The notes below the pieces were generated by a model that worked only from the letters and a program-made list of their open reading frames with translations, did no database searches and was not told where the DNA came from. A stretch of DNA of 49,183 nucleotides, taken from a bacterium c-19 (GTDB lineage Bacteria; Bacillota_I; Bacilli_A; Erysipelotrichales; Erysipelotrichaceae). The first letter of the stretch is position 1. Each line of letters starts with the position of its first letter. Positions 1 through 49,183 of the stretch are shown one piece after another. The DNA lies in NCBI GenBank assembly GCA_009917405.1, contig QZED01000010.1, forward strand, positions 1 through 49,183, in the 5' to 3' direction. The position numbers and the translations under genes are program-made.

Positions 1-99
1 TCTTATTTTATAACATCTTTTAGGACAAAATCAATTTCGTTACATTAAGACATTATCATTTTCGATTCATAGAAGCGCCTGAATTCAACTTGCACGCTA

Positions 100-127
100 T
101 TGAAAATATAAGAAAATACAGTATAAT
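100..127 (+). promoter_or_regulatory. Sigma-A-type promoter of the licD operon
   Basis: A TTGAAA box at 100-105 and a TATAAT box at 122-127 are separated by 16 bases, about 40 bases upstream of the licD start and its AAAGGAG ribosome site. The match to the housekeeping consensus is good. It would drive licD and the overlapping glycosyltransferase. Confidence 0.65.
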
Positions 128-167
128 AAATACGATATAAGAAAGAATCGAATAAAGGAGACTTGGA

Positions 168-1031
168 ATGAATAAAAAAGAGATTGCACAGGCAAGTGCA
201 GATGCGATAAGTCTTAGAGAAATGCAGTTGAAGATGCTGCAGACAACGAAAAAGATTCATGAAATCTGTGAAAAACATCATTTAAGTTATTGGCTGATGT
301 ACGGTTCTTTATTAGGGGCAGTTCGTCATAACGGCTTTATTCCGTGGGATGATGATATGGATATCATGATGCCGCGCAAAGATCATCAAAAATTCATGGA
401 GATTGCCAAAACGGAATTGGGCGAAGATTATTTTATGCAGACACCTTTAACAGATCCTAAATATGATATTCTGCATGTTCCTTTCAAAGTGCGGGAAAAT
501 CATTCGACATTGATTGAGGATTTGAATAAGGACTATCATCAGGGTGCCTTTGTCGATATCTTTGCGATGGATTATATGGGGGATGATGAAGCGGCATTTC
601 GTCGGCTTCATAAAAAAACAAGTATGCTTGCGTCCTTGAAAATGAAAATAGATTTTCATCAATTATCGGGAATTAAGCGATATGTCAGAATTTTATTACA
701 GTGTCTGTTTAAGTTGGTTCCTACCAAAACAATGTTTAACTATCTTCAAAAACAAGTCGAGCAGGTTGTGGACAATGATGCGAGTGATTGTAAATATGCG
801 ATGAAGGGAATAGAATTCTTAGAAAAGGATCTTTATCATTTAGATGATATTTTCCCGCTGCGTCTGCATCGCTTTGAGGACTGTGAATTCTATATTCCGA
901 ATAATGCCGATAAAATATTATCGGATTATTTCGGTGATTATATGAAAATGCCTAGTGAAGATAAAAAGAAACCGCATGGTTTATACTACAGCGATAAGCG
1001 CTTTTATGAGATACCGGGGAAACGCTCATGA
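168..1031 (+). CDS. licD: LicD family phosphotransferase
   Basis: LicD proteins are nucleotidyltransferase-fold enzymes that transfer phosphocholine or related phospho-groups onto cell-surface glycans such as teichoic acid. The family signature is clear: YGSLLGAVRH at about residues 45-54, followed by the acidic cluster IPWDDDMDIMM at 58-68, whose aspartates bind metal. The length of 287 residues is normal. The start is fixed by AAAGGAG seven bases upstream. The gene overlaps the next one by four bases (ATGA), so the two are co-transcribed and probably act on the same polymer. The exact group transferred cannot be read from sequence; no choline kinase or cytidylyltransferase gene is in view. 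Confidence 0.9.
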   Translation: MNKKEIAQASADAISLREMQLKMLQTTKKIHEICEKHHLSYWLMYGSLLGAVRHNGFIPWDDDMDIMMPRKDHQKFMEIAKTELGEDYFMQTPLTDPKYDILHVPFKVRENHSTLIEDLNKDYHQGAFVDIFAMDYMGDDEAAFRRLHKKTSMLASLKMKIDFHQLSGIKRYVRILLQCLFKLVPTKTMFNYLQKQVEQVVDNDASDCKYAMKGIEFLEKDLYHLDDIFPLRLHRFEDCEFYIPNNADKILSDYFGDYMKMPSEDKKKPHGLYYSDKRFYEIPGKRS

Positions 1032-1975
1032 GTGCTTTTAAGGTCAGTGTTGTAATTCCGGTCTATAATGCCTCTGCCTATTTAAAGCAGTGCTTAGACA
1101 GCTTAGTGAATCAAACCTTATCACAAATAGAAATCATCGCTGTAGATGACGGAAGTACGGATCGATCATGGGAACTGATTCAGGCATATGAAAAAGCCTA
1201 TCCCGATAAAGTCCGCGGCTATCATAAAACAAACGGAGGCATGTCCTCGGCACGCAACTTCGGACTTGATCATGTAAACGGTGAGTATGTAGGCTTTGTG
1301 GATAGTGATGACTGGGTGGAAGCGACGATGTTTGCGCACTTATATGAAAGCATCGAAAAGCATCGGGCAAAGCTTGCGGTTTGTAATTTTCGCATGGTGT
1401 ATGATCACAGTGAAATCCCTTTTATTGTGACTGATGAAAAACATTTTCAGGCACATGTGAACTGTGTGTGGAACAAGCTGTATCATGCCTCATTGTTTAA
1501 GCAGACAAGATTTAAAGAAGGAATTCGTTATGAAGATCTGAATTTATTAATGAAGCTGTTGCCGGATGTACCGGAACGGGAAATCGTATATTGTGATGAG
1601 ATATTTTATAACTATCGACAGACGGAAGGTTCGGTGATGAATCAGCCGAATGCGCAAAAAAACCTTGATATGATCAGTGTGTTTGATGATGCACTGGATT
1701 ATTTTGCCAAACATCCTAAAGCATTTGACACCCATCAATATGCAGGTGATTTATGGTTGGAACATGTGACTTTGAATACGATTACACGTTTAATCAAACA
1801 AAAGGACACACAGACAAAGCAGGTGATTCATCAGTTGAATGCATATGGAAAAAAACAGTTTCCAAAACTTTTTCAAACTGAATATTATCGACAACTGCCG
1901 ATGAAGCGCAAGCTGATCGCTTACCTAAACGGGCACAATTTGAATACAGTGTCAGCGCTTCTGTTAAAAAAATAA
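1028..1975 (+). CDS. Family 2 (GT-A) glycosyltransferase
   Basis: The protein has 315 residues and the GT2 layout: VSVVIPVYN at the N-terminus, then IIAVDDGSTD near residue 36-45, and the metal-binding GFVDSDDW near 91-98. The C-terminal half is helical with no obvious membrane segment. Such enzymes add a sugar from a nucleotide donor to a surface polysaccharide or teichoic-acid intermediate at the inner face of the membrane. It overlaps licD by four bases, so both probably decorate the same glycan. The sugar and acceptor are unknown. A strong terminator follows at 2017-2076. Confidence 0.9.
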   Translation: MSAFKVSVVIPVYNASAYLKQCLDSLVNQTLSQIEIIAVDDGSTDRSWELIQAYEKAYPDKVRGYHKTNGGMSSARNFGLDHVNGEYVGFVDSDDWVEATMFAHLYESIEKHRAKLAVCNFRMVYDHSEIPFIVTDEKHFQAHVNCVWNKLYHASLFKQTRFKEGIRYEDLNLLMKLLPDVPEREIVYCDEIFYNYRQTEGSVMNQPNAQKNLDMISVFDDALDYFAKHPKAFDTHQYAGDLWLEHVTLNTITRLIKQKDTQTKQVIHQLNAYGKKQFPKLFQTEYYRQLPMKRKLIAYLNGHNLNTVSALLLKK

Positions 1976-2016
1976 GATAGTAATTGATTCGTAACTAATT
2001 AGCAGTTGCGGAATGA

Positions 2017-2076
2017 AAATAAGTGAAGCTTTCAATCTGAAGTTGTTTGAATAAAGCATTCGCTTATTTTTTTTTG
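2017..2076 (+). terminator. Rho-independent terminator after licD-glycosyltransferase
   Basis: The arms AAATAAGTGAA (2017-2027) and TTCGCTTATTT (2059-2069) form eleven pairs with one G-U and are followed by a T-run. The loop is long, about 31 bases. Confidence 0.8.
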
Positions 2077-2124
2077 TTTGTTTATTTATGATTTATTCAT
2101 ATAGCTATTTTATCTTTCCTTGTG

Positions 2125-2130
2125 TATAAT
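2125..2130 (+). promoter_or_regulatory. Probable -10 box upstream of the DUF1266 gene
   Basis: A perfect TATAAT lies about 74 bases before the start codon, downstream of the previous terminator. No convincing -35 hexamer is visible at the expected distance, so the assignment is tentative. Confidence 0.4.
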
Positions 2131-2203
2131 GATAGTAATGATTTCAATAAAAATACGGCATGAAAGTTATGAAATACGGGGAATGAAAAAGTGAGGAATG
2201 AAT

Positions 2204-3238
2204 ATGTTAAAAGAAATAACGGAATTTCAAAAGAAAATTCAAGCACTGCATTTGAAAAAAGAACGAGTATCCGATCAAGATTTTTACTTGTACTTGAGTA
2301 TAATATCTTCCGTAATGCATCAAGGATTCAGTGATCAGCTGCGGGTATGCGAGGGTGATAATGAAAAAATCAAAAGAAAACTGGCCCAGATGAATGTAAA
2401 AGATGTACAGAGCTTGGACGGATGTATTCATTATAACTATCAGTGCGGTGATCAATATCAACAGTTTTTAACCTTTTGGGATGGAACACCTTGTTTTAAT
2501 ATCGAAACACAAAAGGATCATGTAAAACAATATATCAAGCGTTGTGAAGCATATGCGAAACAGTTTTATCCGTTGGCGAAACGCTTCGGTTTTTATGCTT
2601 GGGATGTTTCAGAAGCGATCTTTTTAATACGTAGTGCCTATACATGCGGATTTATTACCGTACAAGAGGCACAGGAGCGAATTCAAAAGCAGGTTGATAC
2701 GGCACGTCGTTATTTTAATGATTTTAATGAATATGCAATTTCTTATGTATGCGGATGCATGTATTATATGAAAAGAGAATCCGGTAATGAATTGTCGGCA
2801 AAGAAGCTTGCGCAGGCAGCGTTGAAAATTTGTGACAGTCTGTTTTTTGATAATGATCGTATCTGGGCAAAAACCTCCTGGCTCATTTTATCTGATTACT
2901 TTCAGCGACTGGATAAGGTGGAAGATAAAGGGCTGACTCAGGGAAATGCAGGCTGTATCGTCAGTAATCGCATTTCAGTAGATGATATGCCGACCACTTA
3001 TTTTTATCGCGAAAAGGCACTGAATGCTTTCCCTGACAGCGGGTGGCGTTTCCTTGCGGGTGATGAAAGTGAAGCATATTTGCAGGATGCAAAAAATGCA
3101 CATGTGTTCGCTTTAAATACGATTGCGAATGTGTGTCCCGAAATTATTCCTTTTCTGGATCAGCCGACTGGCAGTGCTTATGTATTAGGGGAGGACGGCG
3201 CGTTTCGCTCACTGACGTCTGAGGAGGAAAATCACTGA
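2204..3238 (+). CDS. DUF1266-DUF2185 fusion protein of unknown function
   Basis: The N-terminal two thirds (about residues 60-220) resembles DUF1266: a helical region with AWDVSEAIFLIRSAYTCGFI and a tyrosine/cysteine-rich GCMYYMKRESG stretch. The C-terminal about 90 residues match DUF2185 (CIVSNRI, then a GWRFLAGDE segment and ENx-type residues), a small domain also seen among immunity-like proteins of polymorphic toxin systems. The fusion is cytoplasmic, with no signal peptide. I chose the second ATG at 2204 because it is seven bases after GAGG; the ATG at 2198 is too close. The stop overlaps the next start (TGATG). Function unknown. Confidence 0.75.
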   Translation: MLKEITEFQKKIQALHLKKERVSDQDFYLYLSIISSVMHQGFSDQLRVCEGDNEKIKRKLAQMNVKDVQSLDGCIHYNYQCGDQYQQFLTFWDGTPCFNIETQKDHVKQYIKRCEAYAKQFYPLAKRFGFYAWDVSEAIFLIRSAYTCGFITVQEAQERIQKQVDTARRYFNDFNEYAISYVCGCMYYMKRESGNELSAKKLAQAALKICDSLFFDNDRIWAKTSWLILSDYFQRLDKVEDKGLTQGNAGCIVSNRISVDDMPTTYFYREKALNAFPDSGWRFLAGDESEAYLQDAKNAHVFALNTIANVCPEIIPFLDQPTGSAYVLGEDGAFRSLTSEEENH

Positions 3239-3831
3239 TGAATTCAATAAAAAATGTAATTTTTGATATCGGAAATGTCCTTGTAGATTTTCATCCTATT
3301 CCGTATTTTCAAAGGCTGATGCCTCAAAGTGATATGGATACAATTTGCCCGTTGATCTTTGATGAGACATGGGAAAAGATTGATCAAGGCATCTATATGT
3401 GCGATGAAGCAAAAAACGAGCATATGCAAAAGTATCCGCAGTTTCATCAAGAGATTGCGTGTATTTATGCGCATTGGAAAGAAATGATGGTTTTGAATGA
3501 GGAAACTTATGCTTATTTAAAGGAATGTCAAAGTCATCACTATCAAGTGTATTTATTAAGTAATATCGGTTTGGAAAGTCATCAATATTTAAAAGCGCGC
3601 TATGCGTTTTTTGATGATGCGGACGGGGCGATATTAAGTTATCAAGAGCATGTGATAAAACCTGATCAAAGAATTTATGAACTGTTGTTAAGTCGATACG
3701 GATTAAAAGCTGAGGAATGCGTGTTTTTTGATGATAATGCATCGAATGCGGCAGTGGCATGTGCACTGGGAATCAAAGGCATTCGTTTTATCACCTGTGA
3801 GCAGGCGAAACAAGAGGCAGCCTTATGGTAA
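3238..3831 (+). CDS. HAD superfamily (subfamily IA) hydrolase
   Basis: This 197-residue protein shows all HAD motifs: FDIGNVLVDF at 9-18 with nucleophile D10, LLSNIG near 104 (motif II serine), the IKPDQRIYE lysine near 141 (motif III), and FFDDNASN near 163 (motif IV). The second aspartate of motif I is replaced by glycine (DIG instead of DxD), as in the YihX-like branch of small phosphatases. It probably dephosphorylates a sugar phosphate or nucleotide; the substrate is not predictable. It is coupled to the upstream gene through TGATG and overlaps rumA by seven bases, so these three genes form an operon. Confidence 0.9.
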   Translation: MNSIKNVIFDIGNVLVDFHPIPYFQRLMPQSDMDTICPLIFDETWEKIDQGIYMCDEAKNEHMQKYPQFHQEIACIYAHWKEMMVLNEETYAYLKECQSHHYQVYLLSNIGLESHQYLKARYAFFDDADGAILSYQEHVIKPDQRIYELLLSRYGLKAEECVFFDDNASNAAVACALGIKGIRFITCEQAKQEAALW

Positions 3832-5183
3832 AGATCAATCATATCTATCAGGTTGAAGTCACTTTCCTTGCGGATAACGGGTACGGTCTCGCACGGCTGC
3901 ACAAAGATGTGATCTATGTGAAACAGGCACTACCGCAGGAGCGGGTCAGCGTGAAGATCACCAAGCGGCTGCAGCAGGGATATGTCGGCGAAATCGTAAA
4001 GTGGCAGGTGCGTGATCCTCATCGTATCAATAGCAGCTGTAATATTTATCATCATTGCGGAAGCTGTCATTTATTGCATTGTGAATACTCGCATCAACTG
4101 AGCTTAAAACAGGCAATGGTAAAGAACTGGGTGAAAGACAACTCGTTGTCATTGAAGGTATTGCCTGTGATCGGGATGAAAGAGCCATATAAGTATCGAA
4201 ACAAAGTGATCGTCAGCTTTTATAAAGACAAAAACGGTAAATTGCAGAAGGGGTTCTATGAGGAATTTTCACATCGCATCATTCCTTATCAAAGCTGTTT
4301 GTTACATGATGAAAAGATGGATGATATTGTGAATACTATTGCGCTGATTGCGAAAAAGCAGCGTATTGAGCCGTATGATGAAAGGAGACACAGCGGTTTT
4401 TTACGTCATGTGCTGTTGCGCAAGGGACGTGTCAGTAAGGAGATCATGGTGGTGCCGGTCTGTATGACTTCGCAGTTTCCCGGGCGCAAAAATTTTGTTT
4501 CTGAATTGTTAAAAGCACATCCTGAAATTACGACGATAGTGCAAAATATCAACGGAAGAAAAACAAGTGTTGTGTTGGGATCGGAAGAGCGTGTGTTATA
4601 CGGCAGCGGTAAAATCGAAGATGTTCTTTTGGGGAATCGCTATCAGATTTCATCAAAGAGTTTTTATCAGATTAATCATGAGCAATGCGAGGTATTGTAT
4701 CAAAAGGCGCTTGATTTGCTTAAACTGCACGGTAATGAAACGGTATTGGATGCGTATTGCGGAATCGGAACGATCGGCTTAAGCGTGGCAAACCATGTGA
4801 AGCAAGTCATCGGTGTGGAGCTGAATCAACAAGCGGTGCATGATGCGATCGGTAATGCGGCGATGAATCATATTACCAATGCTCGTTTTATTTGTGATGA
4901 TGCGACTCATTTTATGGAGCAGGCGGCAGTAAAGAAACGACACTTTGATGTGGTGATTATGGATCCGCCCCGCAGCGGCAGCAATAAGGAATTTATGAGG
5001 GCATGCGCTAAGATTCAGCCGAAGCAGATTGTTTATATTTCCTGCGATCCGCGTACCCAGATGCGTGATTTGGTGTTTTTTAAAAAGCTTGGGTATGAAG
5101 GGAAAGAAGTGATCCCAGTGGATCTGTTTCCGAATACGAATCATGTAGAGACGGTCGTGTTGATGTCAAGGAAAGATAAATAA
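3825..5183 (+). CDS. rumA: 23S rRNA (uracil-5-)-methyltransferase, RumA/RlmD family
   Basis: This 452-residue SAM-dependent enzyme methylates a uridine of 23S rRNA at C5. It has an N-terminal TRAM RNA-binding domain (about 5-60), an iron-sulphur cysteine cluster (C72, C78, C81 and a later SCLLHD cysteine), the SAM motif LDAYCGIGTIGLS near 307, a DPPRSG motif, and the catalytic ISCDP cysteine. The C-terminus VDLFPNTNHVETVVLMSRK is the usual family end. The start has GAGG seven bases upstream. The last about 40 bases form the left junction of a large island, so this 3' end may have been supplied by the element. rumA genes are known integration sites for serine-recombinase elements in Bacillota. 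Confidence 0.95.
   Translation: MVKINHIYQVEVTFLADNGYGLARLHKDVIYVKQALPQERVSVKITKRLQQGYVGEIVKWQVRDPHRINSSCNIYHHCGSCHLLHCEYSHQLSLKQAMVKNWVKDNSLSLKVLPVIGMKEPYKYRNKVIVSFYKDKNGKLQKGFYEEFSHRIIPYQSCLLHDEKMDDIVNTIALIAKKQRIEPYDERRHSGFLRHVLLRKGRVSKEIMVVPVCMTSQFPGRKNFVSELLKAHPEITTIVQNINGRKTSVVLGSEERVLYGSGKIEDVLLGNRYQISSKSFYQINHEQCEVLYQKALDLLKLHGNETVLDAYCGIGTIGLSVANHVKQVIGVELNQQAVHDAIGNAAMNHITNARFICDDATHFMEQAAVKKRHFDVVIMDPPRSGSNKEFMRACAKIQPKQIVYISCDPRTQMRDLVFFKKLGYEGKEVIPVDLFPNTNHVETVVLMSRKDK
5142..5149 (+). other. Putative left attachment core (attL) in rumA
   Basis: CATGTAGA here (codons H-V-E of HVETVV) recurs at 38533-38540 inside a second copy of the rumA 3' end. Around it the two copies share a patchy extension (AxACxGTxGTG). 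This is the expected scar of a large serine recombinase using a short core in the coding end of rumA. The exact crossover dinucleotide cannot be determined without an empty-site relative. Confidence 0.55.
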
Positions 5184-5189
5184 GGGCTG

Positions 5190-5216
5190 AAAAGCGGCGT
5201 ATTTCCGGGCTTTTTG
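5190..5216 (+). terminator. Short terminator-like hairpin after rumA
   Basis: AAAAGC at 5190-5195 pairs with GCTTTT at 5209-5214, with extra GG/CC pairs inside, and runs into TTTTTGT. It lies seven bases after the rumA stop, so transcription from the host operon probably ends here. Confidence 0.5.
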
Positions 5217-5262
5217 TAAGGTTAGTATCATCAGGGAAGCCTTGCGGAAAGCTCGGTTTTCT

Positions 5263-5295
5263 TGTATGGAAACATATCTACTTTGCAGCTCGACC
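5263..5295 (+). pseudogene. Possible degenerate rumA 3'-end relic at the left edge
   Basis: In one frame the bases read CMETYLLCSS, a degraded match to HVETVVLLSR, the rumA C-terminus. At DNA level it shares GAAAC and CTTTxGxxxCTCG with the right-hand relic at 38533-38571. The rest of 5217-5458 holds no recognisable gene. The match is short and could be chance, but it agrees with several such relics at the right edge. Confidence 0.35.
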
Positions 5296-5458
5296 GGAGA
5301 AAAAGTCGATGACCGGAAAAATGCGGTAGGGTTTAGGCTGTGGATTAGATGTAGTGGGTTGTGGCACTGGGATTGTTGTCAGAAACGACCGCAGTTTAAG
5401 CCACTCGATACTAAGAGGCAGACTTGGCAGTGGAATAGATAACAGGAGGATTTGGAAT

Positions 5459-6361
5459 ATGGATTTTAGTTTGAATCGAATGCCGTCTACACAGAAAGAA
5501 ATTGAATGGCAGTGGGAACGGGTTGTAAAAGAAAATATTGATTTTTCTGAAATTAGAGTGAATGGCGCCAGCTGTGATTTTGAGGCTAATTTGGATTATT
5601 TTAACTTGACGGATACAAAAGCAGACCAAATTTCGTTTATTGGAAGACGGTATGAGTTTTTTGAACAGGCAGTTGGGTTGCGAGATTTTAGATTAGAAAT
5701 CTTTGGAGACATTCATCAGGATACACAAATTGGTATGATTTTAAATGGTATTAGCCGATATCGTGAAGAGTCGTCTCCGTATGGTCTGTTTGTTTCATAT
5801 AGGTATATAGGGGAATCTGTTTACTGTGCTATCACGGTATATCTTGTTGATAAGAATTGGGGCTCAGAGATGGATGTTGCAGTAATCGAGGTTAGTCAAG
5901 ATGAGAATGCATATGTTCTTCCAGTAGAAATTTCAGAAGAAGCACTAGACTATTTTTCTTTTGATGACATTATGAGATTAGCATATTGGATCGGAAACTT
6001 TTGGGCGGGAGTACAATACGAAATAAATAATCGTCCAGAAGAAATAAGAGTTGTTGAACAGAGAGGACCAATTTCACTAGACGACGATGCATATAAATCA
6101 CAAGATAGAATCGTGTTAATTAAGAGAATAGTTGCTGTTGATAAAGATGGAAGGCCTATTGAGTATGGTGCAACTGCTTCAGGACGTAAATATCATGTTC
6201 CATCTTGGGGTGTTCGTGGTCATGAACGAACACTCCAATATGGGAGAATAATTCCGGTAAGAGCATATCGAAAGGGAAAAGAACGAAATAATCCGGAGAT
6301 TTACATAGAAAAACGATATATATTTGATGATGAAAAAATTGATAATGATATCAATAAATAA
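5459..6361 (+). CDS. Uncharacterised island protein
   Basis: I do not recognise this 300-residue protein. It is acidic over its first two thirds, has no membrane segment or signal peptide, and ends in a basic segment with a VRGHERTLQYGRIIPVRAY motif. Similar RGHxR...GxxIxVRxY tails occur in proteins of phages and plasmids. The start at 5459 has AACAGGAGG seven bases upstream; a longer in-frame ORF back to 5354 lacks a ribosome site. The next gene begins 20 bases after its stop, so the two probably form an operon. Low GC fits cargo at the island edge. Confidence 0.7.
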   Translation: MDFSLNRMPSTQKEIEWQWERVVKENIDFSEIRVNGASCDFEANLDYFNLTDTKADQISFIGRRYEFFEQAVGLRDFRLEIFGDIHQDTQIGMILNGISRYREESSPYGLFVSYRYIGESVYCAITVYLVDKNWGSEMDVAVIEVSQDENAYVLPVEISEEALDYFSFDDIMRLAYWIGNFWAGVQYEINNRPEEIRVVEQRGPISLDDDAYKSQDRIVLIKRIVAVDKDGRPIEYGATASGRKYHVPSWGVRGHERTLQYGRIIPVRAYRKGKERNNPEIYIEKRYIFDDEKIDNDINK

Positions 6362-6381
6362 CCTATTTTAGGAGGAACATA

Positions 6382-7308
6382 GTGGCAACATTTAGAGATA
6401 GAGAAGTATTTGAGTTTTGTGAAAAGACTTTTGAAGAATTAAAGCGACAAGACAATGGATATTTTCCGCATAAACACGATAAAGAGGTATTTAATAGAGC
6501 ATCAGCACAGTTTGGAATTGGCGTGGAAGAGGTCGATAAGATATACGATTCTTATACCAAGGTTGCTGCTAAGCTAGAAATTATGAAAATTAATCGTCTT
6601 CCGAAGAAAAAAAGAAAAGCAGCAGTGATGAGGAAGATGCAAGATATAGTTTTAAACAATAAGGACCTCCCCTTTTATAAAATTGAAGGTGAACCACAAG
6701 AACCAATTGTGCCAGCAACAGATATTATAGAAGAAGGATATAAAGACCTTATATCTACTTTAGCTCATGTTGGTTGGACTATTCCTTTGACCATTGATAT
6801 ACAACAGTTAGAGGAACTACGCAATTGTAGTTCAGATGATGAAAAAATAGAAGAATTTTTTTTGAATTTTTATACGGATAAACAGCTAGAAGAATTATCA
6901 CAAACAATTTGCTCTGCAATAGATAATCAAGGACAAAAAAAGAGATTTGAAGAAGCATATTCAATTTTTAAACAGGGAATGTATTCCTCTTGTTTGACTG
7001 TATTGACGACGATTCTTGAAGGAGTGATTTCAAGTTTTGGAGACGATCCTAAGGATGTGAGAGTAATGAGAATATGTAATTATCACGCATCAGAAGAAAA
7101 AAATAACGGGAATTCTATAAAGAGTCTGTGCTGGCAATCAATTTATGAATACACTACACTCTTGTTTGAAAAAAGTGATTTTTCTAAGAATGAACCAGAC
7201 GAAACAAATAGACATTGGCTTGTACACGGAAGAACAAGTCAAATTGGAGAGAAGGTCGATTGTATAAGAGTAATAAATGCTCTTTCGACAATTTCTAACC
7301 TGAGATAA
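6382..7308 (+). CDS. HEPN-like protein, possible abortive-infection RNase
   Basis: The protein (308 residues, GTG start after AGGAGG) is highly charged in its N-terminal half. It carries a C-terminal helical domain (about 190-308) ending in NRHWLVHGR. R277 and H282 form an R-x4-H motif preceded by a polar residue, the catalytic signature of HEPN ribonucleases. Related C-terminal domains occur in abortive-infection proteins. That makes it a candidate RNA-cleaving defence or toxin protein; its partner may be the unknown protein encoded just upstream. The fold assignment rests on the motif and helical context only. A bidirectional terminator separates it from the recombinase operon. Confidence 0.65.
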   Translation: MATFRDREVFEFCEKTFEELKRQDNGYFPHKHDKEVFNRASAQFGIGVEEVDKIYDSYTKVAAKLEIMKINRLPKKKRKAAVMRKMQDIVLNNKDLPFYKIEGEPQEPIVPATDIIEEGYKDLISTLAHVGWTIPLTIDIQQLEELRNCSSDDEKIEEFFLNFYTDKQLEELSQTICSAIDNQGQKKRFEEAYSIFKQGMYSSCLTVLTTILEGVISSFGDDPKDVRVMRICNYHASEEKNNGNSIKSLCWQSIYEYTTLLFEKSDFSKNEPDETNRHWLVHGRTSQIGEKVDCIRVINALSTISNLR

Positions 7309-7312
7309 AAAC

Positions 7313-7343
7313 AACCCTCCTGGCCATCATGGTTAGGAGGGTT
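7313..7343. terminator. Bidirectional terminator between convergent genes
   Basis: AACCCTCCT (7313-7321) and AGGAGGGTT (7335-7343) are perfect nine-base inverted repeats with a 13-base loop. On the minus strand the hairpin is followed by GTTTTTA, so it mainly ends the recombinase operon; on the plus strand it follows the HEPN-like gene by four bases. Confidence 0.85.
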
Positions 7344-7360
7344 TGGTGCATCTATGGGAC

Positions 7361-8929
7361 TTATGCATCCATATCAATGCTAACACCTGATTTCAATTCG
7401 ACAGTGATATGGTCATCCCAGATGGTAATCTGCTTGACCCAGCGTCGGACCAGTGACTCGTTAAGTTCGGTAAGGTGGGCGGTTTGCTGTGCGATGTAAT
7501 CCTGCAGGTCGTTGATTCGCTTTATCTGCTCATCCCTTGCAGCGGTATCGACTGTGGTCTTCTGGCGGAGTTCTCGAAGACGGAATATTTCATCGGCAAT
7601 TTCGTCATAGGCTTCTTTGCTCTGGGCTTTCTGGATAAGCTCTTGCTGCAAGGCCATTAGCTTCTCGTCGATGTTCTCAACGGAAGTTGCCTGCGAAGCT
7701 CGAATGACTGAGGCAATGTTGAGTTGTAGTTGTGCTTGATAGCTGCTTTTGTCTCCAAGCATCTGGTTGATAGCTTTGACAACAGCATCCTGAAGGACCA
7801 GCTCGTTAATGGTTCTGGCGTGGCATTCCAATCCGGTAGATTCCAGCCTGCTGATGCAGCGCCAGACGATAGATTTAACTCCACGATTGTTCCAGTGGAG
7901 CCTTCGGAACATTTCGCCGCATTCTCCGCAGATGACAATTTGTGAGAAGCAGTGGTTGCAGCTGTAGCTTCGTTTCTTGCCGTTGGCACTGGTTTTCACT
8001 ACTCGTCTGCGGACCAGTTCTTCTTGAACCTGTAAGTAAATGTCTTTCGGAATAATGGCTTCGTGGTTACCTTCTACATAGTATTGCGGGACGAGACCGT
8101 TGTTCTTGACTCTGGTTTTGTTCAGAAAGTCTGTTGTGTAGGTTTTCTGGAGCAGGGCATCGCCGATGTATTTCTCGTTGCGCAGGATCTTGTTGATGGT
8201 GCTAGTGTGCCACTTTTTTCCTCCTGCACCGGTAAGGATACCGTCACGTTCCAGCCCAGCGGCAATCTTATCCATGCTGAGTCCTTCTAAATATTCTCGA
8301 TAAATGCGCTTTACGATTTCTGCCTGTTCTGGATCGATGATAAGGTTGCCGTCCGCATCTTTTGTGTAGCCAAGGAAGCGATTGTGGTTGATTTGTACCT
8401 TGCCTTGCTGGTAGCGATATTGTAAGCCCATCTTGACATTCTGACTTAAGGACTGCGATTCCTGTTGAGCCAGAGAAGCCATGATGGTGATAAGAACCTC
8501 GCCTTTGGCATCCATTGTGTTGATTGACTCCTTTTCAAACAGAACAGGAATGTTCATGTCTTTGAGTTGTCTGATGTATTTTAGGCAATCCAGTGTGTTT
8601 CTGGCAAATCGGCTGATGGATTTGGTAATAACCATATCAATGTTACCAGCCCTACAGTCATCAATCATGTGATTAAATTCTTCACGTTTTTTGGTGTTCG
8701 TGCCGGAGATACCGTCATCGGCATAAATACCGGCAAATTCCCAATCCGGATTTTTTTGAATATATTCTGTATAGTGTTCTACCTGAGCTTCGTAGCTGGT
8801 AGCCTGCTCATCGCTGTCTGTACTGACACGACAGTACGCTGCGACTCGGAGCTTTGGTTTTTCTTCTTCCTGCTTACGAGCGTTGTTTCCAACTTGTCGC
8901 CTTGCAGGAATCAACATTACATTTCCCAT
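7361..8929 (-). CDS. Large serine recombinase (third of trio)
   Basis: This 522-residue protein has a resolvase-type catalytic domain: AAYCRVST with the nucleophile serine at about 35, then [12 protein letters not shown] and [10 protein letters not shown] recombinase DNA-binding domain follows (about 170-300), then a zinc ribbon ([14 protein letters not shown] with a later cysteine pair) and a C-terminal coiled coil. It belongs to the integrases that insert phages and conjugative elements at specific sites. Its start overlaps the stop of the preceding recombinase gene (TAATG), so translation is coupled. Together with the other two it is the best candidate for insertion of this island into rumA. 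Confidence 0.92.
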
Positions 8930-9345
8930 TATTGACTCTCGCTTTCTATGAGGCTGTACAGATACTCTGCCTGTTTCATAGGATTGTCATGCAGGGCGGT
9001 GACCTCGTCCATATGAAAACGGGTAGGTATCTGTATTGTCCTCATCTGTGTTTGCTTATTATTTCGTCCGAGTTTTGTGGCTCGGCGTTTACGTTCTTCT
9101 TGTGCTTTCTGGTAGGTTTCCTTATCGATGATGGCAGGGTAGAAACTGTCGCCAAGATAATGGACAGTTCCCATCAATCGCTTTGCTGTTCCGTGATAGG
9201 TTGGTATCCCAGCTTCCGCAGCAGCCTTTGATAATGACATGCCACTCAGATAATTTTTATAAAGCTGTCGGAGTTTTGCGGCAGCAGGTTCGTCTATAAT
9301 TGCTATGCCATTTTCAATCCGATAGCCAAAGGGTGTATGGCCCAT
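8929..9345 (-). CDS. Short recombinase-domain protein without catalytic domain
   Basis: Only 138 residues long, this protein starts directly with the recombinase DNA-binding domain ([19 protein letters not shown], then [14 protein letters not shown]). It lacks the N-terminal resolvase domain with the catalytic serine and also lacks the zinc ribbon. It sits precisely between two complete serine recombinases, coupled to both (TAGATG upstream, TAATG downstream). The tight packing suggests a real accessory subunit or directionality factor and not debris; that role is inference. A truncated pseudogene is the alternative, but the clean start and stop argue against it. Confidence 0.8.
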
Positions 9346-10911
9346 CTAATCACCAATCCTTTCTGTGAATGTTAGACCACATTTCATTACAAACCTGATT
9401 TCATTTCTACCGCTAATCTCAATGTGGTCTGCGTAACTTTCAAAAAGCTCCTCGCTGTAGTTGGTAAGCATATCGGCATGAGATACAAAGTGGAGCAATA
9501 GATTTGTCTCCGTAACCTTTGTCGAATCACCAGTCATACAGATAGTGATTGCTTCAATATCAGAGCGGTAAGTCTCTGCCTGCAGTAGGAGCGCATTTAT
9601 TTCCTGATTATATAAAATTTGATCGATATAGCCTTGCGCCATCAACTTTGTTAAGGTTTCTCGCTGTTCACTGTTCTGGTCGAGAAGTAACTCCAAGTGT
9701 TGAATACGCTGGAGTGCTTCGTCACCAGAGGAATTCTCCAGAGCTTTCAGGTACGGAGCAAGTATTAAGCGATGCCCGTAGATGAGCTTGTTTAGCATCG
9801 TTACAAATGCAGCTTTTATATCATCGTCTCTTACATACTTCATACGGCAGGTGGACTTATTTTTCAAATGGGTGTTGCATGCCCATGCGACATACTTGTA
9901 AGTAGTGCAGGTATGAATCCTTCGCTTAAAGGTGTCGCCACATTCTCCACAGATCATCTTTCCTGAAAAAGCATATCGCTTTTGGTATTTGTCACTACCT
10001 TTTTTGACACCTTTCTCAAGGGCACGCTGTGATACCAGCGCATTTGCCGCATCAAAGTCTGCGTGGCTGATAATTGCTTCATGATGATCCGAAGCCATGT
10101 ACTGATCAACTTCACCATAATTTGTGTGGCGATTGAAGTTTTCATCCGTGTATGTTTTTTGAAAGATGACATCACCTGTATATTTTTCATTAGCGAGAAT
10201 GCCTCGAATAGTGCTTGAAGTCCAGTTGGTATTTTTCTTGGATGGAATCTTTTCTGCATTTAGTTCATCTGCAATTGCATTGGTACTTTTTCCGGAAAGA
10301 ATATCCGCAAATATTCTTTTCACAACCGCTGCTTGTGTTGGATTAATGATCATATTCTCACCATCCCAATCATAGCCGTAAGGAGTATAGCTGAGCTTAA
10401 AGGTTCCGTTCTGGAAGCGGCGCTTAATGGACCACTTGGAATTTTCTGAAATAGAAGCGGATTCGCCTTCAGCCATACTACTGAGAATGGCAAGGAAAAG
10501 CTCGCTCTCCATTGAACCAGTGTTTATATTTTCTTTCTCAAAGAAAATAGGGATGTTCAAACTCTGGAGCTTGCGGACCAGAGCTAAGCAGTCGGTTGTA
10601 TTTCGAGAAAAACGGCTAATAGATTTTGTGATAACAAAGTCAATTTTCCTTGCCTCACAGTCAGCTATCAGGCGAAGCAGCTCTGGACGTCTTTCTGCTT
10701 TGGTTCCTGTGATACCTTCATCAAAGTAGAGACCGGCAAACTTCCAATCTTTACGGGAATTGATGTATCTCTCATAATGCGTTTTTTGTGCCTCCAGGCT
10801 TTCTAACTGAGCGTCACTACCTGTTGAAACACGGCAGTAGGCAGCAACTCGAAGCTCCTTATTTACGGTGCTATTATTCTGTACGCCATCGATTTTGGTT
10901 ATCTTTTTCAT
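9346..10911 (-). CDS. Large serine recombinase (first of trio)
   Basis: The protein has 521 residues with the usual order: catalytic domain ([13 protein letters not shown], serine about 29; DEGITGTKAERR; SRFSRNTTD), recombinase domain (YTPYGYDWDGENM), zinc ribbon (MICGECGDTFKRRIH with later CNTH and CRMKY cysteines), and a C-terminal coiled-coil segment. A GGGAGGTG ribosome site lies seven bases upstream. It differs clearly from the third recombinase, so the trio is not a recent duplication. It leads the recombinase operon, downstream of the SHOCT-like gene. Confidence 0.92.
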   Translation of the reverse strand: MKKITKIDGVQNNSTVNKELRVAAYCRVSTGSDAQLESLEAQKTHYERYINSRKDWKFAGLYFDEGITGTKAERRPELLRLIADCEARKIDFVITKSISRFSRNTTDCLALVRKLQSLNIPIFFEKENINTGSMESELFLAILSSMAEGESASISENSKWSIKRRFQNGTFKLSYTPYGYDWDGENMIINPTQAAVVKRIFADILSGKSTNAIADELNAEKIPSKKNTNWTSSTIRGILANEKYTGDVIFQKTYTDENFNRHTNYGEVDQYMASDHHEAIISHADFDAANALVSQRALEKGVKKGSDKYQKRYAFSGKMICGECGDTFKRRIHTCTTYKYVAWACNTHLKNKSTCRMKYVRDDDIKAAFVTMLNKLIYGHRLILAPYLKALENSSGDEALQRIQHLELLLDQNSEQRETLTKLMAQGYIDQILYNQEINALLLQAETYRSDIEAITICMTGDSTKVTETNLLLHFVSHADMLTNYSEELFESYADHIEISGRNEIRFVMKCGLTFTERIGD

Positions 10912-10965
10912 GGTAGTTCACCTCCCTTCGTTAGTGTCACATATTAGCTCTGAATCCCTTATATA

Positions 10966-11187
10966 TCAAGGAATTTTGGGCATAATCTCTACCCAAAACG
11001 GGGAGAATGTTTCACGGTTTATTTCAGTTAATTTGTTGAATTCTGACAGGGAAATAAGTCCAAGCTCCAGCATATTTTTAGCGATCTTCTGCGCCTGAAA
11101 GAAGTTATAATCTTGTTCAATATCGGTCTGCTGGATCGGCTTTGGAGTAGAAGAAGCCGGAATTGATGTTGAGATGTTTTCTTGCAT
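10966..11187 (-). CDS. Small SHOCT-like protein before the recombinases
   Basis: A 73-residue protein. Its C-terminal half (AKNMLELGLISLSEFNKL) resembles the short helical SHOCT module found in small proteins next to phage recombinases. The start at 11187 follows GGAGG closely. An in-frame ORF runs further upstream to 11451, but it crosses a terminator and the repeated leader, so the short form is chosen. The ribosome site GGAGGC can be sealed by the perfect complement GCCTCCA upstream, so its translation may be switched. It may regulate the recombinases; no direct evidence. Confidence 0.75.
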   Translation of the reverse strand: MQENISTSIPASSTPKPIQQTDIEQDYNFFQAQKIAKNMLELGLISLSEFNKLTEINRETFSPFWVEIMPKIP

Positions 11188-11191
11188 AGTT

Positions 11192-11231
11192 GCCTCCAAT
11201 CTGAGGAAATTCCTCACTAATAAATGGAGGC
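11192..11231 (-). promoter_or_regulatory. SD-sequestering hairpin before the SHOCT-like gene
   Basis: In the transcript GCCTCCA (11225-11231) pairs perfectly with TGGAGGC (11192-11198), which contains the ribosome binding site of the SHOCT-like gene. Inside the loop, TGAGG and CCTCA (11202-11216) form a second stem. The anti-SD arm is part of repeat copy A. The pairing is seen in sequence; regulation by it is inference. Confidence 0.6.
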
Positions 11232-11256
11232 GAGATTGCGGCTTGGCCGAAAAAAC
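11214..11256 (-). repeat. Phage leader repeat, copy A
   Basis: One of three copies (also 16391-16428 and 21088-21125) of an about 40-base conserved block. On the minus strand it reads TTTTTTCGGCCAA, a variable GC-rich segment, CTC, then CTCCATT and TAGTG. Here the GGCCAA part forms a CGGC-CAA-GCCG mini-hairpin. It lies just downstream of the amidase terminator and just upstream of the SHOCT-like gene. Confidence 0.75.
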
Positions 11257-11299
11257 AAATAAAAAAGAGGGTCTGCCGGAGAAAACTCCAACAGACCCT
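11256..11299 (-). terminator. Terminator after the amidase gene
   Basis: AGGGTCTG-CCGGAG and its complement, with an AAAA loop, span 11268-11299. On the minus strand the stem is followed by CTTTTTTATT. It ends the lysis cassette and separates it from the SHOCT-recombinase unit. Confidence 0.85.
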
Positions 11300-11314
11300 G
11301 TAAAAAGATGTGTT

Positions 11315-12268
11315 TTATAACTTCTTTGCAAAATCCAGAGAAATCCATCCGGCGCCAGATTTGAGCTTTCCCCAGAGAGTGGCACCTTCACCTTTGGCCT
11401 CTTGGACGATTGTAAAAATACCCTTGCCAGTGAACTGGCCGGTTTTATCATAGTTGGTACCTGGACCCTTGCGGATATTCAAATTGGCAATGCCTATCTG
11501 AACCTTATAGAGAGTATTTGCAGCAGGCGTTTGTGTAGGCTTTGTGGCAGCTGGATAGACAATATTGCCAGAAGCATCAAATACCTTGTAACCGGCATTT
11601 GTATCCGCTTTCTTCTTAGCATTATCCAGTACTTTATAGGCGCCAATCTGATTTTTGGCATCAGACCAAGACTTGCGAACACGATATATCTGAGTCGCGG
11701 GCTTTTTATCATCGGAAAAAGTGGATCCGGAGAGTTCTGTAGTAACCTTTGTGGCCAATTCGCCGAGTCTGGAATAGAGCCAGTTACCCGGACAGGACTT
11801 GTTCGCAAACCATCTGTGGACCGTCAGCACCATTTCATCGGACTTTGGTGCATAATTTAATGTCTTATTCTTGTCAGCAAACCACAAAAGTTTCTTCTTT
11901 CCGTTACGCTTGCAAATGTCAACGCAGAGCTTGACTAGTGAGTTATAAACAGCACTATTCATCGCATACGGCTCAGACATATCACTGGCACATTCGATGG
12001 TGACAGCACGCTGATCATTGGCATTGGAAGAAGAACACCAACTGCGGTTCTTTTCCTCTACGCAAAGAGAGATGTGACCGTCCTTGCCAATTCCGTAATT
12101 GCAGCTTGCTTGTCTGGACGGACTTGTAAAACATCCACAGATGCTCTCACAAGAGAGCTGACCGACTACACAGTGCGGTGTGATACGATCAATGCTGTGA
12201 GTACGCTGACCGGAATGATTCGGACTGAGTTTGGTATAAGATACTAGTTTGCTGTTTGTATATGACAT
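11315..12268 (-). CDS. Phage endolysin, N-acetylmuramoyl-L-alanine amidase with SH3 domain
   Basis: The enzyme (317 residues) cuts the bond between muramic acid and the stem peptide. The N-terminal amidase_2/PGRP domain (about 20-190) shows the zinc-ligand pattern: HCVVGQ, then TIECAS, and HRWFANKSCPG with the second histidine and cysteine. The C-terminal SH3 segment (LNIRKGPGTNYDKTG, GKLKSGAGWISLD) would bind the wall. There is no signal peptide, so export depends on the holin encoded just upstream, whose stop is two bases away. This is the ordinary gene order of a siphophage lysis cassette. Confidence 0.93.
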   Translation of the reverse strand: MSYTNSKLVSYTKLSPNHSGQRTHSIDRITPHCVVGQLSCESICGCFTSPSRQASCNYGIGKDGHISLCVEEKNRSWCSSSNANDQRAVTIECASDMSEPYAMNSAVYNSLVKLCVDICKRNGKKKLLWFADKNKTLNYAPKSDEMVLTVHRWFANKSCPGNWLYSRLGELATKVTTELSGSTFSDDKKPATQIYRVRKSWSDAKNQIGAYKVLDNAKKKADTNAGYKVFDASGNIVYPAATKPTQTPAANTLYKVQIGIANLNIRKGPGTNYDKTGQFTGKGIFTIVQEAKGEGATLWGKLKSGAGWISLDFAKKL

Positions 12269-12269
12269 G

Positions 12270-12683
12270 TTAGTTTTCCTCCTTTGTGCTTCTGTCGTGA
12301 AGCTGTTCTAATACAACTTTAATTTTTTCGGGGACCGGAAGGCCGAGATGTGCGGCATTTTCAAGCAAGCTGACGCCCTCATTGGAAATGTAGAAAAAGA
12401 TGACTGCAGTACGAAGCACACTGCCAGAGCCGATGACATGAATATCGAGAATATTGGCAATGCCAACGAGCAGGAAAATCAAAACCTTTCTACAGATGCC
12501 TTTGAAGCCTACTTCGCTAGACAGAGTATGATTGTTGATGGCGCACATAACACCGGTGATGTAATCAATGACTACAAAAACAATAAGTGCATAGAGAAGT
12601 CCATCACAGCCTCCGAGAAAATAGCCTAGCCAGCCGCCGATGCCTGCAAAAATAAGTTGAATTGTGTTCCAGAATTCTTTCAT
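12270..12683 (-). CDS. Phage holin (TcdE/Cph1-like family)
   Basis: A 137-residue membrane protein with an N-terminal hydrophobic stretch (IFAGIGGWLGYFLGG), ALIVFVVIDYITGVMCA containing the family DYITG signature, and a later segment VLIFLLVGIANILD. The NEGVSLLENAAHLGLPVP motif and the charged C-terminus are typical of phage holin family 4. It would open the membrane for the endolysin encoded next. The ribosome site is GGAGGTACTTATCA. It follows the tail-fibre gene by 70 bases. Confidence 0.92.
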   Translation of the reverse strand: MKEFWNTIQLIFAGIGGWLGYFLGGCDGLLYALIVFVVIDYITGVMCAINNHTLSSEVGFKGICRKVLIFLLVGIANILDIHVIGSGSVLRTAVIFFYISNEGVSLLENAAHLGLPVPEKIKVVLEQLHDRSTKEEN

Positions 12684-12753
12684 TGATAAGTACCTCCATT
12701 TCTGAAATTAGATACAAGAAAAGTAGCTACCATCTGATAGCTGCGAACAAAAA

Positions 12754-14649
12754 TTAAGCAGTCCTTTTCCACATATAGCATGTGATATAGGGCTGCAAGT
12801 TGCTGTGGGCACTGCCGGAACCCGTGGCAGCAGTAGAACCAGAAATTGTATGTGAATGTGAGCCAGCGCTTGTGGTTGTTTTGTTGCTGACAGCTGAGTA
12901 GCCAGAAGTGGCATCGATTAAGACACGATTGCCACCACTGGTTCCCCATGAGGTTTTCTGGTTTTTCAAATCATGAGTATGTCCACCGGCACTTGCTGTT
13001 GCCAGCGTACCTTTTGCATGAGTATGAGAAGGTATTTGAGCTGTGGTTAATGTGACGGTAGAAGCACCACCGGTTTTTTCTACTGTGGCGAAGTTGGTAT
13101 CATTGGTATTCACACCGACCGGAACACGGCCTGTTCCCCAAGCCACCCAAGTGCCTCCAAAGTAAGTGGAAGGGTTGGTGTTCTTGACACTCATGTAGAT
13201 ACTTCCGACAGGATAAAGAGCACCGATTGCCTGTTTGACGTATTCATTCAATAGCTTGCCGTAGACCTTTACATCCCATTTTTCAGATACTTCAAAGCAG
13301 TTATCTGTTTCGGATACCTTACCAATCGCCACGCCTTTACCACCACTCTTGAAGTCCATGACAACAGATGCCGTAGATACGATGTCCGTGATGCTGATAG
13401 TCGTGAAAGCATCTGTTAATTCGTATTTGACTTCATAGGATGTTTCGGTGGAAATCTTACCGCTACCAAAGGTAAATGCTGTACCGGAATTGAAGCTAGC
13501 AGAAGCGTTGGTCCAGGTGCTTGTCCCGGCTACTCGGTAGTAAGTGGAGCGAGTAACTGTATTCTTGGAAATGCAGGACGCAAAGCTATAGGATACCGTT
13601 GCCTTGATGTAGGTACCATCATCCGATATAGTTCCACTGCTGTTGCATCGCTGCGAGTTGTAAGAGCTAAAGGAAGGCACACTGTAGGTGACGACAGTAA
13701 TTGATACGGTGGCTGCAGCAGAGGTTCTTCCTCTGGAATCCGTAACTGTGGCAGTAAAAGTAATCGTGCCAGAGCTATTTAAAAATCCAGTCGTGAGAGT
13801 GGAAGCAGTACCGGAGTAGCCTCCACCACTAATACTGTAGGATTTTATGGTAGAACCATAGCTTCCGGCAGCACCATTGATTGTGAGAGTAGCCTTTGAT
13901 TTAGATTGCACGTAGATGCCCCATGTGCTTGGTACATCACCGTCGATACGGCTTGCAGTCAAGCTGGAGATGGTAGGCTTGACTGAAGCAGGAACCGTTA
14001 GAGTCAGCGTACAAGTTTTCGTACCAATCTTGGTGGAACCATTATATGTGTCACATGTAATGGTGCAGGTGCCACTGGTGGTGCTTGGTATCTGATTAGC
14101 TAGTGTGAGAGCAGGTGTCCATGATACAGAGGTAGAGGCGGTCTTTGTGATGATAGTCCCCTTAGCACTTCCGAAGGTATAGGACAGCGTATGAGTGAAG
14201 GAGGAAGATGCTCTTGAAATAGAAATTGTTGTGGCACTTCCCATATTCACTGATGTTGCCGATACCGAAGATGCTCTTGGAATCGTGTTTAGCGTATGTG
14301 TTCCGCTCGCTGATACATTAACCGCATAGCTATAGACACCAGCTTCACAGCTTAATTTGAAAGATTTTGTACCATCAGCGTTATGACTGATCTTTAAAGA
14401 ACCCGATGCTATCACGGTTCCGTTATAGAGCTGAATGCGATTGTCGGTTGAGGTGGAGTAGACGGTTGTGCCGTTGATGACAGCCTTAAAGCCACCAGAC
14501 ATGACCCAGCCACTTCCTGAGCCGGAGCCTTTTAACGTCCATGCAATGGTAGATGTATTATTTGCTATATCCTGACTGGATAGTGTCCAGGATAAGGTAA
14601 CGGAACGGCCTTCTTTTGTGCCGGTTGTAATACTTCCGCTGGAAGCCAT
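12754..14649 (-). CDS. Phage tail fibre / baseplate protein (DUF859-like) with collar-type tip
   Basis: This 631-residue protein is rich in Ser, Thr and Gly. The N-terminal and central parts look like DUF859 structural proteins of Ig-like beta repeats (SASGTHTLNTIPRASSVSAT onward), then VVMDFKSGGKGVAIGKVSE near 430. The C-terminal about 170 residues (YPVGSIYMSV, FGGTWVAWGTGRVPVG, IPSHTHAKG, NLQPYITCYMWKR) are a tail-collar-like tip with histidine pairs that may bind metal. It would recognise the host surface. The gene is intact although the upstream tail gene is truncated. No template repeat or reverse transcriptase is present, so it is not a diversity-generating target here. Confidence 0.88.
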   Translation of the reverse strand: MASSGSITTGTKEGRSVTLSWTLSSQDIANNTSTIAWTLKGSGSGSGWVMSGGFKAVINGTTVYSTSTDNRIQLYNGTVIASGSLKISHNADGTKSFKLSCEAGVYSYAVNVSASGTHTLNTIPRASSVSATSVNMGSATTISISRASSSFTHTLSYTFGSAKGTIITKTASTSVSWTPALTLANQIPSTTSGTCTITCDTYNGSTKIGTKTCTLTLTVPASVKPTISSLTASRIDGDVPSTWGIYVQSKSKATLTINGAAGSYGSTIKSYSISGGGYSGTASTLTTGFLNSSGTITFTATVTDSRGRTSAAATVSITVVTYSVPSFSSYNSQRCNSSGTISDDGTYIKATVSYSFASCISKNTVTRSTYYRVAGTSTWTNASASFNSGTAFTFGSGKISTETSYEVKYELTDAFTTISITDIVSTASVVMDFKSGGKGVAIGKVSETDNCFEVSEKWDVKVYGKLLNEYVKQAIGALYPVGSIYMSVKNTNPSTYFGGTWVAWGTGRVPVGVNTNDTNFATVEKTGGASTVTLTTAQIPSHTHAKGTLATASAGGHTHDLKNQKTSWGTSGGNRVLIDATSGYSAVSNKTTTSAGSHSHTISGSTAATGSGSAHSNLQPYITCYMWKRTA

Positions 14650-14663
14650 AACGAATCACTCCT

Positions 14664-15840
14664 TTATGATGCCGGGCCTCTCCACTTGATAGAGAGGTTG
14701 CCGTTATTTCTTGGGATGAAGTCAAACCATCCTCTGTTCTCATTACCAAGGGATAGCTTGTTACGAATCTCTGCATTGGTGATAACTAAGCTGTTGTTGG
14801 AGATGTAGGCGATTTTCTGACCATTTTCTTTAAAGGCCAGTTCATTAATGGAAAGCTCAGCAGTGAAGGCATTTCCTACCTTGCCAAGCTCAATAAGAGC
14901 TCCTTTGAAGCGGATATATTCTTCAAGGAGCTCCTGATTAGTTGCGATATTGTCCTTCAGCTCATCTGTGACAGCAGAGAAATCCATGCGGATCTCACTA
15001 CTATTTTGCGTAATCGTAGATTGAAAATCCTGCTGGATAGTTGCCATTTCTGAGCGTGAGATGTATTCTTCTCGCACGGTTAGACTGATTTCTTCTGAAG
15101 TTTTGGAGATCTCTGAGTAACACTCGCGTACGCTTCCCTGTAACGCTGTAATATCATCAATTACTGTGTCAGTTGCTTCCTTCACATCTTTGGCTGTAGC
15201 TTCTGCGGCATCCGCCTTTGCTATCGCACTTTGTATTTCTGCGGTTTTTCCAATCAAGTCATCGGTGAGTTCAGTGATATTTGCATTCTGCTTTGCAGAT
15301 ATGCCAGTTAATTTGATACCAGTGGCGCCAATCGTTATGGTGTTCCCAGACGGATTTAGGTAATCTACGGTCTTGCTCATGCATGCATATCGCCCATCAA
15401 TGCCGTGAGGCGGAGATAAGCAGTACACAAGCTGTCTGGCGTGAATGTTTCCAATATCTGCTCCAGTGTCTGATTCATCCACAATGGTCAGTTCCATGCT
15501 GGTGATACCGGAAATAAGCTCTGCAAGACGGGCCTTTGCTTTACGAAGAAGATTGCCCGGAAGTGTGACATCATCCCAGGCTTCTGTGGCCCAGATCCAG
15601 CCGATTTCTTTTACAGCAGTTTCATCAAGTATATAATTTAGTCCGTCGTTTACAGAAGTGATATCAACACGCTCATTGGATTCGACTTCGTTTCCTTCTT
15701 CATCGGTTGTCTTTTTCTTTGCTCCAAGTGGGATAAGAGCTGTGATGCGCTCAGTATGGTCGCGAGATATTTTGACATCCAGCAGATTCTTTCCGTATTC
15801 AACAGATTGAATGGAGCGTTCATTAAATTTGAATTTTCTT
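14664..15840 (-). pseudogene. 5'-truncated phage tail (endopeptidase-type) gene
   Basis: The ATG-started ORF (14664-15497) lacks the front of the gene. Translation of the same frame upstream continues to about 15840 with clear tail-protein sequence (FNERSIQSVEYGKNLLDV, ITALIPLGAKKKT, EIGWIWATEAWDDVTLPGNLL), then meets the end of the DUF4406 region with no start codon. The remaining part has a long coiled coil and a tip with EIRNKLSLGN. In related siphophages this region is preceded by several hundred residues plus tape measure, head and terminase genes, all missing here. A deletion has fused the replication side of the phage to the rear of the tail gene. Confidence 0.82.
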
Positions 15841-15856
15841 TTACTTCGTACATGTG

Positions 15857-16276
15857 TTAAACCTCCTCAAGATTTTCAGTGAAATAGCGCAGACGGTAAT
15901 TTTTCCACTTGGCTCGTTTGATTTCTGCTTCCATGTCAGGAGATATATGACTTCCAAAGACCCCGACTTCAGAACATTTGCTCATGATGGCATTTCCAAA
16001 GAAAAGGCCAAGTTCACGTTCTTTCGGGTCATTATCGTTTAAAAACTGTGGAAACAGCAGGTGTGGAGCGATGGGGATGTATCCTTGCTCCACTGCAAAG
16101 CGGCTGTAGGCTCTGGCAGCAACTACGTTCTTTTCGATGTCTCCGGCAAAGGGAGAGCAGATATACACGATTGGTCTGAAAGCTCTTAGCGCACAGGTCT
16201 CGTTTTCGATTGAAGAAAGAACACCGAAAGCAGTAGGGTCAGGATAGCCTTCATTGTTGTATTTGCTGATTGACAT
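15857..16276 (-). CDS. DUF4406 phage protein
   Basis: A 139-residue protein with the DUF4406 pattern: VYICSPFAGDIEKNV, then AARAYSRFAVEQGYIPIAPHLLFPQFL and GVFGSHISPDMEAEI. The fold is related to nucleoside 2-deoxyribosyltransferases, so a nucleotide-linked role is possible but unproven. The start at 16276 follows AAAGGAGG; an upstream in-frame ATG at 16321 lies inside a terminator stem. It marks the last gene of the replication block. Six bases after its stop an ATG with good spacing begins a short chimeric ORF across the deletion junction. Confidence 0.85.
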   Translation of the reverse strand: MSISKYNNEGYPDPTAFGVLSSIENETCALRAFRPIVYICSPFAGDIEKNVVAARAYSRFAVEQGYIPIAPHLLFPQFLNDNDPKERELGLFFGNAIMSKCSEVGVFGSHISPDMEAEIKRAKWKNYRLRYFTENLEEV

Positions 16277-16305
16277 GTCAGGTTCCTCCTTTCCGGATGG
16301 ACATG

Positions 16306-16349
16306 GAAAAAGGACGCCCATCTCTAATATCCATTGGAGATGAACGTCC
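16306..16349 (-). terminator. Terminator between leader repeat B and DUF4406
   Basis: GGACGcccATCTC and GAGATgaaCGTCC (16312-16349) form a stem with a small internal loop, followed on the minus strand by TTTTT. It lies between the DNA polymerase and the DUF4406 gene, so read-through or a start inside is needed to express DUF4406. Confidence 0.65.
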
Positions 16350-16381
16350 CATTTTGACGAAAAACAGAAATGAAATTTTCT

Positions 16382-16428
16382 ATCTCCACTATTAAATGGA
16401 GATGAGGTTGCCGTTTGGCCGAAAAAAT
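16382..16428 (-). repeat. Phage leader repeat, copy B, with local hairpin
   Basis: The conserved block is at 16391-16428. Here its CTCC segment forms a compact perfect stem: ATCTCCA (16397-16403) with TGGAGAT (16382-16388) and an eight-base loop. No start codon sits behind TGGAGAT at normal spacing, so this copy has either lost its gene or works differently. It begins one base after the DNA polymerase stop. Confidence 0.7.
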
Positions 16429-18370
16429 CTAATCTTTTTTATAAAAAGGTGTCGTATAGCCATCGGCTCTTAAAAGCAGTCCCTTGGCCCAAGGTGGTGT
16501 GCGGCCCATTTGCTCACAAACTGCATCCAAGGACATACTGGGAACCGCTTCGATGACAACTTCATCGTGAATATGCATGACGATAGAACAGCAGCGGAGT
16601 GTCTGCATAGCATAGCAGCGAATATCACGGGCAGTTGCCTGTACGATGTTCTCAACAAATTTCGGACCGTAGGAATCGAGTCGTTCCCACTTCTTGGTGC
16701 CACCGATGCCTTCATAGGTGATACATTGGCCACCGAATTTATTGGTTCCAATCTTCGTCTTTACATACGCCAACTTTCTCCCCGATGGGAGAGTGATAAA
16801 GAGCATGCCACTTCTGCAGGAGAAGGTCAAACCATATTCGGAAGTGGTGTGCTTGAACTTTACGGCTTCCATGACAGCATGATCTACATCCCACCAGAAT
16901 TGCACGATGTGTGGGTTTGACTGACGCCAGGCATCTACAAGGGTAGGAAGCTCATCTTCAGTTAGTCCCATATAGATAGCACCCATCGCCTTCAGTGCAC
17001 CGACGGAGCCGCCATAGCCAAGCGGCCAGCTCTGCGATTTTCCCTTTTTGACGCAAATGTCCATTGATGCCGTGTTTCTCCACAGGGACCTTGAACATTT
17101 GCGATGCAGAGGCGCAGTAGATATCTCCGCCTTTGGCGAAGACATCTTGACGCCATTTTTCACCGGCAAACCATGCAATGACACGGGCCTCAATAGCAGA
17201 AAAGTCAGCCACCAAAAATTGCGCACCTTCTCTGGGAATAAAAGCAGTACGAATGAGCTGGGAAAGGGTATCTGGCACGTCTTCATAGAGAAGTTCCACA
17301 GCTTCAAAGTTGCCAGAGCGTACCAAAGAGCGAGCCTCTGCAAGGTCTGAAAGATGATTTTGCGGTAGGTTCTGCAACTGAATGTTACGACCGGAGAGTC
17401 TGCCGGTTCGATTGGCTCCATAAAACTGAAACATGCCACGGGCACGACCATCGGCACAGACAGTCTTTTCCATTGCTTGATATTTACGGACGGATGACTT
17501 GGCCAGTTGCTGTCTTAAAGTAAGAACCTGTGAGAGCTTTGGAGGAGCAGACTTTAGGAGCTCTGCCACAGCTTTCTTGCCAAGGGTATCTGTTTCCAAA
17601 CCATTGTTAGAAAGCCAAGCCTTCATCTGCTGGACGGAGTTAGGATTGTCAAGTTCTGTGATTTCCTTCATGGTTTCAGTTAATTCCGTTCTGGAGCGAG
17701 TATCCATTTTGATGGCAGCAGCAACAAGATCCATGTCTAAGCGTACACCACGGTCATTGATTTCTTGGTCTTGATGGTATTCATCCCAGACCTGAGCCGG
17801 AACGGGAAATTTTGCGAGCCTCTGCTGGATGCCCATTTCGGTCTCCACATCTCGGACATTATATTTTTTGAACATGGCCCATTTATCCGGAGCATGGAAG
17901 GGGCGATTTCTTGTACGCTGCCCATTGGCTTTGGTAGGAGCGCAGGGCTGGCAAAAATATTTGATGAGGTCTTTTCCTTCTGAGAGCTTTTGTTTTTCCA
18001 AACCGAGAACAGCACCGACACCTCCCAAGGAGAGTGGGAGTCCCATCGTAGCTGCCCAAATCATAGAGCAGCGCCAGCTTTCTGGTTCTAGATATTCTCC
18101 GGTCGGATAACCTAAGAAACGAGAAAGACAGATGCGTTCAAAAGCTGCATTGAATGCCCACTTGATGACAGATTCATCCTCCAGGGCAAGAAGGACTTCT
18201 TTTGGAATCTGTTCTCCGCAGGCAAGGTCAATGACCCGAACGGGCTGGCTGTCTGCGCTATAGGCAAAGAGTAAGATTTCAAAATTTGGAGACTCCACAT
18301 AGCGATAGACGCCTGTTTTCTGAAGAGGCACATCACTGTAGGTCTCAATATCAATGCTAAGTGTCTTCAT
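16429..18370 (-). pseudogene. Phage family A DNA polymerase, frameshifted
   Basis: Two overlapping reading frames encode one polymerase. The first (18370 to 16958) has a 3'-5' exonuclease-type start (LSIDIETYSDVPL), the polymerase DFSAIEARVIAW motif and QKGKIAEL. Then the frame shifts and continues as LGYGGSVGALKAMGAIY and later MHIHDEVVIE (motif C) to the end at 16429. The break is one extra base in the GG at 17024-17025: removing it restores the conserved K-I-A-E-L-A-L-G-Y-G-G. Replication by the phage's own polymerase is therefore lost, unless the base is a sequencing error. Confidence 0.88.
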
Positions 18371-18424
18371 GAGATTGTCCTTTCTACAAAACAGGCAGCA
18401 GAGAAATCCCTGCCGCCTGCCGTG

Positions 18425-18610
18425 TTACTGTTTATCTTTATTGGATTTGTATTTATTGATGTCACGGCGGATGTGGTATAACGCATAGAGGATAAGATAG
18501 AGAATAATTTTCCCTACGTTATAAATGATGAAGCTATATACCGCTACAAAAAAGGTGTATGCGATGACGTTAGCAATAAATAGATTTAAGATTTCTGCAA
18601 ATTCATTCAT
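18425..18610 (-). CDS. Small phage membrane protein
   Basis: 61 residues, with one or two hydrophobic stretches (LNLFIANVIAYTFFVAVYSFIIYNVG, IILYLILYALY) and a basic tail. An AAAGGAGA ribosome site is placed correctly. It lies between the polymerase and another small membrane protein in the replication block. Family not recognised. Confidence 0.6.
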   Translation of the reverse strand: MNEFAEILNLFIANVIAYTFFVAVYSFIIYNVGKIILYLILYALYHIRRDINKYKSNKDKQ

Positions 18611-18675
18611 AGATTGTCTCCTTTTGTCGAAAGATGTGCTGACGGCAGCAAAACCACCGCCAGCAGGTTGATATA

Positions 18676-18864
18676 TTACTTAAAGTCCTTCATGCGCTTT
18701 TCGTGGTATTCGAGATCACGCTTGTCCTTTTCCTGTTCGCGCTTTTCGCGTCTATGGTCATTGATGATACTCTGAATCATAGAGACTGCAGTAGTAAAGC
18801 CAACACACGCGAAGCAGCCGATACAGATGTTTATAAGAATTGTGCTAATCATGATTGTTTCCAT
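18676..18864 (-). CDS. Small phage membrane protein with charged tail
   Basis: 62 residues: a single hydrophobic segment (ISTILINICIGCFACVGFTTAV), then a strongly charged helix (RREKREQEKDKRDLEYHEKR). GGAGGTG lies upstream. It starts 15 bases after the DUF2815 stop and is probably in the same transcript. Family not recognised. Confidence 0.6.
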   Translation of the reverse strand: METIMISTILINICIGCFACVGFTTAVSMIQSIINDHRREKREQEKDKRDLEYHEKRMKDFK

Positions 18865-18879
18865 AGTTTGTCACCTCCA

Positions 18880-19452
18880 TTAATCAAGGAGATCATCATC
18901 GTCATCAGTTGCAAAGTCAGATTCAGCAGAAGCCTTACCACCAAGAGGCTCACCATCATGAATCTTCTGCAGATTGTTAAGACCGCAGGCGATGCCCTTA
19001 TTACCAGAGCTGTTGAAAGCGTAGAAGCTGATGCTGGCGCGACCGTAGACTCCAGAGTAAACCTCAGAACGAGTGAGGATAGGATTGCGGTCTGCATCTA
19101 CGATGCCTGGAGCAGAGGTTGCATTGGCATTCACAAAGTAACTGCCAGCGTAAGCAGGGTCGTCCGGTCTTTCAAGGTCGCCATCACGAAGAGGAGTCTT
19201 AAGTACGGAAAGAGCTGGTACGGACTTGCCATTACCCTTGAGCTTTGCTTCACCTTCACGATATGCAGCCTCGATAGCAGATTCAATCTTTGCGACAGTC
19301 TTTGTGTCGGACTTCGGGATAATCAGGCTGACATTATACTTCGGAGTGCCCCCGTTGATGGATTTCGGTTCCCAGACGTTGGCGTAGCTCCAGCGTGTGT
19401 TAGGACCGGTGATAACCTTCATGGGATTTGTCATTTTTGCATTTTTACTCAT
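18880..19452 (-). CDS. DUF2815 phage protein, probable ssDNA-binding protein
   Basis: About 190 residues ending in an acidic tail (SDFATDDDDDLLD), as in single-stranded DNA binding proteins. The core has TGPNTRWSYANVWEP, KYNVSLIIPKSD and YAGSYFVNANA, characteristic of DUF2815. Structures and gene context elsewhere place the family among phage replication or recombination proteins. The start at 19452 is chosen because GGAGG lies nine bases upstream; earlier ATGs are too close. It overlaps the DUF2800 gene by eight bases. DUF2800-DUF2815-polymerase is a standard early module of Clostridia phages. Confidence 0.88.
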   Translation of the reverse strand: MSKNAKMTNPMKVITGPNTRWSYANVWEPKSINGGTPKYNVSLIIPKSDTKTVAKIESAIEAAYREGEAKLKGNGKSVPALSVLKTPLRDGDLERPDDPAYAGSYFVNANATSAPGIVDADRNPILTRSEVYSGVYGRASISFYAFNSSGNKGIACGLNNLQKIHDGEPLGGKASAESDFATDDDDDLLD

Positions 19453-20582
19453 TGTCATATTCCTCCATAAAATCATTTTTTGCTGTGTTCATTGCCGGGC
19501 GTTTATCGCTCTCCGGCACAAGAGTAGGTTTGCCTTGTGGCTTTTCAATATAGGCTGCAAGGAGCTCTTCGAAGCGAGACTTACCGAGCAGCTTTTGCAT
19601 GGCCGTGATACCAAGCAGCTTCTTTTCGTAAGGGTCAAAACCAGCAACTTTGACAGCTTTCGATACGGCGTCTTCACTGGTGTATCTGCGGTTGGAACGA
19701 CCCTCGACCAGCTTCCAGCCGGTCCATTCTTTACCGCTGATTGCCTGCTGGAGTGCATACTCCTTGATGTTACCTTCCCAAGCGACCAGTTCGTCGACAC
19801 GGGAGAGGATGACTTCGATTTCCGAATCCGTGAGCAGTGGCGGCAGCTTGAACTCGTGCTGTGCGAGTAGAAGATTGGCTTCCGCTCTGGCTCGGCATTC
19901 ATGCTTTGCCTTACAGAATCCGCACCATTCACCACACAGGAAATTTCCATCACCGGCAAAGGCAAGGTCTGCGGTAGGCTTCAGAACTTCATCGGCCCAT
20001 TGATACAGGTCATCCTTGCTGACTTCGTAGGTAGAAATGTTCTGACGTCTGGGCTGGTAGATGGTCATGCTGACCGTATCGATGTCATAGATGTCATCGA
20101 AGAGCTCCAGAGCGCCAAGGGCGTAACACTTCATCTGCGGATTGTCTTCAGCGGATACGAGAATTCCAAGACCGTGCTTGTAGTCAATTACGTGCATGGT
20201 ACCGTCGCTGATGAGAATGGCATCAGATGTTCCGAAGCCTTGTTCTACCCAACGGGAGAAGTCCACTCGCTGTTCAATCAGAACAACAGGGTCGGAGCAG
20301 GTCTGCTTGGTCTCTTCCAAAAGCTCCATGATGAAGCAGGTATACCCGGTGGCACAATCTTCCATTTCAGCGTTATACCAGTCGAGATTCTTGGTAGGAT
20401 CTGTAGCTTTCATGCCAAGTGCTTTGCGGAGCTTGTACTCACAAAGATAGTGGGCATCGGTGCCTTCTGCAGCATAGTTACTGCCTTTATCCTCATAGGT
20501 TTCAGAGCCTTGCTGATGGTGGACAGTGGAGCCAGCGGTCAGAAGAGGATGCGGAGAGGATTGCATGTCTTTTAGGTGGCAT
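19445..20582 (-). pseudogene. DUF2800 phage nuclease-like gene, frameshifted near its 5' end
   Basis: The main frame encodes a DUF2800 protein (RecB/Cas4-like nuclease fold): YAAEGTDAHYLCEYKL, IEQRVDF, HVIDYKHGLG carrying the D-x-K pair, and a cysteine cluster CGEWCGFCKAKHEC for iron-sulphur binding. The true start is at 20582 (ATG after GGAGG), reading PPKRHAILSASSSDRWLHCPPSARL, but it meets TGA at 20502-20504. Two bases appear to be missing: adding TC after AGGCTC restores SARL-SETYEDKGS. An out-of-frame internal ATG could give a product with a foreign N-terminus. Confidence 0.85.
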
Positions 20583-20583
20583 A

Positions 20584-20898
20584 TTAGAGCACCTCCGCTT
20601 CCCTGAGCAGGGCTTCATAATGTATCGGGTCTACGAGTGACAACTTGCTTGCACCGTACTTTTTAAGAAGTTCTCGAATTTCAGCGGTATGTCCAGCACG
20701 AGATTTATCCGCCAGAACAGCTCGAACCTCCTCAAGGGTCAGTGCAGGTTTCGCAGGAGCGGCAGGGACTTCTGCTTTTTCAGCGGCTTCGGATTCTCCT
20801 CCAAACTGCTGTGCGAGCCAGTTTGCTGCATCGTTAATAGCAATGGCAGCATTTCTCAGCTCTTCGATGGTCATAGCCATATCGTTCATTTTTGACAT
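20584..20898 (-). CDS. Small phage protein of the DUF2800 module
   Basis: 104 residues. The N-terminal helix (MAMTIEELRNAAIAINDAANWLAQQF) is followed by an alanine/proline linker and LTLEEVRAVLADKSRAGHTAEIRELLKKYGASKLS. Similar proteins beside DUF2800 genes are often given the unsupported name 'rRNA biogenesis protein'. The Ala/Pro linker and helix-turn segment suggest a DNA-module accessory protein. AAAGGAGG precedes the start; the stop is two bases before the DUF2800 start. Confidence 0.75.
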   Translation of the reverse strand: MSKMNDMAMTIEELRNAAIAINDAANWLAQQFGGESEAAEKAEVPAAPAKPALTLEEVRAVLADKSRAGHTAEIRELLKKYGASKLSLVDPIHYEALLREAEVL

Positions 20899-21043
20899 TT
20901 ACTGTTCCTCCTTTCTCGGATTGTCTGTGTGCGGCGATGATTCTGAGATTCTTCGCCATTCTTGCGGATACCTGGCTGATTGCAGTGAGAGTAGCAATCA
21001 CTTCTGCGTCAGTGTCGCTTCTGTTGTGAAAAGTTCGATTCAC
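20834..21043 (-). CDS. Small phage early protein
   Basis: 69 residues with a GTG start (NRTFHNRSDTDAEVIATLTAISQVSARMAKNLRI), eight bases after GAGG. It overlaps the next gene by 65 bases, unusual for a bacterium but common in phage early regions; the real stop might instead have been moved by mutation. Its ribosome site can be sealed by the leader repeat upstream (copy C). Function unknown. Confidence 0.55.
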   Translation of the reverse strand: MNRTFHNRSDTDAEVIATLTAISQVSARMAKNLRIIAAHRQSEKGGTVNVKNERYGYDHRRAEKCCHCY

Positions 21044-21048
21044 GATGT

Positions 21049-21104
21049 TCACCTCGCTTTCTGTAGGTCACTTTGTTTCGCCTTACACTACTCAATGGAG
21101 GTGA
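21049..21104 (-). promoter_or_regulatory. SD-sequestering pairing in leader C
   Basis: TCACCTC (transcript, from 21098-21104) pairs perfectly with GAGGTGA (21049-21055), the ribosome site of the 69-residue protein. Between them TGTAGG and CCTTACA can form an inner helix with one bulge. The anti-SD arm belongs to the conserved repeat. Pairing is seen; function is inferred. Confidence 0.55.
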
Positions 21105-21125
21105 GACGACCGTTTGGCCGAAAAA
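21088..21125 (-). repeat. Phage leader repeat, copy C
   Basis: The third copy of the conserved block. On the minus strand TTTTTCGGCCAAACGG is followed by CTCACCTCCATT and TAGTG. It lies just after the terminator of the sigma-like gene and before the small early protein. Confidence 0.75.
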
Positions 21126-21140
21126 TAGAAAAACTTTTTT

Positions 21141-21178
21141 GAAAAGAAAAATCGTCCCCTGAAGAATCAGAGGACGAC
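21141..21178 (-). terminator. Terminator after the sigma-like gene
   Basis: TCGTCC-CCTGA and TCAG-A-GGACGA (21152-21177) form a stem with an AGAA loop, followed on the minus strand by TTTTTCTTTTC. It ends the sigma-like unit before leader C. Confidence 0.75.
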
Positions 21179-21186
21179 CATTCATA

Positions 21187-21699
21187 TTATATGTAGTCCT
21201 TAAGCTCGGAACGGAGCTTCTTGAACAGCTTGTCCCTACGATATACAAAGGTATTGCGAGAGAGTCCCATTTCCTTGCCGCAGTCACGTTCAGATTTTCC
21301 CTGCATAATAAGCTGACAGATAAGACGACCTTCCGGGTCCAGCTCATTCAGCTTTGCATAGAGAGCGTGAAGAAGTTCTGTATCCTCTAATACTTCAGCG
21401 ATAGCTGCAGATTCATCTGACATATCATCAAGCCAGCTCTTTTCGTTTCCGTCACCGTCACTAATGGTGTTGTCGAGAGAAAGCTGATCGCCAGCTTTGG
21501 CATAAGGACAGGTTAAGCAATCCATGTCACATAAGTAGCGCTTGCTTGCAGGGCAGACGCAACGACCATGTTCTTGCTGACGTTTACGATAGGTGTTGAT
21601 GTCACGGTAGTAGTTCGTGTAGAACTCCTTGTTGACATCCACCCAGCTTTTGGATTCTTTGATGTAAATACGATACTCTTGATTTACTTTGTTTGTCAT
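21187..21699 (-). CDS. Phage sigma-70-like transcription factor
   Basis: 170 residues. The C-terminal half is a sigma region 4 type helix-turn-helix: LLHALYAKLNELDPEGRLICQLIMQGKSERDCGKEMGLSRNTFVYRRDKLFKKL. The N-terminal half has a cysteine cluster (CVCPASKRYLCDMDCLTCPYAKAG) that could bind zinc. It probably switches on phage genes. The start at 21699 has AAAGGAG upstream. It is the first full gene of the minus-strand phage transcript and lies behind a structured leader. Divergent from it runs the defence operon. Confidence 0.85.
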   Translation of the reverse strand: MTNKVNQEYRIYIKESKSWVDVNKEFYTNYYRDINTYRKRQQEHGRCVCPASKRYLCDMDCLTCPYAKAGDQLSLDNTISDGDGNEKSWLDDMSDESAAIAEVLEDTELLHALYAKLNELDPEGRLICQLIMQGKSERDCGKEMGLSRNTFVYRRDKLFKKLRSELKDYI

Positions 21700-21766
21700 T
21701 CGATTTTCTCCTTTCGGCATTTGAACCGAAGCGGAGATAACCGATATGGCTGCCAGTGTTTTTCAT
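21602..21766 (-). CDS. Candidate 54-residue leader protein overlapping the sigma-like gene
   Basis: An ATG at 21766 follows GAGGTGA at ten bases and opens 54 codons (MKNTGSHIGYLRFGSNAERR onward) that end inside the sigma-like gene. Its first part lies in the leader; the rest overlaps the sigma frame. Translation could be coupled. It may equally be only a spacer, so confidence is low. Its ribosome site sits in a nested hairpin. Confidence 0.35.
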   Translation of the reverse strand: MKNTGSHIGYLRFGSNAERRKSNDKQSKSRVSYLHQRIQKLGGCQQGVLHELLP

Positions 21767-21771
21767 AAGAT

Positions 21772-21828
21772 GGTCACCTCATGCGGATAACTCCGCTTCT
21801 TTCCGGTGACCAGCCGTTCGTAAGCTGG
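21772..21828 (-). promoter_or_regulatory. Structured leader of the sigma-like unit with competing stems
   Basis: GGTCACC (transcript, from 21805-21811) pairs perfectly with GGTGACC (21772-21778), which holds a ribosome site. Inside, GCGGA-TCCGC (21784-21797) forms a further stem. Upstream, CCAGC-GCTGG (21810-21828) forms a hairpin that shares two bases with the anti-SD arm, so both stems cannot be complete at once. The layout resembles an RNA switch; function is inference. Confidence 0.5.
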
Positions 21829-21849
21829 CACTCTATTCAACTTTGTTTT

Positions 21850-21904
21850 CATATATCAATTACGAACACACCACGTGGCCACGAAGATGGTGAATTGATA
21901 TATG
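21850..21904. repeat. Nested palindrome between phage and defence units
   Basis: CATATATCAATT (21850-21861) and AATTGATATATG (21893-21904) are a perfect 12-base inverted repeat. Near its centre is the perfect palindrome CGTGGCCACG (21874-21883). It sits between the minus-strand sigma-like unit and the plus-strand defence promoter. It may be an operator, a phage origin or a site for a dimeric protein. There is no adjacent T-run, so it is not a standard terminator. Confidence 0.6.
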
Positions 21905-21967
21905 AGTCCATATCACGCTATAGAAATTTGATAAAAGTTAAATATGTCCATAACGCAAATATGAAAT

Positions 21968-21996
21968 TTGACAAACGGACACACAACTGATATAAT
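21968..21996 (+). promoter_or_regulatory. Consensus promoter of the defence operon
   Basis: TTGACA at 21968-21973 and TATAAT at 21991-21996 with 17 bases between: a perfect housekeeping promoter, the strongest in the window. It points at the ABC-three-component genes about 135 bases downstream. Confidence 0.85.
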
Positions 21997-22006
21997 ATTT
22001 AATGGG

Positions 22007-22044
22007 GTTTTGACCTGAACAGTGTTGTTCCCTTTTGTCAAAAC
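22007..22044 (+). promoter_or_regulatory. Inverted repeat at the transcription start: candidate operator
   Basis: GTTTTGAC (22007-22014) and GTCAAAAC (22037-22044) are perfect complements; within lies GAACA-gtgt-TGTTC. It starts about ten bases after the -10 box, where a repressor would block transcription or an RNA hairpin would form. The XRE protein encoded in the same operon is a natural candidate ligand. Confidence 0.55.
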
Positions 22045-22130
22045 AAGTATATAAAATGACCTATGTCAGATTGGGTCTCGTTTGGCTCATCGTGGTTCAT
22101 CATGGTTCAAAACGGAAGGAGTTGTGCTTC

Positions 22131-23264
22131 GTGGAATTTAAAGATTTTTTCTCAATACTGAAAAAGCGAATATCTGATGGTGCAGATGTTCCTTATTTTT
22201 TCCGTGATTTGATTGCCATGATTACAGATGTGTCAGAGGAAGAATGGGGTACACAGAAGGACCCGTCGACTAAACTGACAAAAGAAAACACGCTTCGAAA
22301 TTATTCAAAGCGTGGATTAAGCAAAAAGTTTGCAGAGAGTATCGTTTACAGACTTGATAGAAATTTGTTTGTTGAATCAATTAATCAAAGGTCTGTAACG
22401 GTAAGAGAACTTTTGGCAGACGATTTCAAGGCGTATGACGCAACAGCAACGGAAGCAAATATAGGTGAGCTTTTAGCGGATTGCTTCATTGAGATAATTC
22501 GTTCTTCGGCTGGTTTTGTTCAGCAGAGTGTTCTTGAAAAACAAGCACAGCAGAAAAATGCATTAGAATTAAAAAATAAATATGGGGATTATCTTGTGAA
22601 CGAAGCGAATCACACCTGTCCATTTCCGGGATGCGGAAGAGAGCTTATGATTTCGAGAGCTGGCAAGATAGCTTCATCTTACGAAGTATCTCTAATAGAT
22701 AAGAAAAAAGCGCCAGAAGTAAATAATCTTCTTGCGCTATGTCCAAACTGTTACGCTACATATTCAATTGATTCCAGCACAAAGGTTACGAAGCAATTGA
22801 TTGGAGTAAAAAAGATTTTGGTTGGGCATGGACAAAACGTAGCACTATTGGAAAACTTGTCACTTGAAAAAGGAATAGTTGATGTCCTGAAAAAGGTTAA
22901 AAAACTGAATCAGAAGGATTTATCTAATGCTTCTCTTGACCCTAAAGAGATAACACAAAAAATAAGTCCTGAAGATGATTTTGCACTATACATGACAATC
23001 AATTCATATGTAAATGCGTATTATGTTCGCATTAGGGAGATTATGACAAATGCAGACAAGCGTGGTGAGATTGATTATGATGAAGTGCAATACCAAATAC
23101 ATGCTATGTATAAGAAATTAAAGAAAGCAAAGAAGTCGAAGGTCGATATTTTTAATGAAATCGTACAGAAAATCCATAAGGTTAGTCTGATGGATGAGAT
23201 TTTGTGCCAGATTGTAGTATCGTACTTTGTTCAGAGCTGTGAGGTATTCGATGCAATTGCCTAA
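22131..23264 (+). CDS. ABC-three-component system effector with HNH-type zinc site
   Basis: A 377-residue protein whose gene is followed directly by an ABC-3C middle component and a DUF2326 ATPase, which identifies the locus as an ABC-three-component (ABC-3C) conflict system. A central zinc-binding segment (CPFPGCGREL about 163, and LCPNCYATYS about 202) is HNH-like, but the expected catalytic histidines are absent (YEVSLIDKKK, and CYATY instead of CHxxxH). The C-terminal about 170 residues probably form the ABC-3C interaction domain. I place the start at GTG 22131, preceded by GGAAGGAG; an upstream TTG at 22035 has no ribosome site. Confidence 0.75.
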   Translation: MEFKDFFSILKKRISDGADVPYFFRDLIAMITDVSEEEWGTQKDPSTKLTKENTLRNYSKRGLSKKFAESIVYRLDRNLFVESINQRSVTVRELLADDFKAYDATATEANIGELLADCFIEIIRSSAGFVQQSVLEKQAQQKNALELKNKYGDYLVNEANHTCPFPGCGRELMISRAGKIASSYEVSLIDKKKAPEVNNLLALCPNCYATYSIDSSTKVTKQLIGVKKILVGHGQNVALLENLSLEKGIVDVLKKVKKLNQKDLSNASLDPKEITQKISPEDDFALYMTINSYVNAYYVRIREIMTNADKRGEIDYDEVQYQIHAMYKKLKKAKKSKVDIFNEIVQKIHKVSLMDEILCQIVVSYFVQSCEVFDAIA

Positions 23265-23475
23265 TAAATTATATACATATAAAAAGAGTACGTTAGCACA
23301 GATTCCGATTGTGCTTGACGCAATTAAAAATGGACCAGTACCGGTTGTTGATTTGTACAAGCAAATCAGACCGTTACTGGATGATGCAACAGATTTTATG
23401 TCTGTTATGGATTGTCTGTATGCTTTAGGAGCTACAGACATAAATGATGAGGGAGAGGTATTCATATGCTTATAG
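23251..23475 (+). CDS. ABC-3C middle component
   Basis: A 74-residue protein beginning LPNKLYTYKKSTLAQIPIVL and ending DFMSVMDCLYALGATDINDEGEVFICL. This small winged-helix-like architecture is that of the middle component, which links the effector to the ATPase. It overlaps the effector gene by 14 bases and the ATPase gene by ten, so the three are translated together. The GAGG ribosome site lies inside the effector gene. Confidence 0.8.
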   Translation: MQLPNKLYTYKKSTLAQIPIVLDAIKNGPVPVVDLYKQIRPLLDDATDFMSVMDCLYALGATDINDEGEVFICL

Positions 23476-25103
23476 AAATGAAGTCTCCAGCGTTTAAGGA
23501 AAAGGGTAAGGAACGACCTCCTATCATATTTAGGGAAGGCTTAAATGTAATTCTGGGTAAGAACGATGGAGCTATGTCAATAGGTAAGTCTTCAGCGTTA
23601 CTGGCAATTGATTTTGTATTCGGTGGAGATACCTATGTTAAAAGTGATGGCGTTAAACAGGAAGGTAATCACTCAATATTCTTTGCATTTGAGTTTAATG
23701 GTATCAGATATTATTTTGAGAGAAATACCGGTGATAGTGATACCTTCTATATTTGTGATAATCATTATCGTAGAACTGATAAGACTTATACGAAAACAGA
23801 ATATACGAACTGGTTAAAGGTTAACTACAACATGGATTTTGCCGGAATATCATTTAGGAAAGCTCTTAGTAGTTTCTTCAGAATCTATGGAAAGAAGAAC
23901 CATGATGAACTTAATCCGCTACAAGGAATTCCGGGTCAAAATATGGAAAAATCTATTAATGTTATTTTGACGCTTTTTGATAAGTATAAGGATATCGAAG
24001 TGTTCAAACGGAGTGTTGATGAACATAAAAATAGACTCGCTGCCTACAATACTGCAAGAAAATATGAGTTTATCTCCAATTTAGTCGGTGGAAAAAAGAA
24101 GTATGAAGAAAATCTTCAGGAAATTCGCGCGTTAGAACAGGAATTGGGAACTTTAATGGAGGTTGCAGAAAAAGGTCATACTGATGAAGAAATTGAGAAA
24201 AATAAACGCAAAGCGGAATTAACAACAATAAAGCTTAATTTAGAGACACTGTTACAATCGAAAGAAATGCGACTCAGACTTGTTAATATGAGCTTGGAAT
24301 ATGGGTTGTATCCGACAGAGGCAGATATAGCTGCATTACAACAATACTTTCCGACAGTGAATCTTCGAAAGCTATATGAAGTGGAGCAGTACCATCGGAA
24401 ATTAGCAAAAATATTAGACGGACAGTTTAAAAGTGAGCAGAATGCTATAAAGGGTGAAATTGATATCATAAAAGAACAATTGGAAATAGTAAACACCCAA
24501 ATAAAAGAACTTGGATTTGTCGGTAATATTTCTAAAGAATTTTTGGATAAACATTCTGCTATCACAGGAGAAATAAATGCATTGAGAACACAGAATCAGG
24601 CGTTCTTAAAGCAAAAAGAATTGCAGGAAGCAAAGGCCAATGCGGATGAAGTTTTAAGACGTAGTATTGAAGATATCTTGAGAGAAATTGAAGTAACTCT
24701 GAACGATAAAATGAAAGAGTTTAATGATTCCTTGTTTTCGACTCAGCGTAAGCCACCGTATATCCACTTCAATCGTTATGATAGTTATAAATTTGAAACA
24801 CCTATGGATACGGGAACAGGATCAAATTATAAAGGAATGATAGTTTATGATCTGGCGATGCTTTTTTCTACAGCACTTCCGGCGTTGGCACATGATTCGT
24901 TGTTGTTTAAAAATCTCGAAAAGAATGTCGAGGATGGAATTATAAAAATCTATAACAGCACAAAGAAACAAGTGTTTATTGCTTATGACAAGCAGGGTGA
25001 TTGCAGACCGGAGACTAGGGATATTCTAGAGAGGAATTGTGTTCTTCGTCTTTCAAATGATAATTGTGAACTGTATGGAAGGTCATGGAATATAGAGGAG
25101 TAA
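23466..25103 (+). CDS. DUF2326 SMC/Rad50-like ATPase of the ABC-3C system
   Basis: 545 residues. The N-terminal ATPase head has the Walker A region NVILGKNDGAMSIGKSSALL at about 26-45. Two long coiled-coil arms follow (about 185-280 and 310-420), with a C-terminal DUF2326 half (GMIVYDLAMLFSTALPALAHDSLLF near 457). Such ATPases are thought to sense foreign DNA or stalled replication and signal to the effector through the middle component. No signal peptide, cytoplasmic. It is the third gene of the ABC-3C operon; the XRE regulator gene starts seven bases after its stop. Confidence 0.88.
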   Translation: MLIEMKSPAFKEKGKERPPIIFREGLNVILGKNDGAMSIGKSSALLAIDFVFGGDTYVKSDGVKQEGNHSIFFAFEFNGIRYYFERNTGDSDTFYICDNHYRRTDKTYTKTEYTNWLKVNYNMDFAGISFRKALSSFFRIYGKKNHDELNPLQGIPGQNMEKSINVILTLFDKYKDIEVFKRSVDEHKNRLAAYNTARKYEFISNLVGGKKKYEENLQEIRALEQELGTLMEVAEKGHTDEEIEKNKRKAELTTIKLNLETLLQSKEMRLRLVNMSLEYGLYPTEADIAALQQYFPTVNLRKLYEVEQYHRKLAKILDGQFKSEQNAIKGEIDIIKEQLEIVNTQIKELGFVGNISKEFLDKHSAITGEINALRTQNQAFLKQKELQEAKANADEVLRRSIEDILREIEVTLNDKMKEFNDSLFSTQRKPPYIHFNRYDSYKFETPMDTGTGSNYKGMIVYDLAMLFSTALPALAHDSLLFKNLEKNVEDGIIKIYNSTKKQVFIAYDKQGDCRPETRDILERNCVLRLSNDNCELYGRSWNIEE

Positions 25104-25110
25104 AACCAGT

Positions 25111-25323
25111 ATGAAGATGAGTTATAACAAATTATGGAAGTTACTGATTGATAAAAATATGAAAAAATCAGATTTGAGAAAGAATGCAGGAATCAGTTCA
25201 TCTTCACTTGCAAAACTAGGTAAAGATGAAAATGTTACTACAGAAGTATTAGCAAAAATCTGTAACGAACTCAAATGTGATGTCGGGGATATTATGGAAT
25301 TCATACCGGATGGAAATGAATAA
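25111..25323 (+). CDS. XRE-family repressor of the defence operon
   Basis: A 70-residue single-domain helix-turn-helix protein (SYNKLWKLLIDKNMKKSDLRKNAGISSSSLAKLGKDENVTTEVLAKICNELKCDVGDIMEF), a Cro/C1 type close to HTH_26. GAGGAG lies ten bases upstream. Placed between the ABC-3C genes and the MORC/Z1 genes, it could control both, with the inverted repeat at 22007-22044 as a possible operator. Confidence 0.88.
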   Translation: MKMSYNKLWKLLIDKNMKKSDLRKNAGISSSSLAKLGKDENVTTEVLAKICNELKCDVGDIMEFIPDGNE

Positions 25324-25354
25324 ACGCTCGTTTAGCTAAGGAAGGAATCTGCAA

Positions 25355-26821
25355 ATGAAAACAAAAAGCTTGCCACCCTATGCGCCTACTTTAATTGAGT
25401 CAACAAGGGCTATTGGATATTCTCTTGAGGCTGCAGTGGCAGATATTATTGATAACAGTATCGCAGCAAATGCAAAGAATGTTGATATCTATTTTTTTCC
25501 GGTAGACGGTGCATATATTGCAATTCTCGATAATGGTAAAGGAATGGCACAGGAAGAAATCGATATTGCTATGCAATACGGAAGTAAAAATCCGACAGAA
25601 GAAAGGGATAAAAAAGATTTAGGACGTTTTGGTTTGGGATTAAAAACAGCGTCTTTATCTCAGTGTAGATGTCTGACTGTTATTTCTAAGCAAGGGGATA
25701 ATTTGGAGGGACGTCAATGGGATATAGATCATGTTACAGAAGTAGGAGATTGGTCTTTAAACGTTCTTGATGAAGAAGATATTCAGCAAATACCTCAATT
25801 TGACGAATTGATAAAAAACGAATCAGGAACATTAGTAGTCTGGCAAAAACTAGATCGTCTCAAGTCTGGAGAAATAAATTTTGAACTATCATTAGGACGT
25901 AAAATTGATAGAGTCAGAGATCATCTTTCTCTTGTTTACCACCGATATTTAGCAGGGAAATCAGGGATCACAAAACTTAAACTGTCAATTAATGGAGAAA
26001 AAATAAAAGGAATTGACCCATTTTTGACGGAGAAAAGTGTTCAAGCCATGGATGATGAAACATTAGTTATTCAGGGCAATAAGATATTAGTGAGACCGTA
26101 TATTCTTCCTCACATATCTAAGCTGACATCAGATGAAATTAAAATGCTTGGTGGGAAGGATGGACTTCGAAAACAACAAGGGTTTTATGTATACAGGAAC
26201 AAAAGATTGTTGGTTTGGGGTACTTGGTTCAGAATGATGAGGCAAGGAGACTTATCAAAACTTGCCAGAATCCGTGTTGATATCCCAAACACATTAGATG
26301 ATCTGTGGACTCTAGACATAAAGAAATCGTCCGCATTGCCTCCAGCAGAAGTTAGAAAGAATTTGGAGATAATTATTAATCAAATTGCTGAACGGAGCAA
26401 AAGAACGTGGACTTTCAGAGGTAAAAAGGAAATAAGTGATACAGAAACTCACGTTTGGAACCGCATGAAAAATAAGCAAGGCGGATTTTATTATGAAGTT
26501 AATCGAGAGCATCCACTTGTGCAACAAATGATTAAAGCACATCCCGATATAGAGGTGTCATTAAATGCATTGTTGCAACAGATTGAGATGGGATTGCCTC
26601 TTAATCAATTATATGTGGATTTGAATAATGATGAGCAAATTACCAATGATAATGAGCAGTCAGATGTAGAAATAGTAAAATCACTACAGGAAATGATTAT
26701 GATGTGTGCTGACAAGCAAGAAAAATGTAATCTGCTTGATGCCATTGCTTGTATTGATCCATATTCGTCACATCTTGATATAGTAGAGAAACTTAAGGAG
26801 GAGATTTTGAAAAATGATTAA
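25355..26821 (+). CDS. MORC-type GHKL ATPase
   Basis: 488 residues with the GHKL ATP-binding fold: N-box EAAVADIIDNSIAAN at 25-39, DNGKGM at 59-64, and GRFGLGLKTAS at 90-100. A MutL/MORC-like transducer region and a helical tail follow. Bacterial MORC ATPases occur in restriction-like operons with Z1 helicases, PD-(D/E)XK nucleases, AIPR proteins and methyltransferases, exactly the neighbours here. ATP-driven dimer clamping on DNA is the expected activity. It overlaps the Z1 gene by eight bases. Confidence 0.9.
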   Translation: MKTKSLPPYAPTLIESTRAIGYSLEAAVADIIDNSIAANAKNVDIYFFPVDGAYIAILDNGKGMAQEEIDIAMQYGSKNPTEERDKKDLGRFGLGLKTASLSQCRCLTVISKQGDNLEGRQWDIDHVTEVGDWSLNVLDEEDIQQIPQFDELIKNESGTLVVWQKLDRLKSGEINFELSLGRKIDRVRDHLSLVYHRYLAGKSGITKLKLSINGEKIKGIDPFLTEKSVQAMDDETLVIQGNKILVRPYILPHISKLTSDEIKMLGGKDGLRKQQGFYVYRNKRLLVWGTWFRMMRQGDLSKLARIRVDIPNTLDDLWTLDIKKSSALPPAEVRKNLEIIINQIAERSKRTWTFRGKKEISDTETHVWNRMKNKQGGFYYEVNREHPLVQQMIKAHPDIEVSLNALLQQIEMGLPLNQLYVDLNNDEQITNDNEQSDVEIVKSLQEMIMMCADKQEKCNLLDAIACIDPYSSHLDIVEKLKEEILKND

Positions 26822-29561
26822 TCCAAATGTCGAACAATTAGAAAGTTTAATCTCCGCAGTTGTTAACAATCTTTATAAGGAAGTTCCACCTACAGAAGAT
26901 GAATTTTTGGAGAAAGCAACTTTATTAAGAAATACAAATGCACCTATTATGCCGGTTTCAGATGATGAATTCGCAGAGATAATTTCTAGACTCAAGCAAT
27001 CATTAGTCATCCAGATGGATATTGGGGTATATATTAACGATCGTAATAACGGGCATCAGTCATGGGTACCTTCAAAGAGAGCCGACTTCGACTTCTTCTT
27101 TTGGAACAGATATAAGAAGTATCTGGAAGAAATTAAACATTGGAATCCGAGAGTTACAACAAATCTTGGAAAAGTTTCTGATGAAATATTAGATTTATGT
27201 GGTGATCCGTCAGAAGATCATTTTGCAATAAAAGGTCTGGTGCTAGGAGATGTGCAGTCAGGCAAAACTGCTAACTACACAGCCATTTGTAATAAAGCAG
27301 CGGACACGGGTTATCGAATTATTATTGTCTTAGCTGGTATGCAGGAGAATTTGCGTAAGCAAACACAAGAAAGATTGGATGCTGAATGTACCGGAAGAAA
27401 GAGCGAATATTATCTGGATCCTAAAGCCGAACAGGGTATAAAGAATCAGCCGGTCGGTGTAGGAAGATACGGAACAGATAAAAAAATCGTTGCATTTACT
27501 TCCGTGACCAAAGATTTTGATAGCGGTATTCTTAGAAACAATAATTTGGGTATCGAAAACGTTAATTGCCCTGTTATTTTAGTGGTGAAGAAGAATAAAA
27601 GAATTTTAAATAATTTGATCAAGTGGCTATCAGATAACAACACGCAAAATGCCGCTGGACAGATTGATCTTCCTCTCATGCTAATTGATGATGAGGCTGA
27701 TAACGCATCAGTTAATACAAAAGACGAAGATTCTCAGCCTGCAGCAATTAATGACTGTATTAGACGTTTGTTGAATCTATTCAGTAAAACTACGTATTTA
27801 GGCATTACTGCGACGCCTTTTGCAAATATATTTATCGATCCGGAAAAAGACGATGATCTCTTTCCGGCAGATTTTATCTATGCATTATCTGCTCCAACTA
27901 ATTATATTGGGGCTGATAGAATATTTGGAGAAAATTCTGATAGTGATCACATGCTTCAGGAGATTGATATAGAAGAGTTAGAAGCGTGCTTTCCACCAAA
28001 ACATAAAAAAGACTTTGTGGTAGAAGATTTACCTGAGGATTTATATGAAGCTACATATTATTTCTTGTTATTAAATGCAATTCGCGACTATAGAGGTGAC
28101 CTTACAGAACATAGATCTATGATGGTACATATAAGCCTTTATACCAATGTTCAAAATCAGATACAAGAAATGCTGAATGTGTGGTTAGATCAGGTGAAAT
28201 CGGATGTTCGAAACTACGCTAAATTACCACTTTCTCAAAGTGAAAAAATAAAAAATATAAAAGCGATGCATGTTGTTTGGGATAAATATCATTTGAGTGG
28301 GATTGTTGGAATAGAATGGGAAGACTTACTAAAAAATTATTTGCACAAGGCAATTTCTCCTATTGAAGTTCGTGCAGTAAATATGAAAACTGGTGCAGCA
28401 AGTTTAGATTATTTTAATCATAAGAATGATGGTTTGCGTGTAATTGCTGTAGGTGGAAATAGTATGTCGAGAGGTTTGACCTTAGAGGGCCTTGGCGTAA
28501 CATATTTTCATCGTAATACAAAGATGTACGATACTTTGTTACAGATGGGGCGTTGGTTCGGATATAGACCAAACTATGGGGATGTTGCAAAGGTATGGAT
28601 GACACCAGAAGCAATCGATTGGTACGGACAAATTACTAGAGCAACAGCTGAACTTAAGGAAGAAATTTCGAAAATGAGAAACGCGAATCAAACTCCTAGA
28701 GACTTTGGCCTGAAAGTTCGACAAGATCCTGGCGCATTAATCGTGACCGCGCGAAACAAAATGCGTACAGCAACTGATTTGACGTGTCCTGTTACAGTCT
28801 CTGGTAATTTACTTGAGACACCTAGATTAAAAGCATCAAAAAACATTTTGGCTTCAAATGAGACAGCATTCAAGAATTTTGTAAATTCATTGAGTAGTAT
28901 TGGAGATAGATTTTTTGATGAAGAGCGTACGAGAGGACATTATTACTGGAAAAATGTTCCTGGGGATAATATTGCTCAATTATTGCTAGATTTCGAGACA
29001 AATCCATGGCATTTGAGTTTCAATGGTAGGGCACTTGCGGAATTTATAGAGAGTCATCATTGGAGCAATGGATGGGATGTAGTATTGATAAAATCTGGAA
29101 CCGGTATTCCATACGATGAGCCGTTGCACTGTGGTGAAGAAATATTAGAGATCGAAGGGACAGAAAAAAGAAAAATTTTAGCTGATAAGAAAATGATCAG
29201 TGTGAGTGGTACTAAGTTACGTGTTGGTGCTGGTGGATGCACACGAATTGGATTAACGAAAAAAGAAATTCAAGATGCGGAAGAAGCATATAGAAACATA
29301 CCAGGAAATGAGAATAAGAAAAATATTCCGGACAAAGCGTATTTGATAGCCAACAGAGATCCTATTTTAATGCTACATATAATACAAGCCGATTATTCAA
29401 AGTCTGAGAATAAAGATTTACCTGAATTTTTATTCGCGTTAGGAGTGGGATTTCCTAAAACTAGTGGCTTTACTGAAACTGCAAATTATAAGGTTAACTT
29501 AATTGAGTTGCGAAATTGGGTGGACGTTTATGACAATTATGATGACGATGAGGATATGTAA
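26814..29561 (+). CDS. Z1-domain superfamily II helicase/ATPase
   Basis: 915 residues. The helicase motifs are: Walker A LGDVQSGKTANYT at about 142-154, LMLIDDEADNASVN near 287 (motif II), GITATPFANIF near 329 (motif III), VGGNSMSRGLTLEGL near 545, and LLQMGRWFGYRP near 573 (motif VI). Between about 660 and 915 lies the Z1 tail. Z1 helicases are the motor of MORC-containing restriction systems and probably translocate on non-self DNA. It overlaps its neighbours at both ends by one to eight bases, so the subunits are likely made in fixed ratio. Confidence 0.92.
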   Translation: MINPNVEQLESLISAVVNNLYKEVPPTEDEFLEKATLLRNTNAPIMPVSDDEFAEIISRLKQSLVIQMDIGVYINDRNNGHQSWVPSKRADFDFFFWNRYKKYLEEIKHWNPRVTTNLGKVSDEILDLCGDPSEDHFAIKGLVLGDVQSGKTANYTAICNKAADTGYRIIIVLAGMQENLRKQTQERLDAECTGRKSEYYLDPKAEQGIKNQPVGVGRYGTDKKIVAFTSVTKDFDSGILRNNNLGIENVNCPVILVVKKNKRILNNLIKWLSDNNTQNAAGQIDLPLMLIDDEADNASVNTKDEDSQPAAINDCIRRLLNLFSKTTYLGITATPFANIFIDPEKDDDLFPADFIYALSAPTNYIGADRIFGENSDSDHMLQEIDIEELEACFPPKHKKDFVVEDLPEDLYEATYYFLLLNAIRDYRGDLTEHRSMMVHISLYTNVQNQIQEMLNVWLDQVKSDVRNYAKLPLSQSEKIKNIKAMHVVWDKYHLSGIVGIEWEDLLKNYLHKAISPIEVRAVNMKTGAASLDYFNHKNDGLRVIAVGGNSMSRGLTLEGLGVTYFHRNTKMYDTLLQMGRWFGYRPNYGDVAKVWMTPEAIDWYGQITRATAELKEEISKMRNANQTPRDFGLKVRQDPGALIVTARNKMRTATDLTCPVTVSGNLLETPRLKASKNILASNETAFKNFVNSLSSIGDRFFDEERTRGHYYWKNVPGDNIAQLLLDFETNPWHLSFNGRALAEFIESHHWSNGWDVVLIKSGTGIPYDEPLHCGEEILEIEGTEKRKILADKKMISVSGTKLRVGAGGCTRIGLTKKEIQDAEEAYRNIPGNENKKNIPDKAYLIANRDPILMLHIIQADYSKSENKDLPEFLFALGVGFPKTSGFTETANYKVNLIELRNWVDVYDNYDDDEDM

Positions 29562-30493
29562 TGAGTGGTAAAGAAAATGAATTAAGAGAAAAGTGGAATA
29601 CTATTAATTACTATTCTGGAGGAGCATTGAAATTATCTGTAAAGCATCCGCTTGAGTGGTATGTTCGATATGCAACACCGGAGCATAAGTCTGTCGTAAT
29701 AGTGAGCCAAAAGGCAATTAAAAAAATAGATTCGTCAAAATGTATCGATGCTTCATGTAATCAGAGGAAGGATGGAAAATATGCAATTTCCTTTACATTG
29801 ATGGATCGAAAACAGGAAGATGTTTTCATAACAATGGCAGGAGATATTATCGAGTATTCCAATGTAGAAACTGATGATATTGCATTGCTTAAAGTATTGC
29901 GCAGATATAACGCATGGTTAAAACTATTAGACCATAAAAGCAATGCGGTATTAGGTAGTAATACACTGAAAGGTCTCATTGGAGAGTTGTTGTTCCTGAA
30001 GGAAAAAATAGAAAATGGAATGCTACCGTCTGTTGCTTTAGCAGGCTGGGTTGGTTCAGAAGGAGCAGATCAAGATTTTGTATATGCAGATTGTTGGCAT
30101 GAGATTAAATCTACAGGTGCTTCATCTTCAGAAATATCAATTTCTTCTGTTGAGCAATTAGATAGAAATGATGAAGGAGAATTGGTTATTTATCGTATCG
30201 ATAAATGTGCACCGGATCAACCAAAATCATTCACGTTATATGGATTGGTTCATGAGTTAATAGAGTTGATTTCACGACACGGCGAAAATCCAGATGAGCT
30301 AATATTAAAACTTGGCGCCGCAGGTTATATTGACATGAAAGAATATGATAAACAGCATTTTAGTGTGTCCTCAAAGCAAGTATACACTGTAAATGAATCA
30401 TTTCCGAGAATACGGAGAGTTGATGTTCCGACAGAAATAACGAATGCTGTTTATCAGATAGATATCCCTAGTATAAAAAGCTGGGAAAAGTAA
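29561..30493 (+). CDS. PD-(D/E)XK nuclease of the Z1/MORC system (DUF4420-like)
   Basis: 310 residues. The core shows TLKGLIGELLFLK at about 138-150 (helix with catalytic glutamate) and GADQDFVYADCWHEIKST at about 168-185, with D172, E181 and K183 as the metal-binding D-(x)n-E-x-K set. The start codon overlaps the Z1 stop. It is the likely DNA-cutting subunit of the system. Length and motif spacing agree with the family. Confidence 0.88.
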   Translation: MSGKENELREKWNTINYYSGGALKLSVKHPLEWYVRYATPEHKSVVIVSQKAIKKIDSSKCIDASCNQRKDGKYAISFTLMDRKQEDVFITMAGDIIEYSNVETDDIALLKVLRRYNAWLKLLDHKSNAVLGSNTLKGLIGELLFLKEKIENGMLPSVALAGWVGSEGADQDFVYADCWHEIKSTGASSSEISISSVEQLDRNDEGELVIYRIDKCAPDQPKSFTLYGLVHELIELISRHGENPDELILKLGAAGYIDMKEYDKQHFSVSSKQVYTVNESFPRIRRVDVPTEITNAVYQIDIPSIKSWEK

Positions 30494-30514
30494 CGAAAAT
30501 GGGAGGATGTTAGC

Positions 30515-32596
30515 ATGGATTCTACCGAATTTAAAAAAGATTTTATAGAGAGTATAAAAACTGCTGCAGCAGTTACAGGAGAAGGGTCATGTGCATCCTT
30601 TGTAGATAATATGGCGCAGTATCTAATTGATGCTGAGGCGTTATCAGATTTCACACCGTCTTTTTATAAAGGCAAAAGTGGGCGTAGTAATTATAGAGTA
30701 GACGGTTATGTATACGATGAATTCGATGATACGATGAATCTTATTATTGCGGATTTTGATGGTAATGATTTGGAACGCCGACTTACCGGAACAGCTGCGA
30801 ATAAGGATTTTGGCTTGCTTATGAAATTTCTTGATGTAGCATTGACAACTAATTTATATCAAGAAATAGAGATGAGTACACCATGTGCAGACTTAGTAGA
30901 TCTTTTAAGGTATAACAAAAAGGCGATTCGTAAATATCGTTTTCTTGTATTTACCGATGCAGATATGAGTGCTGCTATAAAGACCGTAGAAATTGATGAC
31001 TATAATTCTATTCCGGTAGAAGGTCAGATATGGGATATTGATCGTTTGTTCAGAGTCTGTTGTTCAGAGCAAGGCCGTCAGATTATTGAGATTGACTTTA
31101 AGGAATATTGTGGTGAAGGTATTCCGTGTATAGAAGCTAGCTCAGCGTCTACAGAACAGTACAGTAGCTATCTGGGAGTTATTCCTGGAACTGTTTTGGC
31201 TGATATATATGACAAGTATGGAAGTAAACTTTTGGAGGGAAATGTGAGATCATTCTTATCTACTAAAGTGGCGGTCAATAAGAAAATAAGAGGGACTATC
31301 TTGAACAATCCGCAGATGTTTTTTGCGTTTAATAACGGTATATCAGCAACTGCAATGGATGTTGAGATAGAGGATACAAACCATGGAAGATTTATCACCT
31401 TTGTTAGAGATTTTCAGATTATTAATGGTGGACAGACAACGGCCTCTATTTCAAATGCAAGATATAAAGACAAAGCAGATTTGTCATCTATTTTTGTGCA
31501 AATGAAATTGACTTCAATTGATGAATCAACACCAGAAGAGTCAGACGAGTTGATCAGAAATATTTCTAGATCATCAAACAGTCAGAATAAGGTTAGTGAT
31601 GCAGACTTTTTTGCATCTCATCCATTTCATCGTCGTATGGAACAAATATCAAGACACTTATTTGCACCGGCATCTGAAGGCGCACAGTATGAAACGAAAT
31701 GGTTTTATGAAAGAGCAAGAGGACAATATCTGCAAGAACAAATGCGCTTGACACCTGCAAAGAAAAAACAATTTGAGTTGCAACATCCTAAAAATAAGGT
31801 GATTAAGAAAACAGATCTTGCAAAGGTTCAGAATACATGGAGAGGATTCCCTCAGGTTGTAAGTAAGGGTGCGCAGACCAATTTTAATTCGTTTGCAGAG
31901 TACATTGATGAGCAATGGAATGCAAATGAGGAGCAGTTTAATGAGAGATATTTCCAAACTACTGCAGCCTTGATTCTTTTGTTCCAATATTTAGAGAAGA
32001 CTATACCAAAACAGCCTTGGTACGAGGGTGGATACCGTGCAAATATCATATATTACACATTGGCACAATTTAGAAGATTGTTGCATAGTCAATATCAAGG
32101 ACGGGAACTTGATTTGATGTTGATATGGAATAGGCAGAGCGTGCCCGAACAAGTGGGTACAGTTTTAATCGCATTGGCAGAGCTGGTTCTTCTTCGAATA
32201 ACTGATCCGTCAAGAAAAGTTGCAAACGTTACTCAGTGGTGTAAGAGAAATGATTGTTGGGAAGATGTGAAGAAGATACATATTGATATTCCTGAAGATA
32301 TTGAGAGTTGTTTAATCACTATCGATGAACAGAAGGCGGCACAGAAATCCGCTAAGAAAGAGCAGAAGGTTGTAAATGAAATTCAGGCTCAGACAACGGT
32401 GGTTAATTATCCTGTAGAAATGTGGATGCGACTATCAGAGTTTGTTGTTAGAAATCATATGGTTACACCTACAGATGTATCTGCATTAGCGATTGCATGT
32501 AAAATGCCTGCTAAAATACCAAACATTTATCAATGCAAACGCTTACTTGCATTGCTACGCAAAGCCTCCGAAGAAGGCTTTAATACTGAAGTGTAA
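30515..32596 (+). CDS. AIPR-family abortive-infection phage-resistance protein
   Basis: 693 residues. It has the AIPR core: FFAFNNGISATAMDVE near 269-284, DFQIINGGQTTASISNA near 297-313, and SRSSNSQNKVSDADFFASHPFHRRM near 349-373. Proteins of this family confer phage resistance, and the gene is regularly found between Z1/PD-(D/E)XK and C5-methyltransferase genes. The biochemical role is not settled: nuclease or DNA-binding specificity subunit. GGGAGG precedes the start; 21 bases from the upstream gene. Confidence 0.9.
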   Translation: MDSTEFKKDFIESIKTAAAVTGEGSCASFVDNMAQYLIDAEALSDFTPSFYKGKSGRSNYRVDGYVYDEFDDTMNLIIADFDGNDLERRLTGTAANKDFGLLMKFLDVALTTNLYQEIEMSTPCADLVDLLRYNKKAIRKYRFLVFTDADMSAAIKTVEIDDYNSIPVEGQIWDIDRLFRVCCSEQGRQIIEIDFKEYCGEGIPCIEASSASTEQYSSYLGVIPGTVLADIYDKYGSKLLEGNVRSFLSTKVAVNKKIRGTILNNPQMFFAFNNGISATAMDVEIEDTNHGRFITFVRDFQIINGGQTTASISNARYKDKADLSSIFVQMKLTSIDESTPEESDELIRNISRSSNSQNKVSDADFFASHPFHRRMEQISRHLFAPASEGAQYETKWFYERARGQYLQEQMRLTPAKKKQFELQHPKNKVIKKTDLAKVQNTWRGFPQVVSKGAQTNFNSFAEYIDEQWNANEEQFNERYFQTTAALILLFQYLEKTIPKQPWYEGGYRANIIYYTLAQFRRLLHSQYQGRELDLMLIWNRQSVPEQVGTVLIALAELVLLRITDPSRKVANVTQWCKRNDCWEDVKKIHIDIPEDIESCLITIDEQKAAQKSAKKEQKVVNEIQAQTTVVNYPVEMWMRLSEFVVRNHMVTPTDVSALAIACKMPAKIPNIYQCKRLLALLRKASEEGFNTEV

Positions 32597-32608
32597 GATG
32601 GAGGAACT

Positions 32609-34219
32609 ATGTTTAATACAATAGATTTGTTTGCGGGTGCCGGTGGATTGAGCCTGGGATTTATGCAAACAAAGAAATTTGATATAAAAGTTGCATATGA
32701 ATTTAATCCTGCCATGCAGGAAACCTATAAGAAAAATCATCCTGGAGTAGCTGTATTTGGCGATGTTAGGGATGCTAACTATGCAGAAATAAAAGAAAAA
32801 TATGGCGACATCGATGTTGTGATTGGAGGACCACCTTGTCAGGGATTTTCTAATGCAAATAGGCAAAAGAATCATGCAATTAGCCAGAATAATTCCCTGG
32901 TGAAACAGTATATTAGAGCAATCTTGGAATTAAGACCAAAGGCATTTGTAATGGAAAATGTGAGTATGCTTAGATCAGATGTTCACAGATTCTACTTATG
33001 TGAAGATGATCGAGAATTAGTGGATAGCAATGTGATTAAAACTGCTAATACCGAGTTGGCTTTACTTGATGCGGAGTTTATGTTTGATGAAGCAATTAAT
33101 ATTGTGCAGTCTGAGCAAAAACTAGGTCGATATAAATGGGATGTTTTCGATTATCTCGAATTGAATGTTATCTATAAAGCATCTAAGAATACAACCAAAT
33201 TTAAAGATGTATTAGAAAAACATAGATCACGTTTGATAAAAATATCAGAGAAGCACACAGAAGGTGATGAGGATGATTTTATCATTGCCACTGATAGGGT
33301 TGCGTTTAATGCAATGCTTGATTTTTACGCTGGGAAAATAGAAGAATCTCAGATCAAGGAATTAATTGAGCCTGCAATTATGTATCAAAGGATGATGAGT
33401 AAGGCACAGGAGATATTTGAAAACGATATTGTGGTTGATAGCTATACCGACAATAAAGGACTAATAGCCAATATACGTTCATATGCCGTTTTTGATTATT
33501 TAAAGGCAAAGCTACAGGGGGGCGATGATGACGATGGATATGCTATTTCGGCAGATGTTCTATCCGCAACTCAATTTGGAGCTCCACAAAAAAGAATGCG
33601 TTTTGTAGTAATGGGTATCCGTAAAGATATTACAAATGAGGTTAAACTTCCAGAAGGAAAATATAAAGACGGTCCATATAGGACAGTTGAGGACGCGATT
33701 AAAGATTTGGAGGATGTTGAGCCTGTCTATAATGTATCCGATGATAAGAGCGGCATAAAGCTGCAAGCTAAAACTGACTTAAGTGAGTTGGCGCAGACGC
33801 TTCGTGACTCGGAGATATTGCATAATCATATTATAACTAAAACGACACCAACAGCTATGGAACGTTTTAAAGCATTAGATCAGGGACAAAATTTTCATTC
33901 CTTATCTGATGCAATGAAAACAAACACGTATACAGATGTTACAAGAACGCAGAATACGATCTATCTTCGCTTAAAATATGATGAGCCATCCGGTACTGTA
34001 GTAAATGTGCGTAAATCAATGTGGGTGCATCCAACAAAAGACAGAGCAGTAAGTATAAGAGAAGCAGCGCGTTTGCAGACATTTCCGGATAGCTTCGTTT
34101 TTTGTGGGACGAAGGATAAGCAATATCAGCAGGTAGGAAATGCGGTGCCGCCTATAATGGCAAAAGCTATAGCAAAGAAATTGGCTAACCAGCTTAATAA
34201 AGCATTATCACAGAAATAA
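32609..34219 (+). CDS. DNA (cytosine-5) methyltransferase with large insertion
   Basis: 536 residues. Motif I is TIDLFAGAGGLSLGF (4-18), motif IV is GGPPCQGFSN with the catalytic cysteine at about 77, motif VI is VMENVSML near 114-121, motif VIII is QFGAPQKRMRF near 322, and motif X is QVGNAVPPIMAKAIA near 507. Between VI and VIII lies an unusual stretch of about 190 residues, mostly helical and acidic. The enzyme marks host DNA so that the Z1/MORC nuclease complex spares it. It starts 12 bases after AIPR with GGAGG. Confidence 0.93.
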   Translation: MFNTIDLFAGAGGLSLGFMQTKKFDIKVAYEFNPAMQETYKKNHPGVAVFGDVRDANYAEIKEKYGDIDVVIGGPPCQGFSNANRQKNHAISQNNSLVKQYIRAILELRPKAFVMENVSMLRSDVHRFYLCEDDRELVDSNVIKTANTELALLDAEFMFDEAINIVQSEQKLGRYKWDVFDYLELNVIYKASKNTTKFKDVLEKHRSRLIKISEKHTEGDEDDFIIATDRVAFNAMLDFYAGKIEESQIKELIEPAIMYQRMMSKAQEIFENDIVVDSYTDNKGLIANIRSYAVFDYLKAKLQGGDDDDGYAISADVLSATQFGAPQKRMRFVVMGIRKDITNEVKLPEGKYKDGPYRTVEDAIKDLEDVEPVYNVSDDKSGIKLQAKTDLSELAQTLRDSEILHNHIITKTTPTAMERFKALDQGQNFHSLSDAMKTNTYTDVTRTQNTIYLRLKYDEPSGTVVNVRKSMWVHPTKDRAVSIREAARLQTFPDSFVFCGTKDKQYQQVGNAVPPIMAKAIAKKLANQLNKALSQK

Positions 34220-34229
34220 GGAGATACTT

Positions 34230-36188
34230 ATGAGCCAAAGAGCATACTATTTTAATTCTATAAATAACTTCATATTAGAGGATGATGAGCTTGTTCTCGG
34301 CCAATTATTGATTAATGATGAGTTTGAAACTACCGATCTCCAAAAGATGGCTTGGAGATCGGAGATTCAAATTTTAAAGGAACAATTAGTCGAGTTTTCT
34401 CAAGGTGATATTATTTTCGAATATACCATCCCAAGAATGGGGCACAGGGTAGATGTGATATGCATAATAGAAGGAATTATTTTTCTCCTAGAGTTTAAGG
34501 TAGGAGATAAAGAGTACAAGAAATCTACCACCGATCAGGTGATGGATTATGCGTTGGATTTGAAATACTTTCATGATAAAAGTAGAACTAGGTATCTTGT
34601 TCCTATCAATGTTTCAACGAAGGCGGCAGAGAAACAGAATGAATATTACTGTATGGCAGATAATATTCATAACACTCTTTTTTGTAATGAAAATAATATT
34701 GGCAGTACTATTCGAGAAACCATTTCGAGAATTAATGCCACGTCGTTATCTGCACTGGAGTGGATAAATTCAAGATACGCTCCGACACCGACCATCATTG
34801 AAGCTGCGCAGGCATTGTATAGAAAACATGGTGTCGAAGATATTTCTAGGAATGATGCTGGTGCAAAGAATTTAACAATAACGACAGAGGCAATTTCCAA
34901 TATAATTGATCAGTGTAAGAAAAATAGCAAAAAAGCTATATGCTTTGTTACAGGAGTACCTGGTGCTGGAAAAACTCTAGCAGGCTTGAATATAGCAAAC
35001 GAACGTCATCATTTTAATGAAGATGAACATGCTGTTTTTCTTTCAGGAAATGGTCCACTAGTTGATGTTTTGCAAAATGCGCTCGCAATAGATCGTGCGG
35101 AGAGAGAAGGCATAACTAAGAAAAATGCTCTTCGAGAAACGAAAGCCTTTATTCAAATTATTCATAAATTTAGAGATGATGCTTTAACAACAGATATGGC
35201 ACCAGTAGAGAAAGTAGCTATTTTTGATGAGGCTCAAAGAGCATGGAACAAAGAGTCGCTCACTGATTTTATGAGGCGAAAAAAAGGGATTCCCGATTTT
35301 AATCAGTCAGAACCTGAATTTTTGATTAGCATTATGGACCGACATGAAGATTGGGCCGTTATAGTTTGTCTTGTGGGTGGTGGACAAGAAATATACAACG
35401 GAGAAGCAGGAATTCAGGATTGGTTTGAAACTTTAGCAAATAATTATCCCGATTGGAAGATTTATCTGTCGGATAAAATTACAGATACAGAATATGTAGG
35501 GAAATCAGACATCCCAACATTATTGAATGGACGAGAGTACCATTGCATTTCAGATTTGCATTTAGGAGTTTCGCTACGCTCATTCAGAAGTGAAAAATTA
35601 GCTCTTTTCGTGAAATTGTTGTTAGATGAAAGGGCAGATGATGCCAAAAGTGTTTATTATGAGCTTAAACAAACATATCCGATTTTTTTGACAAGAAATT
35701 TTGAAATTGCAAAAAAATGGGTAAAAGATAAGGCTCGTGGGACAGAAAGGTATGGGCTTTTAGCAAGCTCAGAAGGGAAAAGACTGCGAGCTGAAGGAAT
35801 ATGGGTTCCATCAGATATAAATCATGTAGGGTGGTTTTTGAATGGAAAGGATAATGTTGATTCATCGTATTATTTAGAAGTGGCAGCGTCTGAATTTAAA
35901 GTGCAAGGTTTAGAGGTCGATTATGCAGTATTAGCCTGGGATGCAGATTTCAGGTATACGAGAGATGGCTTTGATTATTTTAAGTTCAGGGGTACGAAAT
36001 GGAACCATGTTAATCAGGAACAAAGACAGAGATATCTAAAAAATGCTTATAGAGTTTTATTAACAAGAGCAAGACAGGGATTGATTATATATGTTCCTGA
36101 AGGTTCAGATGAAGATCCGTCAAGGAACAGGGAATATTATGATAGAATTTTCCAATACTTGAAGAGTACTGGAATGGAAGTAGTCTGA
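34230..36188 (+). CDS. Nuclease-fused DUF2075 helicase-like NTPase
   Basis: 652 residues. The N-terminal about 110 residues contain a possible PD-(D/E)XK site: RVDVICI with D75 and FLLEFK with E88 and K90. Then a DUF2075 NTPase: FVTGVPGAGKTLAGLN near 236-251 (Walker A), VAIFDEAQRAW near 328 (Walker B) and VLLTRARQGLIIY near 609. Such proteins are found in defence islands and may act as nuclease-helicases on DNA or RNA. It follows the methyltransferase by ten bases. Whether it belongs to the MORC/Z1 system or is separate cargo is not known. Confidence 0.85.
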   Translation: MSQRAYYFNSINNFILEDDELVLGQLLINDEFETTDLQKMAWRSEIQILKEQLVEFSQGDIIFEYTIPRMGHRVDVICIIEGIIFLLEFKVGDKEYKKSTTDQVMDYALDLKYFHDKSRTRYLVPINVSTKAAEKQNEYYCMADNIHNTLFCNENNIGSTIRETISRINATSLSALEWINSRYAPTPTIIEAAQALYRKHGVEDISRNDAGAKNLTITTEAISNIIDQCKKNSKKAICFVTGVPGAGKTLAGLNIANERHHFNEDEHAVFLSGNGPLVDVLQNALAIDRAEREGITKKNALRETKAFIQIIHKFRDDALTTDMAPVEKVAIFDEAQRAWNKESLTDFMRRKKGIPDFNQSEPEFLISIMDRHEDWAVIVCLVGGGQEIYNGEAGIQDWFETLANNYPDWKIYLSDKITDTEYVGKSDIPTLLNGREYHCISDLHLGVSLRSFRSEKLALFVKLLLDERADDAKSVYYELKQTYPIFLTRNFEIAKKWVKDKARGTERYGLLASSEGKRLRAEGIWVPSDINHVGWFLNGKDNVDSSYYLEVAASEFKVQGLEVDYAVLAWDADFRYTRDGFDYFKFRGTKWNHVNQEQRQRYLKNAYRVLLTRARQGLIIYVPEGSDEDPSRNREYYDRIFQYLKSTGMEVV

Positions 36189-36199
36189 GGGGTGATGTT

Positions 36200-36958
36200 T
36201 TGAAGGACACAAAGTATGAAGATTTAAATAAAACGTTAGCAGCAGTTGGAAAAGCTGTATTTGTAAATTTTTATTATGATTTCAAAGATTCGTCCATTTC
36301 AAAAGATGAATTGGCCCAAAAGATCCTATTGAAAAATCCGGGGTCGAAGTCAGAAAGTCAAAACTTTCGTATTCCAAGAGCTCGACATATATTCGAGTTG
36401 GGACAGGAGAAGGAAGCATTACGTATTATCATAGAAAGCAAACGCGTAGATAAAAAAGCAGTAGAAAAAGCTAAGCATATTTTGGCTAAAGAAATTATTA
36501 GAGAAGATTTTCAAATAGAGAGTACAGAGGAACGACAATTTATCGAACATTTCAATCAAGAAATTCAATATGACGCTACTCTAAGGGAGGCTCCTTTGAT
36601 TGCGGAGAGAAAACAATACATATATCCTCGAAAACAAAATGAGTCGAAGAATGCTTTGAGGCGAGCACAGTATTTGTGCGAAGTAGATAATTCACATTTT
36701 GTTTTCAAACGAAGAAATAGTTCTGATAATTATACAGAGCCACATCATTTGATCCCATTATCGGCGTATCGTGATTTTCCAGGAATTGATTTGGACAGAG
36801 AGCAAAATATTGTATCGCTTTGTAGTAATTGTCATAATATGTTGCATTATGGTGCCTCGTACAAAGAAGTGTTACATGAGTTGTATGTTCAAAGAAGGGA
36901 ATTATTAAAACAGATAGGCATAGTAGTATCTTTTGAACAATTGGTGAGTTATTATTGA
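36200..36958 (+). CDS. HNH endonuclease, last gene of the defence operon
   Basis: 252 residues, with a TTG start after GAGGGG. The C-terminal HNH motif is complete: EPHHLIPLS with the catalytic histidine pair, DREQNIVSLCSNCHNMLHYG with zinc ligands. The N-terminal about 150 residues are charged and helical, perhaps a recognition part. It begins 12 bases after the DUF2075 stop, so the two form a pair. A nuclease paired with a nuclease-helicase is a plausible two-gene defence module. Confidence 0.85.
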   Translation: MKDTKYEDLNKTLAAVGKAVFVNFYYDFKDSSISKDELAQKILLKNPGSKSESQNFRIPRARHIFELGQEKEALRIIIESKRVDKKAVEKAKHILAKEIIREDFQIESTEERQFIEHFNQEIQYDATLREAPLIAERKQYIYPRKQNESKNALRRAQYLCEVDNSHFVFKRRNSSDNYTEPHHLIPLSAYRDFPGIDLDREQNIVSLCSNCHNMLHYGASYKEVLHELYVQRRELLKQIGIVVSFEQLVSYY

Positions 36959-36967
36959 ATGATAAGA

Positions 36968-37030
36968 CATTAAAATGAAATTTTATTTTGAGAAAAACTT
37001 AATGAAAAATCTTTTTTGAGCATTTTAATG
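36968..37030. repeat. Inverted repeat after the defence operon
   Basis: CATTAAAATG (36968-36977) and CATTTTAATG (37021-37030) are perfect ten-base complements, 43 bases apart, in very AT-rich DNA. It may be part of a terminator or an operator for rhuM. The gap up to 37117 shows no gene. Confidence 0.45.
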
Positions 37031-37117
37031 TATTAAAGATTATGATTCAATCGATATAACTGTTATAGTAAAGACGTTTTAATATGGATGAGAAATAACC
37101 AGAAGGAGGCCTCTTAT

Positions 37118-38164
37118 TTGAAAAAGAAAAAAGATGAAATATCCATTCGTTCCAGCGCAGCGGAATATCTGACTTATGTTGCATCTATCGGTGATCAGCA
37201 AGACAGTATTGAAATGCGCTATGAGGATGAGAATATATGGCTGACACAGAGGATGATGGCCACACTGTATGATGTGGATGTTCGTACAATCAATGAGCAT
37301 ATTAAGAAGATTTATTCCGACTCAGAACTTGAGGAAGAAGCAACTATCCGGAAATTCCGGATAGTTCAAACCGAAGGTTCACGCCAGGTCACTCGTGATA
37401 CGAAACATTATAATCTTCAAATGATTATTGCTGTTGGATTCAAGGTAAACAATGAGCGAGCGGTGCAATTTCGTAAGTGGGCAAATGGCATCGTAAAGGA
37501 CTACACCATCAAAGGCTGGGTTATTGATGACGAGCGTCTGAAAAATGGTGGTTCAGTTCTCACAACAGAATATTTTGACCGCCTGCTTGAGCAGATTCGT
37601 GAGATTCGTTTGTCTGAGCGTAGATTCTATCAAAAGATAACGGACATTTATGCAACAGCTCTTGATTATGACCGCACAGCAAAAACGACAAAGCAGTTCT
37701 TTGCAAAAGTGCAGAACAAGATGCATTATGCAGTTCACGGTCATACGGCAGCAGAGTTGATTTACGAGCGAGCAGATGCTGATAAGCCACATATGGGGCT
37801 GACCACGTGGGCAGCAGCGCCGGAAGGTAAGATAGTAAAAAGTGATGTGAGCGTTGCGAAGAATTATTTGAGTGAGCAGGAAATGCGTTCACTGGAGCGT
37901 ATTGTATCTGCTTATCTGGATTTAGCAGAGGACCGTGCAGAACGTCATATTCCAATGACGATGGAGGATTGGTCAAAGCGACTGGATCTATTCCTGATGG
38001 CTGATGACAGAGAGGTTCTTCAGGATGCAGGAAAAATTACGGCAGAGATCGCCAAGGCTAAAGCCGAGACTGAATTTGAAAAGTACCGTGTTATTCAGGA
38101 CAGACTGTTTATGTCTGACTTTGATAAATACATGCTGGAATTGGAAGAGAATGCGAAGAAGTAG
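37118..38164 (+). CDS. rhuM: RhuM family protein
   Basis: 348 residues. The N-terminal half is the RhuM domain (VRTINEHIKKIYSDSELEEEATIRKFRIVQTEG onward, with DLQMIIAVGFKVN-type HYNLQMIIAVGFKVNNERAVQFRKWAN). It continues with LTTEYFDRLLEQIREIRLSERRFYQKITDIYATA. RhuM occurs often on mobile elements and was first linked to virulence in Salmonella; the biochemical role is unknown. I choose TTG at 37118, eight bases after AGGAGG; an ATG at 37088 lies upstream without a site. It is the last gene before the right junction. Confidence 0.85.
   Translation: MKKKKDEISIRSSAAEYLTYVASIGDQQDSIEMRYEDENIWLTQRMMATLYDVDVRTINEHIKKIYSDSELEEEATIRKFRIVQTEGSRQVTRDTKHYNLQMIIAVGFKVNNERAVQFRKWANGIVKDYTIKGWVIDDERLKNGGSVLTTEYFDRLLEQIREIRLSERRFYQKITDIYATALDYDRTAKTTKQFFAKVQNKMHYAVHGHTAAELIYERADADKPHMGLTTWAAAPEGKIVKSDVSVAKNYLSEQEMRSLERIVSAYLDLAEDRAERHIPMTMEDWSKRLDLFLMADDREVLQDAGKITAEIAKAKAETEFEKYRVIQDRLFMSDFDKYMLELEENAKK
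37342..37366 (+). repeat. Perfect 25-bp palindrome inside rhuM
   Basis: AACTATCCGGAA, a central A, and the exact reverse complement of the first arm. It encodes part of TIRKFRIVQ, a conserved RhuM stretch. In RNA it would have too small a loop for complete pairing, so a DNA-level site for a dimeric protein (perhaps RhuM itself) is the more natural reading. Confidence 0.6.
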
Positions 38165-38242
38165 CAGCATCGCCATTAAAATTTCAACTTGCCAAGATCG
38201 AGTGCATGGGAGTTGGGGCATCAGTCGTGGCGAAAAATAGCT

Positions 38243-38302
38243 GTTGACCTGTTCTATGTACGAAGAACAGACAAGGTGGAGACGATGGCGGTTCTCTGTT
38301 AA
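38243..38302 (+). pseudogene. rumA 3'-end relic 1 at the right edge
   Basis: In one frame the bases read VDLFYVRRTDKVETMAVLC-stop, which aligns to the rumA C-terminus VDLFPNTNHVETVVLM with a short insertion. It ends in a stop codon, as a gene end would. Together with relics 2 and 3 it suggests successive insertions at the same gene. Confidence 0.55.
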
Positions 38303-38434
38303 ATTTGACTTTTATGTTGGAATCACTATAATAGTAGAAACGAATAAAAAAGTTGAATTTTTTCCGTGGACGGGCGAGGTTCAGACTGTGATATGGATAA
38401 CGAAATGTATCAATACTTTTTGGCTACAGAATAT

Positions 38435-38458
38435 GTTGATATGTTTCCGCAAACAAAC
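38435..38458 (+). pseudogene. rumA relic 2 at the right edge
   Basis: The frame reads VDMFPQTN, the rumA segment just before HVETVV, but then continues as unrelated GDILLQS. The match of eight residues is nearly the family consensus. The following 75 bases carry no rumA sequence until relic 3. Confidence 0.5.
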
Positions 38459-38532
38459 GGAGATATTTTGCTACAGTCTACATTAGTCTGGACCGGTTCC
38501 CGAAAACTGACATCAATCTGGACGTATCGTGC

Positions 38533-38571
38533 CATGTAGAAACCGTTGTGCTTTTGTCTCGCAAATTGTAA
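38533..38571 (+). pseudogene. rumA 3'-end relic 3 with putative right attachment core (attR)
   Basis: HVETVVLLSRKL-stop, a near-perfect rumA end, begins exactly at the shared core CATGTAGA (38533-38540). It is what remains if the island entered the rumA 3' end: the displaced host end sits at the right, while the functional end sits at the left. The stretch 38165-38845 otherwise holds no gene I can support. Confidence 0.65.
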
Positions 38572-38845
38572 AACAATTCTTAAATTGAACAGAGAATAAG
38601 CCTATGATGTGGCAGAAGGAGAAAGTGTATGGAAGGGTATTGAAATTGGCATCTATACAGAACATTTGGAAATAAATTCATCTCATTAACGGATTTGCAA
38701 AGTATAATCATTACAGGTGTCCGGAAACGATAAGCTTTGAATAATTTTTCGGATCGGTAGTCCATCAAAATTGAAAATTTATGTAAAGAAAAAATCGCGG
38801 AGTTTGAAAAAAATAATATTGAGAGAATGGTAGGAGGAAAATATT

Positions 38846-40315
38846 ATGGAATGGAAAAAACTATTAACAGAATGTCGGTTCGGCAAAGAAGAAGAAAATC
38901 CAAGAGCTTTTGAGGATTATTACATAAGTCCGTTTGAAAGAGATTATGAGATGATTGTATCCAGTGCGGCATTTAGACGACTACAAGATAAGACTCAAGT
39001 TTTTCCGTTGTCCAAAAGTGATTTTGTCAGAACCAGATTAACACATTCTATAGAAGTATCAACTATCGCGAAACAATTAGGAATCATGTGTTTTCAAAAT
39101 ACATCGTTTTATCAACACTTACCAATAGATTCTGATGAGCGAGACAATAAAAAATTAATATCGCAAAGAGTTGGTGATATTGAAGCGATTTTATCGTGTG
39201 CCGGATTATTGCATGATCTCGGGAATCCGCCGTTTGGTCATGTAGGCGAAGAGATCATAAGAGAATGGTTTAAGGATAATCTCAAAAAGATTTATTCTTT
39301 GAAAAGAAATGATGAAAAACCTGTTTCTGAGTTGTTGAATCAAAAACAGATTATGGATTTGGAAAATTTTGAAGGAAATGCGCAAGCTCTCAGAATTTTA
39401 TCAAAAGCTCGATATCAAAAAGAACTTAATTTGCCGTTTTCAATTATCAGTGCCTTGATTAAATATCCGACAAGATGTGATGAAATAGGGAAGACCAATA
39501 TTAGACATAAAATGGGATGTTATCAGGCTGAAGAAAATGCTTTTTTAGATATTGCGAAAGAAGTGGGGACAATCAATGATGAAGGGGTAGTAATACGTCA
39601 TCCTCTGGCATATATAGTTGAAGCGGCAGATGATATTGCATATATGACCGCTGATTTAGAAGATGCTGTAAAATCCGGCATTGTCAGTGTTAACGACTTG
39701 TTGTATTTTTTTAAGAATACATATGAGTCATTGGGAGAAAATTACGGAGAATCTAAACAGCACGTTGAAAGAACTAGAGAGATTATTAATAAATTGGACT
39801 CTCTCAACAGGGCAGAAGAAGATAAGACAAAAGTCATGAGCCAGTGGGGAACTTATCTTAGAAGATGGTTGATGTATGTTGTATGTTGGAGATTCTCAAA
39901 AAGCTATGATAATCTTTTGCAGGGAACATATGCTTACGATTTATTCTATGATAATAATCATAGTTTAACAGTAAAAATGTTAAAGAAAGCAATGAGTGAA
40001 TTTGTTTTTGATTCGCGCATTATTACAGAACCTGAAATGTCTGCGCAGATAATCCTTAATTTTTTATTGGATAAGTTTATTCCGGCAGTCATTAGATTTG
40101 ATAATTACGGGGTGATGACCACGCAGGATAAAAAAGTAATTACGCTCATTTCAGCTAATTATATTGATGATTATTTTAAGGTCAAGAAATTTGATGGTAT
40201 TACAGATGAAGCAGAACTTTTGTATCGCAGAATATTGACGGCAACAGATTTTATAAGCGGAATGACAGATGGATATGCAAAAGCGCTGTATAAAAAAATG
40301 TCAGGGTTAGAATAA
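38846..40315 (+). CDS. dgt: dGTPase-like HD-domain triphosphohydrolase
   Basis: 489 residues. Its signature is AAFRRLQDKTQVFPL near 40-54, RTRLTHSIEVSTIAKQLG near 62-80 (first HD-histidine), LLHDLGNPPFGHVGE near 129-143 with the HD pair, and AYIVEAADDIAYMTADLED near 254-272. It hydrolyses dGTP to deoxyguanosine and triphosphate. dGTPases can act in phage defence by draining nucleotides. The gene lies just outside the right relic; low GC like the cargo suggests it may be acquired. The ribosome site is AGGAGG. A terminator follows. Confidence 0.9.
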   Translation: MEWKKLLTECRFGKEEENPRAFEDYYISPFERDYEMIVSSAAFRRLQDKTQVFPLSKSDFVRTRLTHSIEVSTIAKQLGIMCFQNTSFYQHLPIDSDERDNKKLISQRVGDIEAILSCAGLLHDLGNPPFGHVGEEIIREWFKDNLKKIYSLKRNDEKPVSELLNQKQIMDLENFEGNAQALRILSKARYQKELNLPFSIISALIKYPTRCDEIGKTNIRHKMGCYQAEENAFLDIAKEVGTINDEGVVIRHPLAYIVEAADDIAYMTADLEDAVKSGIVSVNDLLYFFKNTYESLGENYGESKQHVERTREIINKLDSLNRAEEDKTKVMSQWGTYLRRWLMYVVCWRFSKSYDNLLQGTYAYDLFYDNNHSLTVKMLKKAMSEFVFDSRIITEPEMSAQIILNFLLDKFIPAVIRFDNYGVMTTQDKKVITLISANYIDDYFKVKKFDGITDEAELLYRRILTATDFISGMTDGYAKALYKKMSGLE

Positions 40316-40327
40316 AGACGATAACGT

Positions 40328-40362
40328 AACAACCACCGGCTGGGGCTGAGGTTGTTATTTTA
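40328..40362 (+). terminator. Terminator after dgt
   Basis: AACAACC (40328-40334) and GGTTGTT (40350-40356) form a seven-base stem with a GC-rich loop, followed by ATTTTAT. Confidence 0.75.
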
Positions 40363-40653
40363 TATACGAAGCTTAAGCTTCCGAAATGTGACCTGCATGA
40401 AAATAATTACTCATTCCTCGATTTTAATTCATTTTAAGTAAAACTAAGCCATATTTAACTTTTCTTGGATAATATTTTGTGAATCCTACGACTAAAAATA
40501 TAAGTATAAATACCATTGTTTTAGTATTGTAATTTCCGATAACATTGCGAAATACTGTTGCGTCCACTCAATTACTCTCCTGAATTTCGCACTCCTTTTC
40601 TCATATTGTAACAAAAATCCGAAATCGTGAAACCAATAGTTAATAAACTAAGA
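40363..40653. other. AT-rich intergenic region with a 14-bp palindrome
   Basis: No gene is supported here. The only structure seen is the perfect palindrome GAAGCTTAAGCTTC at about 40368-40381, just after the dgt terminator. The rest is AT-rich, between convergent genes. Confidence 0.4.
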
Positions 40654-41700
40654 TCATCGATACAAACGAATAAACCCTTCCTTATTCAGCTGAACCAGAA
40701 TCTGCAATAAAATCGGAGCGATAAAAATTCCTAAGAATCCAAGACATTTTACTCCGAGAAACATACATGCAAGCATTAAAACAGGATGAATACCCAAGCG
40801 CTTACCGACAATACGCGGCTCAATGACCTGTCGGATGATATTAATGATCAAATGCAGAATTAACAGACCTGATGCGAGTTTCATTTGATGCTGAAAAAAG
40901 GCAATAATTATCCACGGATATAACACGGTGCCGGTACCCAAAATCGGGAAAATATCAAAAAAAGAAATCAGAAATGCAATCGGCACTGCATATTCGACTT
41001 TCAAGATCATAAGACCAATAGCCAATTCCGCAAACGTAATGATCATTAATCTGCCGTAAGCGCTGATATAATGAGCTATCGTATCAGTCACGATTGTACG
41101 GAATCGATAGAACTTATCATGTGACTCCTTAGGGATTTGCCGCATGATAAAATGTGATAATACAGAGAAATCCATTGTAAAGAATATCGAAGACAACAGT
41201 GTCATGAAAAAAGAAACGATGATGCCAGGCAGAGATGCCGTTATCGCTTTAAACAGCGAAAACAAAGAAGCACTGGAAGAAATTGTAAATGCATGCAGTG
41301 AATCCATTGCTTGAATAAAAAATTCATTCATATCAATTTGCGCCGTTAAAGGAAAATTTGCCAGTTCACTTTCTAAAGTATGAAAACAATGGTCTAGCAT
41401 GGGAGCGATATTAGTTTCATATAAAGCAGGAAATTGAATGATAAAAGCAGATAAAAAATGAAAACAATAAATGCATAAAGCAGTTACTGCAGTTCCGATC
41501 GTACCGTAAAATAACAACAAATAAAAAAATGAAATCAGCTTCTGTGGAAACGGAAGCAGCTTAGAGGTGCGGCGAATCGCTGGGCGCAGTGAAAACGCAA
41601 TTAAAAAACCGATAAACAGCGGTAAGATCTCATACAGCACATAACGAAGTAACAGATATAATAAACCAAAGACCATGATCCAATAAAGAAAATGAATCAT
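40654..41700 (-). CDS. AI-2E/YtvI family membrane permease
   Basis: 348 residues with about seven hydrophobic segments, e.g. FLYWIMVFGLLYLLLRYVLY at the start and ILLQILVQL near the end. The AI-2E exporter family core is ISFFDIFPILGTGTVLYPW near 255 and EPRIVGKRLGIHPVLMLACMFLG near 300. Members include sporulation protein YtvI and transporters of signal molecules or ions; the substrate is unknown. The start at 41700 is taken because AAAGGA lies about ten bases before it; longer starts up to 41850 are possible but not hydrophobic. Host-like base composition. Confidence 0.85.
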   Translation of the reverse strand: MIHFLYWIMVFGLLYLLLRYVLYEILPLFIGFLIAFSLRPAIRRTSKLLPFPQKLISFFYLLLFYGTIGTAVTALCIYCFHFLSAFIIQFPALYETNIAPMLDHCFHTLESELANFPLTAQIDMNEFFIQAMDSLHAFTISSSASLFSLFKAITASLPGIIVSFFMTLLSSIFFTMDFSVLSHFIMRQIPKESHDKFYRFRTIVTDTIAHYISAYGRLMIITFAELAIGLMILKVEYAVPIAFLISFFDIFPILGTGTVLYPWIIIAFFQHQMKLASGLLILHLIINIIRQVIEPRIVGKRLGIHPVLMLACMFLGVKCLGFLGIFIAPILLQILVQLNKEGFIRLYR

Positions 41701-41907
41701 GATCGCACGTTCCTTTTCCACATTCATAAGCTTCACCGATAACATTATATGCGGCATATAAACAAAATATCGCACGGAACCTTCACCGATTATGCCATAA
41801 ATTGACCGATTAGGACGAATCGGCAGCACATCAAAAGAAAACGCTTGCAAGAAACATAAAATGCATTACAATATAGATATACTAAAGATGTGAGGAGGCG
41901 AACCGCT

Positions 41908-41997
41908 ATGGATCAAGGAAACGGATACGAAAAAAAAGATCATGCGGTTGTGTTGAGGCACATGTTTTTTAATCTGAAAGAAAGCGGGATAAAATGA
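41908..41997 (+). CDS. Candidate 29-residue leader peptide before the ankyrin gene
   Basis: ATG follows GAGGAGG with correct spacing and opens MDQGNGYEKKDHAVVLRHMF-type sequence to TGA at 41997. A terminator-like hairpin overlaps its end. A TACAAT box lies about 40 bases upstream. It may be a real micro-protein or a leader peptide whose translation decides read-through into the ankyrin gene. Both views are inference. Confidence 0.45.
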   Translation: MDQGNGYEKKDHAVVLRHMFFNLKESGIK

Positions 41998-42010
41998 GGT
42001 TCCCGTTTTT
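41984..42010 (+). terminator. Terminator-like hairpin overlapping the leader ORF end
   Basis: GCGGGA (41984-41989) pairs with TCCCGT (42001-42006), followed by TTTTTATTT. The left arm is inside the 29-residue ORF, so a ribosome there would disrupt it: the arrangement of an attenuator. Confidence 0.5.
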
Positions 42011-42046
42011 ATTTGTCTGATAAAAACATATGAGGAGGTAAGCGAC

Positions 42047-42718
42047 ATGAATCAGATTGACATTAAGACTTTTTGGGATGCATGTGCGAACGGAGATTTC
42101 ACCACTGTTTGTGCAGAAGTAAAAAAAGGAGCCGATATTAATTATCAAAACGGTGATGGCAGAACGGCATTGATGCGCGCGGCAAAGCGAGATCATAAGG
42201 ATATTGTTCGCTATTTGGTCGATAACGGTGCCGATGTAAATGCAGAAGATAATAAAGGGAAAACGGCTATTATGGGAGCTGCGAAAAAAGGCAATAAAAC
42301 AATATGTAAAAAGCTGATTGAAGCAGGTGCTGATGTGAATAAAAAAGATGATCGCGGCAGAACGGCATTGATGCGTGCAGCATTTTTAGGCAGAGATCGC
42401 TGTGTTGCGGTGCTGTTAGATGCCGGAGCTGATATCAATGCACAGGATGAAACCGGTAGAAGTGCCTTGATGGAAGCATGCATTGCCTTCAAAAAGGACG
42501 TTATTCGCTTATTGTTGGAGCGGGGCGCCGATGTAAATTTGGGTGATAATAACGGCTGTACGGCGTTGATGCGTGCGGCATACGGCGGTTACGCAGGCTT
42601 GGTAGAGGATTTAATTGCGAACGGTGCCGATAAAGAATTAATTGATAAAGAGGGTCGAAAAGCAGTCCATTATGTCCGTGGCGAATGCTTAGATCAATTA
42701 AAACCGTTATTAAAGTAG
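42047..42718 (+). CDS. Ankyrin-repeat protein
   Basis: 223 residues made of six ankyrin repeats of 33 residues (GRTALMRAAKRDHKDIVRYL, GKTAIMGAAKKGNKTICKKL, and so on), each with the TALMxAA and GADVNxxD pattern. No signal peptide. Such proteins bind other proteins; the partner is unknown. GAGGAGG precedes the ATG. The EF-G-like gene begins nine bases later, so they are probably co-transcribed. Confidence 0.92.
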   Translation: MNQIDIKTFWDACANGDFTTVCAEVKKGADINYQNGDGRTALMRAAKRDHKDIVRYLVDNGADVNAEDNKGKTAIMGAAKKGNKTICKKLIEAGADVNKKDDRGRTALMRAAFLGRDRCVAVLLDAGADINAQDETGRSALMEACIAFKKDVIRLLLERGADVNLGDNNGCTALMRAAYGGYAGLVEDLIANGADKELIDKEGRKAVHYVRGECLDQLKPLLK

Positions 42719-42727
42719 AGCGATAAA

Positions 42728-44806
42728 ATGCGTGATTATTTAGCACACGAGGTCCGGAATGTAGCCGTTTTAGGACATAGCGGCGCCGGGAAAACAGCAG
42801 TATTGGAAAGCATGTTGTTTTTTACGAAAGCAAGTGATCGCTTCGGACATACAAGTGAAGGAAGCTCTTTGATTGATTACGACCCTGAGGAAGTGCGCCG
42901 AGGTATATCGGTATATACCTCAATCGTACCGATCGAATGGAAAGAATGTAAAATAAATTTCTTAGATACTCCCGGCTATGCCGATTTCTGCGGTGAAAAA
43001 GAAGCGGCAATCGCCACTGCGGATAACGCTTTGATCATCGTCGGCGCCAAGGAAGGAGTGCAGAGCGGAACGATTCGTGCATGGGAAGAAGCGCAGCAGC
43101 GCAAGCTTCCTACCATCTTCTTTATTAATAAAACCGATGAAGAAAATGCATCTTTTGACACTGCCTACGCTAAGCTGCGTGAAGTGTTCGGAAAAAGTGT
43201 AATTCCTTTTGAAGTTCCGATTATTGAAAATGATGAAGTGATTGGTTCCGTCAATATTTTGAGAGATAAAGCATGGTATTTCAAAGGTGCAAAGGCAGAT
43301 CCGAATAAAGCTTGCGAAGTGCCGCAGCATATGGCTGAACAAGTCAAAGCGTACAAAGATCAAATCGCCGAAGCGGTCGCAATGGGCGATGATGAATTAA
43401 TGGAAAAATTCTTCAACGGTGAAGAATTCAGTGAAGCTGAACTGACCAAAGGGGTACGCTTGGGAGTACGCAGCGGTGAGATACGTCCGGTATTCAGTGG
43501 GGCAGCCAATCTCACCGTCGGCATTGAGCGCCTGATGGACTTGATCATAAAATACTTTCCTGCATATGGTGAAGCAGGAAGCTTTATCGCAACTGATCAG
43601 GAAAAAAATGATGCGGTTATGCTGGAAACCAATGAAAAAGAAGCATTGAGTGTGCAGGTGTTTAAGACCGTCGTAGATCCGTTTGTCGGCAGAATTTCCT
43701 ATTTAAAAGTGATGTCCGGTGTATTAAGCAGCGATTCCGTTGTCTATAATACGCAGAAGGATAAAGCAGAAAAAATTTCTCAAATCTTTATTGTCAAAGG
43801 AAAGCATCAAACCGCTGTCGGTAAATTATTTACCGGTGACATCGGCGCAGTTGTAAAGCTGCAGGTTACTCAAACCAACGATACGCTGTGTGATAAAGGA
43901 AATCATTATGTAATTGAACCGATTCCGTTTTCTCAGCCGATGCTGGGAATGGCAGTTTATCCGAAGTCAAAAAACGATGAAGATAAAATGAGCAACGCAT
44001 TGGCGCGAATCTGTGAAGAGGATGCGACATTGCGCCTAGAGAATAATCAGGAAACAAAACAAACCGTATTGTACGGAATCGGCGATCAGCATTTAGAGGT
44101 TGCGTTAAATAAATTAAAAACACGTTATAAGGTCGAGGTAGAACTGAAGACACCACGTGTTCCTTATCGAGAAACGATTCGTACTAAAACAATCGGTGAA
44201 GGAAGACATAAAAAACAAACTGGCGGACACGGACAATTTGGACATGTATTTATTGAGTTTGAACCGAATGAAGAAGCAGTCGAAATGGTATTTAACGAAA
44301 AAGTATTCGGCGGGGCGATCCCGAAAGGTTATTTCCCGGCAGTGGAAACCGGTTTGAGGGAATGCATGGAAAAGGGTGTTTTAGCAGGATATAAGGTTGT
44401 GAATATCAAAGCGACATTATTAGACGGAAAATATCATGATGTCGATTCCAGTGAAATGGCGTTTAAGCTGGCAGCGCATTTAGCATACAAGGATGCGATG
44501 CCGAAGGCAAAGGCGGTCCTATTAGAACCAATTGTAAATGTGCATGTCAGAGTGCCGGATGAATATACCGGAGATATTATCGGTGATTTTAATAAACGCC
44601 GCGGAGCGATTATGGGGATGGATATGATCGACGGATATCAAATTATCAATGTACAGGTTCCGTTAGCGGAAATGCAGAAATATCCGATTGAATTAAGAGC
44701 GATGACCAAAGGCAGAGGCAGTTACACACAGGTATTTGAGCGTTATGATCAAGTGCCGCAAAACCTCAGTGAGCGTATTATCGCACAGGCAAAGGAAGCT
44801 GCATAA
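42728..44806 (+). CDS. Elongation factor G-like GTPase (EF-G2 type)
   Basis: 692 residues with all EF-G domains. GTPase motifs: GHSGAGKT 16-23 (G1), RRGISV near 58 (G2 region), DTPGYADF 78-85 (G3), NKTD near 137 (G4). Later come domain IV TKTIGEGRHKKQTGGHGQFGHV and a domain V with MTKGRGSYTQVFERYDQVP. The divergent G1/G2 region separates it from canonical FusA; it belongs to the secondary EF-G-like group whose role in translation is uncertain. Only a weak ribosome site precedes it, so it may depend on coupling to the ankyrin gene. Confidence 0.9.
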   Translation: MRDYLAHEVRNVAVLGHSGAGKTAVLESMLFFTKASDRFGHTSEGSSLIDYDPEEVRRGISVYTSIVPIEWKECKINFLDTPGYADFCGEKEAAIATADNALIIVGAKEGVQSGTIRAWEEAQQRKLPTIFFINKTDEENASFDTAYAKLREVFGKSVIPFEVPIIENDEVIGSVNILRDKAWYFKGAKADPNKACEVPQHMAEQVKAYKDQIAEAVAMGDDELMEKFFNGEEFSEAELTKGVRLGVRSGEIRPVFSGAANLTVGIERLMDLIIKYFPAYGEAGSFIATDQEKNDAVMLETNEKEALSVQVFKTVVDPFVGRISYLKVMSGVLSSDSVVYNTQKDKAEKISQIFIVKGKHQTAVGKLFTGDIGAVVKLQVTQTNDTLCDKGNHYVIEPIPFSQPMLGMAVYPKSKNDEDKMSNALARICEEDATLRLENNQETKQTVLYGIGDQHLEVALNKLKTRYKVEVELKTPRVPYRETIRTKTIGEGRHKKQTGGHGQFGHVFIEFEPNEEAVEMVFNEKVFGGAIPKGYFPAVETGLRECMEKGVLAGYKVVNIKATLLDGKYHDVDSSEMAFKLAAHLAYKDAMPKAKAVLLEPIVNVHVRVPDEYTGDIIGDFNKRRGAIMGMDMIDGYQIINVQVPLAEMQKYPIELRAMTKGRGSYTQVFERYDQVPQNLSERIIAQAKEAA

Positions 44807-44836
44807 GCTGATTGATACCGTAATATTACGAAGTAA

Positions 44837-44885
44837 AAAGAGTACGTCTGCTAAAGCTGATGCAAAGTCGAGACGTACTTTTTTC
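44837..44885 (+). terminator. Terminator after the EF-G-like gene
   Basis: AGTACGTCT (44841-44849) and AGACGTACT (44871-44879) are perfect nine-base arms, extended by AAAA/TTTT, and followed by a T-run. Confidence 0.85.
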
Positions 44886-44977
44886 ATCAGAAACACATGG
44901 AAATGATGAATCCTTGATGATTAATCATATAAACTTCATAAATTGGATACAATACATAGGTAGACAGGAGGAATTCG

Positions 44978-45439
44978 ATGTACGAAAAATGTATTGATTA
45001 TTTATCATCCAGAGGGGTTACGCTTCGAGATATTGCACAATGTGTTTTGTTTCTTCAAAAAGATTATCACCCAGAATTAAGTGAAGCCATTTGTGAGCAG
45101 GCGGTAAAGGAAATTTTGCATAAACGCGAGGTTCAGCATGCGATCATCACCGGTATTTGTCTTGATATAGCGACAGAACAGAAAAAGCTGGCAGACGAGC
45201 ATCTGACAAAAATTTTACAGATTGACTCTCCGCTGTACGGCATTGATGAAGTTTTAGCATACGGCATCTGTAACTTATACGGCTCCATCGCATTGACAAA
45301 CTATGGTTATATTGACAGGTGTAAACCGGGTATTATTCGTCAACTTAATCAGCATCAAAAACAATGCAATACTTTTTTGGACGATATTGTCGGTGCAATC
45401 GCTGCCGCAGCCGCCGGAAAGCTTGCACACAGTCTGTAA
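44978..45439 (+). CDS. pgpA: Phosphatidylglycerophosphatase A-like protein
   Basis: 153 residues, matching the soluble YutG-type PgpA of Bacillota: an N-terminal helical part (LSSRGVTLRDIAQCVLFLQKDYHPEL), then YGIDEVLAYGICNLYGSIALTNYGYIDR and DDIVGAIAAAAAGKL. It removes phosphate from phosphatidylglycerophosphate, or acts on a related substrate in these bacteria. AGGAGG precedes the ATG; a TACAAT -10 box lies about 30 bases upstream. Single-gene unit. Confidence 0.85.
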   Translation: MYEKCIDYLSSRGVTLRDIAQCVLFLQKDYHPELSEAICEQAVKEILHKREVQHAIITGICLDIATEQKKLADEHLTKILQIDSPLYGIDEVLAYGICNLYGSIALTNYGYIDRCKPGIIRQLNQHQKQCNTFLDDIVGAIAAAAAGKLAHSL

Positions 45440-45524
45440 AAGAATCTTGTCGTGATAGCATTATTCATTAGGAACACAAAAAAAGATAAACAATAAACCT
45501 CTTTTAATCAGTTAAGATTTACGG

Positions 45525-45530
45525 TATAAT
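45525..45530 (+). promoter_or_regulatory. -10 box of the lipoprotein/AAC(3) operon
   Basis: TATAAT at 45525-45530, preceded by a weak -35 region, 24 bases before the lipoprotein start. Confidence 0.45.
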
Positions 45531-45553
45531 ACAAGCGTAAGGAGGCAATGCAT

Positions 45554-45967
45554 ATGAAAAAATGGTTGATTGCTTGTTCATTGATGCTGGTATTATGCGG
45601 CTGTTCATCTGCAGGAAGTGAAAACATGAAAAAAATAACCGCCGATGAGGTTATTCGCCGTATTCAAATTGATGGAGAAAACAGCTTCTTACTCGTATTG
45701 ACCGCAAATAATTGCTATTCTTGTGATGAATACGCAAAGGTTGTAGAAACCTTAGAACAGGAAAAACATTTTGATCTTTATTATATTGATGTGGATAATG
45801 AAGATAAAGATAAATTGGAAGAATTAAAGATTACTTTAGGAGATATCGATACATTGCCGATGACCTACTATTTTGATAAGGGGGTATTGAAACAAGAGAA
45901 TATTAAACGTAATTATATAGAATTGGAGACATATCGAGAATGGCTGAAGTTATTGAAGATATATTAA
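45554..45967 (+). CDS. Thioredoxin-like lipoprotein
   Basis: 137 residues. A lipoprotein signal (MKKWLIACSLMLVLCGC) has the lipidated cysteine at 17. The mature part is a thioredoxin fold with NNCYSCDEY, a CxxC redox pair, and the cis-proline segment TLPMTYYFDKG. It is anchored outside the membrane and may reduce or oxidise disulphides of exported proteins. The second ATG (45554) has proper spacing to GGAGG. It overlaps the next gene by 28 bases. Confidence 0.85.
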   Translation: MKKWLIACSLMLVLCGCSSAGSENMKKITADEVIRRIQIDGENSFLLVLTANNCYSCDEYAKVVETLEQEKHFDLYYIDVDNEDKDKLEELKITLGDIDTLPMTYYFDKGVLKQENIKRNYIELETYREWLKLLKIY

Positions 45968-46752
45968 AAGAAGAAGGCATTGTCGATATTATCACCAAAG
46001 CGGATGTTATGCGCCAATTATCCAATTTAGGGGTACAACGAGGAATGTTGTTGTTAATTGATGCGGACTGTACAAAACTTGGCTATATCAGCGGCGGAGT
46101 ACAGGTGTTGATCGAAGCATTGATGGAAACTGTCGGTTATGAAGGAACCATAGTCATGCCTGCCTTTAACTGTGATAATTTAGATCCTGCTTGTTACGGT
46201 GCCAGGCGCATTGCCAGAGAAAATTGGGATATAATCAGAGATTATGCATTACCATTCCATCGTAAATTAAGTGAACCGGATACGACTGATGCACTGGTAC
46301 ACCAGTTTTTACGCAATGAAGGGGTTGTTCGTTCATATCACCCGATTTATTCATTTGCGGCATGGGGAAAATATGCAAAAATCATTTGTGATAAGCACCC
46401 ATTGCATTTTGGATTATCAAAGGAATCTCCGCTGGGAAAATTGACTGAATTAAACGGATATTCATTATTGCTCGGTTGTAGCTATGATGACTGCACTGCA
46501 TTTCAGCTTGCCCGTTACAGCGGGGATCAGCTGCCGATAAAAATTCTGTCAGCGCCGATTGAACAGAATAATCATACGGTTTGGAAGGATATGCTGGATC
46601 TGGAGTTGGAACACAGTGGGTTTGAAGTAATTGGTCAAGTAATGGAGGAGCGAAAAATTGTAAAAAACATGTATTTGAATACAGCTCGCTGCCGTTTCTT
46701 TTCCGCAAGAGAAGCTGTGAATATAGCGACGGCTTATTTCCATATTAATTAA
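45940..46752 (+). CDS. AAC(3)-family acetyltransferase-like protein
   Basis: 270 residues of the aminoglycoside 3-N-acetyltransferase family (GMLLLIDADCTKLGYISGG, EGTIVMPAFNCD, HPIYSFAAWGKYAKII, LGKLTELNGYSLLLGC, and a closing CRFFSAREAVNIA). Catalytic histidine of the H-P-x-x-S motif present. Resistance cannot be inferred: many chromosomal members do not act on aminoglycosides. It overlaps the lipoprotein gene, so expression is linked. Confidence 0.88.
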   Translation: MAEVIEDILKEEGIVDIITKADVMRQLSNLGVQRGMLLLIDADCTKLGYISGGVQVLIEALMETVGYEGTIVMPAFNCDNLDPACYGARRIARENWDIIRDYALPFHRKLSEPDTTDALVHQFLRNEGVVRSYHPIYSFAAWGKYAKIICDKHPLHFGLSKESPLGKLTELNGYSLLLGCSYDDCTAFQLARYSGDQLPIKILSAPIEQNNHTVWKDMLDLELEHSGFEVIGQVMEERKIVKNMYLNTARCRFFSAREAVNIATAYFHIN

Positions 46753-46849
46753 TAATATGGAATGTGACAAAAATGACAATTAAAAAAACGAGTGTAAAAT
46801 TTCGCATTATGATAATCATTGGTTATGGCGAAAACAATGAACTCGTTTA
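46740..46849. terminator. Two hairpins between convergent operons
   Basis: CCATATTA-TAATATGG (46740-46760) spans the stop of the AAC(3)-like gene. A larger hairpin follows with arms ACGAGT (46788-46793) and ACTCGT (46841-46846) and an inner TTTCGC/GCGAAA stem. On the minus strand the larger one is followed by a T-run, so it may serve both sides. The remaining 46850-47014 shows no gene. Confidence 0.6.
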
Positions 46850-47014
46850 TTCATAACAAAAAAGCATAAGAATAAATTGAAAACAACAAAAGTCAGCACA
46901 GATCGGTAACGCGATACAATAAACAATGAAAAAAGATAGGAGTAACTCGGTAATAACTTAGGAACAAACAAATGATAAAGTTAATTGCAGATTAAAGGAA
47001 GATGTTTTCTTTCT

Positions 47015-47485
47015 TCAGTTTTCTTTTTTATTAATGGAATGCTCGAAGATGTTCACCACATTCATCAGTCCTTTTTCATCATCAGCATCAAATCGACAAA
47101 GAATCGGCGCATCGATATCTAACACAGCGATGATTTTGTGGCGGTGGAAAACCGGTAGGACAATTTCCGATAAGCTGGCGCAATCACATACGATATGAGT
47201 GGGGAACTGCTTCACATCATCAACACGGATGACCCTTTTCTTTGTGATGCAGGCACCACAGACGCCCTTATCATACGGAATAGTAAAACATGCCGTTTTA
47301 CCTTGAAACGGTCCCAACAATAGCCTCTGATCGATATTACGATAAAAGCCGACCCAATTAATATCAGATAAAGATTCATAAAGCAAAGCACTTGTATTTG
47401 CCATATTGGCGATTATATCATGTTCATTATCAAGCAATGCGGATAATTGAGAACAAAGGTGATCATAAAAGGTTATCTTATTCAT
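47015..47485 (-). CDS. GAF-domain free methionine-R-sulfoxide reductase
   Basis: 156 residues, single GAF domain of the fRMsr (YtsP-like) type: INWVGFYRN near 42-50, LLLGPFQGKTAC near 55-66, GVCGAC at 74-79 and IVCDCASLSEIVLPV at 98-112, supplying the catalytic and resolving cysteines. It repairs oxidised free methionine using thioredoxin. Monocistronic, facing left. Confidence 0.92.
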   Translation of the reverse strand: MNKITFYDHLCSQLSALLDNEHDIIANMANTSALLYESLSDINWVGFYRNIDQRLLLGPFQGKTACFTIPYDKGVCGACITKKRVIRVDDVKQFPTHIVCDCASLSEIVLPVFHRHKIIAVLDIDAPILCRFDADDEKGLMNVVNIFEHSINKKEN

Positions 47486-47710
47486 ATTGATACGCTCCTA
47501 TTCTGTCTTACACCCAATAATTATAGCATAAATGAAAAGGTCGAATATATGAAGTAAGATATGAAAGCGGCTGCTGCGCATGTTTCGCAAGAGATGAAAC
47601 AAAACGAATAAGGAAAAAAGGGCGAATCAATATTGATATAGTAGCAGTAAAAAAATATAAGATATTGCCACTGTTTTATCGTATGTAAAAAAGCCAAAAG
47701 AAAAAAGCGA

Positions 47711-47995
47711 TTACTCGCTTTCGCACAGATCAGATTCACTGTCTGAGAATTTCTTATATGCTTTGGAAATACTGTCCTTTGTATCGGATTTCATCTTATA
47801 CCAACCCTGAGCGCACATCATTTGAAATACCTCACGCTGTAAATCGGAAATTTGATTATAGACCTGATTGATTTCCTGAAACAGTTCCTCATTGCTGGCT
47901 TCCTGAGTAAACAGATTCAATTCCGACTTCATATGCTTTAAAGTAACTAATAAATTGGTTGCGATTTCTTTATCTGCATAAGTACTCTTTGCCAT
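47711..47995 (-). CDS. CotF-like spore coat protein
   Basis: 94 residues: DKEIATNLLVTLKHMKSELNLFTQEASNEEL, then QISDLQREVFQMMCAQGWYKM. This helical CotF/YhcQ type is found in spore coats and ferritin-like folds. It suggests that the organism forms spores. It follows the next gene by one base and is probably co-transcribed. Confidence 0.82.
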   Translation of the reverse strand: MAKSTYADKEIATNLLVTLKHMKSELNLFTQEASNEELFQEINQVYNQISDLQREVFQMMCAQGWYKMKSDTKDSISKAYKKFSDSESDLCESE

Positions 47996-47996
47996 A

Positions 47997-48215
47997 TTAA
48001 TTTGCCTCTCTTTCCAGTTGTGCTAATAATGAACGATAGCTTTCACAAAGCACTTCATTTACATGTTGGAAACATGCTTTTACCTCTTTGTCTTTTATCA
48101 TGGTTAGGTCATTAGCAACGCGTAGATTCAATACTAAAGTCTGATCGAGAATGTCGGTTAAATACAACACATCCTTTCCCGTCAGCATAAACGAATTTTG
48201 AGATTTCATAATCAT
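47997..48215 (-). CDS. Small CotF-family-like protein
   Basis: 72 residues (FMLTGKDVLYLTDILDQTLVLNLRVANDLTMI onward), helical, like the front half of CotF/YhcN-type coat proteins. It starts at 48215 or 48209. The ribosome site AGGAGG (48240-48245) is too far from the start unless the intervening hairpin (48220-48238) is formed, bringing them together. It is the first gene of a two-gene spore operon. Confidence 0.75.
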   Translation of the reverse strand: MIMKSQNSFMLTGKDVLYLTDILDQTLVLNLRVANDLTMIKDKEVKACFQHVNEVLCESYRSLLAQLEREAN

Positions 48216-48219
48216 TTGT

Positions 48220-48245
48220 CATGACTGATTATGTCATGTCCTCCT
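48220..48245 (-). promoter_or_regulatory. Hairpin between ribosome site and start codon
   Basis: CATGAC (48233-48238) and GTCATG (48220-48225) in the transcript form a six-base stem with a seven-base loop, exactly between AGGAGG and the ATG. With the stem formed, SD-to-start spacing falls to roughly normal; without it the spacing is about 24 bases. Function inferred. Confidence 0.45.
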
Positions 48246-48284
48246 TTCTGGTTTACTTTTATTATGGGAAATGGAATAACTTTT

Positions 48285-48315
48285 ATACATAACAGCATTA
48301 TGTATGTTATAATTG
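48285..48315 (+). promoter_or_regulatory. Promoter of ntdP with inverted repeat
   Basis: A TATAAT box at 48310-48315 is preceded by ATACATA/TATGTAT inverted arms (48285-48291, 48301-48307) in the space where a regulator could sit. The ntdP start is 23 bases downstream. Confidence 0.5.
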
Positions 48316-48337
48316 GGTGACGATAAGGAGTGTTCTT

Positions 48338-48862
48338 GTGGCAGTAAAAGAGAAAGAGCGTGTGTATATACAAAGCTATAAACATGACGGAAGTTTGCAT
48401 CGCACATGGGCAAAAGGGTTTGTTATCGAGGCAAATGTTGTTCGTATCGTTGCGGTAACCAATCGTTCCTTGGTGAGTGAGGCAGACGGACGCAAATGGG
48501 TAACAAGAGAACCGGCAATATGCTTCTTTTATCCGGATCACTGGTATAATATTATTTGTATGATCCGTAAGAGCGGCATTCATTATTATTGTAATATGGC
48601 ATCTCCCAGTATTTATGACGGAGAAGCAATCAAAAACATTGATTATGATTTAGATGTTAAGGTAACACCGAGAGGTAAGATTCTTATTTTAGATGAAGAT
48701 GAATATGCGAAGCATTCCGTGAAAATGCAATACGGAGAAAAATTAGATGTGATTTTGCATACAGAAATGGATGAATTAATTTATAAGATAGAGAACGGAA
48801 TCTCACCGTTTAACGAAGAAGAAATTTGGGAGTTATATGATCGCTATTTGGCTATGCTGTAG
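48338..48862 (+). CDS. ntdP: NtdP/YgaC-type nucleoside tri-/diphosphatase (DUF402)
   Basis: 174 residues with a GTG start after AAGGAG; an upstream ATG in the ORF lacks a ribosome site. It matches DUF402 as in YgaC/NtdP: VYIQSYKHDGSLHRTW, WVTREPAICFFYPDHWYNIICM, YYCNMASPSIYDGEAIKNIDYDLDVKV and LDEDEYAKH. Characterised members hydrolyse nucleoside tri- and diphosphates. The conserved tyrosine, histidine and acidic residues are present. Host-like gene upstream of the rRNA operon. Confidence 0.85.
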   Translation: MAVKEKERVYIQSYKHDGSLHRTWAKGFVIEANVVRIVAVTNRSLVSEADGRKWVTREPAICFFYPDHWYNIICMIRKSGIHYYCNMASPSIYDGEAIKNIDYDLDVKVTPRGKILILDEDEYAKHSVKMQYGEKLDVILHTEMDELIYKIENGISPFNEEEIWELYDRYLAML

Positions 48863-48996
48863 TGATCTTTTTTTATAAAAAAACAACGCAAAAGAATGAA
48901 AGGGGTTGCAAATACGCTGTTTATACGGATGAAATGGTGCTCAACGGTCTTTTTCTGTAAAATGAATAAAAAATCGAAAAAAAGTAAAGAAAAAGA
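48863..48996. other. Intergenic region upstream of the rRNA promoter
   Basis: AT-rich, purine-rich sequence (AAAAATCGAAAAAAAG) just before the rRNA promoter resembles an UP element. No gene is seen. Confidence 0.4.
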
Positions 48997-49026
48997 TTGA
49001 CAAGAGAAAGAAGAGTGTTGTATCAT
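48997..49026 (+). promoter_or_regulatory. rRNA operon promoter
   Basis: TTGACA at 48997-49002 and TATCAT at 49021-49026 with an 18-base spacer, preceded by an A-rich tract. It lies about 120 bases before the 16S start, as usual for rRNA operons. Confidence 0.8.
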
Positions 49027-49031
49027 ATACG

Positions 49032-49146
49032 AGCGCCAAAAAAGCGCAAGCGGTCTTTGAAAACTAAACAGGAAACGTCAATTTCAAATATCAAAAGATA
49101 TTTCGGAAAACAAAAAAAAGAAAAAGCGCAAAGCGCTTGAGCTAAA
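49032..49146 (+). promoter_or_regulatory. rRNA leader with antitermination-like box and processing stems
   Basis: A boxA-like TCTTTGAAAACTAAACA lies at 49054-49070. Small hairpins occur at 49032-49047 (GCGC arms), 49086-49103 (AAATATC/GATATTT) and 49124-49138 (AAGCGC/GCGCTT), likely sites of antitermination and RNase III processing. Confidence 0.65.

Positions 49147-49183
<37 letters not shown>

Follow-up and report, generated by a model that had tools for sequence, protein, structure and literature searches.

The MZA system reportedly consists of the five genes mzaABCDE, as set out by Gao et al. in 2020. A putative type II system composed of Z1, DUF4420, C5-methyltransferase, AIPR and MORC proteins together with a regulator was defined by Miller et al. 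(2022), who mention neither a DUF2075 helicase nor an HNH gene in their section on this system and who describe MzaA as a sigma factor (PMC9523054). CglI is a C5-methyltransferase restriction-modification (RM) system with a DEAD-Z1 ATPase, in which DNA cutting requires ATP hydrolysis; it uses a PLD nuclease and possesses no MORC, AIPR or PDC-S41 protein (PMC4267653). PDC-S41 itself is catalogued by PADLOC as a single-gene phage-defence candidate, a label given through guilt by association, and a search of the literature returned nothing on PDC-S41 nor on DUF2075 proteins in connection with both defence and HNH proteins.

In the window, by which we mean the whole stretch of 49,183 nucleotides of bacterium c-19 DNA that was analysed, a plus-strand operon was found that contains all six components of the putative type II system as listed in the section of Miller et al. 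devoted to it (PMC9523054). A 70-residue Cro/C1-type HTH regulator (25111-25323; PF13443, E 3.5e-22) fills the gap before a MORC/MutL-type GHKL ATPase (25355-26821; PF13589), which is followed by a Z1-domain ATPase (26814-29561; PF10593), a DUF4420 PD-(D/E)XK protein (29561-30493; PF14390), an AIPR protein (30515-32596; PF10592) and a C5-cytosine DNA methyltransferase of 536 residues (32609-34219; PF00145, E 1.5e-64). Behind the methyltransferase lie a gene encoding PDC-S41 (34230-36188) and an HNH endonuclease gene (36200-36958), and from MORC to HNH all genes are co-oriented with intergenic gaps of -8 to 21 bases.

The MORC/MutL, Z1, PD-(D/E)XK and AIPR proteins are shared with MZA in the same order and resemble MzaB to MzaE, but all four scored below the curated NCBIfam equivalog cut-offs (NF041932, 350 bits against 850; NF041933, 506 against 1500; NF041934, 96 against 420; NF041935, 323 against 1050). 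The C5-methyltransferase, PDC-S41 and HNH genes are additional in comparison to MZA, and no match to the MzaA sigma factor was found among the scanned genes of the window operon. Because of the low scores and the missing MzaA, filing the core as MZA was rejected. With CglI and NgoAVII the operon has in common a C5-methyltransferase and a Z1-containing ATPase (PMC4267653).

Several features surround the operon. On its 5' side and in the same orientation lies an ABC-three-component set (22035-25103, plus strand) encoding a CTD11 protein, an 82-residue middle gene product and a DUF2326 ATPase, beside which a consensus-perfect promoter-like site occurs at 21968-21996. ORF translations of the minus strand at 7361-21720 showed site-specific-recombinase-like and phage-like genes, and this region, which adjoins the defence genes, probably derives from an integrated element or a decayed prophage. 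On the 3' side, 129 bases after the HNH gene, a RhuM-family gene (37088-38164) corresponding to the PADLOC candidate PDC-S05 has a G+C content of 0.431 against 0.343.

Our preferred reading, to which we assign a probability of roughly 0.6, is that PDC-S41 and HNH serve as accessory effectors at the 3' end of a single restriction operon based on methylation, which runs from the HTH regulator through MORC, Z1, DUF4420, AIPR and the C5-methyltransferase to these two genes. What is directly seen is the order of the genes, the preservation of their catalytic motifs, and that both PDC-S41 and the terminal small-nuclease gene have been swapped repeatedly between copies of the core that have otherwise diverged; an antiviral role of the two genes is probable.

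The PDC-S41 nuclease-helicase

The first of the two genes begins with ATG 10 bases after the end of the methyltransferase and encodes 652 residues with no internal stop, in agreement with the coordinates and length given by the first-pass annotation. The protein matched the PADLOC profile PDC-S41 (PDLC05014) over its full length (residues 3-651 against profile positions 2-652 of 657; 948 bits) and has the same nuclease-helicase architecture, the window copy differing from the single-gene label in that it sits within a methylation operon. The first-pass annotation could place the pair in no named system; the first gene does belong to this catalogued candidate family, while the pair itself indeed fits no Gabija or Hachiman model, as neither protein matched GajA/B or HamA/B at E 0.001. 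Placement in Gabija, Hachiman, AbiO or Nhi was rejected on matches that were either none or weak, the weak one being to AbiO and for PDC-S41 only.

Residues 235-623 (34932-36098) form a Schlafen-group-3 SF1 helicase domain (PF09848, formerly DUF2075; E 1.8e-80, 271 bits against a gathering cut-off of 24), which bears out the DUF2075 NTPase named initially. An alignment of 11 homologs with 38-97% identity showed conservation of the motifs GVPGAGKT, DEAQR, GGGQE, SLRSFR, QGLE and YRVLLTRAR, with both Walker A (GVPGAGKT) and Walker B (DEAQ) intact.

The nuclease core was located at about residues 60-169 (34407-34736) from the homolog alignment, an AlphaFold2 model and matches in the PDB. Residues E64, R69, R73, D75, E88, K90, Q103 and Y107 are invariant in the 11 homologs and include the PD-(D/E)XK site that had been proposed at D75 and E88-F-K90. 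Structure prediction of the N-terminus, which had been suggested as a check of that proposal, gave a model of residues 1-230 with a pLDDT of 80.6. Foldseek comparison of this model with the PDB ranked McrC first (E 5.5e-3) and archaeal NucS second, and VIA-align of about residues 3-169 ranked Can2 best (Z 8.3), followed by Cdn1, McrC, EndoMS, Hjc and FokI. These matches belong mostly to the PD-(D/E)XK superfamily and their single scores are moderate; the combination of invariant residues and fold matches nevertheless makes the assignment of this domain as a PD-(D/E)XK nuclease well supported. Q103-x3-Y107 is a motif of the type found in RecB/Cas4-like nucleases, yet Dna2 came no higher than 19th in Foldseek, and the closest structures were McrC, NucS and Can2. 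Sequence searches found no solved relative of the N-terminus, and comparison of the whole PDC-S41 profile with solved structures gave only a 35-residue P-loop match.

The HNH endonuclease

The second gene has a TTG start and encodes 252 residues, again with no internal stop, and GAGG/GGAG-like Shine-Dalgarno stretches lie 5' of both its start and that of PDC-S41. The start chosen originally stands, with a gap to PDC-S41 of 11 bases and not 12. The TTG frame is kept in Streptococcus cristatus and in Clostridium sp. KNHs205, and dN/dS values ranged from 0.07 to 0.14 at dS of 0.62 to 1.2, which together indicate a real gene under purifying selection. Between the window and S. cristatus, dS of the HNH gene (36200-36955) is 0.62 in comparison to 0.02-0.28 for the other operon genes, and this suggests that HNH recombined separately from the remaining operon.

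The protein matched PF01844 (E 1.7e-6), and its residues 131-235 (36590-36904) matched the HNH catalytic domain of EcoKMcrA (PDB 6ghc; phmmer E 6.4e-10). An alignment of relatives showed C160, H166, E180, H182, H183, N203, C208, C211 and H212 to be invariant, including catalytic and metal-binding residues. EcoKMcrA is a 5-methylcytosine-specific type IV enzyme, and such a cutter next to a C5-methyltransferase would attack its own host. Only residues 131-235 of the window protein align, with no detectable match to the N-terminal recognition region of EcoKMcrA. The sole match of the N-terminal 90 residues was the phage-linked family phrog_24787, and the N-termini of the HNH relatives are widely divergent in the alignment. 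A model built from three close homologs had a pLDDT of 47.7, too low for use of its fold.

Exchange of PDC-S41 among restriction cores

PDC-S41 lies directly 3' of the C5-methyltransferase, or one small gene further, in the window and in loci L004, L008 and L009, the last three of which combine core, C5-methyltransferase and PDC-S41 without HNH. Between the window and L004, the MORC, Z1 and AIPR proteins are 31-35% identical and PDC-S41 is 69% identical; the corresponding values for the window and L009 are 32-37% and 69%, whereas those for L008 and L009 are 72-84% and 41%. This discordance between core genes and PDC-S41 indicates that PDC-S41 has moved separately from the core. The cores closest to that of the window, L082 (a Subdoligranulum plasmid) and L083 (Acetoanaerobium), with 56-64% identity in MORC, Z1 and AIPR, carry neither PDC-S41 nor HNH, and in L082 a Vsr gene follows the methyltransferase. 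All cores located independently through Z1 (L082-L088) were without PDC-S41, showing that the core does not require it.

Phylogenetic analysis of PDC-S41 placed the window, L002 (S. cristatus), L003 (Clostridium sp. KNHs205), L004, L009 and L025 in one clade with 100/100 support, all members of which adjoin Z1 and C5-methyltransferase genes. L008 fell outside this clade and represents a separate arrival, although its branch is long. In L025 the PDC-S41 relative adjoins, on the opposite strand, a CglI/NgoAVII-like set composed of an NgoFVII-type PLD nuclease, a Z1 protein, Vsr and a C5-methyltransferase. The small-nuclease slot is occupied differently in each case, by HNH after PDC-S41 in the window, by Vsr after PDC-S41 in L004 and by Vsr before PDC-S41 in L009. 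These comparisons indicate repeated insertion of PDC-S41 behind the C5-methyltransferase of MORC-Z1-DUF4420-AIPR operons, where the order of arrival, with the core first and PDC-S41 second, is an assumption of our reading. A related Thalassospira plasmid locus (L085:7049-18913) encodes an annotated sigma factor, a MORC-like ATPase, Z1, PD-(D/E)XK and MzaE proteins, an AspBHI-like modification-dependent enzyme and a C5-methyltransferase, and the position of the AspBHI-like gene appears to be another variable effector slot.

Alternatively, PDC-S41 may be an autonomous single-gene defence, with both it and HNH carried along in a defence island and having no functional tie to the methylation core. 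We regard this as unlikely, even though most PDC-S41 copies are solo and outside MZA-like operons (in Bacillota, Novosphingobium, Persicobacter and others) and the operon travels with an unrelated ABC-three-component system on its 5' side, because at least three separate arrivals at a single spot, 3' of the C5-methyltransferase of this type of core and about -1 to 28 bases from the gene in front, exceed what island clustering predicts and one strongly supported PDC-S41 clade is limited to Z1/C5-methyltransferase loci. Under the accessory-effector role proposed above, PDC-S41 would be able to function elsewhere too, as most of its copies lie outside such operons.

Five loci from three or more tree branches have a Nudix gene immediately 3' of PDC-S41, at a gap of -14 to 36 bases (L058:8411-8830, L061:8019-8411, L076:7995-8429, L081:11073-12086 and L025:2660-3061), and the L061 copy matches the PADLOC candidate PDC-S07. 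Other neighbours are a gene resembling MazG (L064), one of GmrSD type (L080) and a weak PD-(D/E)XK match (L078), and this assortment suggests that PDC-S41 partners with varied nucleic-acid-processing enzymes. The L064 cluster (7598-13000) is made up of a PDC-S14-like gene, the start of which may be GIY-YIG-like, the MazG-like gene, PDC-S41 and an HNH_4 gene, and the L081 cluster (6776-13228) of a second Schlafen-group-3 helicase, PDC-S41, Nudix and HNH_4. Scans of viral contigs added only one PDC-S41 locus (L041, which has the same match identities as L008), and their HNH matches spanned no more than about 21 residues; phage records gave one unverified contig (MT836127), and no near relative was found in the E. 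coli genomes searched.

Association of PDC-S41 with HNH genes

The first-pass annotation had proposed the two genes as a possible two-gene defence module. The homologous pair occurred in no more than three cassettes, near-identical copies of the whole operon in the window, in S. cristatus (L002) and in Clostridium sp. KNHs205 (L003), the S. cristatus cassette having 95.4% nucleotide identity to the window over 13.9 kb. The shared block covers window positions 23067-36954 (S. cristatus L093), with its right edge at most 4 bases from the HNH stop and its left edge inside the CTD11 gene, and is evidently a recent transfer between distant hosts.

Among 31 fetched PDC-S41 loci counted by hand, an HNH gene of the window type was present downstream in two (L002 and L003); in the other 29, an HNH_4 gene was next or next but one in two (L064 and L081) and 27 had no HNH gene. 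No PDC-S41 relative occurred in the fetched DNA of 19 inspected HNH loci, and in the Lachnospiraceae the genomes matched by HNH did not overlap those matched by PDC-S41, although these two samples may differ in the genomes that they contain. A Z1 gene was absent genome-wide from five PDC-S41 genomes (L006, L007, L010, L011 and L012). The associations were tallied manually over about 30 PDC-S41 and 20 HNH loci, the whole-genome samples comprised a few hundred genomes per group, and the contig scan relied on exact peptide matches, which favours close relatives. PDC-S41 and HNH do not make up a conserved two-gene module. Both are common in the absence of the partner, and the homologous pair was never seen apart from the whole operon, an outcome that the first-pass annotation had named as refuting its proposal; the HNH_4 pairs of L064 and L081 are the caveat. 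Naming the pair as a system was rejected because it is confined to near-identical cassettes.

A self-contained system of two genes, inserted behind the methyltransferase, in which PDC-S41 would sense and unwind phage DNA and HNH would cut it, is consequently rather improbable. The occurrence of PDC-S41 without MORC/Z1 in many genomes would fit such a system, as would L064 and L081, which have no MORC/Z1 genes and carry HNH_4 3' of PDC-S41, in one directly (gap 5) and in the other after the Nudix gene. The L064 HNH_4, however, has no significant similarity to the window HNH, and besides the distribution described above, L004, L008 and L009 retain PDC-S41 in the operon without HNH. It may be that PDC-S41 has convergently come to be paired with HNH enzymes of one kind or another more than once.

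The suggestion that the C5-methyltransferase has HNH as its cognate type II restriction enzyme, with PDC-S41 between them by chance, is the least credible. HNH relatives do lie directly 3' of C5-methyltransferases (L068, L069), after a D12 N6-methyltransferase (L072) and after a type III RM operon (L066), but methyltransferases with 62-64% identity (L008, L009, L082) have no adjoining HNH gene and HNH N-termini vary widely. Vsr accompanies further HNH relatives in L102, where a C5-methyltransferase is also present, and in L103, and on enterobacterial plasmids others lie behind an AAA-ATPase and UvrD pair. The methyltransferase or RM neighbours in L066, L068, L069, L072 and L102 also speak for the preferred accessory-effector reading.

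Proposed mechanism and significance

If PDC-S41 and HNH are accessory effectors of the methylation-based operon, the methyltransferase would mark host DNA and the MORC/Z1/DUF4420/AIPR core would recognise unmarked phage DNA and cut or hold it. Z1 would be the ATP-driven part of the core, as in CglI (PMC4267653), and the action of the core on unmodified DNA may be aided by MORC-dependent DNA looping, as proposed by Iyer et al. 2008 (PMC2292703). PDC-S41 could then load on exposed DNA, which its SF1 helicase would unwind and its PD-(D/E)XK domain degrade, with HNH providing a further, independently acting cut that would make phage escape harder.

The finding argues against two genes that form a system on their own, and it gives the candidate PDC-S41 a concrete architecture, a PD-(D/E)XK nuclease joined to a Schlafen-type SF1 helicase, together with a recurrent partner system. 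It also shows that the effectors at the end of MORC/Z1-type restriction operons are subject to exchange, and the role of the helicase becomes directly testable by addition or removal of a single gene. More tentatively, PDC-S41 might be a portable DNA-processing effector that different restriction cores (MORC-Z1-AIPR and CglI-like) have acquired repeatedly, each time along with a small, replaceable partner such as HNH, Vsr or Nudix, whose task would be either to destroy DNA or to repair or clear away what cytosine methylation leaves behind. If true, this would constitute a plug-in layer of bacterial restriction that is so far undescribed.
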